From: Acidobacterium sp. S8
GTDB taxonomy: Bacteria > Acidobacteriota > Terriglobia > Terriglobales > Acidobacteriaceae
Assembly: GCF_009765985.1 (NCBI RefSeq)
Contig: NZ_LMUM01000021.1
Coordinates: 62,001 to 126,000 of the forward strand
DNA: 64,000 nucleotides
Direction: 5' to 3'
Below, piece after piece: positions 1 to 64,000 of the stretch; position 1 is the stretch's first letter, and each line of letters opens with the position of its first letter. The position numbers and the translations under genes are program-made. The notes under the pieces were generated by a model, which did not search any database, was not told the DNA's origin, and saw only the letters and a list, made by a program, of their open reading frames with translations.

Positions 1-664
1 GGTGATGCCGGTCATCGTCGAATCCGAAATCGTCATAACCGCCCTTGTCATGGTCATTCCGACCAAGCTTTACACGGTGAAATGCGTTGTCATAGACATC
101 CACGCGTCCCTTGGTAAAGTTGGCCGTGTAAAGATATCGCTTGCCCTGAATGAAGCCGCTCGTCAGACCGGTATAACTGGAGCCGTCTTTGGTTTTTACA
201 ACGGTAATGCCGTGCGTGGATGGCGGAGCCGCACCCTGCGCTATTCCCACGGTTGGGTTCCAGCCGACGATCGTTCCGTCAATCGTAGAAAAAAGAAAAG
301 TCGCCGGCGCCCCGGCTGCGAGCAGAAAGTCTGTAGTGCTGCCGTTGAAGATCGTTCCCGTCGGGCTGCCTGTAGGCGTCTTAGGGTTGGTTGGGTCAGC
401 AGGAGGAATGGTGACGACGAGTCCTTGTTTCGCGCCGGGACCGTTGTAAAGCGTGCTCAGGCCCGTGACATTGTCCGAGACCCACCACGGACTGCCTGAT
501 CCACGCGAAAGCCCCCACGGATTGATGAGACTTGGATCGGTAACGGGAGCGATTCCAGCAGTGTTGGCGACGAGATTGATCTGCGTATAGTGCTGCGCGT
601 AGGCGGCAAATCCTGTGCCCGATGCGATAACCGCAATAGCAGCAGAGCGGAATAGCTTTTTCAT
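1..664 (-). CDS. TIGR03118 family secreted beta-propeller protein (partial)
   Basis: This is the 5' part of a gene that runs off the left edge; 221 codons are visible from the ATG at 664. The first 20 or so residues (MKKLFRSAAIAVIASGTGFA) form a signal peptide. The mature part reads INPWGLSRGSGSPWWVSDN, then TGTIFNGS, FLFSTIDGTIVGWNP and YLYTANFTKGRVDVYD, the pattern I associate with TIGR03118, a predicted secreted beta-propeller family of unknown function. An Asp/Gly/His-rich stretch (DDFGFDDDRHH) sits at the window edge. No ribosome-binding site is convincing, but the signal peptide fixes the start. Family call is from memory; function is unknown. Confidence 0.8.
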   Translation of the reverse strand, partial: MKKLFRSAAIAVIASGTGFAAYAQHYTQINLVANTAGIAPVTDPSLINPWGLSRGSGSPWWVSDNVTGLSTLYNGPGAKQGLVVTIPPADPTNPKTPTGSPTGTIFNGSTTDFLLAAGAPATFLFSTIDGTIVGWNPTVGIAQGAAPPSTHGITVVKTKDGSSYTGLTSGFIQGKRYLYTANFTKGRVDVYDNAFHRVKLGRNDHDKGGYDDFGFDDDRHH

Positions 665-864
665 GGAAGAGACTCCTGACGGTTCTCTAGCCCCGCTTGC
701 CGGATTGCCTCGCTTTAACGCATCGTCAATCGAAGGCTCATGCGAGAGCGGGCGGGGAGAGCCGCGCCTCACATTCCTAGAGCAGACTAAGAGGCGGCAT
801 CCCTGAAGTTGTCATGGGTTTGTCATTGGTGTGTTGAATCTTTGTCACCAATGCATGAAGCTTT

Positions 865-2439
865 TCAGATCACGACCGATTCCTGATATTCACCGAAGAC
901 ATCGCGCATGGCTCCAGCGATTTCGCCTACCGTGGCATAGCTTTCTACTGCTTCAAAAATTGCAGGCATCAGATTCTCGCCCGAACGCGCATGATCTTTC
1001 ACGCGATCGATTGCGGTTTGCCAGCGAATTTTGTCGCGCCGTAAACGCAGTGCCTGTACCCGCTCCACCTGCCTGCGCTCCAGCGCTTCATCGATATGCT
1101 GAATGGGAATCCCAGGCTCGTCTTCGCGGGTGAAGCGGTTCACGCCAACAACGGTGGCTTCACCGGAATCAACCGCACGCTGATACTCATAGGCGGCAGT
1201 CTGAATCTCCTGCTGCACCCAGCCCTGCTCGATAGCCCGCAACATGCCGCCGAGCGCCTCGATGCGATCCATATAAGTTTTCACCTGCTGCTCAATCTCA
1301 TGCGTCAGCGATTCGACATAGTAAGACCCGGCAAAGGGATCGATGGTCTGGGCGACTCCCGACTCGGAAGCAATAATTTGTTGCGTACGCAATGCGATGC
1401 GGGCGGCTTCTTCCGTCGGAAGCGCCAGGGCCTCATCGTAGCCGTTGGTATGCAGCGACTGCGTACCTCCCAGCACCGCCGAGAGCGCCTGGATCGCCGT
1501 GCGAACGATGTTGTTCTCCGGCTGCTGCGCGGTCAGCGTCGAGCCCGCCGTCTGCGTGTGGAAGCGCAGCATCCACGAGCGCGGATTCCTGGCGCCGAAG
1601 TGATCGCGCATGACGTGCGCCCACACACGGCGCGCGCAGCGGAACTTCGCCACCTCTTCGAGAAAATTGTTGTGTGCGTTAAAAAAGAAGGAAAGGCGCG
1701 GCGCAAATGTATCGATATCGAGTCCGGCATCGATGGCCGCCTGTACATACGTCATGCCATTGGCCAGCGTGAAGGCGACCTCCTGCGCAACGGTCGAGCC
1801 CGCTTCGCGCATGTGGTAGCCGGAGATGGAGATCGTATTCCACTCCGGCACTTCATCGTTCGCCCACGCAAACATGTCCGTGATAATGCGCATGGCGCGG
1901 CGGATGGGATAAATATATGTGCCGCGCGCGATGTACTCCTTGAGAATGTCATTCTGCACGGTGCCGGAAAGCTTCTTCACCTCAGCCCCGGTTCGCTTGG
2001 CCACCGCAACATAAAGCGCGAGCAGGATGCTTGCCGTAGCGTTGATGGTCATCGAGGTCGAAATTTTGTCGAGCGGGATGCCGTCGAAGAGTCGCTCCAT
2101 ATCTTCGAGGGAATCGATAGCGACGCCGACTTTTCCTACTTCGCCTATGGACATGGGGTCGTCGGAGTCGTAGCCGATCTGCGTCGGCAGATCAAAGGCG
2201 ACCGATAATCCCGCGGTTCCATGTTCGAGCAGAAATTTATAGCGGCGGTTGCTCTCCTCGGCGTCGCCCATGCCCGCGTACTGGCGCATCGTCCACAGGC
2301 GCCCTCGATACATCGTCGGCTGAATGCCGCGGGTGAAGGGAAATTCGCCGGGAAAGCCGAGGTCTTTGAGCGGATCAAAGCCGATGGCTTCGAGATCGCT
2401 GCGGGTATAAACGGGCTTGGATTTCTGTCCTTGAGACAT
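865..2439 (-). CDS. Acyl-CoA mutase large subunit (methylmalonyl-CoA mutase type), no B12 domain
   Basis: 524 residues covering only the TIM-barrel catalytic part of adenosylcobalamin-dependent acyl-CoA mutases. The C-terminal cobalamin-binding domain of full-length MutA is absent, so it must work with a separate small B12 subunit, not seen here. Conserved blocks include [13 protein letters not shown] (Tyr54 matches methylmalonyl-CoA mutase rather than the Phe of isobutyryl-CoA mutase), [28 protein letters not shown] (His209), [17 protein letters not shown] and [15 protein letters not shown]. The usual PPxPSMR motif reads PIRRAMR (residues 178-184), keeping the last Arg. It carries propionate or branched-chain carbon to succinyl-CoA if the Tyr/Arg assignment holds. 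It is the last of three same-strand genes with 40-60 bp gaps. Confidence 0.9.
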
Positions 2440-2495
2440 GTGTGAACGGAGAAGAATAGCGGGTTTTATCGCACTTGCGCCAGCGGGGAGAGCCG

Positions 2496-3011
2496 TCAGG
2501 GAATCTCAAGACGACGCTGATAGCGAATTTCATCGACCTTTACATTCCACACCATATCGGTTCGGCGCTGGCCGTCAGGCTGCCAACCATCCTTTCCGTA
2601 AAAACGCTCCGCACGAACGTTGCCAGCCAGTACCCACAGCATGGCGTGCTGAAATCCCTGTTCGAAAAGATGGCCACGAGCTGCCGATACCAGCGCCACT
2701 CCGATACCCCGATTCCAGTGAGCAGGATCCACATAGAGCGCATACATCTCTCCAAAACCGGACAATCCCGGATCGCGTGCAGGTGCGGTTGTGGCAAAGC
2801 CGCAGATGCTCCCGGCATCGACCGCTACGATCGTTCGCGGCTTAGAAGGATCGACACTGTCAAAAGTGTATTTTTCGGCTCGATCTTCGGGGCGAAGTTG
2901 ATCGAGATATTCATCCGGCATCAGTTTGCGATACGCAGCCTGCCATGAGCGCACATGCACACGCGCCACGGCCATGGCGTCGTCAGGCTCAGCTTTTCGC
3001 AGCAGCATCAT
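2496..3011 (-). CDS. GNAT family N-acetyltransferase
   Basis: 171 residues from the ATG at 3011. The open frame continues upstream to 3152, but that stretch is unlike the family and overlaps the next gene. The fold is clear: [20 protein letters not shown] at the N-terminus, the beta4 strand [20 protein letters not shown] with the acetyl-CoA loop Q/RxxGxG/A (here WNRGIG), and [20 protein letters not shown]-type motif B ([19 protein letters not shown]). The substrate cannot be predicted. It lies between a small membrane protein and the mutase on the same strand. Confidence 0.85.
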
Positions 3012-3051
3012 GCGGCATGGTAAGGCACATCCGGCAAACTGGGTGCATTCT

Positions 3052-3483
3052 CTAACGTTTCCCTTGACGTTTAAGCTTTTCTTTCCTGTTCGCGCGGTAA
3101 AACGAACTGCAGGTGAAGTAAGCAAAGACCAGAGTAACCAGGCTATATACAAGGAAACGTTGATGATCGGGACCGACGGTCCATTCCGTTCGCAGCTTGT
3201 AAGTGTTGCTGGCGAAGAAGAGCGTGAAGATTCCGAAGAACAGTCCGGTTACTTCAAGCCACAACACACTGCTCGCATGGGCAAAGGGTTTCCAGACCGA
3301 TTCGCCGAATTTGCGCGTCCCCTTGACGACAGCTTTTCCTTTGGCGGCGTAAACTTGTGGCTGGGGGACTTGTTGCGATTTGCCTGCAGGCGCAGGGCTG
3401 CTTTGGGTGGCGCGCTCAAAAATCATCTTCGAGGCGACACGCATACCAACTCCGAGTCTGCGGCCGAGCGTATTCGGCTCCAT
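3052..3483 (-). CDS. Hypothetical two-TM membrane protein
   Basis: 143 residues, not recognised. Residues 1-70 are basic and cytosolic-looking with a Pro/Gln-rich linker near 28-43. Two hydrophobic helices follow at about 72-92 (WLEVTGLFFGIFTLFFA) and 110-128 (FLVYSLVTLVFAYFTCSSF), joined by a short loop, and the tail is strongly basic (RANRKEKLKRQGKR), suggesting both ends are in the cytoplasm. It is upstream of and co-directional with the GNAT gene (40 bp gap). Confidence 0.65.
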   Translation of the reverse strand: MEPNTLGRRLGVGMRVASKMIFERATQSSPAPAGKSQQVPQPQVYAAKGKAVVKGTRKFGESVWKPFAHASSVLWLEVTGLFFGIFTLFFASNTYKLRTEWTVGPDHQRFLVYSLVTLVFAYFTCSSFYRANRKEKLKRQGKR

Positions 3484-3606
3484 ATAAACAAAAGTTTAGC
3501 AGCCTGTCTGATTCCGATTGCCCTCCTCGGACATCAGAAGTAAGGTAAAGAACAATCCAGCGCGCTCCAGGCCGGTCGATGGCAGGAGGAAACGGAGACA
3601 CACACC

Positions 3607-3918
3607 TTGAACGCGAAACTGCGAAAACTCGTCCAGCAGTTGGGGGAAGCTATCCAGGAAACGGTCTCGGAGTCAGAGCACATTGCCGGCGTCGTGCAGG
3701 ATATACGCAAGCAAGGCTTTGATGTTCTGCTGATGCTCGAGGCGACCATTGGCCTCAATGAGCTCGAGCAGCAACCAGAGGCCCTTCTCGAATCATCGAA
3801 TACAGCAGGCCAGCAAGAGGAAGGTCAGAACGGCAAGCCTTTTTCTTCTCAGGATCTTCGCTTCCTGCGCTCGCTCCGTATCGCCCTACAGGACGATGAG
3901 AAGAGCACCAGCGCCTGA
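3607..3918 (+). CDS. Hypothetical small helical protein
   Basis: 103 residues with a TTG start at 3607. The start is supported by an AGGAGG-type site and a second GGAG nine bases upstream. The sequence is acidic and mostly predicted helical (KLRKLVQQLGEAIQETVSES, DVLLMLEATIGL), with a C-terminal SSQDLRFLRSLRIALQDDE helix. No motif is recognised. It stands alone 129 bp upstream of glgC in the same direction. Confidence 0.55.
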   Translation: MNAKLRKLVQQLGEAIQETVSESEHIAGVVQDIRKQGFDVLLMLEATIGLNELEQQPEALLESSNTAGQQEEGQNGKPFSSQDLRFLRSLRIALQDDEKSTSA

Positions 3919-4047
3919 AGCAGTTGTGTTGTTGACTCCTTATTGCTGTTCTATATGCTAGTATCGCCACTTCCGGCGTTCAGTGAATTTACCGGATGTG
4001 AATTTGGCGGCAACAGAATGAGATAGCGATAAGGGGCGTTGTAAGGC

Positions 4048-5301
4048 ATGAAAGACACACTTGGAGTACTTTTGGCAGGCGGCGCGGGCGAGCGCCTTTT
4101 CCCCCTGACCCGTGATCGTGCAAAACCCGCAGTTCCCTTCGGCGGCAACTACCGCATCATCGACATCACCCTCTCAAACTGCATCAACTCCGATCTTCGT
4201 CACGTCTACATCCTTACCCAGTACAAGGCTCTTTCGCTCAACCGACATATCCGCGAAGGCTGGACCAGCGTCGTAGCTCAGGAACTGGGCGAGTTTATCG
4301 AGATCCTGCCGCCCATGCAGCGCGTCAGCGCCAACTGGTACATGGGCACGGCGGACGCTGTTTATCAGAACATCTACTCCATCGGCTCAGAGCAGCCGAA
4401 GCATGTTCTCATCCTCTCGGGCGACCATATTTACAAGATGAATTACGGCAAGATGCTCGAGCAGCACAACGAATCGGGCGCCGACGCAACCTTGGCCACC
4501 CTGCCGATCGATCCTAGCGAAGTATCACGCTTTGGCGTCGTTGAGGTATCGCGCACCGGCGAGGTGATCGGCTTCGATGAGAAGCCCAAATCCACCAGCA
4601 TCCGTTCGCCATTCAATCCGAGCATGGTCGATGCCTCGATGGGCATTTATCTCTTCAATACAGATGTGCTGCTTCCCGCGTTGATGAAGGATGCAGAAGA
4701 TCCGACGTCAAAACACGATTTCGGGCACAACATTCTTCCCTCCTTGCTGGGCAAGTACCGGATGAATGCCTACAACTTTGTCGATGAAAACAGCAACGAC
4801 GCGCTCTACTGGCGCGATGTGGGAACGCTCGACGCCTACTACGACGCCAACATGGACATCGCGTCGATTTCGCCGATCTTCAACCTCTATGACAGCAACT
4901 GGCCGATGCGCACTCGCGTCCGCCAGTACCCTCCGGCAAAATTCGTCTTTGGCGAGCCGGGACGTACAGGCATGGCCGTCAATTCCATCGTCTCCGCAGG
5001 CTGCATCGTTTCGGGCGCGGTCGTTCGCAACAGCGTGCTCTCGCAGGACGTGCGCGTGAATTCCTACTCGGAACTCGATTCCAGCATCGTCTTCTCACAC
5101 GTCAATATCGGGCGGCATTGCCGTATTAAGAAGGCGATCATCGATCGCGATGTGCACCTGCCGGAAGGCACCGTCATCGGCTACGACCAGAATGAAGACC
5201 GGCGGCATTATTTCGTCACGCCGTCCGGATTAACGGTCGTCACGCGCGATTATTCATTGTATGAAAATCCGGTAGCAGCGGATTTCCTCCAGCCGGTTTA
5301 G
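4048..5301 (+). CDS. glgC: Glucose-1-phosphate adenylyltransferase (ADP-glucose pyrophosphorylase)
   Basis: 417 residues, the usual bacterial GlgC length. It makes ADP-glucose from glucose-1-phosphate and ATP, the committed step of glycogen synthesis. The N-terminal nucleotidyltransferase domain carries GGAGERLFPLTRDRAKPAVP followed by FGG, then YMGTADAVYQN, VLILSGDHIYKMNY and FDEKPKS. The C-terminal left-handed beta-helix has the hexapeptide-like pattern around VSAGCIVSGAVVRNSVLSQD. No other glg gene is in the window. A long hairpin follows directly. Confidence 0.96.
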   Translation: MKDTLGVLLAGGAGERLFPLTRDRAKPAVPFGGNYRIIDITLSNCINSDLRHVYILTQYKALSLNRHIREGWTSVVAQELGEFIEILPPMQRVSANWYMGTADAVYQNIYSIGSEQPKHVLILSGDHIYKMNYGKMLEQHNESGADATLATLPIDPSEVSRFGVVEVSRTGEVIGFDEKPKSTSIRSPFNPSMVDASMGIYLFNTDVLLPALMKDAEDPTSKHDFGHNILPSLLGKYRMNAYNFVDENSNDALYWRDVGTLDAYYDANMDIASISPIFNLYDSNWPMRTRVRQYPPAKFVFGEPGRTGMAVNSIVSAGCIVSGAVVRNSVLSQDVRVNSYSELDSSIVFSHVNIGRHCRIKKAIIDRDVHLPEGTVIGYDQNEDRRHYFVTPSGLTVVTRDYSLYENPVAADFLQPV

Positions 5302-5318
5302 GCAATAAAGCCTTCAAG

Positions 5319-5353
5319 GACAAAGGGCGCAGAGATTCTCTGCGCCCTTTGTC
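5319..5353. terminator. Bidirectional terminator hairpin between glgC and permease
   Basis: Two perfectly complementary 17-base arms (5319-5335 and 5337-5353, core CAAAGGGCGCAGAG) separated by one base. It sits between two convergent genes ending at 5301 and 5371. T-runs on either side are weak. Confidence 0.7.
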
Positions 5354-5370
5354 TTGCGGATTCACATCGA

Positions 5371-6471
<1,101 letters not shown>

Positions 6472-6585
6472 TCTGAATTCCCGGAAGAACTACTCCCGAT
6501 ATGGGAAAAAGCGAAAATCTCTCGAAACCTGAGTGTAACAAAGCCATTCCACCGGCGGATAATGGATAAAGATGCGTAGCTGAGC

Positions 6586-6603
6586 CTGATCGGGACCGAT
6601 CAG
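6586..6603. promoter_or_regulatory. 8-bp inverted repeat, possible operator
   Basis: CTGATCGG-GA-CCGATCAG, a perfect palindrome with a two-base spacer in the middle of a divergent promoter region. A regulator-binding site is inferred; no T-run supports a terminator. Confidence 0.4.
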
Positions 6604-6680
6604 ATCCTCAAAATCAGCACAAAAAGGGCAAAAACTTAGTTTGGAGACGTGAAAAGAAGCCAAAAAATAAGCATTTTCCT

Positions 6681-6709
6681 TTGACTTGTTTTGCCCATAG
6701 CTTTATGGT
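6681..6709 (+). promoter_or_regulatory. Sigma70-like promoter of the RodZ-like gene
   Basis: TTGACT (6681-6686), a 17-base spacer and TATGGT (6704-6709). Transcription from here would start near 6716, downstream of the first in-frame start triplet at 6691, which supports the ATG at 6805 as the real start. Confidence 0.5.
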
Positions 6710-6804
6710 TTGCCCAAGAGGTTGTGCAAAAGCCTGTCAGGGCGCACAACATCTTTTTGCAGGATTCAGCTATCCCCAAAGCGTATCTGCGCAGGAACAG
6801 GAGC

Positions 6805-7329
6805 ATGAGTCAGTTCGGCCAGGAATTGCGGAAAGAGCGGGAAGACCGCGGTATCGCGATTGAAACGATCACGGATGTGACCAAGATCAGCGGCCGCCAC
6901 CTGCTTGCGCTGGAAGACGAGCATTTCGATGCCCTCCCCGGCGGCGTTTTCAACAAGGGAATCGTGCGCGGCTACGCGCGCGTTGTCGGCTTGGACGAAG
7001 AAGCCTGGGTTGGCCGCTTCATGTCCGCCTACCAGGCAAGCGGCCAGGTAAAAGACGACGACGTCAGCTGGATCCAGTTCGCGGAAAATATAAATAATGG
7101 GCGTGTCGACGATGTCCCGCGCCCCGATATGCGTCTGCGCTGGGCCGGCGTTGCCGTCCTGCTGGCTCTTCTATCGGCGCTGGGCTGGTTCGTCTGGCAT
7201 TATGTCAGCAATCGCATTTCAGCGGAGGAGACGGGGGTGCATGCCCCGGTTGCGACAGCTGTTCTGAACCTCCGGCCTGTTGCACAGCTTCAGACAGGCC
7301 TGCCATTCACTGACTTATTTCCCCGCTGA
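6805..7329 (+). CDS. RodZ-like helix-turn-helix single-pass membrane protein
   Basis: 174 residues from the ATG at 6805, preceded by AGGAA seven bases upstream. Residues 3-70 are the RodZ-type HTH_25 domain (FGQELRKEREDRGIAIETIT, ALPGGVFNKGIVRGYARVVG), which in RodZ anchors MreB filaments. A transmembrane helix follows at 112-134 (RWAGVAVLLALLSALGWFVW). Only about 40 residues lie beyond it, so the usual periplasmic beta domain (DUF4115) is missing. Role in cell shape is inferred by homology; no mreB is in the window. Confidence 0.75.
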   Translation: MSQFGQELRKEREDRGIAIETITDVTKISGRHLLALEDEHFDALPGGVFNKGIVRGYARVVGLDEEAWVGRFMSAYQASGQVKDDDVSWIQFAENINNGRVDDVPRPDMRLRWAGVAVLLALLSALGWFVWHYVSNRISAEETGVHAPVATAVLNLRPVAQLQTGLPFTDLFPR

Positions 7330-7495
7330 AATACTTCTCATCCCTTTTGGCTGAACTGCTTTGCCCTCGCCATCCGGCTCTAGTACCATCGAAACTAGAT
7401 GCCTGTGCGCGGTCGAGCCGGACCGACTTGATCCTCGCCCCGCACTTTTGTGACAGGTCATCCGCAAGTCTTTGATTGGATATAGGAGGACTATT

Positions 7496-8668
<1,173 letters not shown>

Positions 8669-8686
8669 TCACCAATCAGGTAGTTC

Positions 8687-8724
8687 AAAAAGGGCAGGCT
8701 CGTTGAGCCTGCCCTTTGCTTTTC
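8687..8724 (+). terminator. Rho-independent terminator of metK
   Basis: AAAGGGCAGGCTC / GAGCCTGCCCTTT stem with a three- to four-base loop, followed by GCTTTTC. It starts about 20 bases after the metK stop. Confidence 0.85.
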
Positions 8725-8855
8725 GTCTCTGAATCGAAGAACATTTCTTGGGAATCGAAACCAACGTGCCTAAAACTGCAAAATTAGACGGCAAGAAGCG
8801 GAGTGCGGCCACAACTGCAAAGGCGCGAAGATCAGAACAGCATCAGGAGGTTGAT

Positions 8856-9911
8856 ATGAGTGCTGTTCAGATTTCACACCAGGTTTGGGATCGTGCGTGG
8901 CAGATGGTGGAAGACCGCAAGCCAGCCGCGGATATGTTGTTCGTCTATGCAGTGCGGACGACGGGCATCTATTGCCGCCCTTCGTGCCCGAGCCGCCGCC
9001 CTCTGCGGGCGTCCGTTGAATTCTTCGCCACCAGCGAGCTGGCCGAGCGCGCCGGATACCGGGCCTGCAAGCGCTGCGCTCCCGGACAGGCGCATCCGCA
9101 AGGCCACATGCTGACCCATGCCTGCGACTATATTGAGCGGAACATCGACAGCACCATCAAGCTGGACAGGCTGGGTAAGATCGTTGGACTGAGCGCGTTT
9201 CATACGCAGAGACTCTTCCGCCGCTACCTCGGCATCTCTCCGCGGCAATATCAACAGGCGCGGCGCATGGAGAGCTTCCGGAAAAATCTGCTCACAAACG
9301 ACAGCGTGACCACTGCTATGTACGAATCGGGATTTGCATCGAGCAGTCGGCTCTATGAGTCTGCGAACGAGCACCTGGGGATGACGCCGACCGAATACCG
9401 TGCCGGGGGAAAGAATGTCGCGATTCGCTATACGATCACCGATTCTCCCCTGGGGAAGATGCTGGTCGCTGCAACCGCTCTGGGAATTTGCCTTGTCGCC
9501 TTCGGCTCACTCGAAAGCGAGCTGGAAGACGAGCTGGCTTCGCGTTTTCCCGCTTCGACGAGCAGCCGCGACGAAGACGGCCTTGGCTCGGCCGTAAAAC
9601 AGATTCTGGCGCAGATGACGGAGCATCCCGTCGCTCTCGAGCTTCCGCTGGATGTGCGGGCTACGGCCTTTCAGCGGCGCGTATGGGAGGCGCTGCAACA
9701 GATTCCTCGTGGGCAAACGCGAACTTACTCACAGATCGCTCAGGAGATCGGCCGGCCCACGGCGGTGCGGGCTGTGGCACGTGCGTGCGCCACGAATCCC
9801 GTTGCTGTCGTAGTGCCATGCCATCGCGTGATCGGCAGCGACGGCACCTTAACTGGATATCGTTGGGGTGTGGAGCGCAAGAAGAAGCTGCTGGAGCTGG
9901 AACACGCGTAA
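8856..9911 (+). CDS. ada: Bifunctional Ada methyltransferase / transcriptional activator
   Basis: 351 residues from the ATG at 8856, five bases after AGGAGG (8845-8850); the frame opens at 8748 but that extension is low-complexity and basic. The N-terminal zinc domain has Cys40, Cys44, Cys71 and Cys74 (IYCRPSC and ACKRC); the first is the methylphosphotriester acceptor. An AraC-type HTH follows (LDRLGKIVGLSAFHTQRLFR, SPRQYQQARR). The C-terminal O6-methylguanine methyltransferase has PCHRV with acceptor Cys322. It repairs alkylated DNA and, once methylated, activates its own regulon. Single gene, no alkB or alkA next to it. Confidence 0.95.
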   Translation: MSAVQISHQVWDRAWQMVEDRKPAADMLFVYAVRTTGIYCRPSCPSRRPLRASVEFFATSELAERAGYRACKRCAPGQAHPQGHMLTHACDYIERNIDSTIKLDRLGKIVGLSAFHTQRLFRRYLGISPRQYQQARRMESFRKNLLTNDSVTTAMYESGFASSSRLYESANEHLGMTPTEYRAGGKNVAIRYTITDSPLGKMLVAATALGICLVAFGSLESELEDELASRFPASTSSRDEDGLGSAVKQILAQMTEHPVALELPLDVRATAFQRRVWEALQQIPRGQTRTYSQIAQEIGRPTAVRAVARACATNPVAVVVPCHRVIGSDGTLTGYRWGVERKKKLLELEHA

Positions 9912-9917
9912 AAGAAA

Positions 9918-9948
9918 AGCCCCGCCCTCCGCATGAAAGGACGGGGCT
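9918..9948 (-). terminator. Terminator between ada and the SDR gene
   Basis: AGCCCCGCCCT / AGGACGGGGCT stem with an internal mismatch. Read leftward it is followed by TTTTCTTTT, so it best serves the minus-strand SDR gene, while also lying after the convergent ada stop. Confidence 0.75.
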
Positions 9949-9962
9949 GTCCCGGAAATGAC

Positions 9963-10712
9963 TTACCGCAAACCGCCGGAGGACAACAGCAGCTCGCCTG
10001 TCAGCCATCCGGAATCTGCGGAGGCAAGGAAGACAGCAACCGATGCGATGTCTTCCGGCTGGCCGATGCGGCCAAGCGGAACCTGCGCTTCGTGCTGCTT
10101 CTGGAAATCACTGCCGATGATGCCAGCGGTATGTGTGCCTTCCGTCTCTACCATTCCTGGATTGATGGAGTTCACGCGAATCTTCTTCGGCCCAAGCTCC
10201 TTGGCCAGAACGTGTGTGATCGCATCCACAGCGCCCTTGGTGGCCGTATAGATCGACGACTCGGGAGGCGCGATCTGGCTTACTACGGAGCCGATGTTGA
10301 TGATGCTGCCACCGTCGCCGTTGAAGTTTTTCACCGCCTCTTTCGTCGCCAGAAGCAGACCGAGCACGTTGGTGTCGAAATGCCGGTGGAACTGCTCTTC
10401 CGTAATGCCTTCAATCGGTGAGAATTCATAGACCCCGGCGTTATTCACCAGGATGTCGAGCTTGCCATAGGCCTTCTTCGTCTCGGCGAAAATCTGCTCT
10501 ACATCTTTCGAGTTGGCGACGCTGCCCTTTACCGCAATTGCCTTACCGCCCTTGCCGGTAATTTCACTTACGACGCGATTCGCGCCTTCTTTGCTCGATG
10601 CGTAATTCACCACCACTGCGGCGCCTTCCGCGGCCAGGCTCTTTGCAATGGCCGCGCCAATACCCTTCGATGCGCCGGTCACGACTGCGACTTTACCTTG
10701 AAGCTTGCCCAT
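9963..10712 (-). CDS. SDR family oxidoreductase
   Basis: 249 residues from the ATG at 10712; the much longer open frame upstream (to 11417) overlaps an ArsR gene and is not coding. Classical short-chain dehydrogenase: TGASKGIG at 12-19, NNAG at 90-93, catalytic Ser142, Tyr155 and Lys159 (IYTATKG), NPGMVETEG, and C-terminal GWLTGELLLSSGGLR. NADP(H) preference is likely but unproven and the substrate is unknown; family relatives are often annotated as 3-oxoacyl reductase or glucose 1-dehydrogenase. It lies 92 bp downstream of the ArsR regulator, probably co-transcribed. Confidence 0.9.
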   Translation of the reverse strand: MGKLQGKVAVVTGASKGIGAAIAKSLAAEGAAVVVNYASSKEGANRVVSEITGKGGKAIAVKGSVANSKDVEQIFAETKKAYGKLDILVNNAGVYEFSPIEGITEEQFHRHFDTNVLGLLLATKEAVKNFNGDGGSIINIGSVVSQIAPPESSIYTATKGAVDAITHVLAKELGPKKIRVNSINPGMVETEGTHTAGIIGSDFQKQHEAQVPLGRIGQPEDIASVAVFLASADSGWLTGELLLSSGGLR

Positions 10713-10804
10713 TTCATGTCCTCTTTCGGAAATGCCGCTTGTTTTGACATTTCGATAACTGTCTAATTGATGAGGGACACTGAAAATGGATGCAAATCTG
10801 TCTT

Positions 10805-11098
10805 TCAAATTGTGGATAACTGGTTGATATAGGCCTGCCAGACATCGCGGCAAAGCGAAAGATTTGCGAACTTGCCCTCGCGCTCGATCGTAATCAGCCC
10901 TGCCGTTTCCAATTCCTTTATATGGTGGGAGAGCGTGGCGGCGGAGATCGGCTGCCTTTCGCGCAAGGAGCAGCAGGGAGTAAACGCGCTGCTTTCGCCG
11001 ATCTCTTTGAGAATCTGGAAGCGTCGCGGGTCGGCCAGGGCGCGTGAAATCAGCGTCATTTGTCGCGCTGTAAGACGGACATTTTTCCCTGTGGCCAT
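10805..11098 (-). CDS. ArsR family transcriptional regulator
   Basis: 97 residues with a single winged helix. RALADPRRFQILKEIGE opens the domain, SAATLSHHIKELETAGLIT is the recognition helix and wing start, and the C-terminus is short. A CC pair (FTPCCSLRE) precedes the HTH, but the classical ELCVCDL metal site is not present, so metal sensing is doubtful. It probably represses itself and the SDR gene downstream. Confidence 0.85.
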   Translation of the reverse strand: MATGKNVRLTARQMTLISRALADPRRFQILKEIGESSAFTPCCSLRERQPISAATLSHHIKELETAGLITIEREGKFANLSLCRDVWQAYINQLSTI

Positions 11099-11223
11099 AC
11101 TGAAATGTTACATGAGCACGAATTCCTTTCGCGAAACGATGTCGCGACGTCTCAGGCGGCGAGCAGCAGGCATCGGCATCCACCTTTTTCCCACTCCCTT
11201 GTCGAAAAGCCATCAAAAGCTGG

Positions 11224-12426
11224 ATGATGGATAGGTTCCATATCTTCGGCCCTATGGATTGCGATACGTTCACACGAAAGGCTTTTTTTCTCGCAGGCAC
11301 TTGTTTGCTACTTGTCGGCATAGCCTGCAGCCAACAACCGCCTATGCGAACCCGGGCAGCCGTCTCATCGGCAGTACAAGTCATCCAAATGAAGACGCCC
11401 GATTCGGCGAGTCTCACTTCTCGAAAATCTTCCTATACGTTTAACGTTCCGGCAGGAGACTGGACGAACACCGGTGTTCCCGTAACGTTCGGCGATCGCC
11501 TCGACTTTACTGCAACCGGTACAGTTACAATTTCCGATGGCCACGCTGCCACTCCCGATGGAAATGCGCGCGGATGGAAAGACCTGATCCGCCAGTTCCC
11601 TCTCAACAGCGCGAATAGCGGCGCACTCATTGGGCGTATCAGCAATGGCGACGCCACCGTGCCTTTTCTGATAGGCGTGAGCCAGCAGCTCGACGTAACC
11701 ATGAGCGGGACGCTGTATCTCAGCGTAAACATCAGCAGCGATCTCACCGGGACGGGAAACTATTCGGTGAAGATGAAGCTGTCGAAATCGCAGTCGGCAT
11801 CCACGACTGCCTCGACCATCGATCTTGCCAGCGCACTTTCGCCGGCGCTGTTCGCCAACATTCCACGCCGCGTGCAGGATCAGCAGAACAATCCCGGCGA
11901 TATGGTGAACTTCGCGATTATCGGCACGCAGGATCAGGTACAAAAGGCCTTCTCGGCGTCCGGTTGGACAGCAGTCGATAAGACGACGCAGGACGCCATC
12001 GTTCACGGCCTGCTGGCGACTCTTTCTCACGAGGCCTATACCGAGATGCCGATGAGCATCCTGTACCTCTTCGGGCGTCCTCAGGATTTTTCCTTTGCGC
12101 GGGCAGATCCGCTGGCAGTCGCTGCGGTCCGCCATCATCTTCGCCTATGGAAGTCGACAGAAACGGTAGATGGTAAGCCCTTGTGGGTTGGCTCGGCTAC
12201 GCATGACAACGGCTTCGAGAAAGATCAGCGTAACGGAAACGTGACGCACCACATCGATCCCAACGTCGATGAAGAGCGAGACTTCATCGAGCAGAGTTTC
12301 GCCGCCGCTGGAGTCATCACAGGCGCAGCGTATGTCACGCCTGCCGATCCTTTGAAGACCGCGTTCACTGCCACCGGGGGCAGCTTTCACTCTGATGGGC
12401 GCATCGTAGTGATGGCCCTGCGTTGA
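11224..12426 (+). CDS. Secreted LssY_C-domain protein with lectin-like N-terminal domain
   Basis: Up to 400 residues; ATG at 11224, 11227 or 11254 are all possible and none has a clear ribosome-binding site. The signal sequence is KAFFLAGTCLLLVGIACSQQ, possibly a lipoprotein (Cys after IA). Residues about 70-175 resemble the LecA/PA-IL-like sandwich seen in acidobacterial proteins (VTFGDRLDFTATGTVTISDG, ALIGRISNGDATVPFLIG, GTLYLSVNI). Residues about 205-400 match the LssY C-terminal domain (AFSASGWTAVDKTTQDAIVH, HDNGFEKDQRNGNVTHHIDP, ERDFIEQSFAAAG). Function unknown. Confidence 0.75.
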   Translation: MMDRFHIFGPMDCDTFTRKAFFLAGTCLLLVGIACSQQPPMRTRAAVSSAVQVIQMKTPDSASLTSRKSSYTFNVPAGDWTNTGVPVTFGDRLDFTATGTVTISDGHAATPDGNARGWKDLIRQFPLNSANSGALIGRISNGDATVPFLIGVSQQLDVTMSGTLYLSVNISSDLTGTGNYSVKMKLSKSQSASTTASTIDLASALSPALFANIPRRVQDQQNNPGDMVNFAIIGTQDQVQKAFSASGWTAVDKTTQDAIVHGLLATLSHEAYTEMPMSILYLFGRPQDFSFARADPLAVAAVRHHLRLWKSTETVDGKPLWVGSATHDNGFEKDQRNGNVTHHIDPNVDEERDFIEQSFAAAGVITGAAYVTPADPLKTAFTATGGSFHSDGRIVVMALR

Positions 12427-12516
12427 TGCTTTCGTTTCTTTACGCTGTCCGCATCAAAACAGGATAGGATGATGGCGCAGCCGTGCCATTTTTCATGATT
12501 ACTTTAAAGGGCTAGC

Positions 12517-14385
12517 ATGCGAACACTCGACCTGTTGTTTGGCCGTCCTCTGGCCACATCCGAAGAACGCGCAGAACAAATCGGGCCTCCGGCAGGCATT
12601 CCCATCTTTGGACTCGACGCTCTCAGCTCAGCGGCATACGGCCCTGAAGCAGCTCTCACCCTGCTGATTCCGCTCGGGCTCGTCGGCGTGCACTACATCG
12701 TGCCTGTCAGCTTTGCCATCATCGGCTTGCTGATTATCGTTTACTTCTCTTACCGCCAAACCATCGAGGCCTATCCGCAGGGCGGCGGTTCTTATACCGT
12801 AGCAACGGAAAATCTTGGCGCCGGGCCGGGATTGCTGGCCGCTGCGGCGCTGATGATCGACTACATTCTCACTGCGGCCGTCGGCATCTCGGCAGGCGTT
12901 GGAGCGCTGATTTCTGCCGTTCCCAGCCTGCACCGGCACACGCTGCTTCTCTGCCTCGGCATTCTTGCCCTGCTCACGATCATCAACCTGAGAGGCGTGC
13001 GTGATACGGGCGTCGCCTTTCTCGTTCCCACTTATCTCTTCCTGGGAACACTGCTCATCGTCATCGTGCTCGGTATTTATCACTCGTTTGCGGATGGAGG
13101 CCACCCCGTTCCGGTGGTAGCGTCGCCCGCGCTTCCGCGGGCAACCACAGCCCTCACGTGGTGGCTGCTGCTGAAAGTATTCTCCAGCGGATGCACAGCG
13201 ATGACCGGCGTTGAAGCAGTCAGCAACGGTGTTATGGCATTTCGTCCCCCCACAGCGAAGAATGCCAAAATCACCCTCACCATCATCATTGCTTTCCTCA
13301 TTGTGCTGCTGGCAGGCATCGCGCTGCTCTGCCGCGCCTATGGCATCGGCGCGACTGATCCCGCATCGCCCGGCTATCAAAGCGTGCTGTCGCAATTGAC
13401 TGCCGCTGTCGCGGGTAAAGGTATCTTCTACTACACCACCATCGGCTCTATCCTGCTGGTGCTTTCTCTTTCTGCCAATACTGCTTTTGCCGATTTCCCC
13501 CGCCTCGCCCGCGCCATTGCGTTGCACGATTACCTGCCGCACGTCTTCATCCTGCGCGGACGCAGATTGCTTTTCTCCCACGGTATCGTCGCCCTGGTGA
13601 TTTTTACAGCGGCATTGCTGATCCTCTTTGGCGGCGTGACGGACAGGCTTATCCCGCTCTACGCCATTGGCGCTTTTCTGGCATTTACTCTGTCGCAAGC
13701 CGGTATGGTGGTGCACTGGCATAAGCAGGGCAATGCGACCGGCCGCATGCTTGTCAACGGAATCGGCGCGATCGCTACCGGCGTGACCCTGCTGGTTGTG
13801 CTGGTAGCAAAGTTTCTCGATGGCGCATGGGTCACAGCCATTCTCGTTCCAGCGCTCATCCTCGTGATGACTTTCGTCCGCAAACATTACGAGCAGACAG
13901 CGCGCGAAACAGACAGCCCGGAACCGCTGTGCATTGAGGACCTCCATCCGCCACATGTCATTCTGCCGGTAGACAAGTGGAACCGCATCAGCGAAAAAGG
14001 CCTGCGCTTTGCACTGACTATGTCGCCTGATGTGCAGGTCGTCCACGTTGACTTTGGCGATGAAGAGAAGGAGGGAAGCATCGGCCAGATATGGGAAAAC
14101 CTTATTCTGAAACCGATTCGTGCCGCCGGACTTACGGAGCCCAGGCTTGTGATGATTCGCTCACCTTATCGATCGTTCGCGCAGCCACTGGTAGAGCATA
14201 TTCTTGCCGAACAGAAGAAGATAGGCGACCGACAGATCGCGGTCTTAGTGCCGGAACTCGTCGTGAAGCACTGGTATGAAAACCTCCTCCATAACCAGCG
14301 CGCGAACCTGTTGAAACTTATTCTGCTGGTCAAGGGAAACGAGAGGGTCATCGTGGTCAACATACCCTGGTACCTTCATCAATGA
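12517..14385 (+). CDS. KimA-like APC family K+ transporter
   Basis: 622 residues. About twelve transmembrane helices fill residues 25-455, starting with the KimA/YdaO-like motif FGLDALSSAAYGPEAA and then AYPQGGGSYTVATENLG. A soluble C-terminal domain of about 170 residues (HVILPVDKWNRISEKGLRFA, DVQVVHVDFGD) matches the cytoplasmic domain of KimA. High-affinity proton-coupled potassium uptake is inferred from that family. In Bacillus the gene sits under a c-di-AMP riboswitch; the 90-base leader here shows none. It overlaps the convergent permease gene by seven bases. Confidence 0.8.
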   Translation: MRTLDLLFGRPLATSEERAEQIGPPAGIPIFGLDALSSAAYGPEAALTLLIPLGLVGVHYIVPVSFAIIGLLIIVYFSYRQTIEAYPQGGGSYTVATENLGAGPGLLAAAALMIDYILTAAVGISAGVGALISAVPSLHRHTLLLCLGILALLTIINLRGVRDTGVAFLVPTYLFLGTLLIVIVLGIYHSFADGGHPVPVVASPALPRATTALTWWLLLKVFSSGCTAMTGVEAVSNGVMAFRPPTAKNAKITLTIIIAFLIVLLAGIALLCRAYGIGATDPASPGYQSVLSQLTAAVAGKGIFYYTTIGSILLVLSLSANTAFADFPRLARAIALHDYLPHVFILRGRRLLFSHGIVALVIFTAALLILFGGVTDRLIPLYAIGAFLAFTLSQAGMVVHWHKQGNATGRMLVNGIGAIATGVTLLVVLVAKFLDGAWVTAILVPALILVMTFVRKHYEQTARETDSPEPLCIEDLHPPHVILPVDKWNRISEKGLRFALTMSPDVQVVHVDFGDEEKEGSIGQIWENLILKPIRAAGLTEPRLVMIRSPYRSFAQPLVEHILAEQKKIGDRQIAVLVPELVVKHWYENLLHNQRANLLKLILLVKGNERVIVVNIPWYLHQ

Positions 14386-15794
14386 AGCAACGCGCGACGC
14401 TGCTTTCGTTCTGAGACGTAATACACTACAACTCCTGCGCCTATCAGAAACAACGTGGAGCCGATGACTTTCACAATGGCAAGCGGCTTGTTCGGCTCCT
14501 CGTCCGGCGGAATCACCGAGAGCACGATCGTCATCAGCGTAGTCAAAAAGCCCATGCTTGCGAGGAACACCGCAACCGGCCGTCCACCGGGAATGCGAAT
14601 CGTACCTTCCAACACTGGCTCCCGCTGCAGCCGGATCATCGACGCAAAGAGAAATGCAAACGGAATGAAGTAATTGATGATCGACATACTGACCAGCACG
14701 TCGTACGCGCTGCGAACAGTCGTGCCCGCCTGCCCCATCAAGGCGCACAGCATTCCGGCACATCCATAGGCGCCAATCGCAACCCACGGCGTACGCCAGC
14801 GCGTATGCACACGGCCAAAAACCGGCGGCAGATAACGGTCAATACCGGCAACAAATGGCAGCCTCGAAGTGGAAGAAAGAAATGCCGCCGCCCCGCCGAT
14901 GCTGTTCAACACTACGAATAACGCTATCGGAGCAATGAGCCAACTGGCATTCAGCCTCTCGCACATCAACTGAATGGCGCTGATAAACCCGCTCACTCCG
15001 TTGATCGAAAAGCTGGGGAGCGCAACCAGCATGGCAATCGTGCCCGCAATATAGAACGTGGCGAGCAATGTCCCAGCCAGAATCAAAGCACGCGGAATCG
15101 TGCGCCGGGCATTCTTGATTTCCTCTCCCATGAAGGAGCCAGTTTCACACCCACCGAATGCAAAGAAGATCGTCGACCAGAAGATGGCGTTCTTCAAATC
15201 GGTATGAGGAATCAGCTGCGAAGGAGCGAAGCTTGTCGCCGAGCCAAAGCGCGCGGCGACCGCTGCAGCCAGCCCCAGTAACGCGGCTATCGGAATCCAC
15301 ACACCCAGCGAACAGAGATTGTTCAGCCACTTGCCCTGCTTCAATCCGACGATGTTCATCAGCGTGATGACCCCAAGCCATACCAGGGCAAAGAGCATGA
15401 AGTACGTCGCATTATTCGCCAGATGCTCGCCGCGACGGCCCAGTACAAAGAGCGCACTGCCCGCGCCAAAATAAAGCACGGCTGGAAAGTAAGGCAGATT
15501 GCTCATCCAGTAAGACCACGCCGCGATAAATCCTGAGAAGTCTCCAAAGGCGCGCTGCGTCCATACGTACAGACCGCCTTCCTGCGGATAGCGCGACGAC
15601 AATTCCAAAACGCAAGCCGCCAGCGGGACGAAGAAAAAGAGGCAGGCAAATATCCAGATCGAGATCGTGCTTGGACCGGCAGCGGCGGCGGTCGCAATCC
15701 AGCGCAGGCTCAGCCCCCCGGCCATATAGAAGAGGACGAGATCGAAGATGCCGAGTTCGCGTGGGAGCGCTGGCGTAGGTGTCTTCTGCGACAT
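14379..15794 (-). CDS. APC superfamily amino acid permease
   Basis: 471 residues from the ATG at 15794; the open frame reaches 15890 but that extension is not family-like. Twelve hydrophobic segments; helix 1 has the broken LFYMAGGLSLRW and the PQEGGLYVWTQRAFGDFSGF signature of the polyamine/amino acid branch follows helix 2. FFAFGGCETGSFMGEEIKNA marks helix 6. Cargo (amino acid or polyamine) cannot be read from sequence. It follows the oxidoreductase gene on the same strand (46 bp). Confidence 0.85.
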   Translation of the reverse strand: MSQKTPTPALPRELGIFDLVLFYMAGGLSLRWIATAAAAGPSTISIWIFACLFFFVPLAACVLELSSRYPQEGGLYVWTQRAFGDFSGFIAAWSYWMSNLPYFPAVLYFGAGSALFVLGRRGEHLANNATYFMLFALVWLGVITLMNIVGLKQGKWLNNLCSLGVWIPIAALLGLAAAVAARFGSATSFAPSQLIPHTDLKNAIFWSTIFFAFGGCETGSFMGEEIKNARRTIPRALILAGTLLATFYIAGTIAMLVALPSFSINGVSGFISAIQLMCERLNASWLIAPIALFVVLNSIGGAAAFLSSTSRLPFVAGIDRYLPPVFGRVHTRWRTPWVAIGAYGCAGMLCALMGQAGTTVRSAYDVLVSMSIINYFIPFAFLFASMIRLQREPVLEGTIRIPGGRPVAVFLASMGFLTTLMTIVLSVIPPDEEPNKPLAIVKVIGSTLFLIGAGVVVYYVSERKQRRALLH

Positions 15795-15840
15795 GCGGGC
15801 TTTCGCGCAGCATACCTGCACTGTCATGCGAAAACCAGAA

Positions 15841-17361
15841 CTATTTCTGCTGCATGTCTTTGAGCACTGCCATGGCGGCGTTGCGCCCATTCATTCCGAT
15901 CACGCTTCCGCCCGGATGCGTACAAGCTCCGCAGAGGTAAACGCCTTCCATCGGAGTGCGCGCGCTCAGCCGATTCGACCACATGTACGGAGGCAGGCAT
16001 TCACCCTGGAAGATATGCCCTCCGGTGAGCCCGACCTTCTCTTCAATGTCCGGCGGCCCAAGCACCTGCGCGTCGATGACAGCGGTCTTCATGTTGCTGC
16101 AGAAACGTCCGATCGAATCGAGGGCCAGCTTCCGGACCTCATCACGGCGTCCATCCCATGTCCCTTCAGCAAAGCGATAAGGCACATATTGCGCGAAGAC
16201 GCTCATCGTATGCTGCCCTTCAGGAACAACGCTCGCGTCATGCACGCTCTGGAAGTACAGCTCGCACCACAGATGACCCGGCAACTTTCCACTGCGCGCC
16301 GCGGCAAAGCCATCCTTCCACTCGCTCTTGGTAAGCGGTGCATTGATCTGGCCGAAATGATGCGCCTCGCTCACACCGGGACGCGCGGTAAAATTCGGCA
16401 GCTCATCGAGCAGGACATTGAGCTTCACGGTGCAGCCTTCGATCGGCACAGTTTCAATCTTCGCCTTCCAGACGCTTTCCGCCGAGCCTCCCAGCATTTG
16501 CAGGGTCCGGCGCGGATCGGCATTCGAAATCACCACTGGCGCGGCAATGCGTTCGCCGCCTTCGAGCAGCACGCCCTCGCTGGGAAGAATAGCGGCCACC
16601 GGCACGCCCGCAGCGACGACGGCGCCTGCTTCGCGTGCTGCATCGCAAAAATAGAACGACACGATGCCCATGCCGCCCTTCACATATCCCCACATGCCTG
16701 GTATTCCGCCCAGACGACCCGACGCGTGATGAAATCGGATCGAAGCTGTGCCTGCGTCGAAAGGACTCGCATTTGTGCCGATCACGCCCTGCCCAAGATA
16801 CGCAACATGCAGCCGCTCGTCGCGCAGATAGCGCTCGACAAATTCTGCCATCGACCAGTCGAATAAAAGTTTTCGTGCCTCTTCATCACTTCCGAGGCGA
16901 TCCTCGATCTCTTCGCGCGTAGGCGCATCGCCGATCCAGGTGTCGTTTTCATCAGCGGGGCGCAGCGCATCGCGCAGCCGCCGGATGATGTCATTCATCG
17001 CGCGCCAGCCCTCAAGATCACCGCTGCTGAACCGGCGAATCTCCGCTTCGCACTTATCGTCATCATCCCAGAGCTGGATGCTGCTTCCATCGAGAAAAGG
17101 AACGAAGAGACCATTGACTGCTGGTGTCCAGGTAAAACCGCGTTGCGGCAGCTGCAGTTCCTTAACTACCAGCGGATGCAGTAACCCCGCCAGGTATGCG
17201 CACGGCGACATGCGCACGCCTGGAAACGGCTCTTCAATGGTGCATGCGCCGCCAATACGTTCGCGGCTCTCGAGTACGAGAACGCGTTTTCCGGCACGCG
17301 CCAGATAAGCGGCACACGCAAGCCCGTTATGGCCTGCGCCGACAATAATGGCGTCCCACAT
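15841..17361 (-). CDS. PYROXD2-like FAD-dependent oxidoreductase (CrtI/phytoene desaturase fold)
   Basis: 506 residues from the ATG at 17361, which has AGGAG twelve bases upstream; an extension to 17445 is possible but lacks a binding site. The N-terminus is a Rossmann FAD motif IIVGAGHNGLACAAYLARAG ending in Glu. C-terminal GVYLCGACTHPGGSVIGMNG is the second dinucleotide motif of the family. No carotenoid gene is nearby, so this is more likely the PYROXD2-type group of unknown substrate than a carotenoid desaturase. Probably co-transcribed with the permease downstream. Confidence 0.82.
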   Translation of the reverse strand: MWDAIIVGAGHNGLACAAYLARAGKRVLVLESRERIGGACTIEEPFPGVRMSPCAYLAGLLHPLVVKELQLPQRGFTWTPAVNGLFVPFLDGSSIQLWDDDDKCEAEIRRFSSGDLEGWRAMNDIIRRLRDALRPADENDTWIGDAPTREEIEDRLGSDEEARKLLFDWSMAEFVERYLRDERLHVAYLGQGVIGTNASPFDAGTASIRFHHASGRLGGIPGMWGYVKGGMGIVSFYFCDAAREAGAVVAAGVPVAAILPSEGVLLEGGERIAAPVVISNADPRRTLQMLGGSAESVWKAKIETVPIEGCTVKLNVLLDELPNFTARPGVSEAHHFGQINAPLTKSEWKDGFAAARSGKLPGHLWCELYFQSVHDASVVPEGQHTMSVFAQYVPYRFAEGTWDGRRDEVRKLALDSIGRFCSNMKTAVIDAQVLGPPDIEEKVGLTGGHIFQGECLPPYMWSNRLSARTPMEGVYLCGACTHPGGSVIGMNGRNAAMAVLKDMQQK

Positions 17362-17459
17362 TGTCTTAGCCAGCTCCTTTACCGGTGCTGGTAGCCCAAT
17401 TTTTCCAAGTGAATCTACTGCAGATGAAAACGGTTGGCTGGTCATGAAATATATGCAGC

Positions 17460-18008
17460 TTACATCAGCGGAAAGCGCTCGCGCACCTCATATCTCGCAC
17501 CTGCCGGACCAGTGGTGCTCTGATAGAGAAGGAATTCCTTTGCAGCAAAAGTAAGCGATTCGAACGCGAGCTGACCTCGCATGCGCTTCTGCAGTTTCAC
17601 AAAGTCAGGCGATTCGCTGCGTCCCTTTCGTCGCGCTAACGTGATATGTGGATTGTAGGCGCGGGCTTCCGGTTCAAAGCCGCAAATTTTCAACCCTTCA
17701 GCCGTTCGATCATGCAGAGTAAGCAGCGACGACGTCAGCCGCACTGCGATGAAAAACGCTCCAGCGCGGGCGAAAAATCCGGGATCTAACAATTCGATCT
17801 CGGCAGCAGTCGCGGATACTCTGCGCATCTGCTCCACAATACAGGTGTAATGAGCCTCATCCGTCTCACCGAGGAATTGCAGCGTTACGTGCCATTGCTC
17901 CGATAGGGACCATCGCAGGTGCGGAAACTCTTCCTGCAGCGGGTGCACGCACGCCTCCACAAGGGGACGCGTCTCATCCGGAATCGCAATGCCCGTAAAC
18001 AGCCGCAC
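17460..18008 (-). CDS. thpR: RNA 2',3'-cyclic phosphodiesterase (ThpR)
   Basis: 182 residues, the family length. Two-histidine phosphoesterase: HVTLQFLG with His40 and HITLARRKG with His121. It opens 2',3'-cyclic phosphates at RNA ends; LigT/ThpR members also ligate tRNA halves in vitro. MRLFTGIAIP at the N-terminus is typical. The start lies four bases from the decayed kinase remnant. Confidence 0.9.
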   Translation of the reverse strand: MRLFTGIAIPDETRPLVEACVHPLQEEFPHLRWSLSEQWHVTLQFLGETDEAHYTCIVEQMRRVSATAAEIELLDPGFFARAGAFFIAVRLTSSLLTLHDRTAEGLKICGFEPEARAYNPHITLARRKGRSESPDFVKLQKRMRGQLAFESLTFAAKEFLLYQSTTGPAGARYEVRERFPLM

Positions 18009-18012
18009 AGCA

Positions 18013-18263
18013 CTACTCTACCTGCAGCACATGTTCTGCCAGAAATTGCTGCATGGCGTCCGGCTTTGAAACGCCGTTACGCCGCCTGTCGCTGTTGTTG
18101 AATTATGAGCGGTAATTGCTGGCGATCCGCCCAACATCGTCTCCGCGCGCTTGGCAAGCAATTCCCTCTCTGCCGGCAGCGTCTCCGGCAATCCATAAAG
18201 CATCAGGTCCAGATTAAATTCGCCGGCCAAAGTGACATCGAATCGCTCGGGACCGTGGGTCAT
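18013..18263 (-). pseudogene. PfkB-family sugar kinase remnant with internal deletion and frameshift
   Basis: The ATG at 18263 overlaps the stop of the upstream permease (ATGA). The first 53 codons read like an intact PfkB kinase N-terminus: FDVTLAGEFNLDLMLYGLPE, ERELLAKRAETMLGGSPAIT, AHN. The frame then jumps straight to NSTTATGGVTAF, which resembles the C-terminal end of such kinases, and after a one-base shift continues KPDAMQQFLAEHVLQVE before a stop at 18013. A full kinase has about 300 residues, so roughly 220-240 codons are missing, including the ATP and catalytic regions. It cannot be an active kinase. Confidence 0.75.
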
Positions 18264-19600
18264 GCGGTCGCATCCGGCAGATGAATTTTTCTGCGGCGCA
18301 GAATCCACAAGGCGATGCCCATCACCGCCCACGCAGTTCCCGCGATGCGCGCTATGGGACCCAGGTTCGTCCAGATAAACAGGCACGTTAGAAAGCCAGC
18401 GGCCGAGATGGTGATCGGCAACCACTGCGCAGATTTGCCAGTACGCCAGCCCAGCACAACCGAGGCGACATTCACCCCCATGAACGCGAGCAGCGCTCCA
18501 TAATTCAACAACTCTGTTCCAAGCTGGTAGCTGAAGAACAAGCCGCCCGCAATGCAGATGCCGCCAATCAGTAGAACATTGTTGCGCGGAATCCGGTTCT
18601 TCGGATGAATCGCGCCAAAGAACGACTTCGGAATCGCGCCATCCTGTCCCATTGCCAGCAGCAGGCGGGCCGCGCCTAGCTGCGACGCCATGCCCGATCC
18701 CATGTTTGCGAGCAGCAACGCAGCATTCACGATCATGAAAAGAATCGGGCCGCCCGCGCGTCCTGAGATGTGCACATACGCGGTGTCGATATCAGGAAAA
18801 GCCTGACCATGCGGCCATACCAGCTGTCCCAGATAAACCTCAATCGCCGCCAGCACGCCGGTAACAAAGCAGGTGAGCACAATCGCACGCGGAATGCTGC
18901 GCGCGGGGTCTTTCGCCTCATCCGTAAGTGTGGAAATACCGTCGAAGCCGATGTACGTGAGCACAGCAATCGATGTGCCTCGAAGTAATCCGCTGCGCGA
19001 GAATGTACTGGGATCGTAGAAAGGCTGCGTATAGAAAGACGCGGGCTGATGCGGCAGATGTAACAGGTAGCGTATCGCAGCGACGACCACCAGAACTATG
19101 ACGATTCCAAGTGCAGCAGCCATGCCGGCATTGATGCGCGCTGAGGTTTCTACGCCGTTCAGATTCAATACCGTAAACAGCCCGGCGAAAAATATCACCA
19201 GGACGAAATACGGAATCTCGGGAATAATATTCTGTGCCGCCTTGCTGCACCATATCGTGCAGATCAATGGATTGAGAATGTAATCCATCGCCATGCACCA
19301 TCCGGTCAGATAGCCGAGGCTCGGATGCAGCTCTTTACTCACATACATAAACGCCGAGCCGCCCTGCGGATACACCCGCGCCATGCGTCCATAACTGAAT
19401 GAGGTAAAGAGCATCGCCACCATTGCGCACAGAATGGCAGTAACGACATGGCCTCGCGCTTCCTGATAGATAACGCCGAAACTCGGCATGGGAGCAGTCG
19501 GCTGAATAAGGACGATGCCATACAGCACCAGATCCCGAAAGCGCAGGCTGCGTCGCAGCGTTACCTGCCCTTCACTCACGGCTGCGGCCTGATTGGACAT
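18260..19600 (-). CDS. APC family permease
   Basis: 446 residues with about twelve helices. Landmarks: LVLYGIVLIQPTAPMPSFGV in helix 1, YPQGGSAFMYVSKELHPSLG, and LTYIGFDGISTLTDEAKDPA in the helix 6 to loop region. C-terminal tail is short and basic. It probably imports an amino acid or amine, though in this neighbourhood an amino-sugar breakdown product is also conceivable. It was translationally coupled to the PfkB kinase now in ruins downstream. The start lies 26 bp from the end of the GH2 gene, so the GH2, permease and kinase read as one operon. Confidence 0.85.
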   Translation of the reverse strand: MSNQAAAVSEGQVTLRRSLRFRDLVLYGIVLIQPTAPMPSFGVIYQEARGHVVTAILCAMVAMLFTSFSYGRMARVYPQGGSAFMYVSKELHPSLGYLTGWCMAMDYILNPLICTIWCSKAAQNIIPEIPYFVLVIFFAGLFTVLNLNGVETSARINAGMAAALGIVIVLVVVAAIRYLLHLPHQPASFYTQPFYDPSTFSRSGLLRGTSIAVLTYIGFDGISTLTDEAKDPARSIPRAIVLTCFVTGVLAAIEVYLGQLVWPHGQAFPDIDTAYVHISGRAGGPILFMIVNAALLLANMGSGMASQLGAARLLLAMGQDGAIPKSFFGAIHPKNRIPRNNVLLIGGICIAGGLFFSYQLGTELLNYGALLAFMGVNVASVVLGWRTGKSAQWLPITISAAGFLTCLFIWTNLGPIARIAGTAWAVMGIALWILRRRKIHLPDATA

Positions 19601-19626
19601 GAATCTTTGCTCTCATATTTGTATTG

Positions 19627-22296
19627 TTACCGACTTGCGATCGCTTTCTCTGAAGAGAGGTGCAGGGTCTGCTCAGGAATGTTCCAGCCCGACACGACGA
19701 CAACGGCATTCTGCGGAGTATGTGGCGGCAGAGTCGCCGTCAGCACGCGCGATTCTCCCGGCATAAGCGAGACATAGTTATCAGACCACATGACGGGCGC
19801 AATATCTTCACCGTGAGCGTCACGCGCTGCTACCGATACCTGGAAGGCCAGCGACTTCGATTCATTCTGCAACCGCACCTGTACGGTTCTTCCCTCTGCG
19901 GATGCCATTACATGCGCAGTCACCTTGGTCTTTGGCAAAGACATGAGCTCCGTCATGTTCTCATGCTGAATCGCCGGCGTATGGGTGTAGTTTGTCTTTG
20001 CCCAATCGAAGGTCGTCAGAGTCGAAGGCACCCAGTAAAAGTTACGGCTGACTACTTCCCCCGATGCTTTCTTAAGCGTCAGATCCACGAAATAGACCTT
20101 CGAATCGGAAGAGAAAGCCGTATCGGGAATCGCGATCGCACGCTGCGAGGTATCTGCGTCCAGCGTCAGCTTCGATTCCTTGCTGAATACTTCCTTCTGC
20201 TGCAGATCATAGACCTTCGCCGCAACTTGAAGTGTTGGCGAGCTTTGATACGTACTGTTCACCACGACGACGCTGTGATCGTCGTAAGAATACTGCACAT
20301 GCACCGGCTCACAGGCTTTCTTAGTGCCGTAGTACCCGCCGCCAGCATCGAGATAATAGTCATACAGATGCCAGATCGTCGAAGGCCACGCATTGTTCAG
20401 CATCCACTGGATGACGCCCGTGGACGTGTACTTATTCCGCGAGTAAGCCTCGAACATTGCGCGCTCGCCGTTATAAGTCATCGCCTGCGCAACGCGTACA
20501 TAGTCGCTGAGGTTCTCCGGCGTGCCGTAGGTCGCCTTCATCGCATCGTCAAAAACAGTGAGCGTCTTAAAGCCTCCACCACCGTTGTGCAGCGACCACG
20601 CCGGGCTTGTTGTAGGCCATGTGGCGTCCTCCGGCAGGAATCGGCGCAGGCTGCTGATATTGGGAATCGCAGGTCCAGGGCTCGTCTCCGTATTGAAGCC
20701 GTATCCGCCGCCATGCTTATCCGTGTCCACATACCAGTATGATGGCGCCACGTAGTCGTAAGGCCCGCTCATCTTCACGCCGCTCTTCCCGCTCACAGTG
20801 GTCGGCGTTGCAGAGGCGGAAGACAAAGTGGGATTCGGCCAGTGTGTTTGTGATTCCACATCGAGATACATTTTCTCTACATCCGCAGGTGGCGGATTAT
20901 CGCTGCCATTCAGCCACACCAACAAGCTCGCGTGCTGACGAATGCGGAGCATCTGCGATTCCAGTGAAGCCTTCGCTACCTGATAATTTTCCGGCGTCCA
21001 CTTATCCCAGTGCTCCCACTGGTCGCAACAGCACCAGCCCAGCATCACCAGGATTCCCTGCTCATCCGCAAGCTGGAAGAAATCTTCTGTCTCCAGTTTG
21101 CCTTCCAGCCGAATTATGTTCAGATGCATGTCGCGGACCAGTGCGAATTGATCGCGCAGCCGATTCGGCTCTTCGCGCAGCAGCATGTCCTGTGACCATC
21201 CCGCGCCGCGAATCAGAATCGGCTTGCCATTCACGCGGAAGAGGCGATATCCCTTGTCCGTCATCTCTGACGTCATCTCGCGAATCCCAAAGCGCACCGA
21301 CTTTTCATCGGACACTTTGCCGCCTTGAGTAAATTTGAGAGTGAGAGTTTCCAGATGCGGTGTTCCCATCTGGTAAGGCCACCAGACATTCGGATTCTTT
21401 ACCTGTAACTGCTTATACGTCTCCGGATCGAAGACGACTGTCTTGTCTTCATGCGGCTGCAACTCCACATTCTGCTCGATGTGAATACCTGCCACTGTGC
21501 CGGTTACATTTCCACTTACAGCCTTGTCGGTCGCATTATGCAGCTCCGCATACACCGTCAGATCAGCCTGCTTCAGCGAAGCATCTGTAAAATGCGCCAC
21601 TGCCATGGGCGAGCGCAACGCGACTGGTCCACTCGACACCAGATCGACCGGCCCCCACAAGCCCGTGTTCTTATCCGGCGGACACGGGTTCCAGTCGACC
21701 CAGTTGATTCCCAGGTCTTTCTCTGTCGGAGCAAACGTTTCGACCGCGACTACATTCGCCTTGCCCGCCACCGCGGCATCCGTCACATCAAACTCATACG
21801 TTCTATACGCGCCCGCTACCTGTGTGGAATCAGCAATACGCTTCCCATTCACCCAGATATTCGCGCGATAGTTGATCCCGCCGAAGCGTAGCCATAGCGT
21901 CCGTCCCTTCTGGGCTGTGGGGACGGTAAATTCCTTGCGATACCACCACGCGCAGCGGTAAGGACTGTCATCCGGCATCGGCAGGTTGGCAAAGTTATGC
22001 CCAACCGGATAAGTGGTTCCGGGAATGTCGCGCAGATTCGTTCCGAAGTAAAGATCTTTATACGTGCCAGCCGCCACCTGCACAGCCAGCACTGTCGCTG
22101 GCACTGCAGTCGTATACCAGCCTTCAGGATGAAAGCTTGTGGTCGAAATCGTTGCGCCTTCAGTCTGCAACTTGCAGGCCGATTGCACGCTCCAGCCTTC
22201 GTGAAGCGCCAAGGCGGAAGAAGCATCTGCATGAGCCGCAAACGAAACAAACATAATCAAAACGAGTGCAACGGAAGTGACACAACGGCGCAGCAT
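19627..22296 (-). CDS. Secreted GH2 glycosidase, exo-beta-D-glucosaminidase (CsxA) type
   Basis: 889 residues from the ATG at 22296; GGAGG lies 11 bases upstream, and the longer frame would start inside it. Signal peptide: MLRRCVTSVALVLIMFVSF, cleavage near AHA-DA. GH2 order is sugar-binding domain (about 40-220), Ig-like domain, TIM barrel (about 345-560), then C-terminal Ig-like domains. The acid/base motif is WLNGSDNPPP with Asp466 in place of the usual Asn-Glu, and the nucleophile motif is GFNTETSPGP with Glu537. Both match exo-beta-glucosaminidases (CsxA Asp469/Glu541) rather than galactosidases. It should release glucosamine from chitosan oligomers; mannosidase-like relatives are the alternative. 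It sits directly downstream of a broken TonB receptor. Confidence 0.88.
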   Translation of the reverse strand: MLRRCVTSVALVLIMFVSFAAHADASSALALHEGWSVQSACKLQTEGATISTTSFHPEGWYTTAVPATVLAVQVAAGTYKDLYFGTNLRDIPGTTYPVGHNFANLPMPDDSPYRCAWWYRKEFTVPTAQKGRTLWLRFGGINYRANIWVNGKRIADSTQVAGAYRTYEFDVTDAAVAGKANVVAVETFAPTEKDLGINWVDWNPCPPDKNTGLWGPVDLVSSGPVALRSPMAVAHFTDASLKQADLTVYAELHNATDKAVSGNVTGTVAGIHIEQNVELQPHEDKTVVFDPETYKQLQVKNPNVWWPYQMGTPHLETLTLKFTQGGKVSDEKSVRFGIREMTSEMTDKGYRLFRVNGKPILIRGAGWSQDMLLREEPNRLRDQFALVRDMHLNIIRLEGKLETEDFFQLADEQGILVMLGWCCCDQWEHWDKWTPENYQVAKASLESQMLRIRQHASLLVWLNGSDNPPPADVEKMYLDVESQTHWPNPTLSSASATPTTVSGKSGVKMSGPYDYVAPSYWYVDTDKHGGGYGFNTETSPGPAIPNISSLRRFLPEDATWPTTSPAWSLHNGGGGFKTLTVFDDAMKATYGTPENLSDYVRVAQAMTYNGERAMFEAYSRNKYTSTGVIQWMLNNAWPSTIWHLYDYYLDAGGGYYGTKKACEPVHVQYSYDDHSVVVVNSTYQSSPTLQVAAKVYDLQQKEVFSKESKLTLDADTSQRAIAIPDTAFSSDSKVYFVDLTLKKASGEVVSRNFYWVPSTLTTFDWAKTNYTHTPAIQHENMTELMSLPKTKVTAHVMASAEGRTVQVRLQNESKSLAFQVSVAARDAHGEDIAPVMWSDNYVSLMPGESRVLTATLPPHTPQNAVVVVSGWNIPEQTLHLSSEKAIASR

Positions 22297-22324
22297 GCAG
22301 ATACTTTCCTCCAATATTTCCTGC

Positions 22325-25300
22325 TTAAAAGTTGAACTTCAGGCCAAGCTGTACGATACGTGGCTGATGGGCGCTCAGTACCGTTCCATAAGTCGCGCCA
22401 TCGTTCACCGTCGTGTCGACTCCAGCATAGCTTGTGTGGTTGAAGGTATTAAAACTCTCCAGCCGGAACTGAAATGAGCTCTGCTCATACACCTTGATAT
22501 TTTTCATCAGCGAAATATCCCAGTTCTGCTGTCCCGGCCCAAGAATGGAATTCTTCTTCGCATTTCCGGGCGTGATTTGATCGCTCGGCGGCCCTGCAAA
22601 TACCGAGGTGTTGAACCATGTCGAATTCACGTCTCCGCTATGCGGCGCGCCGGAATTCGGATTGCCTACCTGGTTCGGACGTACCGTATTTCCCAACACT
22701 CCGGTGTTCAATCCAATGCCGCCGGGATCAGAGCCATCTGACTCCGACGGATCCATCCAATGCCCTGAGTTCACTGCAATAATCCCCGAAAACTGCCATC
22801 CGCCCAGCGGATGGCCCTGCAAGTCCGTGCTGCTCTTTGAAGAACGGCAATTGATAAACAAAGTCAGCGTTGAACACCTGCCGCTGATCGAAACGCGCGT
22901 AGCTGTACTCGCTCTTCAGGTCATAGGTGTATTGCGGCACCGTGTAATTCGGGTCGCAAGGCACATTGCTCAAATTCTTTGACCACGTGTAGTTGATCGT
23001 CAGCAGCGAATCAGCGGTAAAACGCTTCTGCAGGCTCGCCTGCAGCGAATTGTAATTGGAAATGAAGATCGGCAGGTACATATCAATTCCCGAATAGCCG
23101 ATGTAAGGGCGCAGCGGATTCGCATAATTCTCGTTCCCTGAATTGATGCCACCCGGCGTATACACATCAGGATAATTGGCAGCGCCGCTATAACTCGCAT
23201 ACGCTCCGGCCACCGGTTGATTGATGTCCGCTACCGCCAGCAGGTGCGTGCCTTTGCTGCCGTAGTAGCCGAGATCCGCAATGATGTTATAAGGCAGTTC
23301 CTTCTGGATATCGAGATCCCAGTTCTGCGTGTAGGGCTGTTTGAACTTTGGCGCTGTTGCACTCAACGGCAGCGGCGTGTTGTTCGGCGCAGCATGTGCC
23401 GATCCCGGATTATCCATCGGCGCATTATAGATCGTCAAAAGGTGGATTGCTGAAGACACTATTCTCTACAAATCCCACACCCGGCGATTCGATGAACATG
23501 CCGTAGCCGCCGCGCACTGACATCTTGCCTTGTCCCATCGGATCCCATGCGAAGCCAATGCGCGGCGCGAAACCCAGATTCACCTGGTTAGAAACAGCCG
23601 TGCCATAAGGCGAATTTTTGCCGCCGATAATGATTCCGTTCAACGAGTCGTAATTCGGATTAGTGTTGCTCGTGCCATCGCACGGCATCGTATCCGGTGT
23701 GCAGATATATCCGGAGTTATCCAGCACCGGCGCGTGGCTCGGATCGTAGGTTGCAGGATCGAAGCTGGTCGCATGCCCCTTTGCATCTGTGGGCTGGCGG
23801 AATAGCGAATAGCGAACGCCGTAGCTCAGCGTCAGGTCAGGACGCAGACGAAATTCATCCTGCGCATAGCCTCGAATTCATTCTGATCGATAATCGCCCT
23901 GTTATCCACCTGCGACTGCTGAAAATAAGTCGACTGTCTCAACAGGAGTAGGCATACTCCTGCCGCCATTCTGCTGCGGGATCATCGTTCGTGGTATCGG
24001 GGTCGCCGAAATAAGCAGCCGGTGTTACCTGGTACCGAAGGTTCCAGCGTTGTTGCCACCTGCATTTTCTGACTTCTGATAGTGGTAGTAGGTGCCGCCA
24101 AACTTCAGCGTGTGCCGTCCGAGTATCCACGTCAGGTTGTCGAAGATGTTGTGATTCTTATTGTAATCCTTGTAATCACCAAATCCTGAGATGCTCGCGA
24201 GCGAAGTGCCGAACGACAAGCTGGGTATGCGATTCAGTGTCTCCGGGTATGCCAGTGTGATCGCACCCACCACATCCGGAGAATTGGCTGCCGCAAACTG
24301 ACCAACGTTCGTGCTCAACACCGCACCATATGACCACGCATATTCCAGCTGGTTCAGTAGTGTTGGCTTGAAGACGGTATTCAAGCTCGCCGCAATGTTC
24401 TTGCCGGGTGATTGGGTGCTTGTTGCCGCGACATTCGGAATCGGATTGCTATTGAACAGACCGCCGCCTTCCACCGTCGGAATCGTATCGTTCATGATGC
24501 GGATCCAGCCGGACCACTTGCTGTTGAACGTGTGGTCGACGCGTCCGATCTCCTGCCGGTAATTAAAAATATTGCTCGAGTTCGACGTCAGCGTGTCGCC
24601 AATCGGATCCTGCGGCAGATTCACATGCGAGTACACATCTTTCAGGTAAGCCAGCGCTGCCGGATTCACCATGTTCGCCGGAATGCTGGTCGTCGACGCT
24701 CCTGCCGGGCAGTACGTATTGCCACTGGCATCCGTCGCCAATGGCGCAGTGCACACTGGAAAGGCAAAGTTATAAGCGCCCTTCGCACCGCGCTCATCCG
24801 CGTTGGGCGCGATACCTGTTGAGGGGCTCGATTCCACCACGCGGCGCACCTCCTCTGAGAAGAAGAAAAACGTTTTGCTCTTATCTACGTTGTAGTGGCC
24901 TGGAATGAAGATGGGCCCGCCAATCGTTCCGCCAAAATCGTTGTAGCGCAGCGGCGTGCGGTCAAGCGCAGGCGATTGAAAGTGCTTATTCTCCCAGGTA
25001 TTCGCATCGAGCACATCATTGCGGAAGAACTCATATACGCCGCCGTGAAAACTTGATTTACCCGACCGCGTGATGACGTTGATCTGGCCGCCTGAGCTGC
25101 GCCCATACTCCGCGTTGTAGTTGCCGCGCAGCACCTTGAACTCGTCAATCGCATCCACGCTCGGATAATTCAGAAGCGTAAAGTTTCCGCCGCGATCTAC
25201 GTTGTCTGCGCCATCCACTGTCCAGTTGTTGCCGGTGCCGAAGCTGCCGTTCAGCGAGAAGGCCGTCTCGTTCGTCGCGCCACCCGGCGCGCTCACGCCC

Positions 25301-25858
25301 GCATAGAGAAAATCTCCACCCAGGTCTGAAGTCACGCCCGGCATCAGTGCCACCAGCTCTTCGTAGTTGCGGCTCTGCAGCGCCAGCTCACGCACCTGCG
25401 TGCCCGTAATCAGACCAGTAGCGGCAGCCGGTTGCGTATCCACCTGCAAGGGATTAGCCTGCACCGAGACGGTTTCTGTAGCCGCGCCAATCGGCAGCAC
25501 TTCGTTGAACGTGAGCTTGTCGTTCACATTCAGCGTGATCCCCTACTTCGGACACTTTCTTGAAGCCTGCCGCTTCCACTGTCACCATGTACTTGCCAAT
25601 CGGCAGCTGCGGCGCAGAATAGTCGCCACCTTTATTCGTCGTCACAACGCGCAACACCGCGCCGCGATCCGTATTGGTAATCGTGACTTTCGCTCCTGGA
25701 ACTACAGCGCCCGAGTTGTCGGTCACTGTACCCAGAATCGTTCCCGTCACTTCCTGCGCTACGATCGCACCACCCAGCGCCATGACGATGAACATTGCCA
25801 GCACAGCCGCCACTCGCCCGCGGTGACAGAGATAGCCTGCATGAATTTCGGACAGCAT
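22325..25858 (-). pseudogene. Oar-like TonB-dependent receptor, frameshifted pseudogene
   Basis: Joined across frames this is a receptor of about 1,180 residues. The start ATG at 25858 has GGAGG seven bases upstream and a signal peptide. The regulatory domain reads VTGTILGTVTDNSGAVVPGA. The plug has ITGTQVRELALQSRNYEELV and GRSSGGQINVITRSGKSSFH, and the barrel ends in the aromatic tail IVQLGLKFNF. Reading must change frame near 25541 (extra base in a four-base C run), 24030, 23943, 23877, 23440 and 22840; all look like single-base events. Each piece still aligns with the family, so decay is recent or the assembly is poor here. Neighbouring long receptors are intact, which favours true decay. 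It was likely the outer-membrane importer for the GH2 product. Confidence 0.85.
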
Positions 25859-25942
25859 GATGAGACCTCCAAAATTGCGGGGAATTGCTCCGGTCCTCAT
25901 CTTTGGGCTTTCCCCTGAGAAATTCCGATCTAAGAACGTCGG

Positions 25943-25964
25943 AATATTGAAACGTTTGAATATT
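25943..25964. promoter_or_regulatory. LacI-type operator upstream of the receptor pseudogene
   Basis: A 22-base near-perfect palindrome centred on CG: left half AATATTGAAAC, right half GTTTGAATATT, with one mismatched pair. It lies 85 bases upstream of the receptor start and just after the end of the LacI gene, where a repressor of this locus would be expected to bind. Confidence 0.7.
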
Positions 25965-26022
25965 GGAAATAGAGGTCACAACGGGCGGTTGTCAAGAAGA
26001 AAATGAATGCGATAAAGATCGT

Positions 26023-27093
26023 TTATTTGGGCCGCGTAGAATTGCGGATCACGATCGAAGGAGGCAGGAGCTTTAGTACAGGCTCGTTTGCGTCGCTCTC
26101 CTCTTCTCGTTCAAGAGACTTCAAGATCCATTCCGTGCCGATCATGCCCATCTCTTCCATCGGCTGGCAGACCGTCGTAATCGCCGGAGTGCTGAAGGCT
26201 GCCGGTGGAACACCATCAAAGCCAATCACGGAGCAGTCTTCCGGAACTCGCACGCCGGTCTCACATAGTCCGCGCAATGCGCCAAGCGCCGTCAAATCAT
26301 CAAACGCCATCAGCGCCGTAAACTTGCGTCGCGACCGAACCAGCTCCCTCGTCAGCTCCACTCCACCATCAAAACCCGAATTCGCATCGAGCATCGCGGG
26401 CAACTGACGCACCAGCTTCGGGTCAATCGTCAGCTTCCGCTCTGCAGCAAATTGCTCGATGCCACGCCAGCGATTCACGCTGTCATGCAAACTCTCGGGT
26501 CCGCGTATGAACGCAATCTTCCTGTGTCCAAGTGCGTAGAGATGATCGAGAGCTTTATACGCACCCGCGGCGTTGTCCACCAGTACCGAGCTGATGCGGC
26601 TCTCTGTCAGATCGCGCCCGATCACTACCGTGGGAATTTTATGCTTCTCCATGTCGGCAAGCAGATCGGTCTCCGCGAACAACCAGTTCGCAACAACGAT
26701 CAATCCCTCCACCCGCCGGTCGAGAAGCATTCCCAGATAGCCCTCAAACTGCTTGCGCTCGTTATTCGCATCCATGATGATCGGCAGGTATCCCGTCGGA
26801 TGCAGCGCCTTCTCAATGCCCCGCAAAATCAGCGTGCAGAATGGATCGGAGATGTCGAAGATCATCACGCCGATCGTTCGGCTTCGGCGGCTGCGCAGCG
26901 ATTGTGCGAAGGCATTCGGCCTGTATCCGAGCGTGGCAGCCGTCCTGCGAATGTGCTCTTTCGTGCGCGCCGCAACATAGCGCGAGAGTGGCGCTTCATT
27001 CAGAACGATCGAAACCGTCGAAGCAGAAAATCCGCTCTTGTGTGCCACATCCAGGATGGTTACGCGGTTACTTGTTTTCTTGCGACCGACCAA
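26023..27093 (-). CDS. LacI family transcriptional regulator
   Basis: 356 residues with a TTG start at 27093. HTH and hinge: VTILDVAHKSGFSASTVSIV, then LGYRPNAFAQSLRSRRSRTI. The periplasmic-binding-like effector domain follows (IGVMIFDISDPFCTLILRGI, HRKIAFIRGPESLHDSVNRW, FDDLTALGALRGLCETGVRV, VIGFDGVPPAAFSTPAITTV). The effector is probably a sugar released by the neighbouring glycosidases. It lies between the two GH2 modules on the same strand, with a matching operator just downstream. Confidence 0.93.
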   Translation of the reverse strand: MVGRKKTSNRVTILDVAHKSGFSASTVSIVLNEAPLSRYVAARTKEHIRRTAATLGYRPNAFAQSLRSRRSRTIGVMIFDISDPFCTLILRGIEKALHPTGYLPIIMDANNERKQFEGYLGMLLDRRVEGLIVVANWLFAETDLLADMEKHKIPTVVIGRDLTESRISSVLVDNAAGAYKALDHLYALGHRKIAFIRGPESLHDSVNRWRGIEQFAAERKLTIDPKLVRQLPAMLDANSGFDGGVELTRELVRSRRKFTALMAFDDLTALGALRGLCETGVRVPEDCSVIGFDGVPPAAFSTPAITTVCQPMEEMGMIGTEWILKSLEREEESDANEPVLKLLPPSIVIRNSTRPK

Positions 27094-27208
27094 AACTATC
27101 CGCCTTCAGGAAGAGTCTGCACATGAAGCACAAAGCATAGCACCCGCGCTGGCTTCTATTGAAAAACGCGAGATTGTCTTCCTTCCTGCGGATGAATCGT
27201 CAGCGGAG

Positions 27209-29533
27209 CTACACAGTCTCCGCCTTAGCCTGTCGAATCGCAATCTCTACCGTCTGGCTTCCCAGCCTTGGGTGCTTCGCCGTCAGCCGAACCGTCCCGG
27301 CCTCTTCTTTCGCGCGCACCCACACCGCGCCCGTACCGCCGATCAAGCCGAACGGATTATCTCCAATCAACTCCGCCGGACCTTCGAGTGTCAGCACGAT
27401 TGGATCGTTCGCAAAAGGCCGGATCGCATCAAACTCATCGGTCACTCGCAGAACCACGCGCGTCGTATCCGCGCCATCGCCCATCAGCTCATGATCGTCG
27501 GCAAGAATCGCGAACTTCTGATCTGCTCCCAATCCGGAGAGCGTCTTTGAAATCACCTGCTTGCCATTCAAATACCCGTCGATGCGCAGGTCGCCCCATT
27601 TCCACTCCGACTTCGTCAGGTCCACGCTAAAAGGCGCATATTTCAAATGACCAAACTGTTCCTTGTCCGGATCAACCTCAGCTAACGGCTTCCAGTCACC
27701 GTTATTTTTTACAAAGAGTTTGAGATGATCGCAGTTCGAACAGATCATCGCCACGGTAAAGTGCGTAGCCTCATCGCTCGATGCCCAGTGGAACGCTGGC
27801 TCCAGCACAATCTCTTCGTCCGGATCGCACTGCGACTTGTAAAAACCCGCAGCTGGCTTCGGTTCGCGGAAGATATCGAAAACACCGTGGTAGCAGATGC
27901 GGTCCCCCGCGCCGAAATCACTGTGCGTGTTGTAGTCGAAGGCGCACCACGCGATGCCGCCCGCGTACTGCGGGTTCGAGGCCAGCTGGTTATGGACCCG
28001 AGCATGCCGAATCGTGTGCTCACGCTGATGCGCATCGTCATCGATCGTCTTTGTCGGGAACGTATGCCCCACAAACTCCGTGTTCAGATAACGCGGATGG
28101 TTAGGCTCCTTGAGCGGCCAGCCGAAATCGTTCATGGTAAACACATCTTCCAGAAACTCCGATTCCTGGAAGTAGCGAATACCGCCCGTCTGCCGCGTGG
28201 GATCGAGCTTGTGCGCCATCGCATTCGTGCGCGTGTAGAAGTCGTGGTTGTCGCGCGATTCGTTGATGCGCACGCCCCACAGCACAATGGACGGGTGATT
28301 CCAGTCGCGCCGGATCATGCGGCTCACGTTGTCGACGGAAATATCCTGCCACGGCTTATCGCCAATGTGCTGCCAGCCCGGAATCTCTTCCAATACCAGT
28401 AGCCCATACTCATCGCAGGCATCCAGAAAATGCCGCGACTGCGGATAGTGCGACGTGCGCACGATGTTGCAGTGAAACTGCTTTCGCAGAATATAAGCGT
28501 CTCGCTTCTGCGCCCGTCCCGGCATCGCCTGCCCGACAAATGGAAATGTCTGGTGCCGATCGAGCCCGCGCAGCTTGATGATCTTGCCGTTCAGCTCAAA
28601 TCCATGGTCTGTAAATTGCGCTTCGCGAAAACCGATGCGCCGCGTGTCTTCATCCACCACATTGGAGCCGCGCAGCAGCTGCACCTTCACCGTATAGAGC
28701 TTCGGACTCTTCAGATCCCAAAGTTGAATCCCGGTCAGCTTTCCAAACGCAATTACATGGCTCGCCGGTTCCGCAGCCGCACCTGACGGGGCAACTTTCT
28801 GGGTAGCTTTCGCCACTGTCTTCTCGCCATCGAGCAGCGTAGCCTCCAGCGTCAACGTCTCGCGCAAAGCTTCCAGATGCTGCACGAAGCACTCAACATC
28901 GAGTGAGGGCGAACCGCTCAATGAATCCTTGGGCTGAGCAAAAATATTTTCGATGAAGGTCGCAGGAACCACGCGCAACGACACTTCGCGATAGATGCCC
29001 CCAAAGGTCAGGTAATCGATCTGATATCCGAATGGAGGGATATCCGGGCGCTCCGTCGAATCCACATCCACAGCCAGCACATTGTCGCCATCGAAATTCA
29101 AATGTGGCGTCAGCTCAAATGAGAACGGCGTATAGCCGCCTTTGTATTCGCCCAGCCTCTGCCCATTGAGCCAGACAGTCGAAGCCGTCATCACGCCCTC
29201 AAAATCTACAAAGACTCGCTTGCCGCGCGCTTCCGCAGGCACGCGAAATTTGCGCCGGTAAAGCGAAACAAACTCATACTCCTTGTCATCGAATCCGTGC
29301 CACGGAAGCTTGATATTGGTGTGCGGGACCACCACGCGATCGAATCCGGAGTCATCGAACGTAGCCTCATGGCCACCCTCAACAAACTTCGGGCTATACC
29401 GCCAGCCGCGATTCATCGCGAGAACCATGCGGCCCTCGCTACCTTCGTGCTGCTCCTGCGCAAACACTTTGCCGCCCACTGCCGCTCCAGCCAGCAGTGC
29501 GCTGCTGGTCTTCATAAAATCGCGCCTGTCCAT
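27209..29533 (-). CDS. Tat-exported GH2 glycosidase, beta-galactosidase-like
   Basis: 774 residues from the ATG at 29533, four bases after GGGAGGAA; the frame opens at 29554 but that start would precede the binding site. A Tat signal is evident: MDRRDFMKTSSALLAGAAVG. GH2 domains follow in order: jelly-roll sugar-binding (RKFRVPAEARGKRVFVDFEG, STVWLNGQRLG), Ig-like, TIM barrel with acid/base Glu425 (LWGVRINES) and nucleophile Glu486 (YLNTEFVG), then extra C-terminal beta domains. Beta-galactosidase is the default call; glucuronidase or another exo-activity is possible. The catalytic pair is canonical Asn-Glu, unlike the upstream GH2. It carries a regulatory 15-mer in its 5' leader. Confidence 0.88.
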   Translation of the reverse strand: MDRRDFMKTSSALLAGAAVGGKVFAQEQHEGSEGRMVLAMNRGWRYSPKFVEGGHEATFDDSGFDRVVVPHTNIKLPWHGFDDKEYEFVSLYRRKFRVPAEARGKRVFVDFEGVMTASTVWLNGQRLGEYKGGYTPFSFELTPHLNFDGDNVLAVDVDSTERPDIPPFGYQIDYLTFGGIYREVSLRVVPATFIENIFAQPKDSLSGSPSLDVECFVQHLEALRETLTLEATLLDGEKTVAKATQKVAPSGAAAEPASHVIAFGKLTGIQLWDLKSPKLYTVKVQLLRGSNVVDEDTRRIGFREAQFTDHGFELNGKIIKLRGLDRHQTFPFVGQAMPGRAQKRDAYILRKQFHCNIVRTSHYPQSRHFLDACDEYGLLVLEEIPGWQHIGDKPWQDISVDNVSRMIRRDWNHPSIVLWGVRINESRDNHDFYTRTNAMAHKLDPTRQTGGIRYFQESEFLEDVFTMNDFGWPLKEPNHPRYLNTEFVGHTFPTKTIDDDAHQREHTIRHARVHNQLASNPQYAGGIAWCAFDYNTHSDFGAGDRICYHGVFDIFREPKPAAGFYKSQCDPDEEIVLEPAFHWASSDEATHFTVAMICSNCDHLKLFVKNNGDWKPLAEVDPDKEQFGHLKYAPFSVDLTKSEWKWGDLRIDGYLNGKQVISKTLSGLGADQKFAILADDHELMGDGADTTRVVLRVTDEFDAIRPFANDPIVLTLEGPAELIGDNPFGLIGGTGAVWVRAKEEAGTVRLTAKHPRLGSQTVEIAIRQAKAETV

Positions 29534-29548
29534 CTTTCCTCCCACGGA

Positions 29549-29563
29549 ATGCAACCGTTTTCA
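29549..29563 (-). promoter_or_regulatory. LacI/cre-like operator before the GH2 gene
   Basis: Read on the coding strand: TGAAAACGGTTGCAT, a CG-centred imperfect palindrome that nearly fits the LacI/CcpA consensus. The identical 15 bases recur at 35724-35738 upstream of a TonB receptor. It sits just ahead of the ribosome-binding site. Confidence 0.55.
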
Positions 29564-29614
29564 ATGCCGAGATAAAACAATAAATCATCCGCGCAAAGCA
29601 CGCAGCAAAAAGAA

Positions 29615-29647
29615 AAGCGGCGCGGAATACTTCATTCCGCGCCGCTT
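29615..29647 (-). terminator. Rho-independent terminator of the TonB receptor gene
   Basis: Perfect 14-base arms (29615-29628 and 29634-29647, core GCGGCGCGGAAT) with a five-base loop. Read leftward it is followed by a T-rich run (CTTTTCTTTTTG). It starts 15 bases after the receptor stop. Confidence 0.9.
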
Positions 29648-29661
29648 CTTACATGCTAGGT

Positions 29662-32600
29662 TCAGAACTCGACGCGTGCCGCGAACTGCGCAAGTCGCTT
29701 GTTGGTCAACAACGTTCTAGCCTGTCCGAAGTTAGGGCCATTGTCGAGCGTGGAGTTGATCGACTGCGCATCGAAACGCACGCTATTCGTTACGTTAAAC
29801 ATCTCCCAGCGCAACTGTACTTTTGCCCGCTCCGTTATGGCAAAAGCCTTGTTCAGGCCTGTATCCCAGCTAAAATATCCGTCGCCACGGAGCGGGTTGC
29901 GCGTTCCCGAACCACCCGGGAGCGTGAAGTCGAACGAGTTAAACACAGCCTGCGGATCGGCAAAGCGCTGCGTGAGCTTGCCGCGTTTCGCTGCGCGCGA
30001 TGGAATCGGCGCCACCTGCGTCGCATATCCCTGGATGTCCCAGTTCGTTGGATAATACGCGCCGTTGTTTACAAGGAAAGGAAATCCGCTGGTCCAGCGG
30101 ACGATCCCAGTCGTCTGCCATCCACCAATCACCGCATTGGTCAGCCGGTTCGCATTCGAGAGAAACTGCTTCCCGCGCCCAATGGGCAAATCCCAGATGT
30201 AGTTCGCATTGATCTGGTGCCGCGCATCATAATCGGAAACACCATAAAGCTGGTTCGGATTCCAGGTGTTCATGATCTGTGCATAGTTCGTCGAACCGGA
30301 GCTGTTTAGCCGCTCCGCCTGCGAGGTAATATCCATGGACTTTGAGAAGGTGTAGTTGAAGTCAGCCTGCAGCCCCGATCCAAACTGCTGGCGATACACA
30401 ACCTCCAGCGCGTGATAGTTCGAGTAGCCAATCGAGCGCCACGCATACAGGGCTGAATACTGATCGTGATAGAAGCGGAACGACGGATACGAGCCGTTGG
30501 GATTGACGCCTGCGCCGCTAAGCGCATCCGGAGCGTCTAACTCAAACAGCGCATAAGTCTCGTTGTACTTGTTCTGCTGGAACAACTCGTAAACATTCTG
30601 CGTTGCCGACAGCGGACCCCAACCAATGTCAGCACCATCCAACTGCGGGAACAGCGATTCCCAGTAAGCCACTTTTTGCACGCTGTTCACCGGTACCTGC
30701 GCGCGCGCCAGCTTCGCCATCGCTGCTGCCGGCCCGAAGTAAGGAGTCCCTGCGGCCGTCAGATTGATCGGCATGGCCACGTCTTCCTGCGCCAGCAGCC
30801 GATGCGCCAGGCGCCCGACATATGAAATCTCGATCGAAGATCCGTTCTTCAATTCGCGCGCAATCGAGAAATCGATCAGATGCGAATAAGGAGTCTTGAT
30901 CTTCGAGTCCAGCCCCCAGCTGATGGCAAACTGCGCCGGATCGGGCGTGGCCGGAAAGCCCCCCGCAGGCGCAGCGGGCAACACGCTCGCCGGAATCGTA
31001 TTGATATCTGTGAAGCGCGGAGCGGTCGCAATGTTCACCGTCCCAACCGGATTGGAAATGTTGCTCGATAGCCCGTATGAACCCGTGGTGTCGAATGTAT
31101 TCACCGTAGCCGCGCCAAAATGGTCATACACCAGCGAATAGCCCGCACGGATGCTGCTCTTGTTGTTGCCGAAAATCTTGTTCAGGAAGCCCCCCTCCGG
31201 CGTTGGAGAATAAGCCAGTGCCAGGCGTGGCCCAATATTGTTCTTCTCCATATTCCAGAAATCCGGTTTCCCGTTGTAACGCCCATTCAGATCGAATGAC
31301 ACATCGCCGATCGCGCTGGCAGCCCCGCCGCTTATCCCCTGCTGCGCACTCTGCTGGTAATAATCCGTAAGCGCAAATGGCTGACACACACCAGCGTTAA
31401 CCTTGCACGTGCCCACCTGTGTGCCGGTTGTCTCCGCCGGGCTTTGCAGCAGCGACCACCGCAGACCATACGTCAGCGTCAGGTTTTTGAGCGCCTTCCA
31501 TGAGTCCTGCGCGTAAAACTCATACTCGTTCCAGCGATAGTCTCGTTTAATCACCGTGCCCAGCGGCAGCGCCGTGCCCTGTTTGGTGTAGTTGTAAATG
31601 GCATCGCCCTCGGTGATGATACCCACTAGCCCCAGCAGCGCATCGTTGTACTGATTTACAAAAACCTGGTTCACCGCTGGATAGCCATATGCCGCCGGAT
31701 CAAATGGTCCGCCGTTACCTGCGACGGTAGATCCATTCGAGAGCCAGCCCTGATTCATCTGTCCATCTGGATACGAGTTGGCATCGCTCGCTCTTTGGTC
31801 GTCGATGAAGCGAATATTCACGCCAAACTGGAAGCTGTGGTCATGCTTCGTCCACGAAAGGTCGTCCACCACGTTCTGCACCGGAATGATGTATGACGTG
31901 CTGCGGGAAAACGACTCCGGCTGCGCCACCGCGGCCAGATAAATCTGCGGTTCTTTGGAAATACCCGCGTTGTCCACGCCCTGGCGTGTAAATCCATAGC
32001 GCGCCGTGTTCACCAGGTTCGGAGTCAGCACCGCCGTATAGCCGACCGCAAGCCCCCTGCTGTTCGTGAGCGTGGAAGTCGATGGCGGCTGTCCCGGAAA
32101 AGCAGGCGGCGTCGGCTCATTGTCACCCTGCAGGTTTCCGCGCCAGAAGATCGTGTGGTTGCCGTTTTTCGTGATGTTCCAGTCCATGCGCGCAATGTAG
32201 GTGTCGTAGCTGCGATGCAGGGTGTAAGGGAACCGGAAACCGCCGGTGTTATAGGTATCGCCCTGGGTCGGGTCATTCGCCTGTGGATACTGAGAATAAA
32301 GCTGCAGGATGTTCGGGTTATCTCCAATGCCCTGCGGATCCATCCCTTGAATCTGCGATGGCGCCAGGTTAAAGATCGAACCGCTATTCGTCTGATACTG
32401 GATATTGCCGTTGCGGAAGCTCTGCAGCGGCACGATCCCGGCATTCACACTCTGCCCTTCGGTATCGCGGCGGCCTTCATAGTTCAGGAAGGCGAAAAGT
32501 TTGTCGCGCAGGATCGGTCCGCCCACCGCTGCTCCAAACACGTTGCGGATGAGCTTCGGCGGAGTGTTCGGCTCACCCGTGGCCAGTTGTTGCTGCTTAT

Positions 32601-33435
32601 TGAAAAAATCATTCGCTTCAAACAGGTTGCTGCGGTTGTACTCATACACCGCCCCGTGAAATTGATTCGTGCCGCCGCGCGTTATCAGTCCAACCTGCGC
32701 ACCTGAAGAGCGCCCTTCGGCCGCGTCGGGATTGCTCGTCGTTACGCGAAATTCGCCAACCGAATCCTGCGTCACCCGCAACACGCTGGTAAAAGCATAG
32801 CCATTATTCAGGTCATTCACGTCCACGCCATCGAGCGTGATGTTCGATTGATCGCTGCGTCCGCCATTCACTGTGCCGCTGCGTGAGTCCTGACCGTTGT
32901 TGCCCACAGCATTCGTTCCATTGTTGTCGTCTGTGCGCCCCAGGTAGGTCACACCAGGCTGCAGCGAAAGCAGATCCGGAACATTTCTTCCTTCAATCGG
33001 CAGCGACTGCACCTGCTTCTCGGCAAACGCATTACCCAGCGTCGCATCGGTCGTGTTCAGCACCGGCTGCACATTCGTGTCGACCGTCACCTGCTGCGTC
33101 ACGGTCCCTACGGCAAGTGCCACATCTTCGGTCGCCGGCTGCCCGACCAGCAGATTCATGCCCTGCTTCTCGACTGGCGAAAACCCTTCGGCGCTGACTT
33201 TCAGGGTGTAATTGCCCGGCGCCAGCTGTAGAAATTGATATTCGCCACTGCTATCGGTGCGCCCCTCGCGGGCAGCCCCGGTTCCCGTCAGAGTCAGCGT
33301 TAGTTGCGCGCCCGGCACAACCGCACCACTGGCATCGGTTACATGACCACGCAGCGAAGTCGTCGCCTGGCCAAAGACAAAAAGGGAGCAACACAAAGAC
33401 ATCAAAAAAACGCCTACTACTCGCGCAAATCGCAT
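29662..33435 (-). CDS. Oar-like TonB-dependent receptor with carboxypeptidase regulatory domain
   Basis: 1,257 residues, intact. AGGAG lies five bases before the ATG. Signal peptide is RVVGVFLMSLCCSLFVFGQA. The CarboxypepD_reg domain occupies about 25-115 (LRGHVTDASGAVVPGAQLTL, GNYTLKVSAEGFSP). The plug follows with LPIEGRNVPDLLSLQPGVTY and GRSSGAQVGLITRGGTNQFH. The rest is an outer-membrane barrel ending RLAQFAARVEF. Such receptors import oligosaccharides or other large substrates with TonB energy. A terminator follows and a LacI-type site lies upstream. Substrate unknown, but the next gene downstream on this strand is a GH2. Confidence 0.93.
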   Translation of the reverse strand: MRFARVVGVFLMSLCCSLFVFGQATTSLRGHVTDASGAVVPGAQLTLTLTGTGAAREGRTDSSGEYQFLQLAPGNYTLKVSAEGFSPVEKQGMNLLVGQPATEDVALAVGTVTQQVTVDTNVQPVLNTTDATLGNAFAEKQVQSLPIEGRNVPDLLSLQPGVTYLGRTDDNNGTNAVGNNGQDSRSGTVNGGRSDQSNITLDGVDVNDLNNGYAFTSVLRVTQDSVGEFRVTTSNPDAAEGRSSGAQVGLITRGGTNQFHGAVYEYNRSNLFEANDFFNKQQQLATGEPNTPPKLIRNVFGAAVGGPILRDKLFAFLNYEGRRDTEGQSVNAGIVPLQSFRNGNIQYQTNSGSIFNLAPSQIQGMDPQGIGDNPNILQLYSQYPQANDPTQGDTYNTGGFRFPYTLHRSYDTYIARMDWNITKNGNHTIFWRGNLQGDNEPTPPAFPGQPPSTSTLTNSRGLAVGYTAVLTPNLVNTARYGFTRQGVDNAGISKEPQIYLAAVAQPESFSRSTSYIIPVQNVVDDLSWTKHDHSFQFGVNIRFIDDQRASDANSYPDGQMNQGWLSNGSTVAGNGGPFDPAAYGYPAVNQVFVNQYNDALLGLVGIITEGDAIYNYTKQGTALPLGTVIKRDYRWNEYEFYAQDSWKALKNLTLTYGLRWSLLQSPAETTGTQVGTCKVNAGVCQPFALTDYYQQSAQQGISGGAASAIGDVSFDLNGRYNGKPDFWNMEKNNIGPRLALAYSPTPEGGFLNKIFGNNKSSIRAGYSLVYDHFGAATVNTFDTTGSYGLSSNISNPVGTVNIATAPRFTDINTIPASVLPAAPAGGFPATPDPAQFAISWGLDSKIKTPYSHLIDFSIARELKNGSSIEISYVGRLAHRLLAQEDVAMPINLTAAGTPYFGPAAAMAKLARAQVPVNSVQKVAYWESLFPQLDGADIGWGPLSATQNVYELFQQNKYNETYALFELDAPDALSGAGVNPNGSYPSFRFYHDQYSALYAWRSIGYSNYHALEVVYRQQFGSGLQADFNYTFSKSMDITSQAERLNSSGSTNYAQIMNTWNPNQLYGVSDYDARHQINANYIWDLPIGRGKQFLSNANRLTNAVIGGWQTTGIVRWTSGFPFLVNNGAYYPTNWDIQGYATQVAPIPSRAAKRGKLTQRFADPQAVFNSFDFTLPGGSGTRNPLRGDGYFSWDTGLNKAFAITERAKVQLRWEMFNVTNSVRFDAQSINSTLDNGPNFGQARTLLTNKRLAQFAARVEF

Positions 33436-33758
33436 CTGGTCTCCTAAAAATGCTGCAAAAATTGAAGTCCCACCTCTGCCTAAAAGTGATTAGCTGGTGG
33501 GATCGTTTCCATCGATCGAATCCTTGACAAGAATACAATCTCAAACGAATCAGAAAATAACTACTTTTACACCAGAATCAGCGATGCCCAAAGAACTTTT
33601 CTGTGGATCACAAAACTAGGCTTTCTCCGAAGGCTCAGAAGCAACGAAATCAAGGCGACGAATCCTGCAGACATGCTCGACCTGAGCACCTCTCAGAACC
33701 GGTGCCCAGCCGTCGCGCTACAATAAAATCGCCTCTTCGGACAGCAGGAATCTCTCAG
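33436..33758. other. Divergent intergenic region
   Basis: 323 bases between the TonB receptor and the CRTAC1 gene. Contains the receptor ribosome-binding site, a LacI-type site (33498-33511) and an AT-rich patch near 33525-33580. The open frame leading into the CRTAC1 gene from 33603 lacks a ribosome-binding site and is treated as untranslated. Confidence 0.5.
33498..33511. promoter_or_regulatory. LacI-type operator candidate before the TonB receptor
   Basis: TGGGATCGTTTCCA, with TGG...CCA ends and a central CG, 63 bases upstream of the receptor start. It fits the general LacI-family pattern but is only an imperfect palindrome. Confidence 0.4.
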
Positions 33759-35552
33759 GTGCCCACTCAGCAACGCCAGTTCTCTTTTTTGTCTTTAATA
33801 CGCAGAACCTCAGCCAGCGCTCTTCTCTGCCTGTTTACCCTCAACGCCTTCCCGCAGGCCCACAGCGCGGCATCGACGCCCCCGGCAGGAGTAAAAGAGC
33901 GCGTCTGCAAAGACCGCGTGGTTCCTCAACTCGTCGACGTCACGAAGAAATCCGGCATCACCTTCCGTCATCTCTCCGCGCCCGAAAAGAAATACATTGT
34001 CGAATCCATGAGCGGCGGCGTCATCGTCATCGATTATGACCGCGACGGCTGGCCTGACATCTACTTCACCAACGCCCCAACCGTCGACATGGCCCTCAAA
34101 GGCGAGAAAGCCCACGGTGCCCTCTATCACAATAACCACGACGGCACCTTTACCGACGTAACCGACAAAGCCGGCATCGCCACGCCCTGCTTCGCCATGG
34201 GGGGAGCCGTCGGCGACTACAACAACGACGGCTGGCCTGATCTCTACGTCACCTGCCTCGGCGGCAACGTCCTCTATAAGAACAACGGCAACGGCACCTT
34301 CACCGATGTGACAAAACAAGCCGGAGTTGCCGATGGCCGCTGGTCTGCCGGAGCCGCCTTTGGCGACTACGACGGCGACGGATTCGTCGACCTGATGGTG
34401 ACGAATTACGTCGATTTCAAACTCTCCGACCTGCCCGCCTTCGGCAGCAAGCCCACCTGCAAATATCGTGGAATCGATGTGCAATGCGGTCCGCGCGGAC
34501 TCAAAGGCGCCGGCGATGCGCTCTTTCACAACAACGGCGACGGCACCTTCACCGATGTATCCAAAGCGGCAGGTGTCGACGACCCTAACGGCTATTACGG
34601 CCTCGGCGTCATCTGGTCCGACTTCAACAACACCGGCCGCCCCGACATCTACGTCGCCGACGACTCCACCCCGAACTTCCTCTACAAGAACGATGGAAAA
34701 GGCAAATTCACCGAAATCGGCCTCGAATCCGGCACCGCCGTCAGCAACGACGGCTCCGAACAGGGCTCCATGGGCGTCGCCATCGGCGACTACAACCACA
34801 CCGGCCGCTTTTCCCTGTATGTCACCAATTTTGTCGATGAAAACAACGCCCTCTACCAAAATCAGGGCGATTACAACTTCAGCGAAGTCTCCTACGACGC
34901 AGGCGTAGGCCTGCCGACCCTCCCCTACGTGAAATGGGGCGATGCCTTCGTCGATCTCGACAACGACGGCTGGGAAGACCTCATCGCCGTCAATGGCCAG
35001 GTCTACCCTCAGGTCGATTCGCTGCCGTCAGGTGCGCGCTACCGCCAGCCGAAAAATCTCTTCATGAATGAGCGCAACGGCAATTTCTGCGATGCAGCCC
35101 AGCAGGCAGGTCCCGCGCTTATCGAACCGCGTGTCAGCCGCGGCCTCGCCGTCGCCGACTTCGATAACGACGGCAATGTGGACGTCGTCATCTCCGATAT
35201 CGACGGTTCCCCCATGCTTCTGCACAACAGCGGAGTTCCCGGCAATCACTGGGTCAGCTTCGAGCTGGCCGGCACAAAGAGCAACCGCCTCGCACTCGGT
35301 GCCCGCGTCACTCTCACCGCCGCAGGCATGACGCAAACCGATGAAGTACGCAGCGGCGGCAGCTACCTCTCGCAAAGCGACCTGCGGCTGCACTTCGGCC
35401 TCGCCTCCGCCGCCAAAATCGACTCAGTAGAAATCCGCTGGCCCTCCGGCGCCGTCGACAAGCTCACAAATTTGCCAGCCGACCACTTTTATTCCATACT
35501 CGAAGGCTCCGGGGTAGTAGATCGGGCGAAAACCCAACCCGCGAAGCCATAA
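33759..35552 (+). CDS. CRTAC1 family protein (FG-GAP repeats + ASPIC/UnbV)
   Basis: 597 residues from a GTG at 33759 with AGGAA ten bases upstream; this start places a signal peptide ([20 protein letters not shown]) at the N-terminus, whereas the longer frame from 33603 would bury it. At least six repeat ends of the type [15 protein letters not shown], each paired with a calcium-type loop such as [13 protein letters not shown], build a beta-propeller. The C-terminal ASPIC/UnbV domain reads [20 protein letters not shown] and VEIRWPSG. Exported; function unknown in bacteria, though widespread next to TonB receptors and TPR proteins. No terminator separates it from the leader of the next gene. 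Confidence 0.88.
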
Positions 35553-36130
35553 ATTTTCGCCGGCGAAAATCGCCGCTCATTTTCGGCACGGCAATCCCTC
35601 CCGATCTCGGAATTAAATACATATGAGAAGTGTGCCTAAACGATACAAATTCGTATACTTTGCCGGTGCCTATTTTAGAAGAGTCTGCCAATCATGGCCA
35701 CAACCGCATTTTCAGCGTCGCTCTGAAAACGGTTGCATGTTCATGAACTAAATATTTTGTAAAAAATATCTGCAATGCCATACTTAATCGATTTATTAAG
35801 GTATTAAGCGCATATTTACCCTTGAAAAACACACATCGCCGTGTCTCATCAGGGTCCAGAACACTTTCTTTGCTTGACAATCGAAAACTCCAACAAGCTT
35901 AATATTCAACGCGGGAGAATCTGTCCGCACGACTAATTTGCTCAAACCGTTTACTCAAAGGTATTCTGCGACTTTTCAAATTTTTTATGGATGACTTTTC
36001 TGCTGTTCGCAGACGGGCAAATTCAGGCGAAGATAAACCAAACTATAAGTCTATACAGGTTAACAACTTAAACGAACATTCACATCGGCTCGAAATCGCC
36101 GGTGTATTTCATCAGGAGGCAATAAAGAGC
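35553..36130 (+). other. Long AT-rich leader before the second TonB receptor
   Basis: 578 bases without a credible gene, visibly richer in A and T than its flanks. It holds the 15-mer operator (35724-35738), a related CAACCGCATTTTCA just before it, an AT-rich inverted stretch near 35752-35772, and a promoter candidate TTGACA (35874-35879) with TTAAT-type -10 near 35898-35903. AGGAGG precedes the receptor ATG by 12 bases. The 5' untranslated region would be over 200 bases. Confidence 0.5.
35724..35738 (+). promoter_or_regulatory. LacI/cre-like operator, copy of the 29.5-kb site
   Basis: TGAAAACGGTTGCAT, identical to the site in front of the Tat-exported GH2 gene (29549-29563, coding strand). 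It lies upstream of the promoter candidate for the TonB receptor at 36131. Confidence 0.55.
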
Positions 36131-39100
36131 ATGAGACGCCAACGTATTTATCTGGCGCTGATCGCCCTTGCTACGGTTTTTCTACTGTGGCATCCGGCTT
36201 TCGCCCAAAAAATTACGGGCTCGATCGCAGGCACGGTCACCGATACCAGTGGTGCAGCCGTTCCCAGCGCGACCGTAACCGTCACCAACACTGCAACCAA
36301 TAAGATCTACACCGCCACCACCGATTCCCAGGGCGGCTACACCTTCGCTGATCTGCCTGAATCGACCTACCAGGTCGGGGTCAAGGCCGCGAACTTTAAA
36401 GAATTCGTCACCAAGGGCGCAGTCGTTCACGTCGCCACCACCACCACCGTTGACGCCCAGCTTCAGCTCGGCAGCGTCAGCGAATCGGTGACCGTCCAGG
36501 CCAACGCCATTCAGGTACAAACCGACAGCGCCGCGCTCGGCCAGGTCGTCGATGGCACCCAGGTAAAAGAACTCCCGCTGAACGGTCGCAACTTCGTCCA
36601 GCTCACCCAGCTTCAGCCCGGCGTTTCGGCAGCCAACGGCTTCGTCAACACCGGCAAGGGCCTCAATGGCGGCGTCGATATGTCCGTCAACGGCAACCCC
36701 ACCACCAACAACCTCTTTCTGGTGGACGGCGTTAACAACAACGACGTGGGATCCAACCGCACCATCCTCATCTACCCGTCGAATGAATCCATCGCCGAGT
36801 TCAAGATGCTGCTCAACAGCTACGGTCCGGAATACGGACAGGCTTCCGGCGGTATCATCAGCATCGTCACCCGCAGCGGCAGCAACGCCTTCCACGGCAG
36901 CGGCTTTTACAGCGGCCGTAACGACGTTCTCGATTCCTACACCTATTTCTCGGCTCCCAATGCCGGCAAGGGCCTTCCTCTCGACGGCAAGGACAAGGAG
37001 CGCCGCAATGACTGGGGCTACTCCATCGGCGGTCCCGTCATTAAGGACAAGCTCTTCTTCTTCTGGAGCGAAGAGTGGAACCACGAAATCAAGGGCCGCC
37101 AGGTCAGCGCCTGCGTTCCTACTGACGCGGAGCGCGCCGGCGACTTCTCCACACTGGGTTGCGGCAACAGCGTGCTTCCCACCTTCAACCAGAGCAACCC
37201 GATTGTCGCGGCCAATGTAACCCCCGGCACCTACAAGATCAATAATGTCGATCCGGCAACGGCGACCATGCTGCAGCTGCTGCCGTCGCCTAACCAATCG
37301 ACCAACGGCAACAACCAGAACTGGTCCACTTCGCTGCCTACCGGCCTCTTCTGGCGCCAGGAAAACGTGCGTGGAGATTATGATCTCAACCACTCCAACC
37401 ACATCATGGGCCGTTACACGCAGGACACATGGTCGAACCCGGCCTTCAATGCCGGCTACTGGGGCGACACCATCTACCCCGCTTTGAACAGCAACTGGGC
37501 ACAGCCGTCCAAGTCGCTCACCGCTCACTGGACCTCGACCATCAAATCCACGTTGGTCAACGATGCTGCCTTCAACTACTCCAACAACCGGATTGATATC
37601 ACCGCCGGCGGCACCAACCCGGGCCTTTTGCCCCAGGTCACCGCGGCCATTCCTACCCTCTACTCTGAATCACTCAAGCACAGCCCGTTGGGCGTGCCTT
37701 CCGTCAACTTTGGCAACTACGGCGGCACCACTTCTCTCCAGGCTCCGTGGCAGAACCAGCTCGACATCTACTCCTTCCGAGACGATCTTTCCTGGATCAA
37801 GGGACAGCACAGCCTTAAGTTCGGCGGCTTCCTCGGCTTCAACGGAAAGAATGAAGACGTCAACAGCTCAACCGGCGAGCGTCCGACCATCGGCAGCGTA
37901 GCCATCGCCAACGGCGGCGCCGATACCGGCGACACCCTGGCGAACCTGGAACTCACCGGAAACGTCTTCAACATCGGTGAAACCTCCACCAACATCCGCG
38001 CCCAGCTCCGCTGGAGAGACTACGAGTTCTACGCGGGTGACACCTGGAAGGCATCTCCGCACCTTACGCTCGACTACGGCGTGCGCTACTCCCTGCTCTT
38101 TGCGCCTTTCCAGCCCAATGACCAGATCACCAGCTTCCAGCCGCAGCTTTACGACGCCAGCAAGCCTGCCTCAGACGCCTGCAACGGTCTCTGGGTAGCT
38201 CCCGGCAAAGATCCCTGCGGTGCGGCAAACGCGCAGTTCGGAACCAACTTCAGCCACGGCGTCGACGGTCCAAACCGCTCGCTCGTCAAGAACGGCTATC
38301 ACAACTTCGCTCCCCGCCTCGGCATCATCTGGGATCCATTCGGTACCAGCAAGACTGTCCTCCGCGCAGGCACAGGCCAGTTCTATCAGCGTGAGCGCGT
38401 TTCGCGTTACACCCTGGTTGCCAACGCTCCCTTTGCCTTGAACGCCAGCAACTATGCTCGTACCCTCGACGGCGCCACGCCCCCCAGCGTTACCGGAACG
38501 GCCAGCCCCGCCGGCGGTGCCGACCCGGCTGCCCTGCTGCCTAACTCCTGGCAGTGGAACCTTACCCTCGAACAGGCCATCGGCTCCGACACCACCTTTC
38601 AGGTCGGCTACGTAGGCAACCGCGGCATCCACCTCACCAGCAGCTACGACGTCAACAGCGTCACGCCGGGCAACCTGCTCGACGCGACCTTCGCTCCCAG
38701 CGGCTCGGTCAACAACTTCCGTCCGTTCTCCAACTACTCCACGCTCACCTATTGGGCGCACACCGGCAACTCCAACTACAACGGACTGCAGGCCGTGCTC
38801 AAGAGCCGCATCAACAACTCTCTGACACTCGGCGCAGCCTACACTTGGTCACGTGCCATGGCCGATATCGTCACCGATGACTCCGGCGGCGGTATGGGCT
38901 CGCAGTCTCGCACCTACTATGCCGATCCTCGTCTCGACTACGGCGTTTCGGATGTCAACCGTCCGAACATGTTCGTAGCCAACGTGACTTGGTTCACCCC
39001 CAAGTTGCAGGGTGCCAACGCCATTGAGCGCGACGCAATCGGCGGCTGGGAAGCCACCGGCATCATTACCGCGGAAAACGGCAACAACTTCACCATCTAT

Positions 39101-39673
39101 CAGGGAGCCAGCGAAAACACCAGTGCTTTCGCCGATCCCACAGCCAGCAGCCTGCTCAATCAGAGCGGAGCCCTGGTCATGACCGGCTTCACCAACCCGC
39201 TCCGTCCTCTCTCCACAGGCCAGAGCTGCGTGACCGGCCGCCACGACAATCAGATCATCAACCCCGGTGCATTCACCCTTCTCGGCTACCATCTCGGCAC
39301 CATCGAGCCCAGCATGGAAACGAGAGGCGCCTGCGGCGGTCCCAACTTCAACAACACCGACTTTTCGGTGCGCAAGAACTGGCCCGTCTTCCACGAGAAG
39401 GTCAACATCAAGTTCCAGATGGACTTCTTCAACCTCTTCAACCATCCGAACTTCAACCCCTCCTCGCTCTCCTTCGGCTCGCCGGTTCAGAACGTGAACT
39501 GCGGATCGCAGGTTGGAACCGCTGCTGATGGATCGGCAACCTACAATCCTTGCAGCACCACCAACAACGTCGTCAGCCATCAGAACCTGCAGAGCGGCTT
39601 CGGCACCTCCAGCGGACTCATTGGCAGCGCTCCGTCACGCCAGCTCCAGTACGGACTGCGTTTCGACTTCTAA
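36131..39673 (+). CDS. Oar-like TonB-dependent receptor with carboxypeptidase regulatory domain
   Basis: 1,180 residues from the ATG at 36131; the open frame from 35987 precedes the AGGAGG site and is not used. Signal peptide RRQRIYLALIALATVFLLWH ends near AFA-QK. CarboxypepD_reg is at about 27-110 (GSIAGTVTDTSGAAVPSATV, GGYTFADLPESTYQVGVKAA). The plug has VKELPLNGRNFVQLTQLQPG and GQASGGIISIVTRSGSNAFH. The barrel ends RQLQYGLRFDF. It is in the same direction as the CRTAC1 gene before and the TPR gene after. Substrate unknown. It is intact, in contrast to the receptor at 22-26 kb. Confidence 0.93.
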   Translation: MRRQRIYLALIALATVFLLWHPAFAQKITGSIAGTVTDTSGAAVPSATVTVTNTATNKIYTATTDSQGGYTFADLPESTYQVGVKAANFKEFVTKGAVVHVATTTTVDAQLQLGSVSESVTVQANAIQVQTDSAALGQVVDGTQVKELPLNGRNFVQLTQLQPGVSAANGFVNTGKGLNGGVDMSVNGNPTTNNLFLVDGVNNNDVGSNRTILIYPSNESIAEFKMLLNSYGPEYGQASGGIISIVTRSGSNAFHGSGFYSGRNDVLDSYTYFSAPNAGKGLPLDGKDKERRNDWGYSIGGPVIKDKLFFFWSEEWNHEIKGRQVSACVPTDAERAGDFSTLGCGNSVLPTFNQSNPIVAANVTPGTYKINNVDPATATMLQLLPSPNQSTNGNNQNWSTSLPTGLFWRQENVRGDYDLNHSNHIMGRYTQDTWSNPAFNAGYWGDTIYPALNSNWAQPSKSLTAHWTSTIKSTLVNDAAFNYSNNRIDITAGGTNPGLLPQVTAAIPTLYSESLKHSPLGVPSVNFGNYGGTTSLQAPWQNQLDIYSFRDDLSWIKGQHSLKFGGFLGFNGKNEDVNSSTGERPTIGSVAIANGGADTGDTLANLELTGNVFNIGETSTNIRAQLRWRDYEFYAGDTWKASPHLTLDYGVRYSLLFAPFQPNDQITSFQPQLYDASKPASDACNGLWVAPGKDPCGAANAQFGTNFSHGVDGPNRSLVKNGYHNFAPRLGIIWDPFGTSKTVLRAGTGQFYQRERVSRYTLVANAPFALNASNYARTLDGATPPSVTGTASPAGGADPAALLPNSWQWNLTLEQAIGSDTTFQVGYVGNRGIHLTSSYDVNSVTPGNLLDATFAPSGSVNNFRPFSNYSTLTYWAHTGNSNYNGLQAVLKSRINNSLTLGAAYTWSRAMADIVTDDSGGGMGSQSRTYYADPRLDYGVSDVNRPNMFVANVTWFTPKLQGANAIERDAIGGWEATGIITAENGNNFTIYQGASENTSAFADPTASSLLNQSGALVMTGFTNPLRPLSTGQSCVTGRHDNQIINPGAFTLLGYHLGTIEPSMETRGACGGPNFNNTDFSVRKNWPVFHEKVNIKFQMDFFNLFNHPNFNPSSLSFGSPVQNVNCGSQVGTAADGSATYNPCSTTNNVVSHQNLQSGFGTSSGLIGSAPSRQLQYGLRFDF

Positions 39674-39695
39674 AACCGCCCCTACGGGCAATAAC

Positions 39696-39727
39696 AAAGG
39701 GCAGGCTTCGGCCTGCCCTTTCCTTTT
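39696..39727 (+). terminator. Rho-independent terminator of the TonB receptor
   Basis: AAAGGGCAGGC-TTCG-GCCTGCCCTTT followed by CCTTTTC; UUCG tetraloop. Same core as the metK terminator. Confidence 0.9.
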
Positions 39728-39752
39728 CGACAAGCTACAAAAGCCTAAAAAG

Positions 39753-39779
39753 GCCGTCATCCTGAGCGAAGTCGAAGGA
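39753..39779. repeat. Dispersed intergenic repeat, copy 1
   Basis: GCCGTCATCCTGAGCGAAGT followed by CGAAGG. A related copy lies at 39902-39937 and a degraded one at 41468-41491. This GTCATnCTGAGCGAAG motif is common between genes in acidobacterial genomes, to my knowledge. Confidence 0.55.
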
Positions 39780-39829
39780 CCCGCGAACAAAGTTCGTGCG
39801 AAGCCTTGCGAAGCAAGGCCCCCCAACTT

Positions 39830-39869
39830 GGGTGCCCCATCCTTTTGCGCCCTTTGCGAAAGGGTGGGA
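39830..39869. repeat. Inverted-repeat intergenic element, copy 1
   Basis: Begins GGGTGCCCCATCCTTTT and ends GCGAAAGGGTGGGA, so CCCATCCTTT pairs with AAAGGGTGGG around a GC-rich centre. About 85-90 percent identical to 41499-41538. Confidence 0.6.
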
Positions 39870-39901
39870 TTCCGCAAAAATTTACTCGCTGCTAAAATAC
39901 C

Positions 39902-39937
39902 GCCGTCATTCTGAGGAGCGAAGCGACGAAGAATCTC
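39902..39937. repeat. Dispersed intergenic repeat, copy 2
   Basis: GCCGTCATTCTGAGGAGCGA followed by AGCGACGAAGAATCT; a variant of the element at 39753-39779. Confidence 0.55.
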
Positions 39938-40180
39938 CAACCAAAGTCTGTCAAGCCCCCATCACCGAAAAAATCTTCTAAGTCACTCAAATATAAGGAA
40001 AAATTCCCCCCAACAATTGGCAGGGAATTATGCCCTGTTTCTATAAAATAGAAATAGGGCTGATTTCAGCGGGACGGGAATCACTTCGCCAAAACCTTCT
40101 TCCTGCATGTCGCTGATTCCAGGTAATTTAACGGTAAATCCCCTGGGATCAACAATCTACGACTCGGCTGTTTGGCTATC

Positions 40181-41440
40181 ATGAATGTTTTCAGGAATTT
40201 AGCAATTCGAGAGGGGGCCGCCGCATGCCTCCTGATCTTCTCTCTTATACTCTCGGCGCAATCGGTATCCGACACTTCAACCCACCAGCTCCAGCAGCTC
40301 CTCGACGCCCAGCAGGCAGCCAAAGCCTCCGGCGATCCCGCCCAGGTCGCCACTACCTCAGAACAGCTCACCGCCCTCGCCGCCAAGCAAATGACGGCTA
40401 CCGAAACAGCCTTGCAGCAACTCAGCCTACCACCCGCCAAAGCCCGCCAGCTCAAAACGCGCGAACAGCAGCTTCATCAGATTCTTGCCAACGGATTCAA
40501 CGACTGGGGCACAGCCGAGGCGCGGCAGAGGCAATTTCAACCAGCACTCGCCCACTTCCAGCAGGCGGAAAAATGGGACGTAAGCACACCCGGCGTGATG
40601 CGCAATCTCGGCACCGCTGCCTTTATGCTCGAAGATTATCCTGAGAGCGCCCGCGCCCTTGCCACCGCAGTCGCGCAAACTCCTGATGACCAGCGTTTGC
40701 GCCTGATGCTGGCCATGTCCCTCTTCACTATCGAAAAATTCGCTGATGCCGCCGGCAACTTCGCTCAGATCAGCGATCTCGTCATGCAGGACCCGCGCTC
40801 CGCCTACGCCTGGGCCTTCTCGCTCGCTCGCACGAGTCAGGAGCAGAAAGCCAACACCATCGCCAACGATCTCGCCGCCCGCAACCTCGCGCCCGACGTG
40901 CACCTGCTGGTCTGCCAACTCTACACCACCATGGAAAACTACGAGCACGCCGTCCCGTGCTTCCGCAAGCTCGAGACCGAAGACCCAACCATGCTCCACG
41001 TTCACTATGAGACCGGAGCGACCCTCGTGCACCTCGACCGCCCCGCCGATGCCATCCCCGAGCTGCGAGCCGAACTCAAGCTCGACCCCTCAGACATCGA
41101 CGCGCAGTATTACCTCGCCTTCGCCCTGCTCGAAACCTCGCAGAAGGAAGAAGCCCTCGGCCTGCTGCGAGACGTCATCGCAGAAAAACCAGACCACGCG
41201 CAGGCCCAATATCAGTTAGGCAAAGTCATGCTCGAAGACGGCAAGACCGACGAAGCCATCCAGCATTTGGAAATTGCCGCGAAACTCGAACCGTCACTCG
41301 ACTACGTTCACTACCAGCTGCAGGCCGCCTACCGACGCGCCGGGCGCAACGACGACGCCAACCGCGAGCTGGCAATCTACAAACAGATCAAGACAGAACA
41401 CCGCAACGCCAGCCCCGCCCACGACAACAGCGCGCCATAA
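40181..41440 (+). CDS. Exported tetratricopeptide repeat protein
   Basis: 419 residues from the ATG at 40181 (a TTG at 40172 is also possible; neither has a clear binding site). Signal peptide: AACLLIFSLILSAQS. The rest is helical with several TPR units, clearest at AYAWAFSLARTSQEQKANTI, AGATL-like HYETGATLVHLDRPADAIPE, AQYYLAFALLETSQKEEALG, AQYQLGKVMLEDGKTDEAIQ and VHYQLQAAYRRAGRNDDANR. It is probably a periplasmic scaffold. TPR proteins of this type commonly accompany CRTAC1 genes in Acidobacteriota; the partnership is inferred. Confidence 0.85.
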   Translation: MNVFRNLAIREGAAACLLIFSLILSAQSVSDTSTHQLQQLLDAQQAAKASGDPAQVATTSEQLTALAAKQMTATETALQQLSLPPAKARQLKTREQQLHQILANGFNDWGTAEARQRQFQPALAHFQQAEKWDVSTPGVMRNLGTAAFMLEDYPESARALATAVAQTPDDQRLRLMLAMSLFTIEKFADAAGNFAQISDLVMQDPRSAYAWAFSLARTSQEQKANTIANDLAARNLAPDVHLLVCQLYTTMENYEHAVPCFRKLETEDPTMLHVHYETGATLVHLDRPADAIPELRAELKLDPSDIDAQYYLAFALLETSQKEEALGLLRDVIAEKPDHAQAQYQLGKVMLEDGKTDEAIQHLEIAAKLEPSLDYVHYQLQAAYRRAGRNDDANRELAIYKQIKTEHRNASPAHDNSAP

Positions 41441-41467
41441 GCCGGCATACCAGACAACGTAAATTGC

Positions 41468-41538
41468 GCCGTCATCATGAACGGAGCGCAATAAAGCCGG
41501 GTGCCCCATCCTTTCGCGCACTTTGCGAAAGGGTGGGA
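41468..41538. repeat. Dispersed repeat plus inverted-repeat element, second location
   Basis: GCCGTCATCATGAACGGAGC (41468 on) is a worn copy of the 39.75-kb repeat. GGGTGCCCCATCCTTTC to GCGAAAGGGTGGGAAA (41499-41538) is the second copy of the inverted-repeat element. The two elements have the same order and orientation as at 39.75-39.87 kb. Confidence 0.6.
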
Positions 41539-41548
41539 AACGAACAAC

Positions 41549-43954
41549 TTATTCCGCCCGAAGCGCCACCATGGGATCCACCCGCGCCGCCCGCCACGCC
41601 GGAGCCAGCGCCGCCACCGCCGCCGTCACCATCAACAATGCAACAGCAATCGACAAACTCACCGGATCGAAAGCACTCACTCCAACCAGCATGCTCGAAA
41701 TCAGCCGCGTCAACGCAAGACTCAGCGCCAGTCCCAGCGCAATCCCGTAACAGGCGAGCTTCGCCGCATGCCACAGAATCATCCGCACAATCGCCTGCCG
41801 CTCCGCGCCAAAAGCCATGCGAACGCCAATCTCAAAGGTCCGCTGCGCCACTGAATACGCCATCGTCCCGTACACGCCCAGCATCGCCAGCAGCAGCGCC
41901 ACGCCCGCGAATGAAGAGATCAGCGCCGAGCGGAAGCGTTCCGTCGCAATTGACGCGCCCACCATCGTATCCATGGTGGTGAACTTCGTCGCAATCTGCG
42001 AATTCGTTTGTTTGATCTGCGCCTGCACCGCGTTCATCAGCGTCAGCGGAGCTACCTTCGTCCTCAGAACTATGTGTATCTCGGTCGCGAAGAATGGATG
42101 CTGTGCCATCGGCATGTAAAGCGTCGCGCCCGGCTTGGCTGCGGGTGAATCCTGGCGTACATCGCCCACCACGCCCACAACCGTCATCCACTTATCGGAA
42201 TCGAGCCCACACTGAATCGTCTTTCCAATCGGGTTCGCATCGCCAAAACTCTGCTTCGCCAGCGATTCGCTAATGATCGCAACAAACTGGCCATCGTATT
42301 TGTCCTGCGTATTGAAGTCGCGACCCTCCTTCATCGGAATCCCCATCGTCTGAAAATATCCCGCGCTCGCCACGCTGAAATCCGCATAAGGCATATGTTG
42401 AGGATCGACCGGCAGCCCACCCCTTACGTTGTAATACCCATTCGAGCCGTGTGCGCCCGTGGGCAATCCCATTACGCCGCCCACATGCTCCACACCCGGC
42501 AGCGCCGCCAGCCTCGTAAACAGCCCGTCATATTGTTGAATCGCCTTCAGAGCCTCATCCGTCGTGTGTGCCGGAGCATCCGCATCCACCACCAGCATCC
42601 GCACAGTCTGGAACCCCAGATCGCGTGCACTCAGCGTCACCAGCGTCCGCAGCAACAGTCCCGCTCCCACAGCCAGCACAAAGGTAGCCGCAACCTCCGC
42701 CACTACCAGGCCATTCCGCAAAGTGGAAGCGCTCTGCCCCGCCATGCCGCGCGAGCTGTCCTGCTTCAGCGCCTCAGCCGGATCGACCCTCGACGCTCGC
42801 CGCGCAGGAACTAGCGACGATGCAATCGTAGTCAGCAGCGAAAGTCCCAGCGTAAACGCCAGCACCCAGCCATTCAGATGAATCTCCGCGGCGCGCGGCA
42901 ATCCCTCCGGAGCCATCGCCACCAGCACATGCACCACCGGTCCAGCCAGCAATACGCCCAGTACACCGCCGATCACCGAAATCAGCAGGCTCTCCGAAAT
43001 CACCACCCGTCCCAGCTGCCAGCGCGACGAGCCAAGCGCCGTCCGCACAGCAAGCTCCCTCTGGCGTTCAATCGAGCGCGCCATCTCCAGGTGAGTTACA
43101 TTTACGCAGGCAATCAGCAGAATAATGGCCACCGCAGCCAGCAACAGCAGCAACAGCGGACGCGTTTTGCCTGTCATCTCTTCCTGCAGCGGCACGACCG
43201 TCATCTGCTTATCCTTGTTCTCACTCGGATACGCGCTTTTCAACCGCGTCGAAACCGCTCCCAGCTCAGCGCGCGCAGCCTCCAGCGTTACTCCGGAGCG
43301 CAACTTTGCCACAGCCCTGTAGTTGAATGCTGTGCGATTCCCCAGCGCCGCGCCCTGCAGCATCGGATACGCGAGCCACACCTGCGTCTTCTCCGGAAAA
43401 TCAAAGGACGAAGGCAATACGCCGACAATCTGCGAAGGCTGGGCCTCGACCGTCATCGTCTGTCCAAGTGCCGCTTGCGCGCTTCCAAAATTGTCCCGCG
43501 CGAACTGCTCGCTCACCATCGTTTCACGGTGCGTATCTCCATCCGTGAGCGCACGCCCGGCAATCGGAGTGATCCCAAAAACACGGGGAAAATTCAATTC
43601 CACCCCGGTCACCACGGTAAAGACGGCGTGATCGCGCAGCTGCACGCCTTCCTCTCCGCCGTCATACATGCTGACCATCTCTAAGCTGCGTGTCTGCGTG
43701 CGCACATCCGCCGCATCCGGCCCCGTCACCCGCGGACGGGTACGCCCGCTATCTGTCCAATGCGTCTCGAGGGCCATGATCCGGCTGGCATCGGCATACG
43801 GTAGCGGAGCCAGCAGAATCGACTGCACCACGGTAAAAATCGCTGTGTTCGCACCAATGCCCAGCGCCAGCGTCAAAATCGCCGTCACCGCAAATGCCGG
43901 ATGCTTCCACAGCTGTCGCGCCGCGTAGCGCAAATCCTGAAAAAAGGTCTCCAT
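41549..43954 (-). CDS. ADOP/MacB-type ABC transporter permease
   Basis: 801 residues from the ATG at 43954, six bases after GAGG; an ATG six bases earlier would abut it. N-terminus METFFQDLRYAARQLWKHPA is the hallmark of the ADOP permeases abundant in Acidobacteriota. Two MacB_PCD periplasmic domains alternate with two FtsX blocks (ERQRELAVRTALGSSRWQLG and QRTFEIGVRMAFGAERQAIV), giving about eight helices, and the end is DPMVALRAE. Family members are thought to act in efflux or envelope transport with a separate ATPase; none is nearby. Substrate unknown. Confidence 0.9.
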   Translation of the reverse strand: METFFQDLRYAARQLWKHPAFAVTAILTLALGIGANTAIFTVVQSILLAPLPYADASRIMALETHWTDSGRTRPRVTGPDAADVRTQTRSLEMVSMYDGGEEGVQLRDHAVFTVVTGVELNFPRVFGITPIAGRALTDGDTHRETMVSEQFARDNFGSAQAALGQTMTVEAQPSQIVGVLPSSFDFPEKTQVWLAYPMLQGAALGNRTAFNYRAVAKLRSGVTLEAARAELGAVSTRLKSAYPSENKDKQMTVVPLQEEMTGKTRPLLLLLLAAVAIILLIACVNVTHLEMARSIERQRELAVRTALGSSRWQLGRVVISESLLISVIGGVLGVLLAGPVVHVLVAMAPEGLPRAAEIHLNGWVLAFTLGLSLLTTIASSLVPARRASRVDPAEALKQDSSRGMAGQSASTLRNGLVVAEVAATFVLAVGAGLLLRTLVTLSARDLGFQTVRMLVVDADAPAHTTDEALKAIQQYDGLFTRLAALPGVEHVGGVMGLPTGAHGSNGYYNVRGGLPVDPQHMPYADFSVASAGYFQTMGIPMKEGRDFNTQDKYDGQFVAIISESLAKQSFGDANPIGKTIQCGLDSDKWMTVVGVVGDVRQDSPAAKPGATLYMPMAQHPFFATEIHIVLRTKVAPLTLMNAVQAQIKQTNSQIATKFTTMDTMVGASIATERFRSALISSFAGVALLLAMLGVYGTMAYSVAQRTFEIGVRMAFGAERQAIVRMILWHAAKLACYGIALGLALSLALTRLISSMLVGVSAFDPVSLSIAVALLMVTAAVAALAPAWRAARVDPMVALRAE

Positions 43955-44111
43955 CGTCATCCTCGAAACTACGCACCTGGACTGCGTAACCGTCGTTACG
44001 CATTTGTACCGCGATCACGTTCCCTTCGCCACCGGAATTCCCGGGTGCGCGGCCCCTGAGCTAGCTTCCGAGTTGCTGGATGATTTATCTGAACTGAAGA
44101 GGCACAGGCCC

Positions 44112-45362
44112 TCACTGCGCAAACAGGCTGAGCGGAATAGCTTCGCCCATCGCTCGATATCCGGCAGGAGACGGATGCAGATGGTCGCCGCAGTCGAACG
44201 CAGGAAGCAGGTGATCGGGATGCTGCGGATCGCGGACAACATTGTCGAAATCGATCACCGCATCGAAATGCCCGGCCGCACGAATCCAGGCGTTCACCGC
44301 CTGTCGATCCGCCTCACTCAGCGCACCCGGATGATAGTAATCCGATCCCGTATACGGCGTAATGGTCGTTCCAAACACGCGCAGCCCATGCGCATGCGCA
44401 CGCAGAACAATCTGCTCATAGGCCGAAAGCACCCGCTTCACCATCGCCTGATGCTCTTGCGGCGATACCTCTCCATTGCGCGCCAGGCCACCCAGATCGT
44501 TCACGCCTTCGAACACAATCACCCATCGAACGCCCGCAGGCGCAAGCACGTCGCGATCGAAACGCGCCAATGCATTTGGCCCCAGTCCATCGGTCAGCAG
44601 ATGGTTCCCGCCAATGCCCTGATTTGAAACACCAATGCTTCGCGTGTTCGGCGATGCCTGCAGCCGTTGCGCCAGCACATCGGTCCAGCGATCGTTTCCA
44701 TTGGTCGTCGCCCCATGCCCATCCGTGATCGAGTCGCCCAGCGCCACAATCGTCGCCGCGCCAACCGATGCCAGCACATCGATCTCCGCTACCTGGTACC
44801 AGTGATCCACATGCTTCGCCTCCAGCAGATTTGGCGCGGACACAAAATCGCCGTGAACAAAATAAGAAGTAGCGCGCGAGCCCGGATGTCCTGTCTGCGT
44901 AGCCGGTGGCGCATCGAGATGGAAGGTCACCGAAAGATCGGAGAGTGCGGCTACGGGACAATCCAGCGCATCCGATACAAACTCCGCTCCCGGCGGCACC
45001 ATCACATCGCCGCTTCCCGCAAATGCCAAGGCTTTGTCCGTTGCCGGATCAATCGCCGACGAGGAAGCCGCAACCGGTCGCGCAACATGTACGGAAGTAA
45101 AATGCAGCGCCTCCGTTCCAAATGCGTTCGATACGTGAACGCGCAGCGCCGGACCACCCACCGAAAGATGAAAAATCTGCCGTACCGTCGCGTCGTGCAA
45201 TTCGTCTGCCGACATCGCATTCTGCGGTTCAGGAATCTGCTGCGATGCGCCCCAGCTTGCAACCCATACCTGCGGACTGGTCTGGGCGCCGGTGTGCGCT
45301 CCCACAGAAACCAGCATCGCCAGTGTTGCAAAAATTATGCGGATTTTCAGTGCGCGTACCAT
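44112..45362 (-). CDS. SGNH/GDSL hydrolase, secreted
   Basis: 416 residues from the ATG at 45362; the longer frame to 45539 would overlap the divergent CE15 gene. Signal peptide LKIRIIFATLAMLVSVGAHT. SGNH blocks: VALGDSITDG with Ser211, SNQGIGGNHLL with the conserved Gly, FEGVNDLGG with Asn288, and GDHLHPSPAGY with Asp393/His396. An N-terminal beta domain of about 150 residues precedes the catalytic part. Such enzymes deacetylate polysaccharides (rhamnogalacturonan or xylan acetylesterase types); the exact bond is unknown. Divergent from a CE15 esterase with 77 bp between starts. Confidence 0.9.
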   Translation of the reverse strand: MVRALKIRIIFATLAMLVSVGAHTGAQTSPQVWVASWGASQQIPEPQNAMSADELHDATVRQIFHLSVGGPALRVHVSNAFGTEALHFTSVHVARPVAASSSAIDPATDKALAFAGSGDVMVPPGAEFVSDALDCPVAALSDLSVTFHLDAPPATQTGHPGSRATSYFVHGDFVSAPNLLEAKHVDHWYQVAEIDVLASVGAATIVALGDSITDGHGATTNGNDRWTDVLAQRLQASPNTRSIGVSNQGIGGNHLLTDGLGPNALARFDRDVLAPAGVRWVIVFEGVNDLGGLARNGEVSPQEHQAMVKRVLSAYEQIVLRAHAHGLRVFGTTITPYTGSDYYHPGALSEADRQAVNAWIRAAGHFDAVIDFDNVVRDPQHPDHLLPAFDCGDHLHPSPAGYRAMGEAIPLSLFAQ

Positions 45363-45439
45363 CTGGCGGGAGTTACCATCATCACCGAAGTAAATCGATT
45401 TTATAAAGCGCAGTAAGAATACCATCCGTGGAGATTTGC

Positions 45440-46981
45440 GTGCGTCTGTTCCTGAAGTCTTTTGCTCTTTCACTCTCATGTCTTGGCGCGGCTGCCGCAA
45501 TCGGCCAAAGCTCAAATACCACTCCTTCTGCGCCGCCACCGGTCACCTTCACCGCTGACCAGGATCACCAGAACATGATGGACCAGCTCGGCATCAAGGC
45601 GTTGCGTCCGGGACCAAGCGGCAATGAAAAGGCTCCCAACCACGCAAACTACGACGAGTCGAAGGCCAGTCCCTATCCTGATCTTCCCGACCCGCTCATT
45701 TTGAACAACGGACAAAAGGTCACCACACCGCAGATGTGGCGGGATAAGCGCCGCCCTGAAATCGTCGAGATGTACGAGAAGTATGTCTATGGCCGCATTC
45801 CCAAAGATGTGCCGAGGGTGACCTGGAGCGTCGCCGCAGTCGACCACGAGATGATCGGATTCCATCGCGTCATCGCCAAGGATCTCATCGGGCAGGTCGA
45901 CAACTCTGCGTATCCCGCAATCAGCGTCAATATACACATGACCCTGGTGACGCCGGCGAATGCTACCGGCCCGGTTCCCATCCTCGTCATGTTTAGCCAT
46001 GCCGGTTTTCCCGCTCCCAATGAGCCTTCCGCTGAAGAGATGGATCGCGTAAACGCCGCTTGGAAGGCGCTCCTCATGCAACAGGACCCGTCCCTGAAAG
46101 ATGTCTTTGCCAATCATCCGGCATGGCAACTGGTCACGCCCACGCCCTTCCAGCCTCCGCAGTTGAACGCCGATGGCGATCTGCCCAACACATGGCAATT
46201 GATCGCGGCAGGTTGGGGCTTCGCCCTTCTTGATCCGGCCAGCGTGCAGGCTGACGACGGAGCCGGAATCACGCGCGGCATCATCGGCCTGGTCAACAAA
46301 GGCCAGCCGCGCAAGCCGGAAGACTGGGGTGCATTGCGGGCTTGGAGCTGGGGCGCAGGACGCGCTTTGGATTACCTCACGACCGATCCCGCCGTGGATG
46401 CAAAACATGTCGGTATCGAAGGCGTCTCGCGCTACGGCAAAGCCGCTTTGGTCACCATGGCTTTCGATCAGCGCTTCGCCATGGTTCTTGTCGGTTCCTC
46501 AGGCAAAGGCGGCGCCACGCTCTTACGCCGCAATTATGGAGAAGCAGTCGAAAGCCTCACCGGCGGCGAATATTACTGGATGGCCGGAAACTTCCTGAAA
46601 TACGGCGCCTCCGAAGCCACATTTGGCAGCAAGACGCCGGGGGATATCCCCGTCGATTCCAACGAGCTCATCGCGCTCTGCGCTCCCCGGCTGACCTTTA
46701 TCAGCTACGGAATTCCCGAAAAGGGAGATGCCCACTGGCTCGATCAGGAGGGAAGCTTTATGGCAACCATGGATGCGAGCCGGGTATTTACCCTGCTGGG
46801 GGCGAAGGGACTCAATGTCGAAAGCGACTACCGCACAGCGAAGATGCCTCCCGTCAATGAAGGCTTGCTGGCTGGCCAACTCGCCTGGCGTCAGCACGAC
46901 GGCGGGCATACTGACGCGCCGAATATGAAGTATTTCATCCAGTGGGCCGACAATTTCATCGGTCATACCCCGCCTCAATAG
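45440..46981 (+). CDS. CE15-like glucuronoyl esterase, secreted
   Basis: 513 residues from a GTG at 45440, six bases after GGAG; a GTG at 45428 would come before that site. Signal peptide RLFLKSFALSLSCLGAAAAI. The alpha/beta-hydrolase carries GVSRYGKAA, the CE15 nucleophile elbow (GCSRxGKG type) with Ser330, and QHDGGHTDAPN with His490. The WxWGAGRALDYL block before it is typical of the family. CE15 enzymes cut the ester between lignin alcohols and glucuronoyl-xylan. Paired with a divergent SGNH esterase, this suggests plant hemicellulose deacylation outside the cytoplasm. Confidence 0.85.
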   Translation: MRLFLKSFALSLSCLGAAAAIGQSSNTTPSAPPPVTFTADQDHQNMMDQLGIKALRPGPSGNEKAPNHANYDESKASPYPDLPDPLILNNGQKVTTPQMWRDKRRPEIVEMYEKYVYGRIPKDVPRVTWSVAAVDHEMIGFHRVIAKDLIGQVDNSAYPAISVNIHMTLVTPANATGPVPILVMFSHAGFPAPNEPSAEEMDRVNAAWKALLMQQDPSLKDVFANHPAWQLVTPTPFQPPQLNADGDLPNTWQLIAAGWGFALLDPASVQADDGAGITRGIIGLVNKGQPRKPEDWGALRAWSWGAGRALDYLTTDPAVDAKHVGIEGVSRYGKAALVTMAFDQRFAMVLVGSSGKGGATLLRRNYGEAVESLTGGEYYWMAGNFLKYGASEATFGSKTPGDIPVDSNELIALCAPRLTFISYGIPEKGDAHWLDQEGSFMATMDASRVFTLLGAKGLNVESDYRTAKMPPVNEGLLAGQLAWRQHDGGHTDAPNMKYFIQWADNFIGHTPPQ

Positions 46982-47025
46982 GAGTTGGGGTTCTCTGCCC
47001 TCCAGGGTTTGAGATACTGAAAAAC

Positions 47026-47502
47026 ATGGAACTACGTTTCGCTGAGGCAGCCGACCTGCCCACTATCAAGAATCTGATCAATCAGGCATTTACCGTCGAG
47101 CTTTTTTTCAAAGCCGGAGACCGCATCACTTCCGAGGAAGTGCAGGATCTCTTTGAAAAAGGCCACTTTATGGTCCTCGAACAGAATGGCGAAATTCAGG
47201 GCAGCGTCTATATCGAGCTGAAGGGAGAGCGCGCCTACCTCGGCCTGCTCTCAACCAATCCCAACCGCCAGCGCTCCGGCATTGGCACGCGTCTGACCGT
47301 AGCCGCCGAGGAATTCGCCCGCGAATCCGGCTGCCGATTCATGGACCTTCGCGTCGTGAACCTGCGCGAAGAACTCCCCGTCATTTACAAAAAATTTGGC
47401 TACGAAATCAGCGGCACAGAAGATCTGAGCGTAGCTATGAGCCAACACTTCACCCGGCCCGCCCACTTCATTACCATGTCCAAAGAACTTGGCCACCGCT
47501 AA
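47026..47502 (+). CDS. GNAT family N-acetyltransferase
   Basis: 158 residues from the ATG at 47026; the frame to 46942 overlaps the CE15 gene. Starts MELRFAEAADLPTIKNLINQ. Acetyl-CoA loop is RQRSGIGTRL after LGLLSTNPN. C-terminal VVNLREELPVIYKKFGYEIS is motif B. Substrate unknown. It ends at a hairpin shared with sodC. Confidence 0.85.
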   Translation: MELRFAEAADLPTIKNLINQAFTVELFFKAGDRITSEEVQDLFEKGHFMVLEQNGEIQGSVYIELKGERAYLGLLSTNPNRQRSGIGTRLTVAAEEFARESGCRFMDLRVVNLREELPVIYKKFGYEISGTEDLSVAMSQHFTRPAHFITMSKELGHR

Positions 47503-47522
47503 TTAGAAGAGCAACACAAAGC

Positions 47523-47544
47523 GCGTTTAAGTGCGCTTAAACGC
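47523..47544. terminator. Bidirectional hairpin between GNAT and sodC genes
   Basis: GCGTTTAAG-TGCG-CTTAAACGC, perfect nine-base arms, between two convergent stops (47502 and 47562). Followed on the plus strand by TGAAAAA; T-runs are weak. Confidence 0.5.
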
Positions 47545-47561
47545 TGAAAAATGCACGCAAA

Positions 47562-48104
47562 TTACATCGAAGGCGGCGTAATCACGCCGCAGGCAATACG
47601 TGCCCCGGCATTCCCGGCTGGATCGCTCATCATGTCATCCGCCTTTTCGTGCACCACAATCGAAGTACCGCCGTTGGCAAAAACCGAATTAGGCGCACTC
47701 GGATCGAGCGTGATATCCGGAGCAAAGAAGCTCTTCTTCACCATGCCATCCGCACCCGCCGTCAGGTTCAGGGGAAGATCGCCATTATGATGTCCATCCG
47801 GATTCTTGATGCCGTGCTTCTTCCCCGCAGGATTGAAATGCCCGCCCGCCGATTTAAAGTCTGGCGGATCGCACTTGGCATTCTGGTGAATATGGATAGC
47901 GTGTTCTCCGGCAGGCAGATTTACCAATGCCACCTTGATCTCGACACCCGACTTCTTCTGCGACAGCAAGGCCGTGCCCGCATCTTTTCCGTCAGCGGTC
48001 TTCAGTTCCACTTTTACTTGCTTCGCGGGTTTCTGCGCCATCACCGGCGTAATGCTCCATGCAGCAGCCGCCGTCAACAAAACCAAACTCGACAGATGTT
48101 TCAT
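47562..48104 (-). CDS. sodC: Cu/Zn superoxide dismutase, exported
   Basis: 180 residues from the ATG at 48104, with GAGCGAGG just upstream; the long open frame beyond it overlaps mutM. Signal peptide ends at VMA-QK. Copper ligands His71, His73 (HAIHIHQNAKC) and His152 (VVHEKADD), bridging His89 (GGHFNP), zinc ligands near His97/His106/Asp109 (GHHNGDLP), and the disulfide pair Cys78-Cys172 (ARIACGVI) are all present. It dismutates superoxide in the periplasm. Divergent from mutM, another oxidative-damage gene. Confidence 0.95.
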   Translation of the reverse strand: MKHLSSLVLLTAAAAWSITPVMAQKPAKQVKVELKTADGKDAGTALLSQKKSGVEIKVALVNLPAGEHAIHIHQNAKCDPPDFKSAGGHFNPAGKKHGIKNPDGHHNGDLPLNLTAGADGMVKKSFFAPDITLDPSAPNSVFANGGTSIVVHEKADDMMSDPAGNAGARIACGVITPPSM

Positions 48105-48224
48105 CCCTCGCTCCTCGTCAACGGGCAGTAAGTACCCGCACGCTTGCAAGAATACTCTATCCCTGCGAATGAGATGCAACAGTGAATCAGGATAGAACGC
48201 GCGGCGAGATATAGTGATACAGCG

Positions 48225-49124
48225 ATGCCCGAACTGCCCGACATTGCCGCCTACATCGGCGCACTTGAAACCCGCATCCAGGGCCGCCCCCTGCAACATG
48301 TGCGCATCGCAAGTCCTTTTCTGCTGCGCACCGCGAAGCCGCCGGTCAGTGCCGTAGAAGACCATGATGTTTCCGAGCTGCGGCGTATTGGCAAACGCAT
48401 CGCGATCGGATTCGACAACGGCCTCTGGCTCGTTCTTCATCTGATGATTGCCGGACGACTGCACTGGAAACCACCAGGAGCGAAGCTTGCAGGCCGCAGT
48501 CAACTCGCTGCATTCGATTTTTCCGATGGCTCCCTCGTACTCACAGAAGCCGGCACAAAACACCGTGCCTCGCTGCATGTCTTTGGCAGCGAACAAGACC
48601 TCAGTGCGATCGATCCCGGGGGCATCGATGTTTTTTCAGCCAGCCTTGATTCTTTCCGGGCAGCACTTACGGCTGAGAACCGTACGCTCAAACGAGCCCT
48701 TACCGATCCACGTATTGTGAGCGGCATCGGCAATGCTTACTCGGATGAGATCCTGCACGCGGCGCAATTATCACCCATCGCGCTTACGCATAAGCTGCAG
48801 CCACAGGAATGGAAAAGACTCTTCACCGCCACGCGCGAGACCCTTCAACTCTGGATCGATCGGCTGCAATCGGAAGCGAAGAACGGTTTCCTGGAAAAAG
48901 TTACGGCATTCCGCAAGGATATGGCCGTACATGGGCGATATGAGCAGCCCTGCCCACGCTGCCGCGAGAAAATACAGCGCATCCGCTACGCCGACAATGA
49001 AACGAACTACTGCCCTCATTGTCAGACCGGCGGAAAGGTACTCGCCGATCGCAGCCTATCCCGGCTTCTAGGCTCGGATTGGCCGCGCACCCTGGATGAA
49101 CTCGAGGCTTTGAAAAAACGCTGA
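48225..49124 (+). CDS. mutM: Formamidopyrimidine-DNA glycosylase (Fpg/MutM family)
   Basis: 299 residues. N-terminal MPELPDIAAYIGALETR has the catalytic Pro2 and Glu3 left after Met removal. RIVSGIGNAYSDEILHAAQLSP is split here as RIVSGIGNAY and SDEILHAAQLSP, the H2TH region. The C-terminal zinc finger is CPRC...CPHC (about 252-276), with GGKVLADRSLSRLL after it. It removes oxidised purines; Nei-type relatives act on pyrimidines and cannot be excluded. Divergent from sodC with 120 bp between starts. Confidence 0.9.
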   Translation: MPELPDIAAYIGALETRIQGRPLQHVRIASPFLLRTAKPPVSAVEDHDVSELRRIGKRIAIGFDNGLWLVLHLMIAGRLHWKPPGAKLAGRSQLAAFDFSDGSLVLTEAGTKHRASLHVFGSEQDLSAIDPGGIDVFSASLDSFRAALTAENRTLKRALTDPRIVSGIGNAYSDEILHAAQLSPIALTHKLQPQEWKRLFTATRETLQLWIDRLQSEAKNGFLEKVTAFRKDMAVHGRYEQPCPRCREKIQRIRYADNETNYCPHCQTGGKVLADRSLSRLLGSDWPRTLDELEALKKR

Positions 49125-49164
49125 CGAGCAAAAAATACTAGGAGTTTACTTTCAATACGATCCC

Positions 49165-49194
49165 GGCTTCTGCACTTGGAAGAGTGCAGAAGCC
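49165..49194. other. Strong inverted repeat after mutM
   Basis: Perfect 12-base arms GGCTTCTGCACT / AGTGCAGAAGCC with a six-base loop, 40 bases after the mutM stop. No T-run on either side, so a canonical Rho-independent terminator is not supported; it may stabilise an mRNA end. Confidence 0.5.
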
Positions 49195-49294
49195 ATGTGA
49201 CAGCATCCCCGCCTGCGGGAATTGTCGAGCGCGGAAATAGATGTGCGCTCTCATGATTTCCATTGAGAGATACAAAAAAAGAAGATTGATTGTT

Positions 49295-49370
49295 TGGTGG
49301 AGCTAGACGGGATCGAACCGTCGACCTCCTCGTTGCGAACGAGGCGCTCTCCCAGCTGAGCTATAGCCCC
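49295..49370 (-). tRNA. tRNA-Ala (anticodon CGC)
   Basis: 76 bases including an encoded CCA end. On the minus strand it begins GGGGCTATAGCTCAGCTGGG and ends TAGCTCCACCA. The anticodon stem CCTCG/CGAGG encloses loop TTCGCAA, giving anticodon CGC. The acceptor stem has G3-U70, the alanyl-tRNA synthetase identity element. T-arm GGTTCGATC is standard. It lies 67 bp downstream of an alanyl-tRNA editing gene on the same strand. Confidence 0.97.
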
Positions 49371-49437
49371 TTTTCAGGCGGGAACCACTTCTCTAATTTT
49401 AACAGTGCCTCGCCGATTCGCAAAGCCGCCCACGCAC

Positions 49438-50706
49438 TCATGCGCGAGCAGAGCAGCTTTCCCGTACAGCGGCTACCAGCGAATCCAGGAGCTCCTTCAA
49501 TTGCGCGTGGCTGACCTGTCCCTGCGCCAGGTCGGCCGATCCGCCGCCGCGCAATCCTATCGAAGCGAGCGCGTTCTTCATGACATTTCCTGCGTGGAAA
49601 TCCAGATCGCCACTACGACCCAGCACGACCATTGCCGGCTCCTTCTGTGTGGAAACAAGCATCGCCACCGTCTGTGGAACCGACGCTACCAGTCGTGAGG
49701 CCAGCAGCTTTACGTACTCCGCATCGCGATCCGCAAATATCCGCCGGACTATCCGCAGATGATCGACAATCATCTCCTCAACAGCCAGCCGGGAAGCATG
49801 GTACGTGGCTAAATCCTCCCGCAGCCGCTGCTGTTCCTTTGCTTTCGCCTTCGTCTCAGCCAGCAGCCGTTCGATATTTAAGGAAACGTCCGAACGCGAA
49901 GCCGAAAGCAGCGCAGCGCTCTTTGAGAGCATGGTGAAATCCTGTCGCGCCGCAGCCACTGCCCGCAGTCCGCAGACGAACTCCACCCGCACACCGTGCC
50001 GCACCCGCTCTATACCACGAATCAGCAGGCCGCCAATCTGTCCCGTCGAGCGCACATGCGTGCCACCACATGCGTTCAGATCGCAATCGACAATCTCAAT
50101 CAGCCGAATCGTTCCTTCGCGCTCTGGCAACTTGCGCAGAGTTCCAGCCGCTAACATTGCCTCAGCTTCTTCGCGCTCCACTACCCGCGCGATCACCGTC
50201 CGGTCTTCGGCAATCAGCTCATTTGCGATGCGTTCTACTCGTTCCAGACTGTGGTGGGCAACAGCATCCACCGCAAGATCGATGGTCGACGACGCCTCCC
50301 CGAGATGGAACGAGACCGTCTGTGCCTGAAGTTCTCGCGCAAACACAGCAGAAAGCAGATGCTGGCCCGAATGCTGCTGTATATGATCCAGCCTTCGCGG
50401 CCACTCGATTTCGCCTGTAACTTCTGTTCCTGCCAGTAACGGCTTCAGCGTCTGATGCCACACCTCTCCATGCTCGTCTTCATCAACGCTAATGACTGGT
50501 ACTTCCAGCACCGCGCCGCTCCGCGAGGTCGCCCGCAGAATGCCGACATCGTGAGGCTGGCCACCACTCGTCGGATAAAAGGCTGACCGATCAAGAGCCA
50601 CCTGCCACACAGCCTGCCCATCGACACGTGAAAGCTCGCGAATGTCAGTTACGCGCGCGGAAAAGCTCTGAAGATATGAATCCAAATAATAAAGACGATC
50701 CACCAT
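49438..50706 (-). CDS. alaX: Alanyl-tRNA editing protein, AlaX-long type with DHHA1 domain
   Basis: 422 residues from the ATG at 50706. The editing domain has the zinc site HSGQH (His112, His116) and CGGTH (Cys213, His217), and FYPTSGGQPHD near the N-terminus, as in the C-terminal half of AlaRS. The C-terminal DHHA1 domain ends with GLRGGGSADLAQGQ. The aminoacylation domain of AlaRS is absent. It should hydrolyse Ser- or Gly-mischarged tRNA-Ala in trans. The next gene on the strand is tRNA-Ala itself. Confidence 0.9.
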   Translation of the reverse strand: MVDRLYYLDSYLQSFSARVTDIRELSRVDGQAVWQVALDRSAFYPTSGGQPHDVGILRATSRSGAVLEVPVISVDEDEHGEVWHQTLKPLLAGTEVTGEIEWPRRLDHIQQHSGQHLLSAVFARELQAQTVSFHLGEASSTIDLAVDAVAHHSLERVERIANELIAEDRTVIARVVEREEAEAMLAAGTLRKLPEREGTIRLIEIVDCDLNACGGTHVRSTGQIGGLLIRGIERVRHGVRVEFVCGLRAVAAARQDFTMLSKSAALLSASRSDVSLNIERLLAETKAKAKEQQRLREDLATYHASRLAVEEMIVDHLRIVRRIFADRDAEYVKLLASRLVASVPQTVAMLVSTQKEPAMVVLGRSGDLDFHAGNVMKNALASIGLRGGGSADLAQGQVSHAQLKELLDSLVAAVRESCSARA

Positions 50707-51061
50707 GCTGAAAACAACCACCCGGTGGACCTATTTTAACCAACTCGATTTCCTGTTTCAGCTAGACTGCGGCATTTCCATTGGAATGAAGCGTCAAGGC
50801 CACGCCGCTTGCGCTTCCGCCGCAACCCGGAGAAACGTCAGGTTAGGGCGCTTATGCAGAATTTTAGGAGATACCGCCGCCCTCGCGGTCACAGCAGCCC
50901 ATCATCCCATTCATATCAGCAACATAGCCCTCGAAGTCCTCCCACGTACCGCATCTTAAGAACAGGCATGCAGACACTCTTTCCTAAGACTGCGACTCAA
51001 ATGCCGAGAGATAAAAATTCTTGCCAACTATTTCCCAAGAATCGCGTTTGTACGAGCAGCC
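50707..51061. other. Divergent intergenic region
   Basis: 355 bases between alaX and the DUF4252 gene. Small open frames here have no ribosome-binding site or family likeness. I see no motif that I can name beyond AT-rich patches near 50725-50760 and 51005-51035 that could be promoters. Confidence 0.5.
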
Positions 51062-51613
51062 ATGCGCCGCATTTTATCCATTACAGTTCTAGGGATCACA
51101 GCTTTGCTTCTTCCCGTCTATCTCCACGCACAGGACGACTCGTGGATTCCGCGCAATATGGACGCCGTCAGTCAACATGCCTCGTTTCGAACAGACTTCA
51201 CCTTCGATCGCACCATGCTGGCCCTTGCCAACAATTTCATCGAAGACGAAGACACGCGACGGGTCGTGGCCAACCTGAACGGCATCTCGGTGCATGTCTA
51301 TAAATTTGCCGGGCCCGGACTTTACAACCCTGCCAGCCTCGAAGCTGTCCGCCAGCAATACCATGATCGAGGATGGAAACACCTCGTCACCTCGCAGTCA
51401 GCACGCGACCCCTACAACCAGGGCCGCACCGACGTCTTTATCCGCTTCGAACACGCCAATGTCGAAGGCGCGGTGATCATGCTCGCCAGCCCGACGAACA
51501 TCAACCTCATCGCGATCAATGGAACTCTCAGCCCGCTCGACCTGCTCCATCTTCGCGGGCACTTCGGTATTCCACGTTTTTCCGGCGACCACCTGACCGA
51601 GCAGAACCCATAA
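51062..51613 (+). CDS. DUF4252-like exported protein
   Basis: 183 residues. Signal peptide MRRILSITVLGITALLLPVY, cleavage near LHA-QD. The body (VVANLNGISVHVYKFAGPGL, WKHLVTSQSARDPYNQGRTD, GAVIMLASPTNINLIAINGT) matches the DUF4252 pattern: a short regulator-like helix block followed by a beta sheet. Function unknown. It is followed 69 bp later by a membrane protein with a metalloprotease-like motif. Confidence 0.7.
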   Translation: MRRILSITVLGITALLLPVYLHAQDDSWIPRNMDAVSQHASFRTDFTFDRTMLALANNFIEDEDTRRVVANLNGISVHVYKFAGPGLYNPASLEAVRQQYHDRGWKHLVTSQSARDPYNQGRTDVFIRFEHANVEGAVIMLASPTNINLIAINGTLSPLDLLHLRGHFGIPRFSGDHLTEQNP

Positions 51614-51682
51614 GGCCGGAATTCACAATCGCAGCCATCTGAATTTCTTTGGCAATGCGCTCCGGCCCTTCATACTGACTGC

Positions 51683-52456
51683 ATGTCGTCAGATCGAAGA
51701 AGCTCTTTTTTAGAAACACCAGGTTTTGGCCTGTTCTTTCTTTTTCAGCTATGGCTGGCTCACGCCCTTGGCTATCTTGTGCATGAATATGCTCATTCGT
51801 TTGTCGCATGGGCGCTTCGATATAAAGCAAATCCGCTGGCACTCGATTATGGGCATCTGAATCTGGCCAATCTTTTATACCTGAGCGATATCGATGAAAA
51901 TGTCGACTACGCTCCTATCTTTGCAGCCGGTCGCGGACCGCTCGCATCCTTGATCGCTGTTGCCGGAGTTCTATTTGGCAACGGTATTTTCTATCTTCTG
52001 ACTAGACGCATCTACGCCCTCGCTAGAGCGCAGGGCAGGCAAATGCTGGCTCTCTTCATGTTCTTCTTCTGCATGATGAATGTGGGCAACTTCATCTCTT
52101 ATGTGCCGGCAAGAACGTTCACGAACCATGCCGACATGGCCACCGTACAGCAAGGTTTGAACATCTCTCCATGGTGGATTGCGCTTGTGATGGGCATCCC
52201 TTTTTGCGTAGCAGTGGGACACTTCTTCGCAAGACTGCTGCCCGGAGCAGTACGCTTTTTCTTCCCGGACACAAGACTCGGACAAATTTTTCTGGTTATT
52301 TTAAGCTCCTTTATCGTCTTTGGTTTCTTCGGTAGCGCTGGCATCCGCCACTATGGAGAAATCTCACACTGGATTTCGGCCTTTTCAATCTACGTGCTCT
52401 TTCCTTTGACCATCATTCTCTGCTGGCCACGCCATAGTATCCATTCACATGTGTAA
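51683..52456 (+). CDS. Polytopic membrane protein with HEYAH motif, M50-like
   Basis: 257 residues with about six hydrophobic helices. LGYLVHEYAHSFVAWALRYK places an HExxH (His34, Glu35, His38) inside or at the edge of the first helix, as in site-2 proteases (M50). An expected second zinc ligand (NxxPxxxLDG/D) is not obvious; the nearest is FAAGRGPLASLIAVAG, which resembles the AGxxAN/GxxxN region of M50 proteins. Intramembrane protease activity is a reasonable guess but unproven. Co-directional with the DUF4252 gene and the YciI gene. Confidence 0.6.
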   Translation: MSSDRRSSFLETPGFGLFFLFQLWLAHALGYLVHEYAHSFVAWALRYKANPLALDYGHLNLANLLYLSDIDENVDYAPIFAAGRGPLASLIAVAGVLFGNGIFYLLTRRIYALARAQGRQMLALFMFFFCMMNVGNFISYVPARTFTNHADMATVQQGLNISPWWIALVMGIPFCVAVGHFFARLLPGAVRFFFPDTRLGQIFLVILSSFIVFGFFGSAGIRHYGEISHWISAFSIYVLFPLTIILCWPRHSIHSHV

Positions 52457-52501
52457 CGTCTGCAAAGCGATGCCGCTATCGTTCTGCGCCATAATGAAAT
52501 T

Positions 52502-52849
52502 ATGTCTTCATCCAGCTCTCGCCGTCCCGATGTGCCTCGCAACCTCAAGCCGTATTTCTTATGCCTGCTGAAAAAAGGCCTGCGCTGGAACATCACTGAC
52601 GGCAACGAAGACCTGATGCCCAGATACCTGGCATGGCTCCGCCGCGAAACTGAGGCGCGTCGCATCCTCTTTGCAGGCCCGGTTACCGATGACGGCGAGA
52701 TCATCGGCACCGCTATCCTTGAAGCCGCCGACCTGGAGCAGGCAACGGCTATCGTCGATGCCAATCCCGGCGTGGAGACGGGACATTTTCTGGCAGAGGT
52801 GCATCCCTGCTTCCTGCCTGGGCTGGATACAGTTCAAGTTCAGTACTAA
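52502..52849 (+). CDS. YciI-like (YCII-domain) protein
   Basis: 115 residues. FLCLLKKGLRWN, HxxY-less MPRYLAWLRRETEARRILFA, GPVTDDGEIIGTAILEAADL and ATAIVDANPGVETGHFLAEV follow the YCII fold: dimeric ferredoxin-like with a buried Asp/His-type pocket. The His expected at the catalytic dyad is not clear. Role unknown, possibly a small-molecule isomerase or lyase. It converges with the VanX-like gene. Confidence 0.7.
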   Translation: MSSSSSRRPDVPRNLKPYFLCLLKKGLRWNITDGNEDLMPRYLAWLRRETEARRILFAGPVTDDGEIIGTAILEAADLEQATAIVDANPGVETGHFLAEVHPCFLPGLDTVQVQY

Positions 52850-52879
52850 GCGCATTCATACTTCCTCGAAGCGCATGCC

Positions 52880-53608
52880 TTACTGTCCGAGATCTTCAAA
52901 TCGAATATTCAGGATGGGATAGTCTTTCCAGTCCTTGTAATCGAAGTGCCACCATTCCGTGGGATTCACGGTGAAGCCCTGCGCTTCCATCACCTGCCGC
53001 AGAAGAGCACGGCGCTCGCGCTCGTCAGGTGTACCGCCGGGATAATCGGCATAGGCACGGTCGGTCATCTCGTCATATCCGCTCGGCATCTTCACTTCTT
53101 TACCGGTCTTCAAGTCATACAACGAGAGATCTACCGCGCATCCACGATTATGTTTTGAACCGTCAGCCGGATTTGCTACGAAGATTTTTTTATCGTCAGG
53201 TGTAGCGTCCCAGAAGATTTTCGTGACATACCACGGGCGGTAGCCGTCGTGAATGATCAGCCCATAACCGCGAGGCTTCAGCTCCTGCTGAGTCCGCAAC
53301 AACGCCTCTGCCGCTGGCCGCTGGAGGAAAGCCCGCGCTTGCGTATATACGGGTGTGCCAAGAAAGTCATTCGTCGTGGCATAACGAATGTCGAGCTTAA
53401 TAGTCGGGTCGAGTTTGACCAGTTCCACCAGGTCAGGCTTGCGAAAGTTTCCCTGCTCATGCGGCGGCTGTGCTTTGAGAGCATCGGCTCGCAGCTCCTG
53501 CACAGGGCGCAATGGGGTGATGTGAAAGCTGACTTCCTGCGCGAAGCCGAGTTGAGAAAAAAGAAGAGAACTGCCGAGGCCAATGCAGAGACGCAGTGAA
53601 GATGTCAT
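52880..53608 (-). CDS. VanX-like D-alanyl-D-alanine dipeptidase (M15D), exported
   Basis: 242 residues with a signal peptide (SLRLCIGLGSSLLFSQLGFA). Zinc ligands fit M15D: His153 and Asp160 in SKHNRGCAVD, His221 in EWWHFDY with catalytic Glu218; Arg124 in DGYRPW is the transition-state Arg. It splits free D-Ala-D-Ala. With no vanH or vanA next to it and an exported form, wall recycling or dipeptide scavenging is more likely than glycopeptide resistance. Confidence 0.9.
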   Translation of the reverse strand: MTSSLRLCIGLGSSLLFSQLGFAQEVSFHITPLRPVQELRADALKAQPPHEQGNFRKPDLVELVKLDPTIKLDIRYATTNDFLGTPVYTQARAFLQRPAAEALLRTQQELKPRGYGLIIHDGYRPWYVTKIFWDATPDDKKIFVANPADGSKHNRGCAVDLSLYDLKTGKEVKMPSGYDEMTDRAYADYPGGTPDERERRALLRQVMEAQGFTVNPTEWWHFDYKDWKDYPILNIRFEDLGQ

Positions 53609-53761
53609 AGATAAATTGTTTACTACATGTCTGTCTGGAATGCTGATGGCGCTCGGCCGCCCAGTCTGAAAACACGTTTAGTGATATAGCTCTGAATCTC
53701 TCCGAAAAGTAAAGCGCCCACTCAGAGTGGACGCCTCACAGCAAAGTTCGTGGGTTACGAC

Positions 53762-54067
53762 TCAGGCAGAAGGTGCTTTTGATGCCAAAATTTCCAGCTT
53801 TTCAACCTGCGGCGGCGTTGCAAATAATTCTTCTGCCTTGTCAAAGAGTGCTTTCGCAATTTCGCCACTGAGATGAGCGTTTCTGCCCGCTTCATCGGCA
53901 AAGGTGTCGAAAATGCCGAATTTCGCCGGGCCTAATTTCACCGCGTACCACGTTGTCGTCCCCGTCTCCTGCACAGCCAATGGCTGGGCAGACTTCAGGA
54001 ATTCCTCAACCTCTTTCTCTTTCCCTGGCTTCGCATTCAGCAATGCAAGCAAAGCAAATCGATCCAT
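53762..54067 (-). CDS. Antibiotic biosynthesis monooxygenase (ABM) domain protein
   Basis: 101 residues from the ATG at 54067, following an AAAAGGGGGA site; an upstream start at 54097 is less likely. Dimeric alpha-beta barrel sequence: FALLALLNAKPGKEKEVEEF, TTTWYAVKLGPAKFGIFDTF, and NAHLSGEIAKALFDKAEELF. Quinol or small-aromatic oxidation is known for the family, but many members have unknown roles. Confidence 0.8.
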   Translation of the reverse strand: MDRFALLALLNAKPGKEKEVEEFLKSAQPLAVQETGTTTWYAVKLGPAKFGIFDTFADEAGRNAHLSGEIAKALFDKAEELFATPPQVEKLEILASKAPSA

Positions 54068-54172
54068 CGTGTCCCCCTTTTCGTTGCATACCTTCACTCC
54101 ATAAGATGACTTTCAGCTGCGGGTTGCGTTGAGAAAACAGTAAAAGCTATTCACAACCCGCAGTTTCACCGT

Positions 54173-55303
54173 CTAAAGAGCTGCGATTCCGTTAAATCCA
54201 GCCGACTTTGGAAGACCGCCAACTTCCCCGACATTGCTGAGTGTGCCATCCGATTGAATCGTAAAGACACCCACGGCACCTGCTGCCGAGTTCAGTGTGT
54301 AGACATATTTTCCGTCGCCGCTCACGGCGATGTCGAGATTACCACTACCTGGAGGATTGCTGCCCACGACAGTCGATCCGATGGGGACAAGCGCTCCACT
54401 TTTGCCGATCGTAAAGCCTGAAATAGTGGCGGACGCTGCATTCGAAACATACACGCGCTTTCCATCTGGAGTGATCGCATTCCAGCAGTTGGCCATGCCG
54501 AATGTCGGAACGCTCTGGCTGATTGCAGCAATCGTGCCGCCAGATAATACCGCGTACGAGGAGATCGCCGATGCATTTGTAGCGCCTGCAGGACCCGTTT
54601 CAGAAACGATCAGCTTTCCATCAGGAGCGAAGCTTGCCGCGAATGTTCCGGGACCGGGACTGGGGTTCACCACAATTGCCGATAGCTTTCCGTTTGGTTG
54701 AATGCGAAAAATATCAATGTTGTTCGCCACTCGCTCTGTAACAGCCAGAAACTCGCCATCCGGGCTGATCGTGATCGACGCTCCGCCGGCACCGGCTGCA
54801 CTGAGATAAACAGTTGAATCTTCAATCGGCTGCAGGCGTCCGTCATAACCAAGATAGAAGGCCACGATGCTTCCGCTGCCGGCTGCGTTCAACACATAGA
54901 CCAGGTTCTGGTGTTGAGCAACAGCCACCGGCTCGCTTCCACCTGTGGGAGCAGTATCCGCAAGTAAAAGAAATCCGCGAACCACACGAAAGACTGAAAC
55001 TGTGCCGCTGCCTGCATTTGCAGCAAAGAGCCATGAATGATCTTCACTCAACGTTAATGAACCTTGCGATCCAAGAGGATCATTGGTCCCGCCGCTTCCT
55101 CTTCCGTGAGTGGCATATCGATGGTTCTCGATAAATTCTCCATAGCCTGTCTGCCTGTATGCAATCACTTCGTTTTTTGCTGCGTCATTGGTCATGACAA
55201 AGACGGTTTGTGGACCGCTTGCTGGTTCAGCTGCACTTATCATTGGCGTAGCGATACCTGCCCCGATCACGATCACCATCAGGGCGCGAATAACATTGAA
55301 CAT
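54173..55303 (-). CDS. Lactonase family (6-phosphogluconolactonase-like) beta-propeller, exported
   Basis: 376 residues from the ATG at 55303, five bases after AGGAG. Signal peptide ends near ISAAEPAS. Seven-bladed propeller of the lactonase family: GSLTLSEDHSWLFAANAGSG, GSGSIVAFYLGYDGRLQPIE, SITISPDGEFLAVTERVANN, WNAITPDGKRVYVSNAASAT and IAVSGDGKYVYTLNSAAGAV are the blade strands. Exported family members are common in Acidobacteriota with unknown substrate, so true phosphogluconolactonase activity is doubtful. A 25-base palindrome lies 158 bp upstream. Confidence 0.85.
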   Translation of the reverse strand: MFNVIRALMVIVIGAGIATPMISAAEPASGPQTVFVMTNDAAKNEVIAYRQTGYGEFIENHRYATHGRGSGGTNDPLGSQGSLTLSEDHSWLFAANAGSGTVSVFRVVRGFLLLADTAPTGGSEPVAVAQHQNLVYVLNAAGSGSIVAFYLGYDGRLQPIEDSTVYLSAAGAGGASITISPDGEFLAVTERVANNIDIFRIQPNGKLSAIVVNPSPGPGTFAASFAPDGKLIVSETGPAGATNASAISSYAVLSGGTIAAISQSVPTFGMANCWNAITPDGKRVYVSNAASATISGFTIGKSGALVPIGSTVVGSNPPGSGNLDIAVSGDGKYVYTLNSAAGAVGVFTIQSDGTLSNVGEVGGLPKSAGFNGIAAL

Positions 55304-55460
55304 GGCTGCTCCTTTGTTGAAACGAGTAACTTGCTGCATCGCCGCAACCCATAGATGAGCCACGGCGCGCATCCGTTAGAACAGGAGTGGCCAGAAAGGT
55401 TACATATGTACTGCACTGTGTTCGAGTTTCATCGCTGATGGCTTTGATCGGCTGCAAAGA

Positions 55461-55485
55461 ACATATTCGGTGTAACCGAATATGT
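55461..55485. promoter_or_regulatory. 25-base perfect palindrome, TetR-like operator candidate
   Basis: ACATATTCGGT and ACCGAATATGT arms around GTA; 11-base arms without mismatch. It has no T-run, so an operator is likelier than a terminator. No matching regulator gene is adjacent. Confidence 0.55.
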
Positions 55486-55584
55486 ATAAGTGCGTCCTAT
55501 CTAGAGATAGACAGGCTCAAATATCTGAAGTAAAGAAACCAATAAGTTACAACGATAACTTCGACAATGGACGCCTCTTCTATC

Positions 55585-55615
55585 AAAAAGAAACGCCCGC
55601 AAGCTGCGGGCGTTT
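55585..55615 (-). terminator. Rho-independent terminator of rho
   Basis: AAACGCCCGC / GCGGGCGTTT, perfect ten-base arms (55591-55600, 55606-55615) with a five-base loop, followed leftward by CTTTTTGATA. It is 24 bases after the rho stop. Confidence 0.9.
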
Positions 55616-55639
55616 AATAGAAAATATTTGATGCTGGTC

Positions 55640-56890
<1,251 letters not shown>

Positions 56891-56971
56891 TGTCACCTGC
56901 GGTGGGTAGGTTGTTTTGGGAGGTTTTCTGGATGGGAGGAAGGTTCTTCTTGTATTGCAGATATTGCACTT

Positions 56972-56997
56972 AAAATGGAAGGCCTGCGCAGCAGGCC
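56972..56997 (-). terminator. Hairpin between rpoZ and rho
   Basis: GGCCTGC-GCA-GCAGGCC (56981-56997), followed leftward by TTCCATTTTAAG. It lies just after the rpoZ stop and before rho; terminator or attenuator. Confidence 0.45.
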
Positions 56998-57002
56998 GCG
57001 GC

Positions 57003-57227
57003 TTATGCCGCGCGCCGCTGCTGCTGGACCTTGCTCTTCTCTTCTATAACAGGGGTCGCCGCTACGGGATTCGAGTAACGGAAACGAACCATAACCTCGT
57101 TCGTCGTATCCTGCACACGCGTATTGGGCTTATGCAGCTTACGGGTCGCTTTCGAAGCCAGCTGGCACAGCTGGTAACGATTGGAAACGTGGGCCAGAGC
57201 CCCAAAAATCAAATCAGAACGCATCAT
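57003..57227 (-). CDS. rpoZ: RNA polymerase omega subunit
   Basis: 74 residues. [20 protein letters not shown] and [20 protein letters not shown] match bacterial omega/Rpb6 as seen in Acidobacteriota. AAGGAG lies four bases before the first of two adjacent ATGs. Omega helps assemble and stabilise RNA polymerase. Short, with a basic Gln/Arg tail (KVQQQRRAA). It sits upstream of rho in the same direction. Confidence 0.88.
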
Positions 57228-57840
57228 ATTTCTCCTTCATATCAACAAGTTTCACGATCCGTTCGCACTAAAACCGGCATTGGATCGTCGGGGATTGAAA
57301 CACAGAACGCAGGGTTCAAACTATCAGTTTCGCTTTCCCTTAAGAAAACTTCATTTTTTTTAGACGCATGAACTCGCGTCTAAGATCAACTTTTTTGCTC
57401 AATTTCGCCACTTTTCGAATCTTTTACGCGCAGTTATCTTGTTATTACATCCGCGTCATTTTCGACTGATGGTGAATTTGGGCATGTCGTTACCTAAGCG
57501 TGATAATTCGCTCAGGTCACAACAAAAACATCCGTTTGGATCTGGAGTGAAAATAACTGCGGCAGTACGAGAGAAACAAACAAGTCTTTCCCGAAGCCTT
57601 CAAATCGCATCGGCACTCTTGAATTTAAATCCGATGGAATAGCAGGTCAATACTTTTTTCATAGATAAATTTGATTTCCTCCATTAAATGGAAGCTCGCG
57701 TTGTCCGTGCTTTTCCTGGTTTAGGGCTTCCGATCAGCAGTTTTTCTCTTAAAAACCATAGAGCTACCAATTTTCATATCCAAAAATGCCCTATAAAGCC
57801 CTCTTGACAAGATGCAAATTGTACTATTGTATTAGTACAA
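57228..57840. other. AT-rich divergent intergenic region
   Basis: 613 bases between rpoZ and the GntR gene, AT-rich. TAGACGC / GCGTCTA (57361-57382) forms a seven-base-pair hairpin with an eight-base loop and T-runs on both sides. A 67-codon open frame at 57439-57642 has no binding site and I do not call it. The GntR promoter and operator occupy the right end. Confidence 0.55.
57804..57840 (+). promoter_or_regulatory. Promoter and operator of the GntR-ABC operon (leaderless)
   Basis: TTGACA at 57804-57809, 17-base spacer, -10 TTGTAT at 57827-57832. Palindrome TTGTACTA (57819-57826) / TAGTACAA (57833-57840) surrounds the -10 and ends immediately before the ATG at 57841. The transcript would start at or one or two bases from the ATG, so the message is probably leaderless. 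The palindrome is the type bound by YtrA-like GntR repressors, so autoregulation is inferred. Confidence 0.75.
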
Positions 57841-58227
57841 ATGATTATCCGAGTGCAACCCGGTCTGGGCACGCCGATTTACCTGCAAATCGAATCCCAG
57901 GTAAAGCACGCCATTGCAGCCGGCGCGCTCCAGCAGGACGACACCCTGCCGCCGGTACGTAAGCTCGCCGCCGAACTACGGATCAACCCAAATACCGTGG
58001 CCCGCGCCTATCAGAATCTCGAACGTGATGGCATTCTGCGCACCGTTCCCGGCGGTGGCTGTTACGTGAATGGACAGAGCCCCGGGCTGCTCAAATCGGA
58101 AAAACTTCGCCGTCTCAAGCCGATGGCGACGCAGCTCTCTGTCGAAGCTAAACAACTCCGCCTCGGGCGCGAAGACCTGATGCAACTGCTCGAAAACTCA
58201 TATGACGAACTGGGAGAGACGCAATGA
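57841..58227 (+). CDS. GntR family (YtrA subfamily) transcriptional regulator
   Basis: 128 residues. The winged-helix domain reads GTPIYLQIESQVKHAIAAGA, LPPVRKLAAELRINPNTVAR and AYQNLERDGILRTVPGGGCY. Only about 45 residues follow, as in YtrA-type regulators that control ABC exporters rather than large-effector GntR proteins. The ATG follows the operator palindrome directly, with no room for a ribosome-binding site. Its TGA overlaps the ATG of the ABC gene (ATGA), so the two are coupled. Confidence 0.9.
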   Translation: MIIRVQPGLGTPIYLQIESQVKHAIAAGALQQDDTLPPVRKLAAELRINPNTVARAYQNLERDGILRTVPGGGCYVNGQSPGLLKSEKLRRLKPMATQLSVEAKQLRLGREDLMQLLENSYDELGETQ

Positions 58228-59126
58228 GCGATCTCGCAATTGAAACGCGGTCCCTGTACAAGCATTACCGCTCACTCCATGCGGTCGACGGCCTCGATAT
58301 GAGCGTCCCCCGCGGCTCCATTTATGGATTCATGGGTCGTAACGGCGCCGGTAAGACCACTACCATCCGCATGCTCGCCGGGCTGACGCACCAAACATCA
58401 GGAGATATAAAGATCCTCGGCCTCGACCCACGGACCGACCGCACACAGCTCCTCGATCGTACCGGCTTTGTCGTCGACAAAATGCTTCTGCCTTCGATGA
58501 CCGGAGACGACCTCGTCCGCTTCAATCGCGGGTTTTTTCCGCGCTGGAGTGACGCCCTGGCCACAAAATATGCCGACGTGCTCGAAATTCCGATGAAGCA
58601 GAAGTTCCGCAAGCTTTCGACCGGCAGCCAGACCAAGCTCTGTCTTCTTCTTGCTCTTGCGCAGGGTGCGGAGTTGCTGATTCTCGACGAGCCGACTGCA
58701 GGACTCGATCCGGTTGTCACCGACCAGCTGCTGCGCGTGCTTGTCGACGACTTCGCCAACGAGGGCCGCACATTATTTCTCTCGTCGCATCATCTTTCCG
58801 AAGTCGAGCGCGTTGCCGACTGGATCGGCATCATCGATCAAGGCAAGCTGTTGCTCGAAGCGCCTCTCGACGATGTCCGCTCCGGCTTCCGCCGCATCCG
58901 CGTCATCGGCGAAGACCTGTCTTTATCGCGCGGCGAAATTTTCAGGACAAAAAAAGGCGAGGGCGCCACCGAATATATTCTTCGCGCCAATGCTGAAGCC
59001 TTCATCGCGGAGCTGCGCAGCCAAGGCGCCGCCATTCTCGATGTGGCTCCGATGAATCTTTCAGAAGTCTTTCTCGAAGTTGTTGGAAAGGGGGAAAAGC
59101 ATGTACCTGTGGAAATATTGGCGTGA
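58224..59126 (+). CDS. ABC transporter ATP-binding protein
   Basis: 300 residues. Walker A is GRNGAGKTT with Lys44; Walker B is LLILDEPTAGLDP; the H-loop is SSHHLSEVERVAD. The signature is FRKLSTGSQTKLCLLLALAQ, so the canonical LSGGQ reads LSTGSQ. The C-terminal tail of about 80 residues (GEIFRTKKGEGATEYILRAN) is typical of YtrB-type ATPases. It pairs with the ABC-2 permease that overlaps its end by 26 bp. Substrate unknown; YtrA-linked transporters are often induced by cell-wall antibiotics. Confidence 0.92.
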   Translation: MSDLAIETRSLYKHYRSLHAVDGLDMSVPRGSIYGFMGRNGAGKTTTIRMLAGLTHQTSGDIKILGLDPRTDRTQLLDRTGFVVDKMLLPSMTGDDLVRFNRGFFPRWSDALATKYADVLEIPMKQKFRKLSTGSQTKLCLLLALAQGAELLILDEPTAGLDPVVTDQLLRVLVDDFANEGRTLFLSSHHLSEVERVADWIGIIDQGKLLLEAPLDDVRSGFRRIRVIGEDLSLSRGEIFRTKKGEGATEYILRANAEAFIAELRSQGAAILDVAPMNLSEVFLEVVGKGEKHVPVEILA

Positions 59127-59868
59127 GAGCCGCATCCTCTTCGGTATAAGCCTACTGGCTATCGCCGTCTTAACCATCGCCATCCTGCGTGAGCGTCTGG
59201 TAATGGGCGGGCATCCGGATGGGAATGTTCAGTTCTCCGGAGTCTGGGCAGTCTTCCTCGGCATCCAGATTATCCCACTCTGCTTCATCGCATGGATCTT
59301 CGGCAGCTTCGGCGTCGGCCGTGACCTCGGCGAACACAGCGGCTCGTTTATCTTCAGCCGTCCTCAGAACCGCGCCTGGTTTATCTGGAGAGACTGGGGT
59401 TTCGGCCTGTTGCAGTTGCTCGTCATCGTGATCTGCCTCAACCTGGCAGGCTGGCTGCAGATACACCGTGTTCTGGCCTTCATGAGCGACTCCACTCGCG
59501 ACTTCGTCCTCTCTCAGAACGGCTATGCTTCCATCAAAATGTGCACGCTCATTGCCACTCTTGCCGCATTTCTACTGGCAGCACTCGTTTTCAGCCTCAC
59601 CTATTTTTCAACCATCCTGATCAAGAACGCCCGGGGACTTTTCATCAGTGCTGGTGTCTTTCTTGGCTATATGGTCCTCAGCATGGTTGTGAAACATTAT
59701 TGGCCATCTGTGGAACTCCCCAGCCTGCTCCTGCAGCCATTTACGAATACCCATCAGCTGGGTGACGGCACCGTCGGTCATCTCGGTATAGCCATGGCAA
59801 TTCGCGCGGTCCTCGTGCTGCTCTTTCCTATTGCGGCGCAGTTCGTCCTGGAGCGTGCAGATATTTGA
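59101..59868 (+). CDS. ABC-2 type transporter permease
   Basis: 255 residues from the ATG at 59101, which overlaps the ATPase gene by 26 bases; an upstream start at 59080 is possible. Six hydrophobic segments with the classical short first loop: WRESRILFGISLLAIAVLTI, FLGIQIIPLCFIAWIFGSFG, then FSRPQNRAWFIWRDWGFGLL (the Arg-rich SRPxxR motif of ABC-2 permeases), FLLAALVFSLTYFSTILIKN and the last helix near 240-262. Export with the upstream ATPase. Confidence 0.85.
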   Translation: MYLWKYWRESRILFGISLLAIAVLTIAILRERLVMGGHPDGNVQFSGVWAVFLGIQIIPLCFIAWIFGSFGVGRDLGEHSGSFIFSRPQNRAWFIWRDWGFGLLQLLVIVICLNLAGWLQIHRVLAFMSDSTRDFVLSQNGYASIKMCTLIATLAAFLLAALVFSLTYFSTILIKNARGLFISAGVFLGYMVLSMVVKHYWPSVELPSLLLQPFTNTHQLGDGTVGHLGIAMAIRAVLVLLFPIAAQFVLERADI

Positions 59869-59935
59869 TCGCCGCCTTCGGCTGCTGACGTTATGAACGT
59901 TCCGCAGGCAATAACTTGCCGCGGAGAGCGATTCG

Positions 59936-61834
59936 CTACTGCGCGGACACGGTGACATCACCATAGAATTTCCATTGAGTATGGAAATCCTTCGTCATGC
60001 TTTGATGCATAAGACTGGCCCGAATCATCTCGATCGGGATGCTGTTCTCCTTAAGCAGGGCATCGTGGAACTGGCGATTTGTCATTTTGCCTGCCTGGAC
60101 GAGTTCGCGGTGCAACGCATAGATCTGCATGCCGCCCAGCAGATAAGCTGCCTGGTACAGCGGCTCGTAGGCTCCGCTGAAAGAGCGCCGCACCTCACCC
60201 GCCGCAGCCTGCGGCTCAAAGCCAACCTGGCTCACCAGAAGGTCGATGCATTGCTGCGGTGTCCATTTTCCAAGATGAAAGTTAAGCGAGAAGATGATGC
60301 GTCCGCAACGGTGACGGCGCCAGGCAAGCCCGCCTACGCGCTCTTCCGGCGTGCGATCGAAACCCATGTCCCAGAAGAGCATTTCCCAGTAGAGAGCCCA
60401 CCCTTCGATAAGAAAGGGAGTGCCGCCGAAGGCCTGGCGATAGGAGCGATAACGCTCTTCCATAAATCCTTGCAGCTCATGGCCGGGAATCATCTCATGG
60501 AAGACGGTGGCATGCGCCATGGCCATATTGTTGGCGCGCATGCTGGTGATTCGCTGCTCATAGGACATGGAATCGGTTGGGTAGGCAACCTCCAGCACCT
60601 CGCCGCCAAGAAAGAATGGCGAAACCAGCTGTTGCTGCGGTGACATCATGCGCATCCGCCATGTCTCGCGCGCGAGCGGAGGTACGGTGACAAGGTCATG
60701 CTCATCGATGAATGCGATGGCCTGGAGCAGGTATTTATGGGCAAGCTCGGTTTGTTTTCCAGGCTCAACGTAAGTGTTCTTTACCTTATCGAGCGCCTTC
60801 TTCCAGTCATCACCGAAGCCCATTTCCTGCGAAGCGCGTATCATCTCGCGGTCGTTCCACGCGAACTCCTTTTCCGCAATGGCGATCAACTCTTCCGGTG
60901 TGTAGGGAATCATGGCAAATTGCAGCTCTTTGATGAGCGCATCGCGGCCAATCGCATGCCCGATGATGTCGCTGTTGTCGCCCGGATGGGCTGACTGGAC
61001 CGATTGCTCGAAGGAATCTTCACTGCCGCTACTGTCGGCTTTCTTCGCTTCGGCGGGCGGGTGCAGGCCTATTACTTTTTCCGACAGAAACTTGCCGTAA
61101 GCATCCAGGGCAGCAGCGGCGGTCTTGTAAGGCTCGGCTGCCCACCAGGTGAACATCGGATCGTAGGCGTCGTAGAAAACAAACCATTCGTGCAGCACGC
61201 GACGCAGCTCGTTCAAGTTCTCGATGGCGTGGTTTGCCGCTTCGCGCTTGCGCTGGGCATCGATGCTCTTCGGGTCCTGCTTATTTGCAGCAAGTTCGGC
61301 CTCGATCTTTTTCTGCATGTCGGTGCAGATTTTTTCAATCTGCGAAAGGGTTGCTGCGGATTGCTTGCCATCGATGGGCTCGATCTCGCGCTGCGCTATG
61401 AAGAGGGAGATGATCGCATCGGCGAAAGGCAGATAGGTAGCGGCTTCGTTGTCAAACTGCGTTTCTTCGGTGAGATAGCTGAGACGGCGGCCAAGGTAAT
61501 TGCGGAAGAGGATGTGGTCGATGCGCGCGTCTTCGCCGAGTTTTTCGAAGTCAATCTTGTTCAGGGTTTCCTGCCACTCGGTATAGAGCTTTCGCATGCG
61601 GTCGCGTGCCTGGGGCGCGAAGGCGATGCTGTAGTAGCGATGGAGGAGACTATGGTCAGCGGAAAAGCGCTCGATGTATGGCCGCAGCTCGCTGGAAGAT
61701 GTATCTATTTCAATGCCCGGAGCCTGTTGTTTTTGCTGCGCTGCTTCCGTGAAGGCCAGCCTGGGCGTTGAAACACTAAAGGCAGCGGCAGCGGGCACAC
61801 TGCGAAAGAGAAACGAGCGGCGAGTCGTCATCAT
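59936..61834 (-). CDS. DUF885 family zinc metalloprotease-like protein, Tat-exported
   Basis: 632 residues from the ATG at 61834; the open frame to 61924 overlaps lipA. Tat-type signal: MTTRRSFLFRSVPAAAAFSV. The family motif HEMIPGHELQGF (His446, Glu447, His452) with downstream EGWALYWE (Glu478) forms a gluzincin-like site. DUF885 proteins are predicted peptidases of unknown substrate. It follows lipA by 43 bp, at the end of a dacB-lipA-DUF885 run. Confidence 0.85.
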   Translation of the reverse strand: MMTTRRSFLFRSVPAAAAFSVSTPRLAFTEAAQQKQQAPGIEIDTSSSELRPYIERFSADHSLLHRYYSIAFAPQARDRMRKLYTEWQETLNKIDFEKLGEDARIDHILFRNYLGRRLSYLTEETQFDNEAATYLPFADAIISLFIAQREIEPIDGKQSAATLSQIEKICTDMQKKIEAELAANKQDPKSIDAQRKREAANHAIENLNELRRVLHEWFVFYDAYDPMFTWWAAEPYKTAAAALDAYGKFLSEKVIGLHPPAEAKKADSSGSEDSFEQSVQSAHPGDNSDIIGHAIGRDALIKELQFAMIPYTPEELIAIAEKEFAWNDREMIRASQEMGFGDDWKKALDKVKNTYVEPGKQTELAHKYLLQAIAFIDEHDLVTVPPLARETWRMRMMSPQQQLVSPFFLGGEVLEVAYPTDSMSYEQRITSMRANNMAMAHATVFHEMIPGHELQGFMEERYRSYRQAFGGTPFLIEGWALYWEMLFWDMGFDRTPEERVGGLAWRRHRCGRIIFSLNFHLGKWTPQQCIDLLVSQVGFEPQAAAGEVRRSFSGAYEPLYQAAYLLGGMQIYALHRELVQAGKMTNRQFHDALLKENSIPIEMIRASLMHQSMTKDFHTQWKFYGDVTVSAQ

Positions 61835-61877
61835 GACCCCAACAAGAATTAGTACGGTGGGGTCATTGTATCGCCGC

Positions 61878-62795
61878 TTACATGAGCATCGTAACGCCTG
61901 AGGAATTGGCCTGCTCGTGCGCATGATAGGACGAGCGTACTAGCGGACCGGACTCGACATGACGGAAGCCCATCTTCAGCGCTTCCTGCTTCATGAAGGC
62001 GAACTCGTCGGGTGTGTAGTAACGGGCCATCGGCAGATGATCTTTTGAGGGGCGCAGGTACTGGCCGATGGTCAGCACATTTGTTCCGACAGCTGCGAGA
62101 TCACGGTAGACCTGCAGCAACTCATCCATCTCTTCGCCAAGGCCAACCATGACGCCGGATTTAGTGGTAACGCTGGGATTTAGAGCCTTGGCGTATTCGA
62201 GCAAGCGGAGCGTGCGCTCATAGCGAGCACCGGAACGCACGGCGCGATAGAGCCGCGGAACCGATTCGGTGTTGTGATTCAGAATCTCGGGACGTGCTTC
62301 TACGACCGTTCGAATCGCATCTTCATTGCCTTGAAAATCGGGGACCAACACTTCCACTTGGCAGCCGGGAGCCTGCTTGCGAATCTCGTCGATGACCATG
62401 GCGAAGGCGCGTGCGCCGCCAAGGATATCGTCGTCGCGATTGACGCTGGTGATGACCGCGAACTTCAAGCCGAGTGTCGCTACTGCTTCCGCGACGCGGC
62501 GTGGCTCGTCGAAATCGATCGCGTCAGGACGGCCCTTAGGCACGGCGCAAAAGCCGCAGCGCCGGGTGCAGGTATTGCCCAGCATCATGAAGGTGGCGGT
62601 GTGATGATTCCAGCACTCGCCGATGTTGGGGCAATGTGCCGATTCGCAGACCGTGTGCAGATTGAGGCTGCGCGCCAGCTTCTTCAGGTCATGGTAGTTG
62701 TCGCCAACGGGAGCGCGCGCTTTCAGCCATTCCGGCTTGGGAGCGGGCTTACGCGGGGCGAGGTCAATCTGTATGAGGTCTGCTGAAGTAGCCAT
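61878..62795 (-). CDS. lipA: Lipoyl synthase
   Basis: 305 residues. Radical-SAM enzyme that inserts two sulfurs into octanoyl groups. Auxiliary cluster cysteines Cys50, Cys55, Cys61 (VCESAHCPNIGECW) and radical-SAM cysteines Cys76, Cys80, Cys83 (CTRRCGFC) are all present; the terminal Ser ligand is in VRSSYHA. No lipB adjacent. It lies 39 bp downstream of the dacB-like gene and is likely co-transcribed with it. Confidence 0.97.
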   Translation of the reverse strand: MATSADLIQIDLAPRKPAPKPEWLKARAPVGDNYHDLKKLARSLNLHTVCESAHCPNIGECWNHHTATFMMLGNTCTRRCGFCAVPKGRPDAIDFDEPRRVAEAVATLGLKFAVITSVNRDDDILGGARAFAMVIDEIRKQAPGCQVEVLVPDFQGNEDAIRTVVEARPEILNHNTESVPRLYRAVRSGARYERTLRLLEYAKALNPSVTTKSGVMVGLGEEMDELLQVYRDLAAVGTNVLTIGQYLRPSKDHLPMARYYTPDEFAFMKQEALKMGFRHVESGPLVRSSYHAHEQANSSGVTMLM

Positions 62796-62834
62796 GGCAA
62801 CCTTTTATTGTATCGTCTGCCTTCGAATTCTGCC

Positions 62835-64000
62835 TTAGTTTGCCGCGGCGATGGCCGCCACGATCTTGTCGATGGCTGCCCCTGTCTTGTCCATCACCGG
62901 AGAATGGTCATTGCACAAGATGGAGAAGATGAGGGTGCGTCCGCTGGCCGCCGTAACGTAACCGCTAAGGGCGTGCACTTCGTTCAGCGTGCCAGTTTTG
63001 GCAAAGACTTTCCCTTTGAGTGGGGGCTGCGTGAAACGGTTATCCAATGTGCCGTCGACCCCGCCGATGGGCAGCGAAGCGCGGTACACAGCTCCCCAGG
63101 GCTGACGGGCAGCATAGGCGAGCAGCATAGTAGCCGCGCGAGGCGTGATGACATCCTGCGGCGAGAGTCCCGAGCCATCGTAGAAGAAGAAATCCTGTGG
63201 CTGCACGCCTGCCGAGACCACGAACTGCCGCACGACGCGCGCTCCCTGCGCAATCGATCCATCGTCTCCCTGAGCTTTGCCCAGAATACGCAGCAGCATC
63301 TCCGCGTGGAGGTTCTGACTGACCTTATTCACCACTGTGACGATCTGACTCAGTGGCGGCGAGGTGTGCTGCGCGACGACACGCGCATTTGCTGGCAGGG
63401 CGAAAGGCAGCTGCTGACCGGGCGCAAACGGATGAAGGGCGAGCGACAGCCTTGATTCGGTCTCGAAGACCTGCGTGTCGCCTGAAAGTCGATGGCTGAC
63501 CTGCACCGCCGGGTTTGCGGCGATGCCATGTGTTGCCAGCGCCTGCGCAAAGCCGTCACCGGCAAATTTTGCCGAATCCTGTACGGCGATGGCGAAGTTT
63601 GCCGGCTTGCTACCTGCCGGAATTGTCCCATAAGCTCGCAGGAAGTTCTGGTCGGGCTGGCGGTCGAGCCCGAGATGCTGCTCCGAACCGGCGGGTGAGG
63701 TTACGGCTTCATTTTTCAGTCCCGCTGCATCTTCAGGCAGGCTTGGATTCCAGGTTGCAATCGCAGCATCCGTTGCGGTCGCTGCCGGGACCAGGGTTAG
63801 GTAATGGACATTGTCATTGACAGTCAGCGCGGAAACGGGCGCACCGTAGTCCCACATCAGATCGTCCTGCCCCCAACCTGCACCGTAACGCTCATAGGCG
63901 AAAAGGGTGTCATCGGCGACCACAGTGCCATCGAAGGAGCGGATGCCGCTCGCAGCTACTTGCGCCGCCAGATCATCGAGCGCGTAGAAGGGTGGGTTCG
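62835..64000 (-). CDS. dacB: D-alanyl-D-alanine carboxypeptidase/endopeptidase, PBP4-like (partial)
   Basis: Gene enters from the right edge; 388 codons visible, start and SxxK active site outside. Visible: FYALDDLAAQVAASGIRSFD then GTVVADD near the edge, DGSGLSPQDVITPRAATMLL (the SxN-type region of S13 peptidases), PLIGGVDGTL-like LPIGGVDGTLDNRF, and FAKTGTLNEVHALSGYVTAA with the KTG motif. It trims or cuts peptidoglycan peptides in the periplasm. Upstream of lipA on the same strand. Confidence 0.88.
   Translation of the reverse strand, partial: NPPFYALDDLAAQVAASGIRSFDGTVVADDTLFAYERYGAGWGQDDLMWDYGAPVSALTVNDNVHYLTLVPAATATDAAIATWNPSLPEDAAGLKNEAVTSPAGSEQHLGLDRQPDQNFLRAYGTIPAGSKPANFAIAVQDSAKFAGDGFAQALATHGIAANPAVQVSHRLSGDTQVFETESRLSLALHPFAPGQQLPFALPANARVVAQHTSPPLSQIVTVVNKVSQNLHAEMLLRILGKAQGDDGSIAQGARVVRQFVVSAGVQPQDFFFYDGSGLSPQDVITPRAATMLLAYAARQPWGAVYRASLPIGGVDGTLDNRFTQPPLKGKVFAKTGTLNEVHALSGYVTAASGRTLIFSILCNDHSPVMDKTGAAIDKIVAAIAAAN

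Follow-up and report, generated by a model that had tools for sequence, protein, structure and literature searches.

A TonB-dependent receptor gene, probably inactivated recently, in a LacI–GH2 locus of Acidobacterium sp. S8

Acidobacteria encode dozens of TonB-dependent outer-membrane receptors whose substrates are mostly unknown, and one such gene in the 64,000-nucleotide stretch analysed here (the window), from the soil bacterium Acidobacterium sp. S8, has six lesions and no single open reading frame. Is this gene dead in the cell or only in the assembly, when was it lost, and what does its loss say about the genes around it? We consider it very probable that this is a genuine, recently inactivated receptor gene of an oligosaccharide locus with the order LacI – receptor – GH2 – permease. 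It is ordinary gene decay, seen unusually clearly; a literature search found no work joining Acidobacteria, a TonB-dependent receptor and a pseudogene.

The gene (Table 1) has a likely ATG start at 25858 with GGAGG upstream, as read from the sequence, and its larger fragments are still family-like, as the first-pass annotation had claimed of every fragment. The CarboxypepD_reg domain scores 66.4 bits (cut-off 32.3) and the plug domain 35.2 bits (cut-off 23.9), and among the larger pieces scanned three match PF25183, at profile positions 1-325, 506-688 and 691-838, with 207.8, 156.3 and 129.5 bits respectively (curated cut-off 30). The domain order and the length of ~1,180 codons are shared with other Acidobacteriaceae CarboxypepD_reg/PF25183 receptors, and the position between LacI and GH2a is that of the receptors of the congener G002 and of G166 and G016, which belong to other genera. 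The window gene differs from these in that its frame is broken six times, and its protein as a whole is only 60-65% identical to the receptors of G002, G166 and Granulicella, a set with 73-91% identity to one another. The two other receptors in the window (29662-33435 and 35987-39673) are indeed open, as ORFs and profiles both indicate.

Table 1. Features of the receptor locus, in window coordinates.
Feature	Position	Strand	Basis
TonB-dependent receptor pseudogene, CarboxypepD_reg + plug + OMP_b-brl_4, six frame-breaking lesions	22325..25858	-	ORFs, profile search, alignments
N-terminal fragment: signal region + CarboxypepD_reg (PF13620)	25454..25900	-	ORF, profile match
500-aa fragment: plug (PF07715) + first part of barrel	24025..25527	-	ORF, profile match
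63-aa ORF; its end spans the stretch from lesion 2 to lesion 3	23939..24130	-	ORF
100-aa fragment, between lesions 4 and 5	23425..23727	-	ORF
243-aa barrel fragment (PF25183 506-688)	22728..23459	-	ORF, profile match
178-aa C-terminal barrel fragment (PF25183 691-838)	22325..22861	-	ORF, profile match
Lesion 1: one base gained, G4 run (C4 on +)	25540..25543	-	Frame-aware and nine-relative alignments
Lesion 2: one base lost, exact site unsure	24026..24036	-	Frame-aware and nine-relative alignments
Lesion 3: one base lost	~23949..23953	-	Frame-aware and nine-relative alignments
Lesion 4: one base lost	~23869..23870	-	Frame-aware and nine-relative alignments
Lesion 5: 11 bases fewer than nine intact relatives (2 mod 3 lost)	23435..23437	-	Alignments, nucleotides by eye
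Lesion 6: one base gained, near G3 run	22808..22817	-	Frame-aware and nine-relative alignments
LacI-family regulator, intact	26023..27093	-	ORF, profile, comparison
GH2a, exo-beta-D-glucosaminidase type, intact; start TTG 22314 or ATG 22296	19627..22314	-	ORF, profile, comparison
Amino-acid-permease-type transporter (PF13520), intact	18260..19600	-	Comparison
GH2b, second GH2 enzyme, TAT-like signal, intact	27209..29554	-	Comparison
LacI-type operator-like palindrome, downstream of -35-like TTGACA	25946..25961	-	Alignment

Frame-aware alignment of the minus strand of positions 22200-26000 with receptors in loci L046, L047, L048 and L033 (the last cut by the end of its locus; L034, with a wrong 27-aa frame, was left out) reveals six frame changes common to all four comparisons, each within about 30 bases of the place originally given for it, and no in-frame stop in any path. 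Extra frame changes at 25850 (L046 only) and 25796 (L047 only) lie in the poorly conserved signal-peptide region and were discounted. Lesion sizes were taken from an alignment to nine intact relatives, with the nucleotides counted by eye. All six had been described as single-base changes, and this stands for five of them, including the first, which is in the expected run of four C on the plus strand, one base being gained at 25543-25540 (G4 on the minus strand). It does not stand for the lesion near 23436, which fits an 11-base deletion: between a PPF motif and the triplet that aligns next, the nine intact relatives have seven residues (21 nt) where the window has 10 nt. The six lesions add up to a multiple of three, and the first and last fragments are therefore in the same frame.

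The genes flanking the receptor are clean. GH2b, LacI, GH2a and the permease are full length, 80-90% identical to those of G002 nearly end to end, and in the same order, and all six lesions are inside the 3,534 nt of the receptor within a five-gene block of 10,980 nt (p = 0.0011 if thrown evenly). The -35-like box and the palindrome are similar in all five aligned loci, two of which are without a receptor; the palindrome is one window site (two matches, one per strand), and 12 of 100 shuffles are its equal at three mismatches, so it is conservation and not rarity that argues for it. GH2a resembles exo-beta-D-glucosaminidases, its best solved relative being 2vzs (E = 4.2e-166, residues 27-884 aligned), in which GSD and FNxETS stretches align with GH2a (FNTETS) and of which the 1032-residue chain after 896 is outside the alignment. 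In the 2vzo chain an E stands in place of the aspartate of GSD. These two stretches presumably hold the catalytic residues of GH2a; a literature search on catalytic residues of this type found nothing. Because of the exo-beta-D-glucosaminidase-like neighbour, the receptor probably served amino-sugar oligosaccharides.

The other receptors of the source genome, an assembly that is 99.99% complete in 38 contigs, provide a control. A PF25183 profile search gives 67 matches (65 of 93 candidates scored), one being the window pseudogene and two being second pieces; the 64 other receptors listed amount to about 221 kb of open frame, of which 60 were judged from the match table alone (long frame, no stop inside the match), so that lesions outside the profile would be missed. 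They include one frameshift (G000:C8, L112 at about 8290-8300, before the last ~200 residues), one nonsense mutation (G000:C4, 49961-52654, an in-frame TGA at L085 7474-7476 between open stretches of 649 and 511 codons), and one fragment (G000:C23, L084 7672-8814, 381 C-terminal amino acids), the upstream part of which was not seen with the two best query receptors. One more receptor begins at a contig end (C16). At one frameshift per 221 kb, 0.016 would be expected in this gene, where six are seen; the figure assumes an even rate and so argues against error spread over the assembly, though not against error confined to one place. It is not unusual for a genome to have a single broken receptor: the congener G003 has one with a TGA among 65 PF25183 matches, and G016 has one with a TAG among 33, plus several short pieces of 139-354 aa, with no broken receptor among the 65 listed of 140 candidates in G182. 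Six lesions in one gene are the exception among those seen.

The strongest evidence for a real dead gene is comparative, as across four congeners (G002, the source genome, G001 and G003) the receptor is respectively intact, broken by six lesions, reduced to a ~38-codon remnant, and absent. The G002 locus reads GH2b-LacI-receptor-GH2a-permease with a receptor frame open over 1,201 codons, and syntenic copies are open in G002 (L046), G166 (L109) and G016 (L069); multiple disabling lesions set against intact syntenic orthologues and intact neighbours identify the window gene as a pseudogene, in agreement with the initial reading. G001 has GH2b-LacI and then GH2a, and the only receptor sequence between them is a stretch matching the last 38 residues of the window receptor (55% identity; L133 11457-11561), which is itself frame-broken and into which the promoter region runs straight. 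The G001 genome is in 560 contigs and 77% complete, with GH2a split over two contigs, and a single short contig is what the reading of its locus depends on. G003, a single complete contig, has GH2b-LacI-GH2a (L132 9487-13030) followed by a LigT-type gene, with no receptor match and no permease at the locus; the nearest permease homologue elsewhere in that genome is 51% identical. We infer that the absence in G003 is a loss and not the original state, because G002, the window, G166 and G016 all have a receptor there. All four congeners keep LacI and the two GH2 enzymes, with 78-90% identity to the window and, across the four, 81-86% for LacI, 76-84% for GH2a and 84-90% for GH2b (G001 being represented by a 572-aa part of GH2a only), and a tree from these three proteins does not resolve the branching of the four genomes.

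A random substitution in the receptor frame gives a stop 3.5-3.7% of the time, and the zero stops therefore allow at most 80-84 neutral substitutions (95%), which bears out the earlier proposal of a recent loss. Between the window and its congeners the flanking proteins differ at about 10-22% of their amino acids (the permease by 10-13% from G002 and G001), and synonymous sites between the window and G002 are saturated, with distances reaching several changes per codon. With so few neutral substitutions allowed against this divergence, the window gene cannot have been dead since the common ancestor, and the loss in G001 is therefore a separate event; inactivation of the window receptor is both recent and independent of it. 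The dN/dS comparison suggested in the first-pass annotation was made and gives a branch value of 0.111 versus 0.068 (2dlnL 2.42, not significant), a test without power because of the saturation, and in five control runs (2dlnL 0.60-5.07) the control genes vary as much as the receptor. Relative-rate counts for window and G002 with four outgroups (91:100, 91:95, 101:81 and 79:82) show no acceleration, and so give no support to the idea that faster decay explains why identity to G002 is low. At columns otherwise invariant the window departs in 28 of 410 and L046 in 16 of 398 (six taxa), or in 4 of 190 and 1 of 187 (13 taxa); the extra departures of the window fit either slight decay or simply its deeper branching in the gene tree.

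The barrel has a history of its own. The G002 receptor is 73-76% identical to the Granulicella and G166 receptors and only 64-65% to that of the window, unlike the flanking genes of window and G002, and for the barrel an AU test rejects the grouping of the window with G002 (p = 4.3e-6; this grouping was taken from the flanking-gene trees, with the whole-gene tree already seen). The N-terminal 198 columns do group the two, weakly (80/81). L047 and L106 are one contig entered twice, as are L048 and L107, and only L047 and L106 shared a tree (permease). It is probable that the barrel was exchanged in one lineage, either that of the window or that of G002 (L046 4084-7689 versus 22325-25858). We had thought the window barrel to be the foreign one, but the G001 remnant resembles the C-terminus of the window more than that of G002 (by eye, about 35 residues), and either of the two may be the newcomer. 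Among 398 genomes of the family no donor of the divergent barrel was found with a match above G002, using DNA or the middle fragment, though some other genomes have shorter pieces of higher DNA identity (G259 and G182, 73% over about 930 nt).

Receptor and GH2a are not tightly coupled in other genomes. We surveyed 20 loci with a GH2a relative, 19 of them distinct (G002 appears twice) and the window not included, 12 of which were taken as further loci from the better GH2a matches and not at random; a gene counted as a receptor according to its best match in the query set. A receptor of this subfamily lies between LacI and GH2a in three of the 19 (G002, G166 and G016) and in none of the 12 further loci. 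G173, one of the 12, has another type of receptor in this position, and in G032 LacI and the receptor run the opposite way from GH2a. In the remaining 14, GH2a is not directly preceded by a receptor on its own strand: four have an opposite-strand receptor nearby (G233, G206, G168 and G192), G098 has one further off, G224 has a same-strand receptor behind another open frame, and in G021 GH2a is at the edge of the stretch with its upstream side out of view, while seven (G114, G250, G066, G198, G143, G003 and G001, with its remnant) show no receptor upstream within the listed stretch. Conversely, the receptor is retained in the Granulicella loci L047 and L108, where nothing adjacent matches GH2a. 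The GH2a relative of G066 (G066:C2:384257-386923, 67% identity) has one TGA and one TAA in the match and is perhaps a GH2 pseudogene, and many more distant GH2a relatives likewise show one stop inside the match. The suggestion that loss of the importer for this GH2 locus marks a niche change is not supported by the survey, nor by the four congeners, which all keep GH2a and LacI, two of them without the receptor.

Could the gene be intact in the cell, and the indels be false ones in a low-quality patch of the contig? No in-frame stop is present, five of the six changes are of one base and two are at or near short G runs, and zero stops beside six indels leans somewhat towards indels, a pattern that a poor-quality patch would give as well. 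However, the runs are only 3-4 bases long, too short for homopolymer error, one lesion has the size of an 11-base deletion, no damage is seen in the flanking genes, the assembly is nearly complete with a single frameshift in 64 other receptors, and two congeners are without the same gene; we regard an artefact as very unlikely, and the initial view that poor assembly is a weak explanation is borne out. That programmed frameshifting joins the broken frames into a working receptor is scarcely credible, even though the larger fragments still match the family, as recoding would be needed at six sites, in both directions and across the 11-base gap, and nine aligned relatives are open.

A dead receptor may also have been removed by selection, for example as a port for phage or bacteriocin, instead of drifting from disuse. 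The two other congeners that are without it, one with a decayed remnant, the retention of GH2a, GH2b and LacI, and the different history of the barrel and its flanks are in keeping with such selection, but there is no evidence of a phage or toxin, and GH2a is mostly without this receptor among the loci examined, so that simple redundancy suffices; we think selection unlikely, if worth bearing in mind. A broader reading, which we offer only tentatively and with doubt, would make the LacI–GH2 locus a hot spot for the turnover of receptors: within one genus a barrel was exchanged between lineages, and at least two independent events destroyed or deleted the receptor, with promoter, operator, repressor and GH2 enzymes left in place. 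If true, turnover that hits the receptor (and in G003 also the permease) would suggest that selection acts against this protein at the cell surface.

For the favoured reading, a recently inactivated gene, the course of events may be simple. The first lesion, about 105 codons in, would end the protein before the plug, so that no barrel would be made, and further small indels would have gathered in the dead gene without selection. The cell would manage without the receptor, the substrates or products of the GH2 enzymes entering another way, for example through another of the full-length receptors, of which the genome has about 60 more; GH2a, with its own ribosome site, would still be translated, and may suffer polarity from the untranslated receptor message. 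The gene is like other bacterial pseudogenes formed by small indels in its several insertions and deletions, intact orthologues and intact neighbours, and differs in having no nonsense codon yet. With four congeners in which the receptor is, in turn, open, recently disrupted, all but deleted and missing, the locus provides a natural test of the pairing of receptor and enzymes, and it warns against reading loss of a substrate or a change of niche from a dead receptor.
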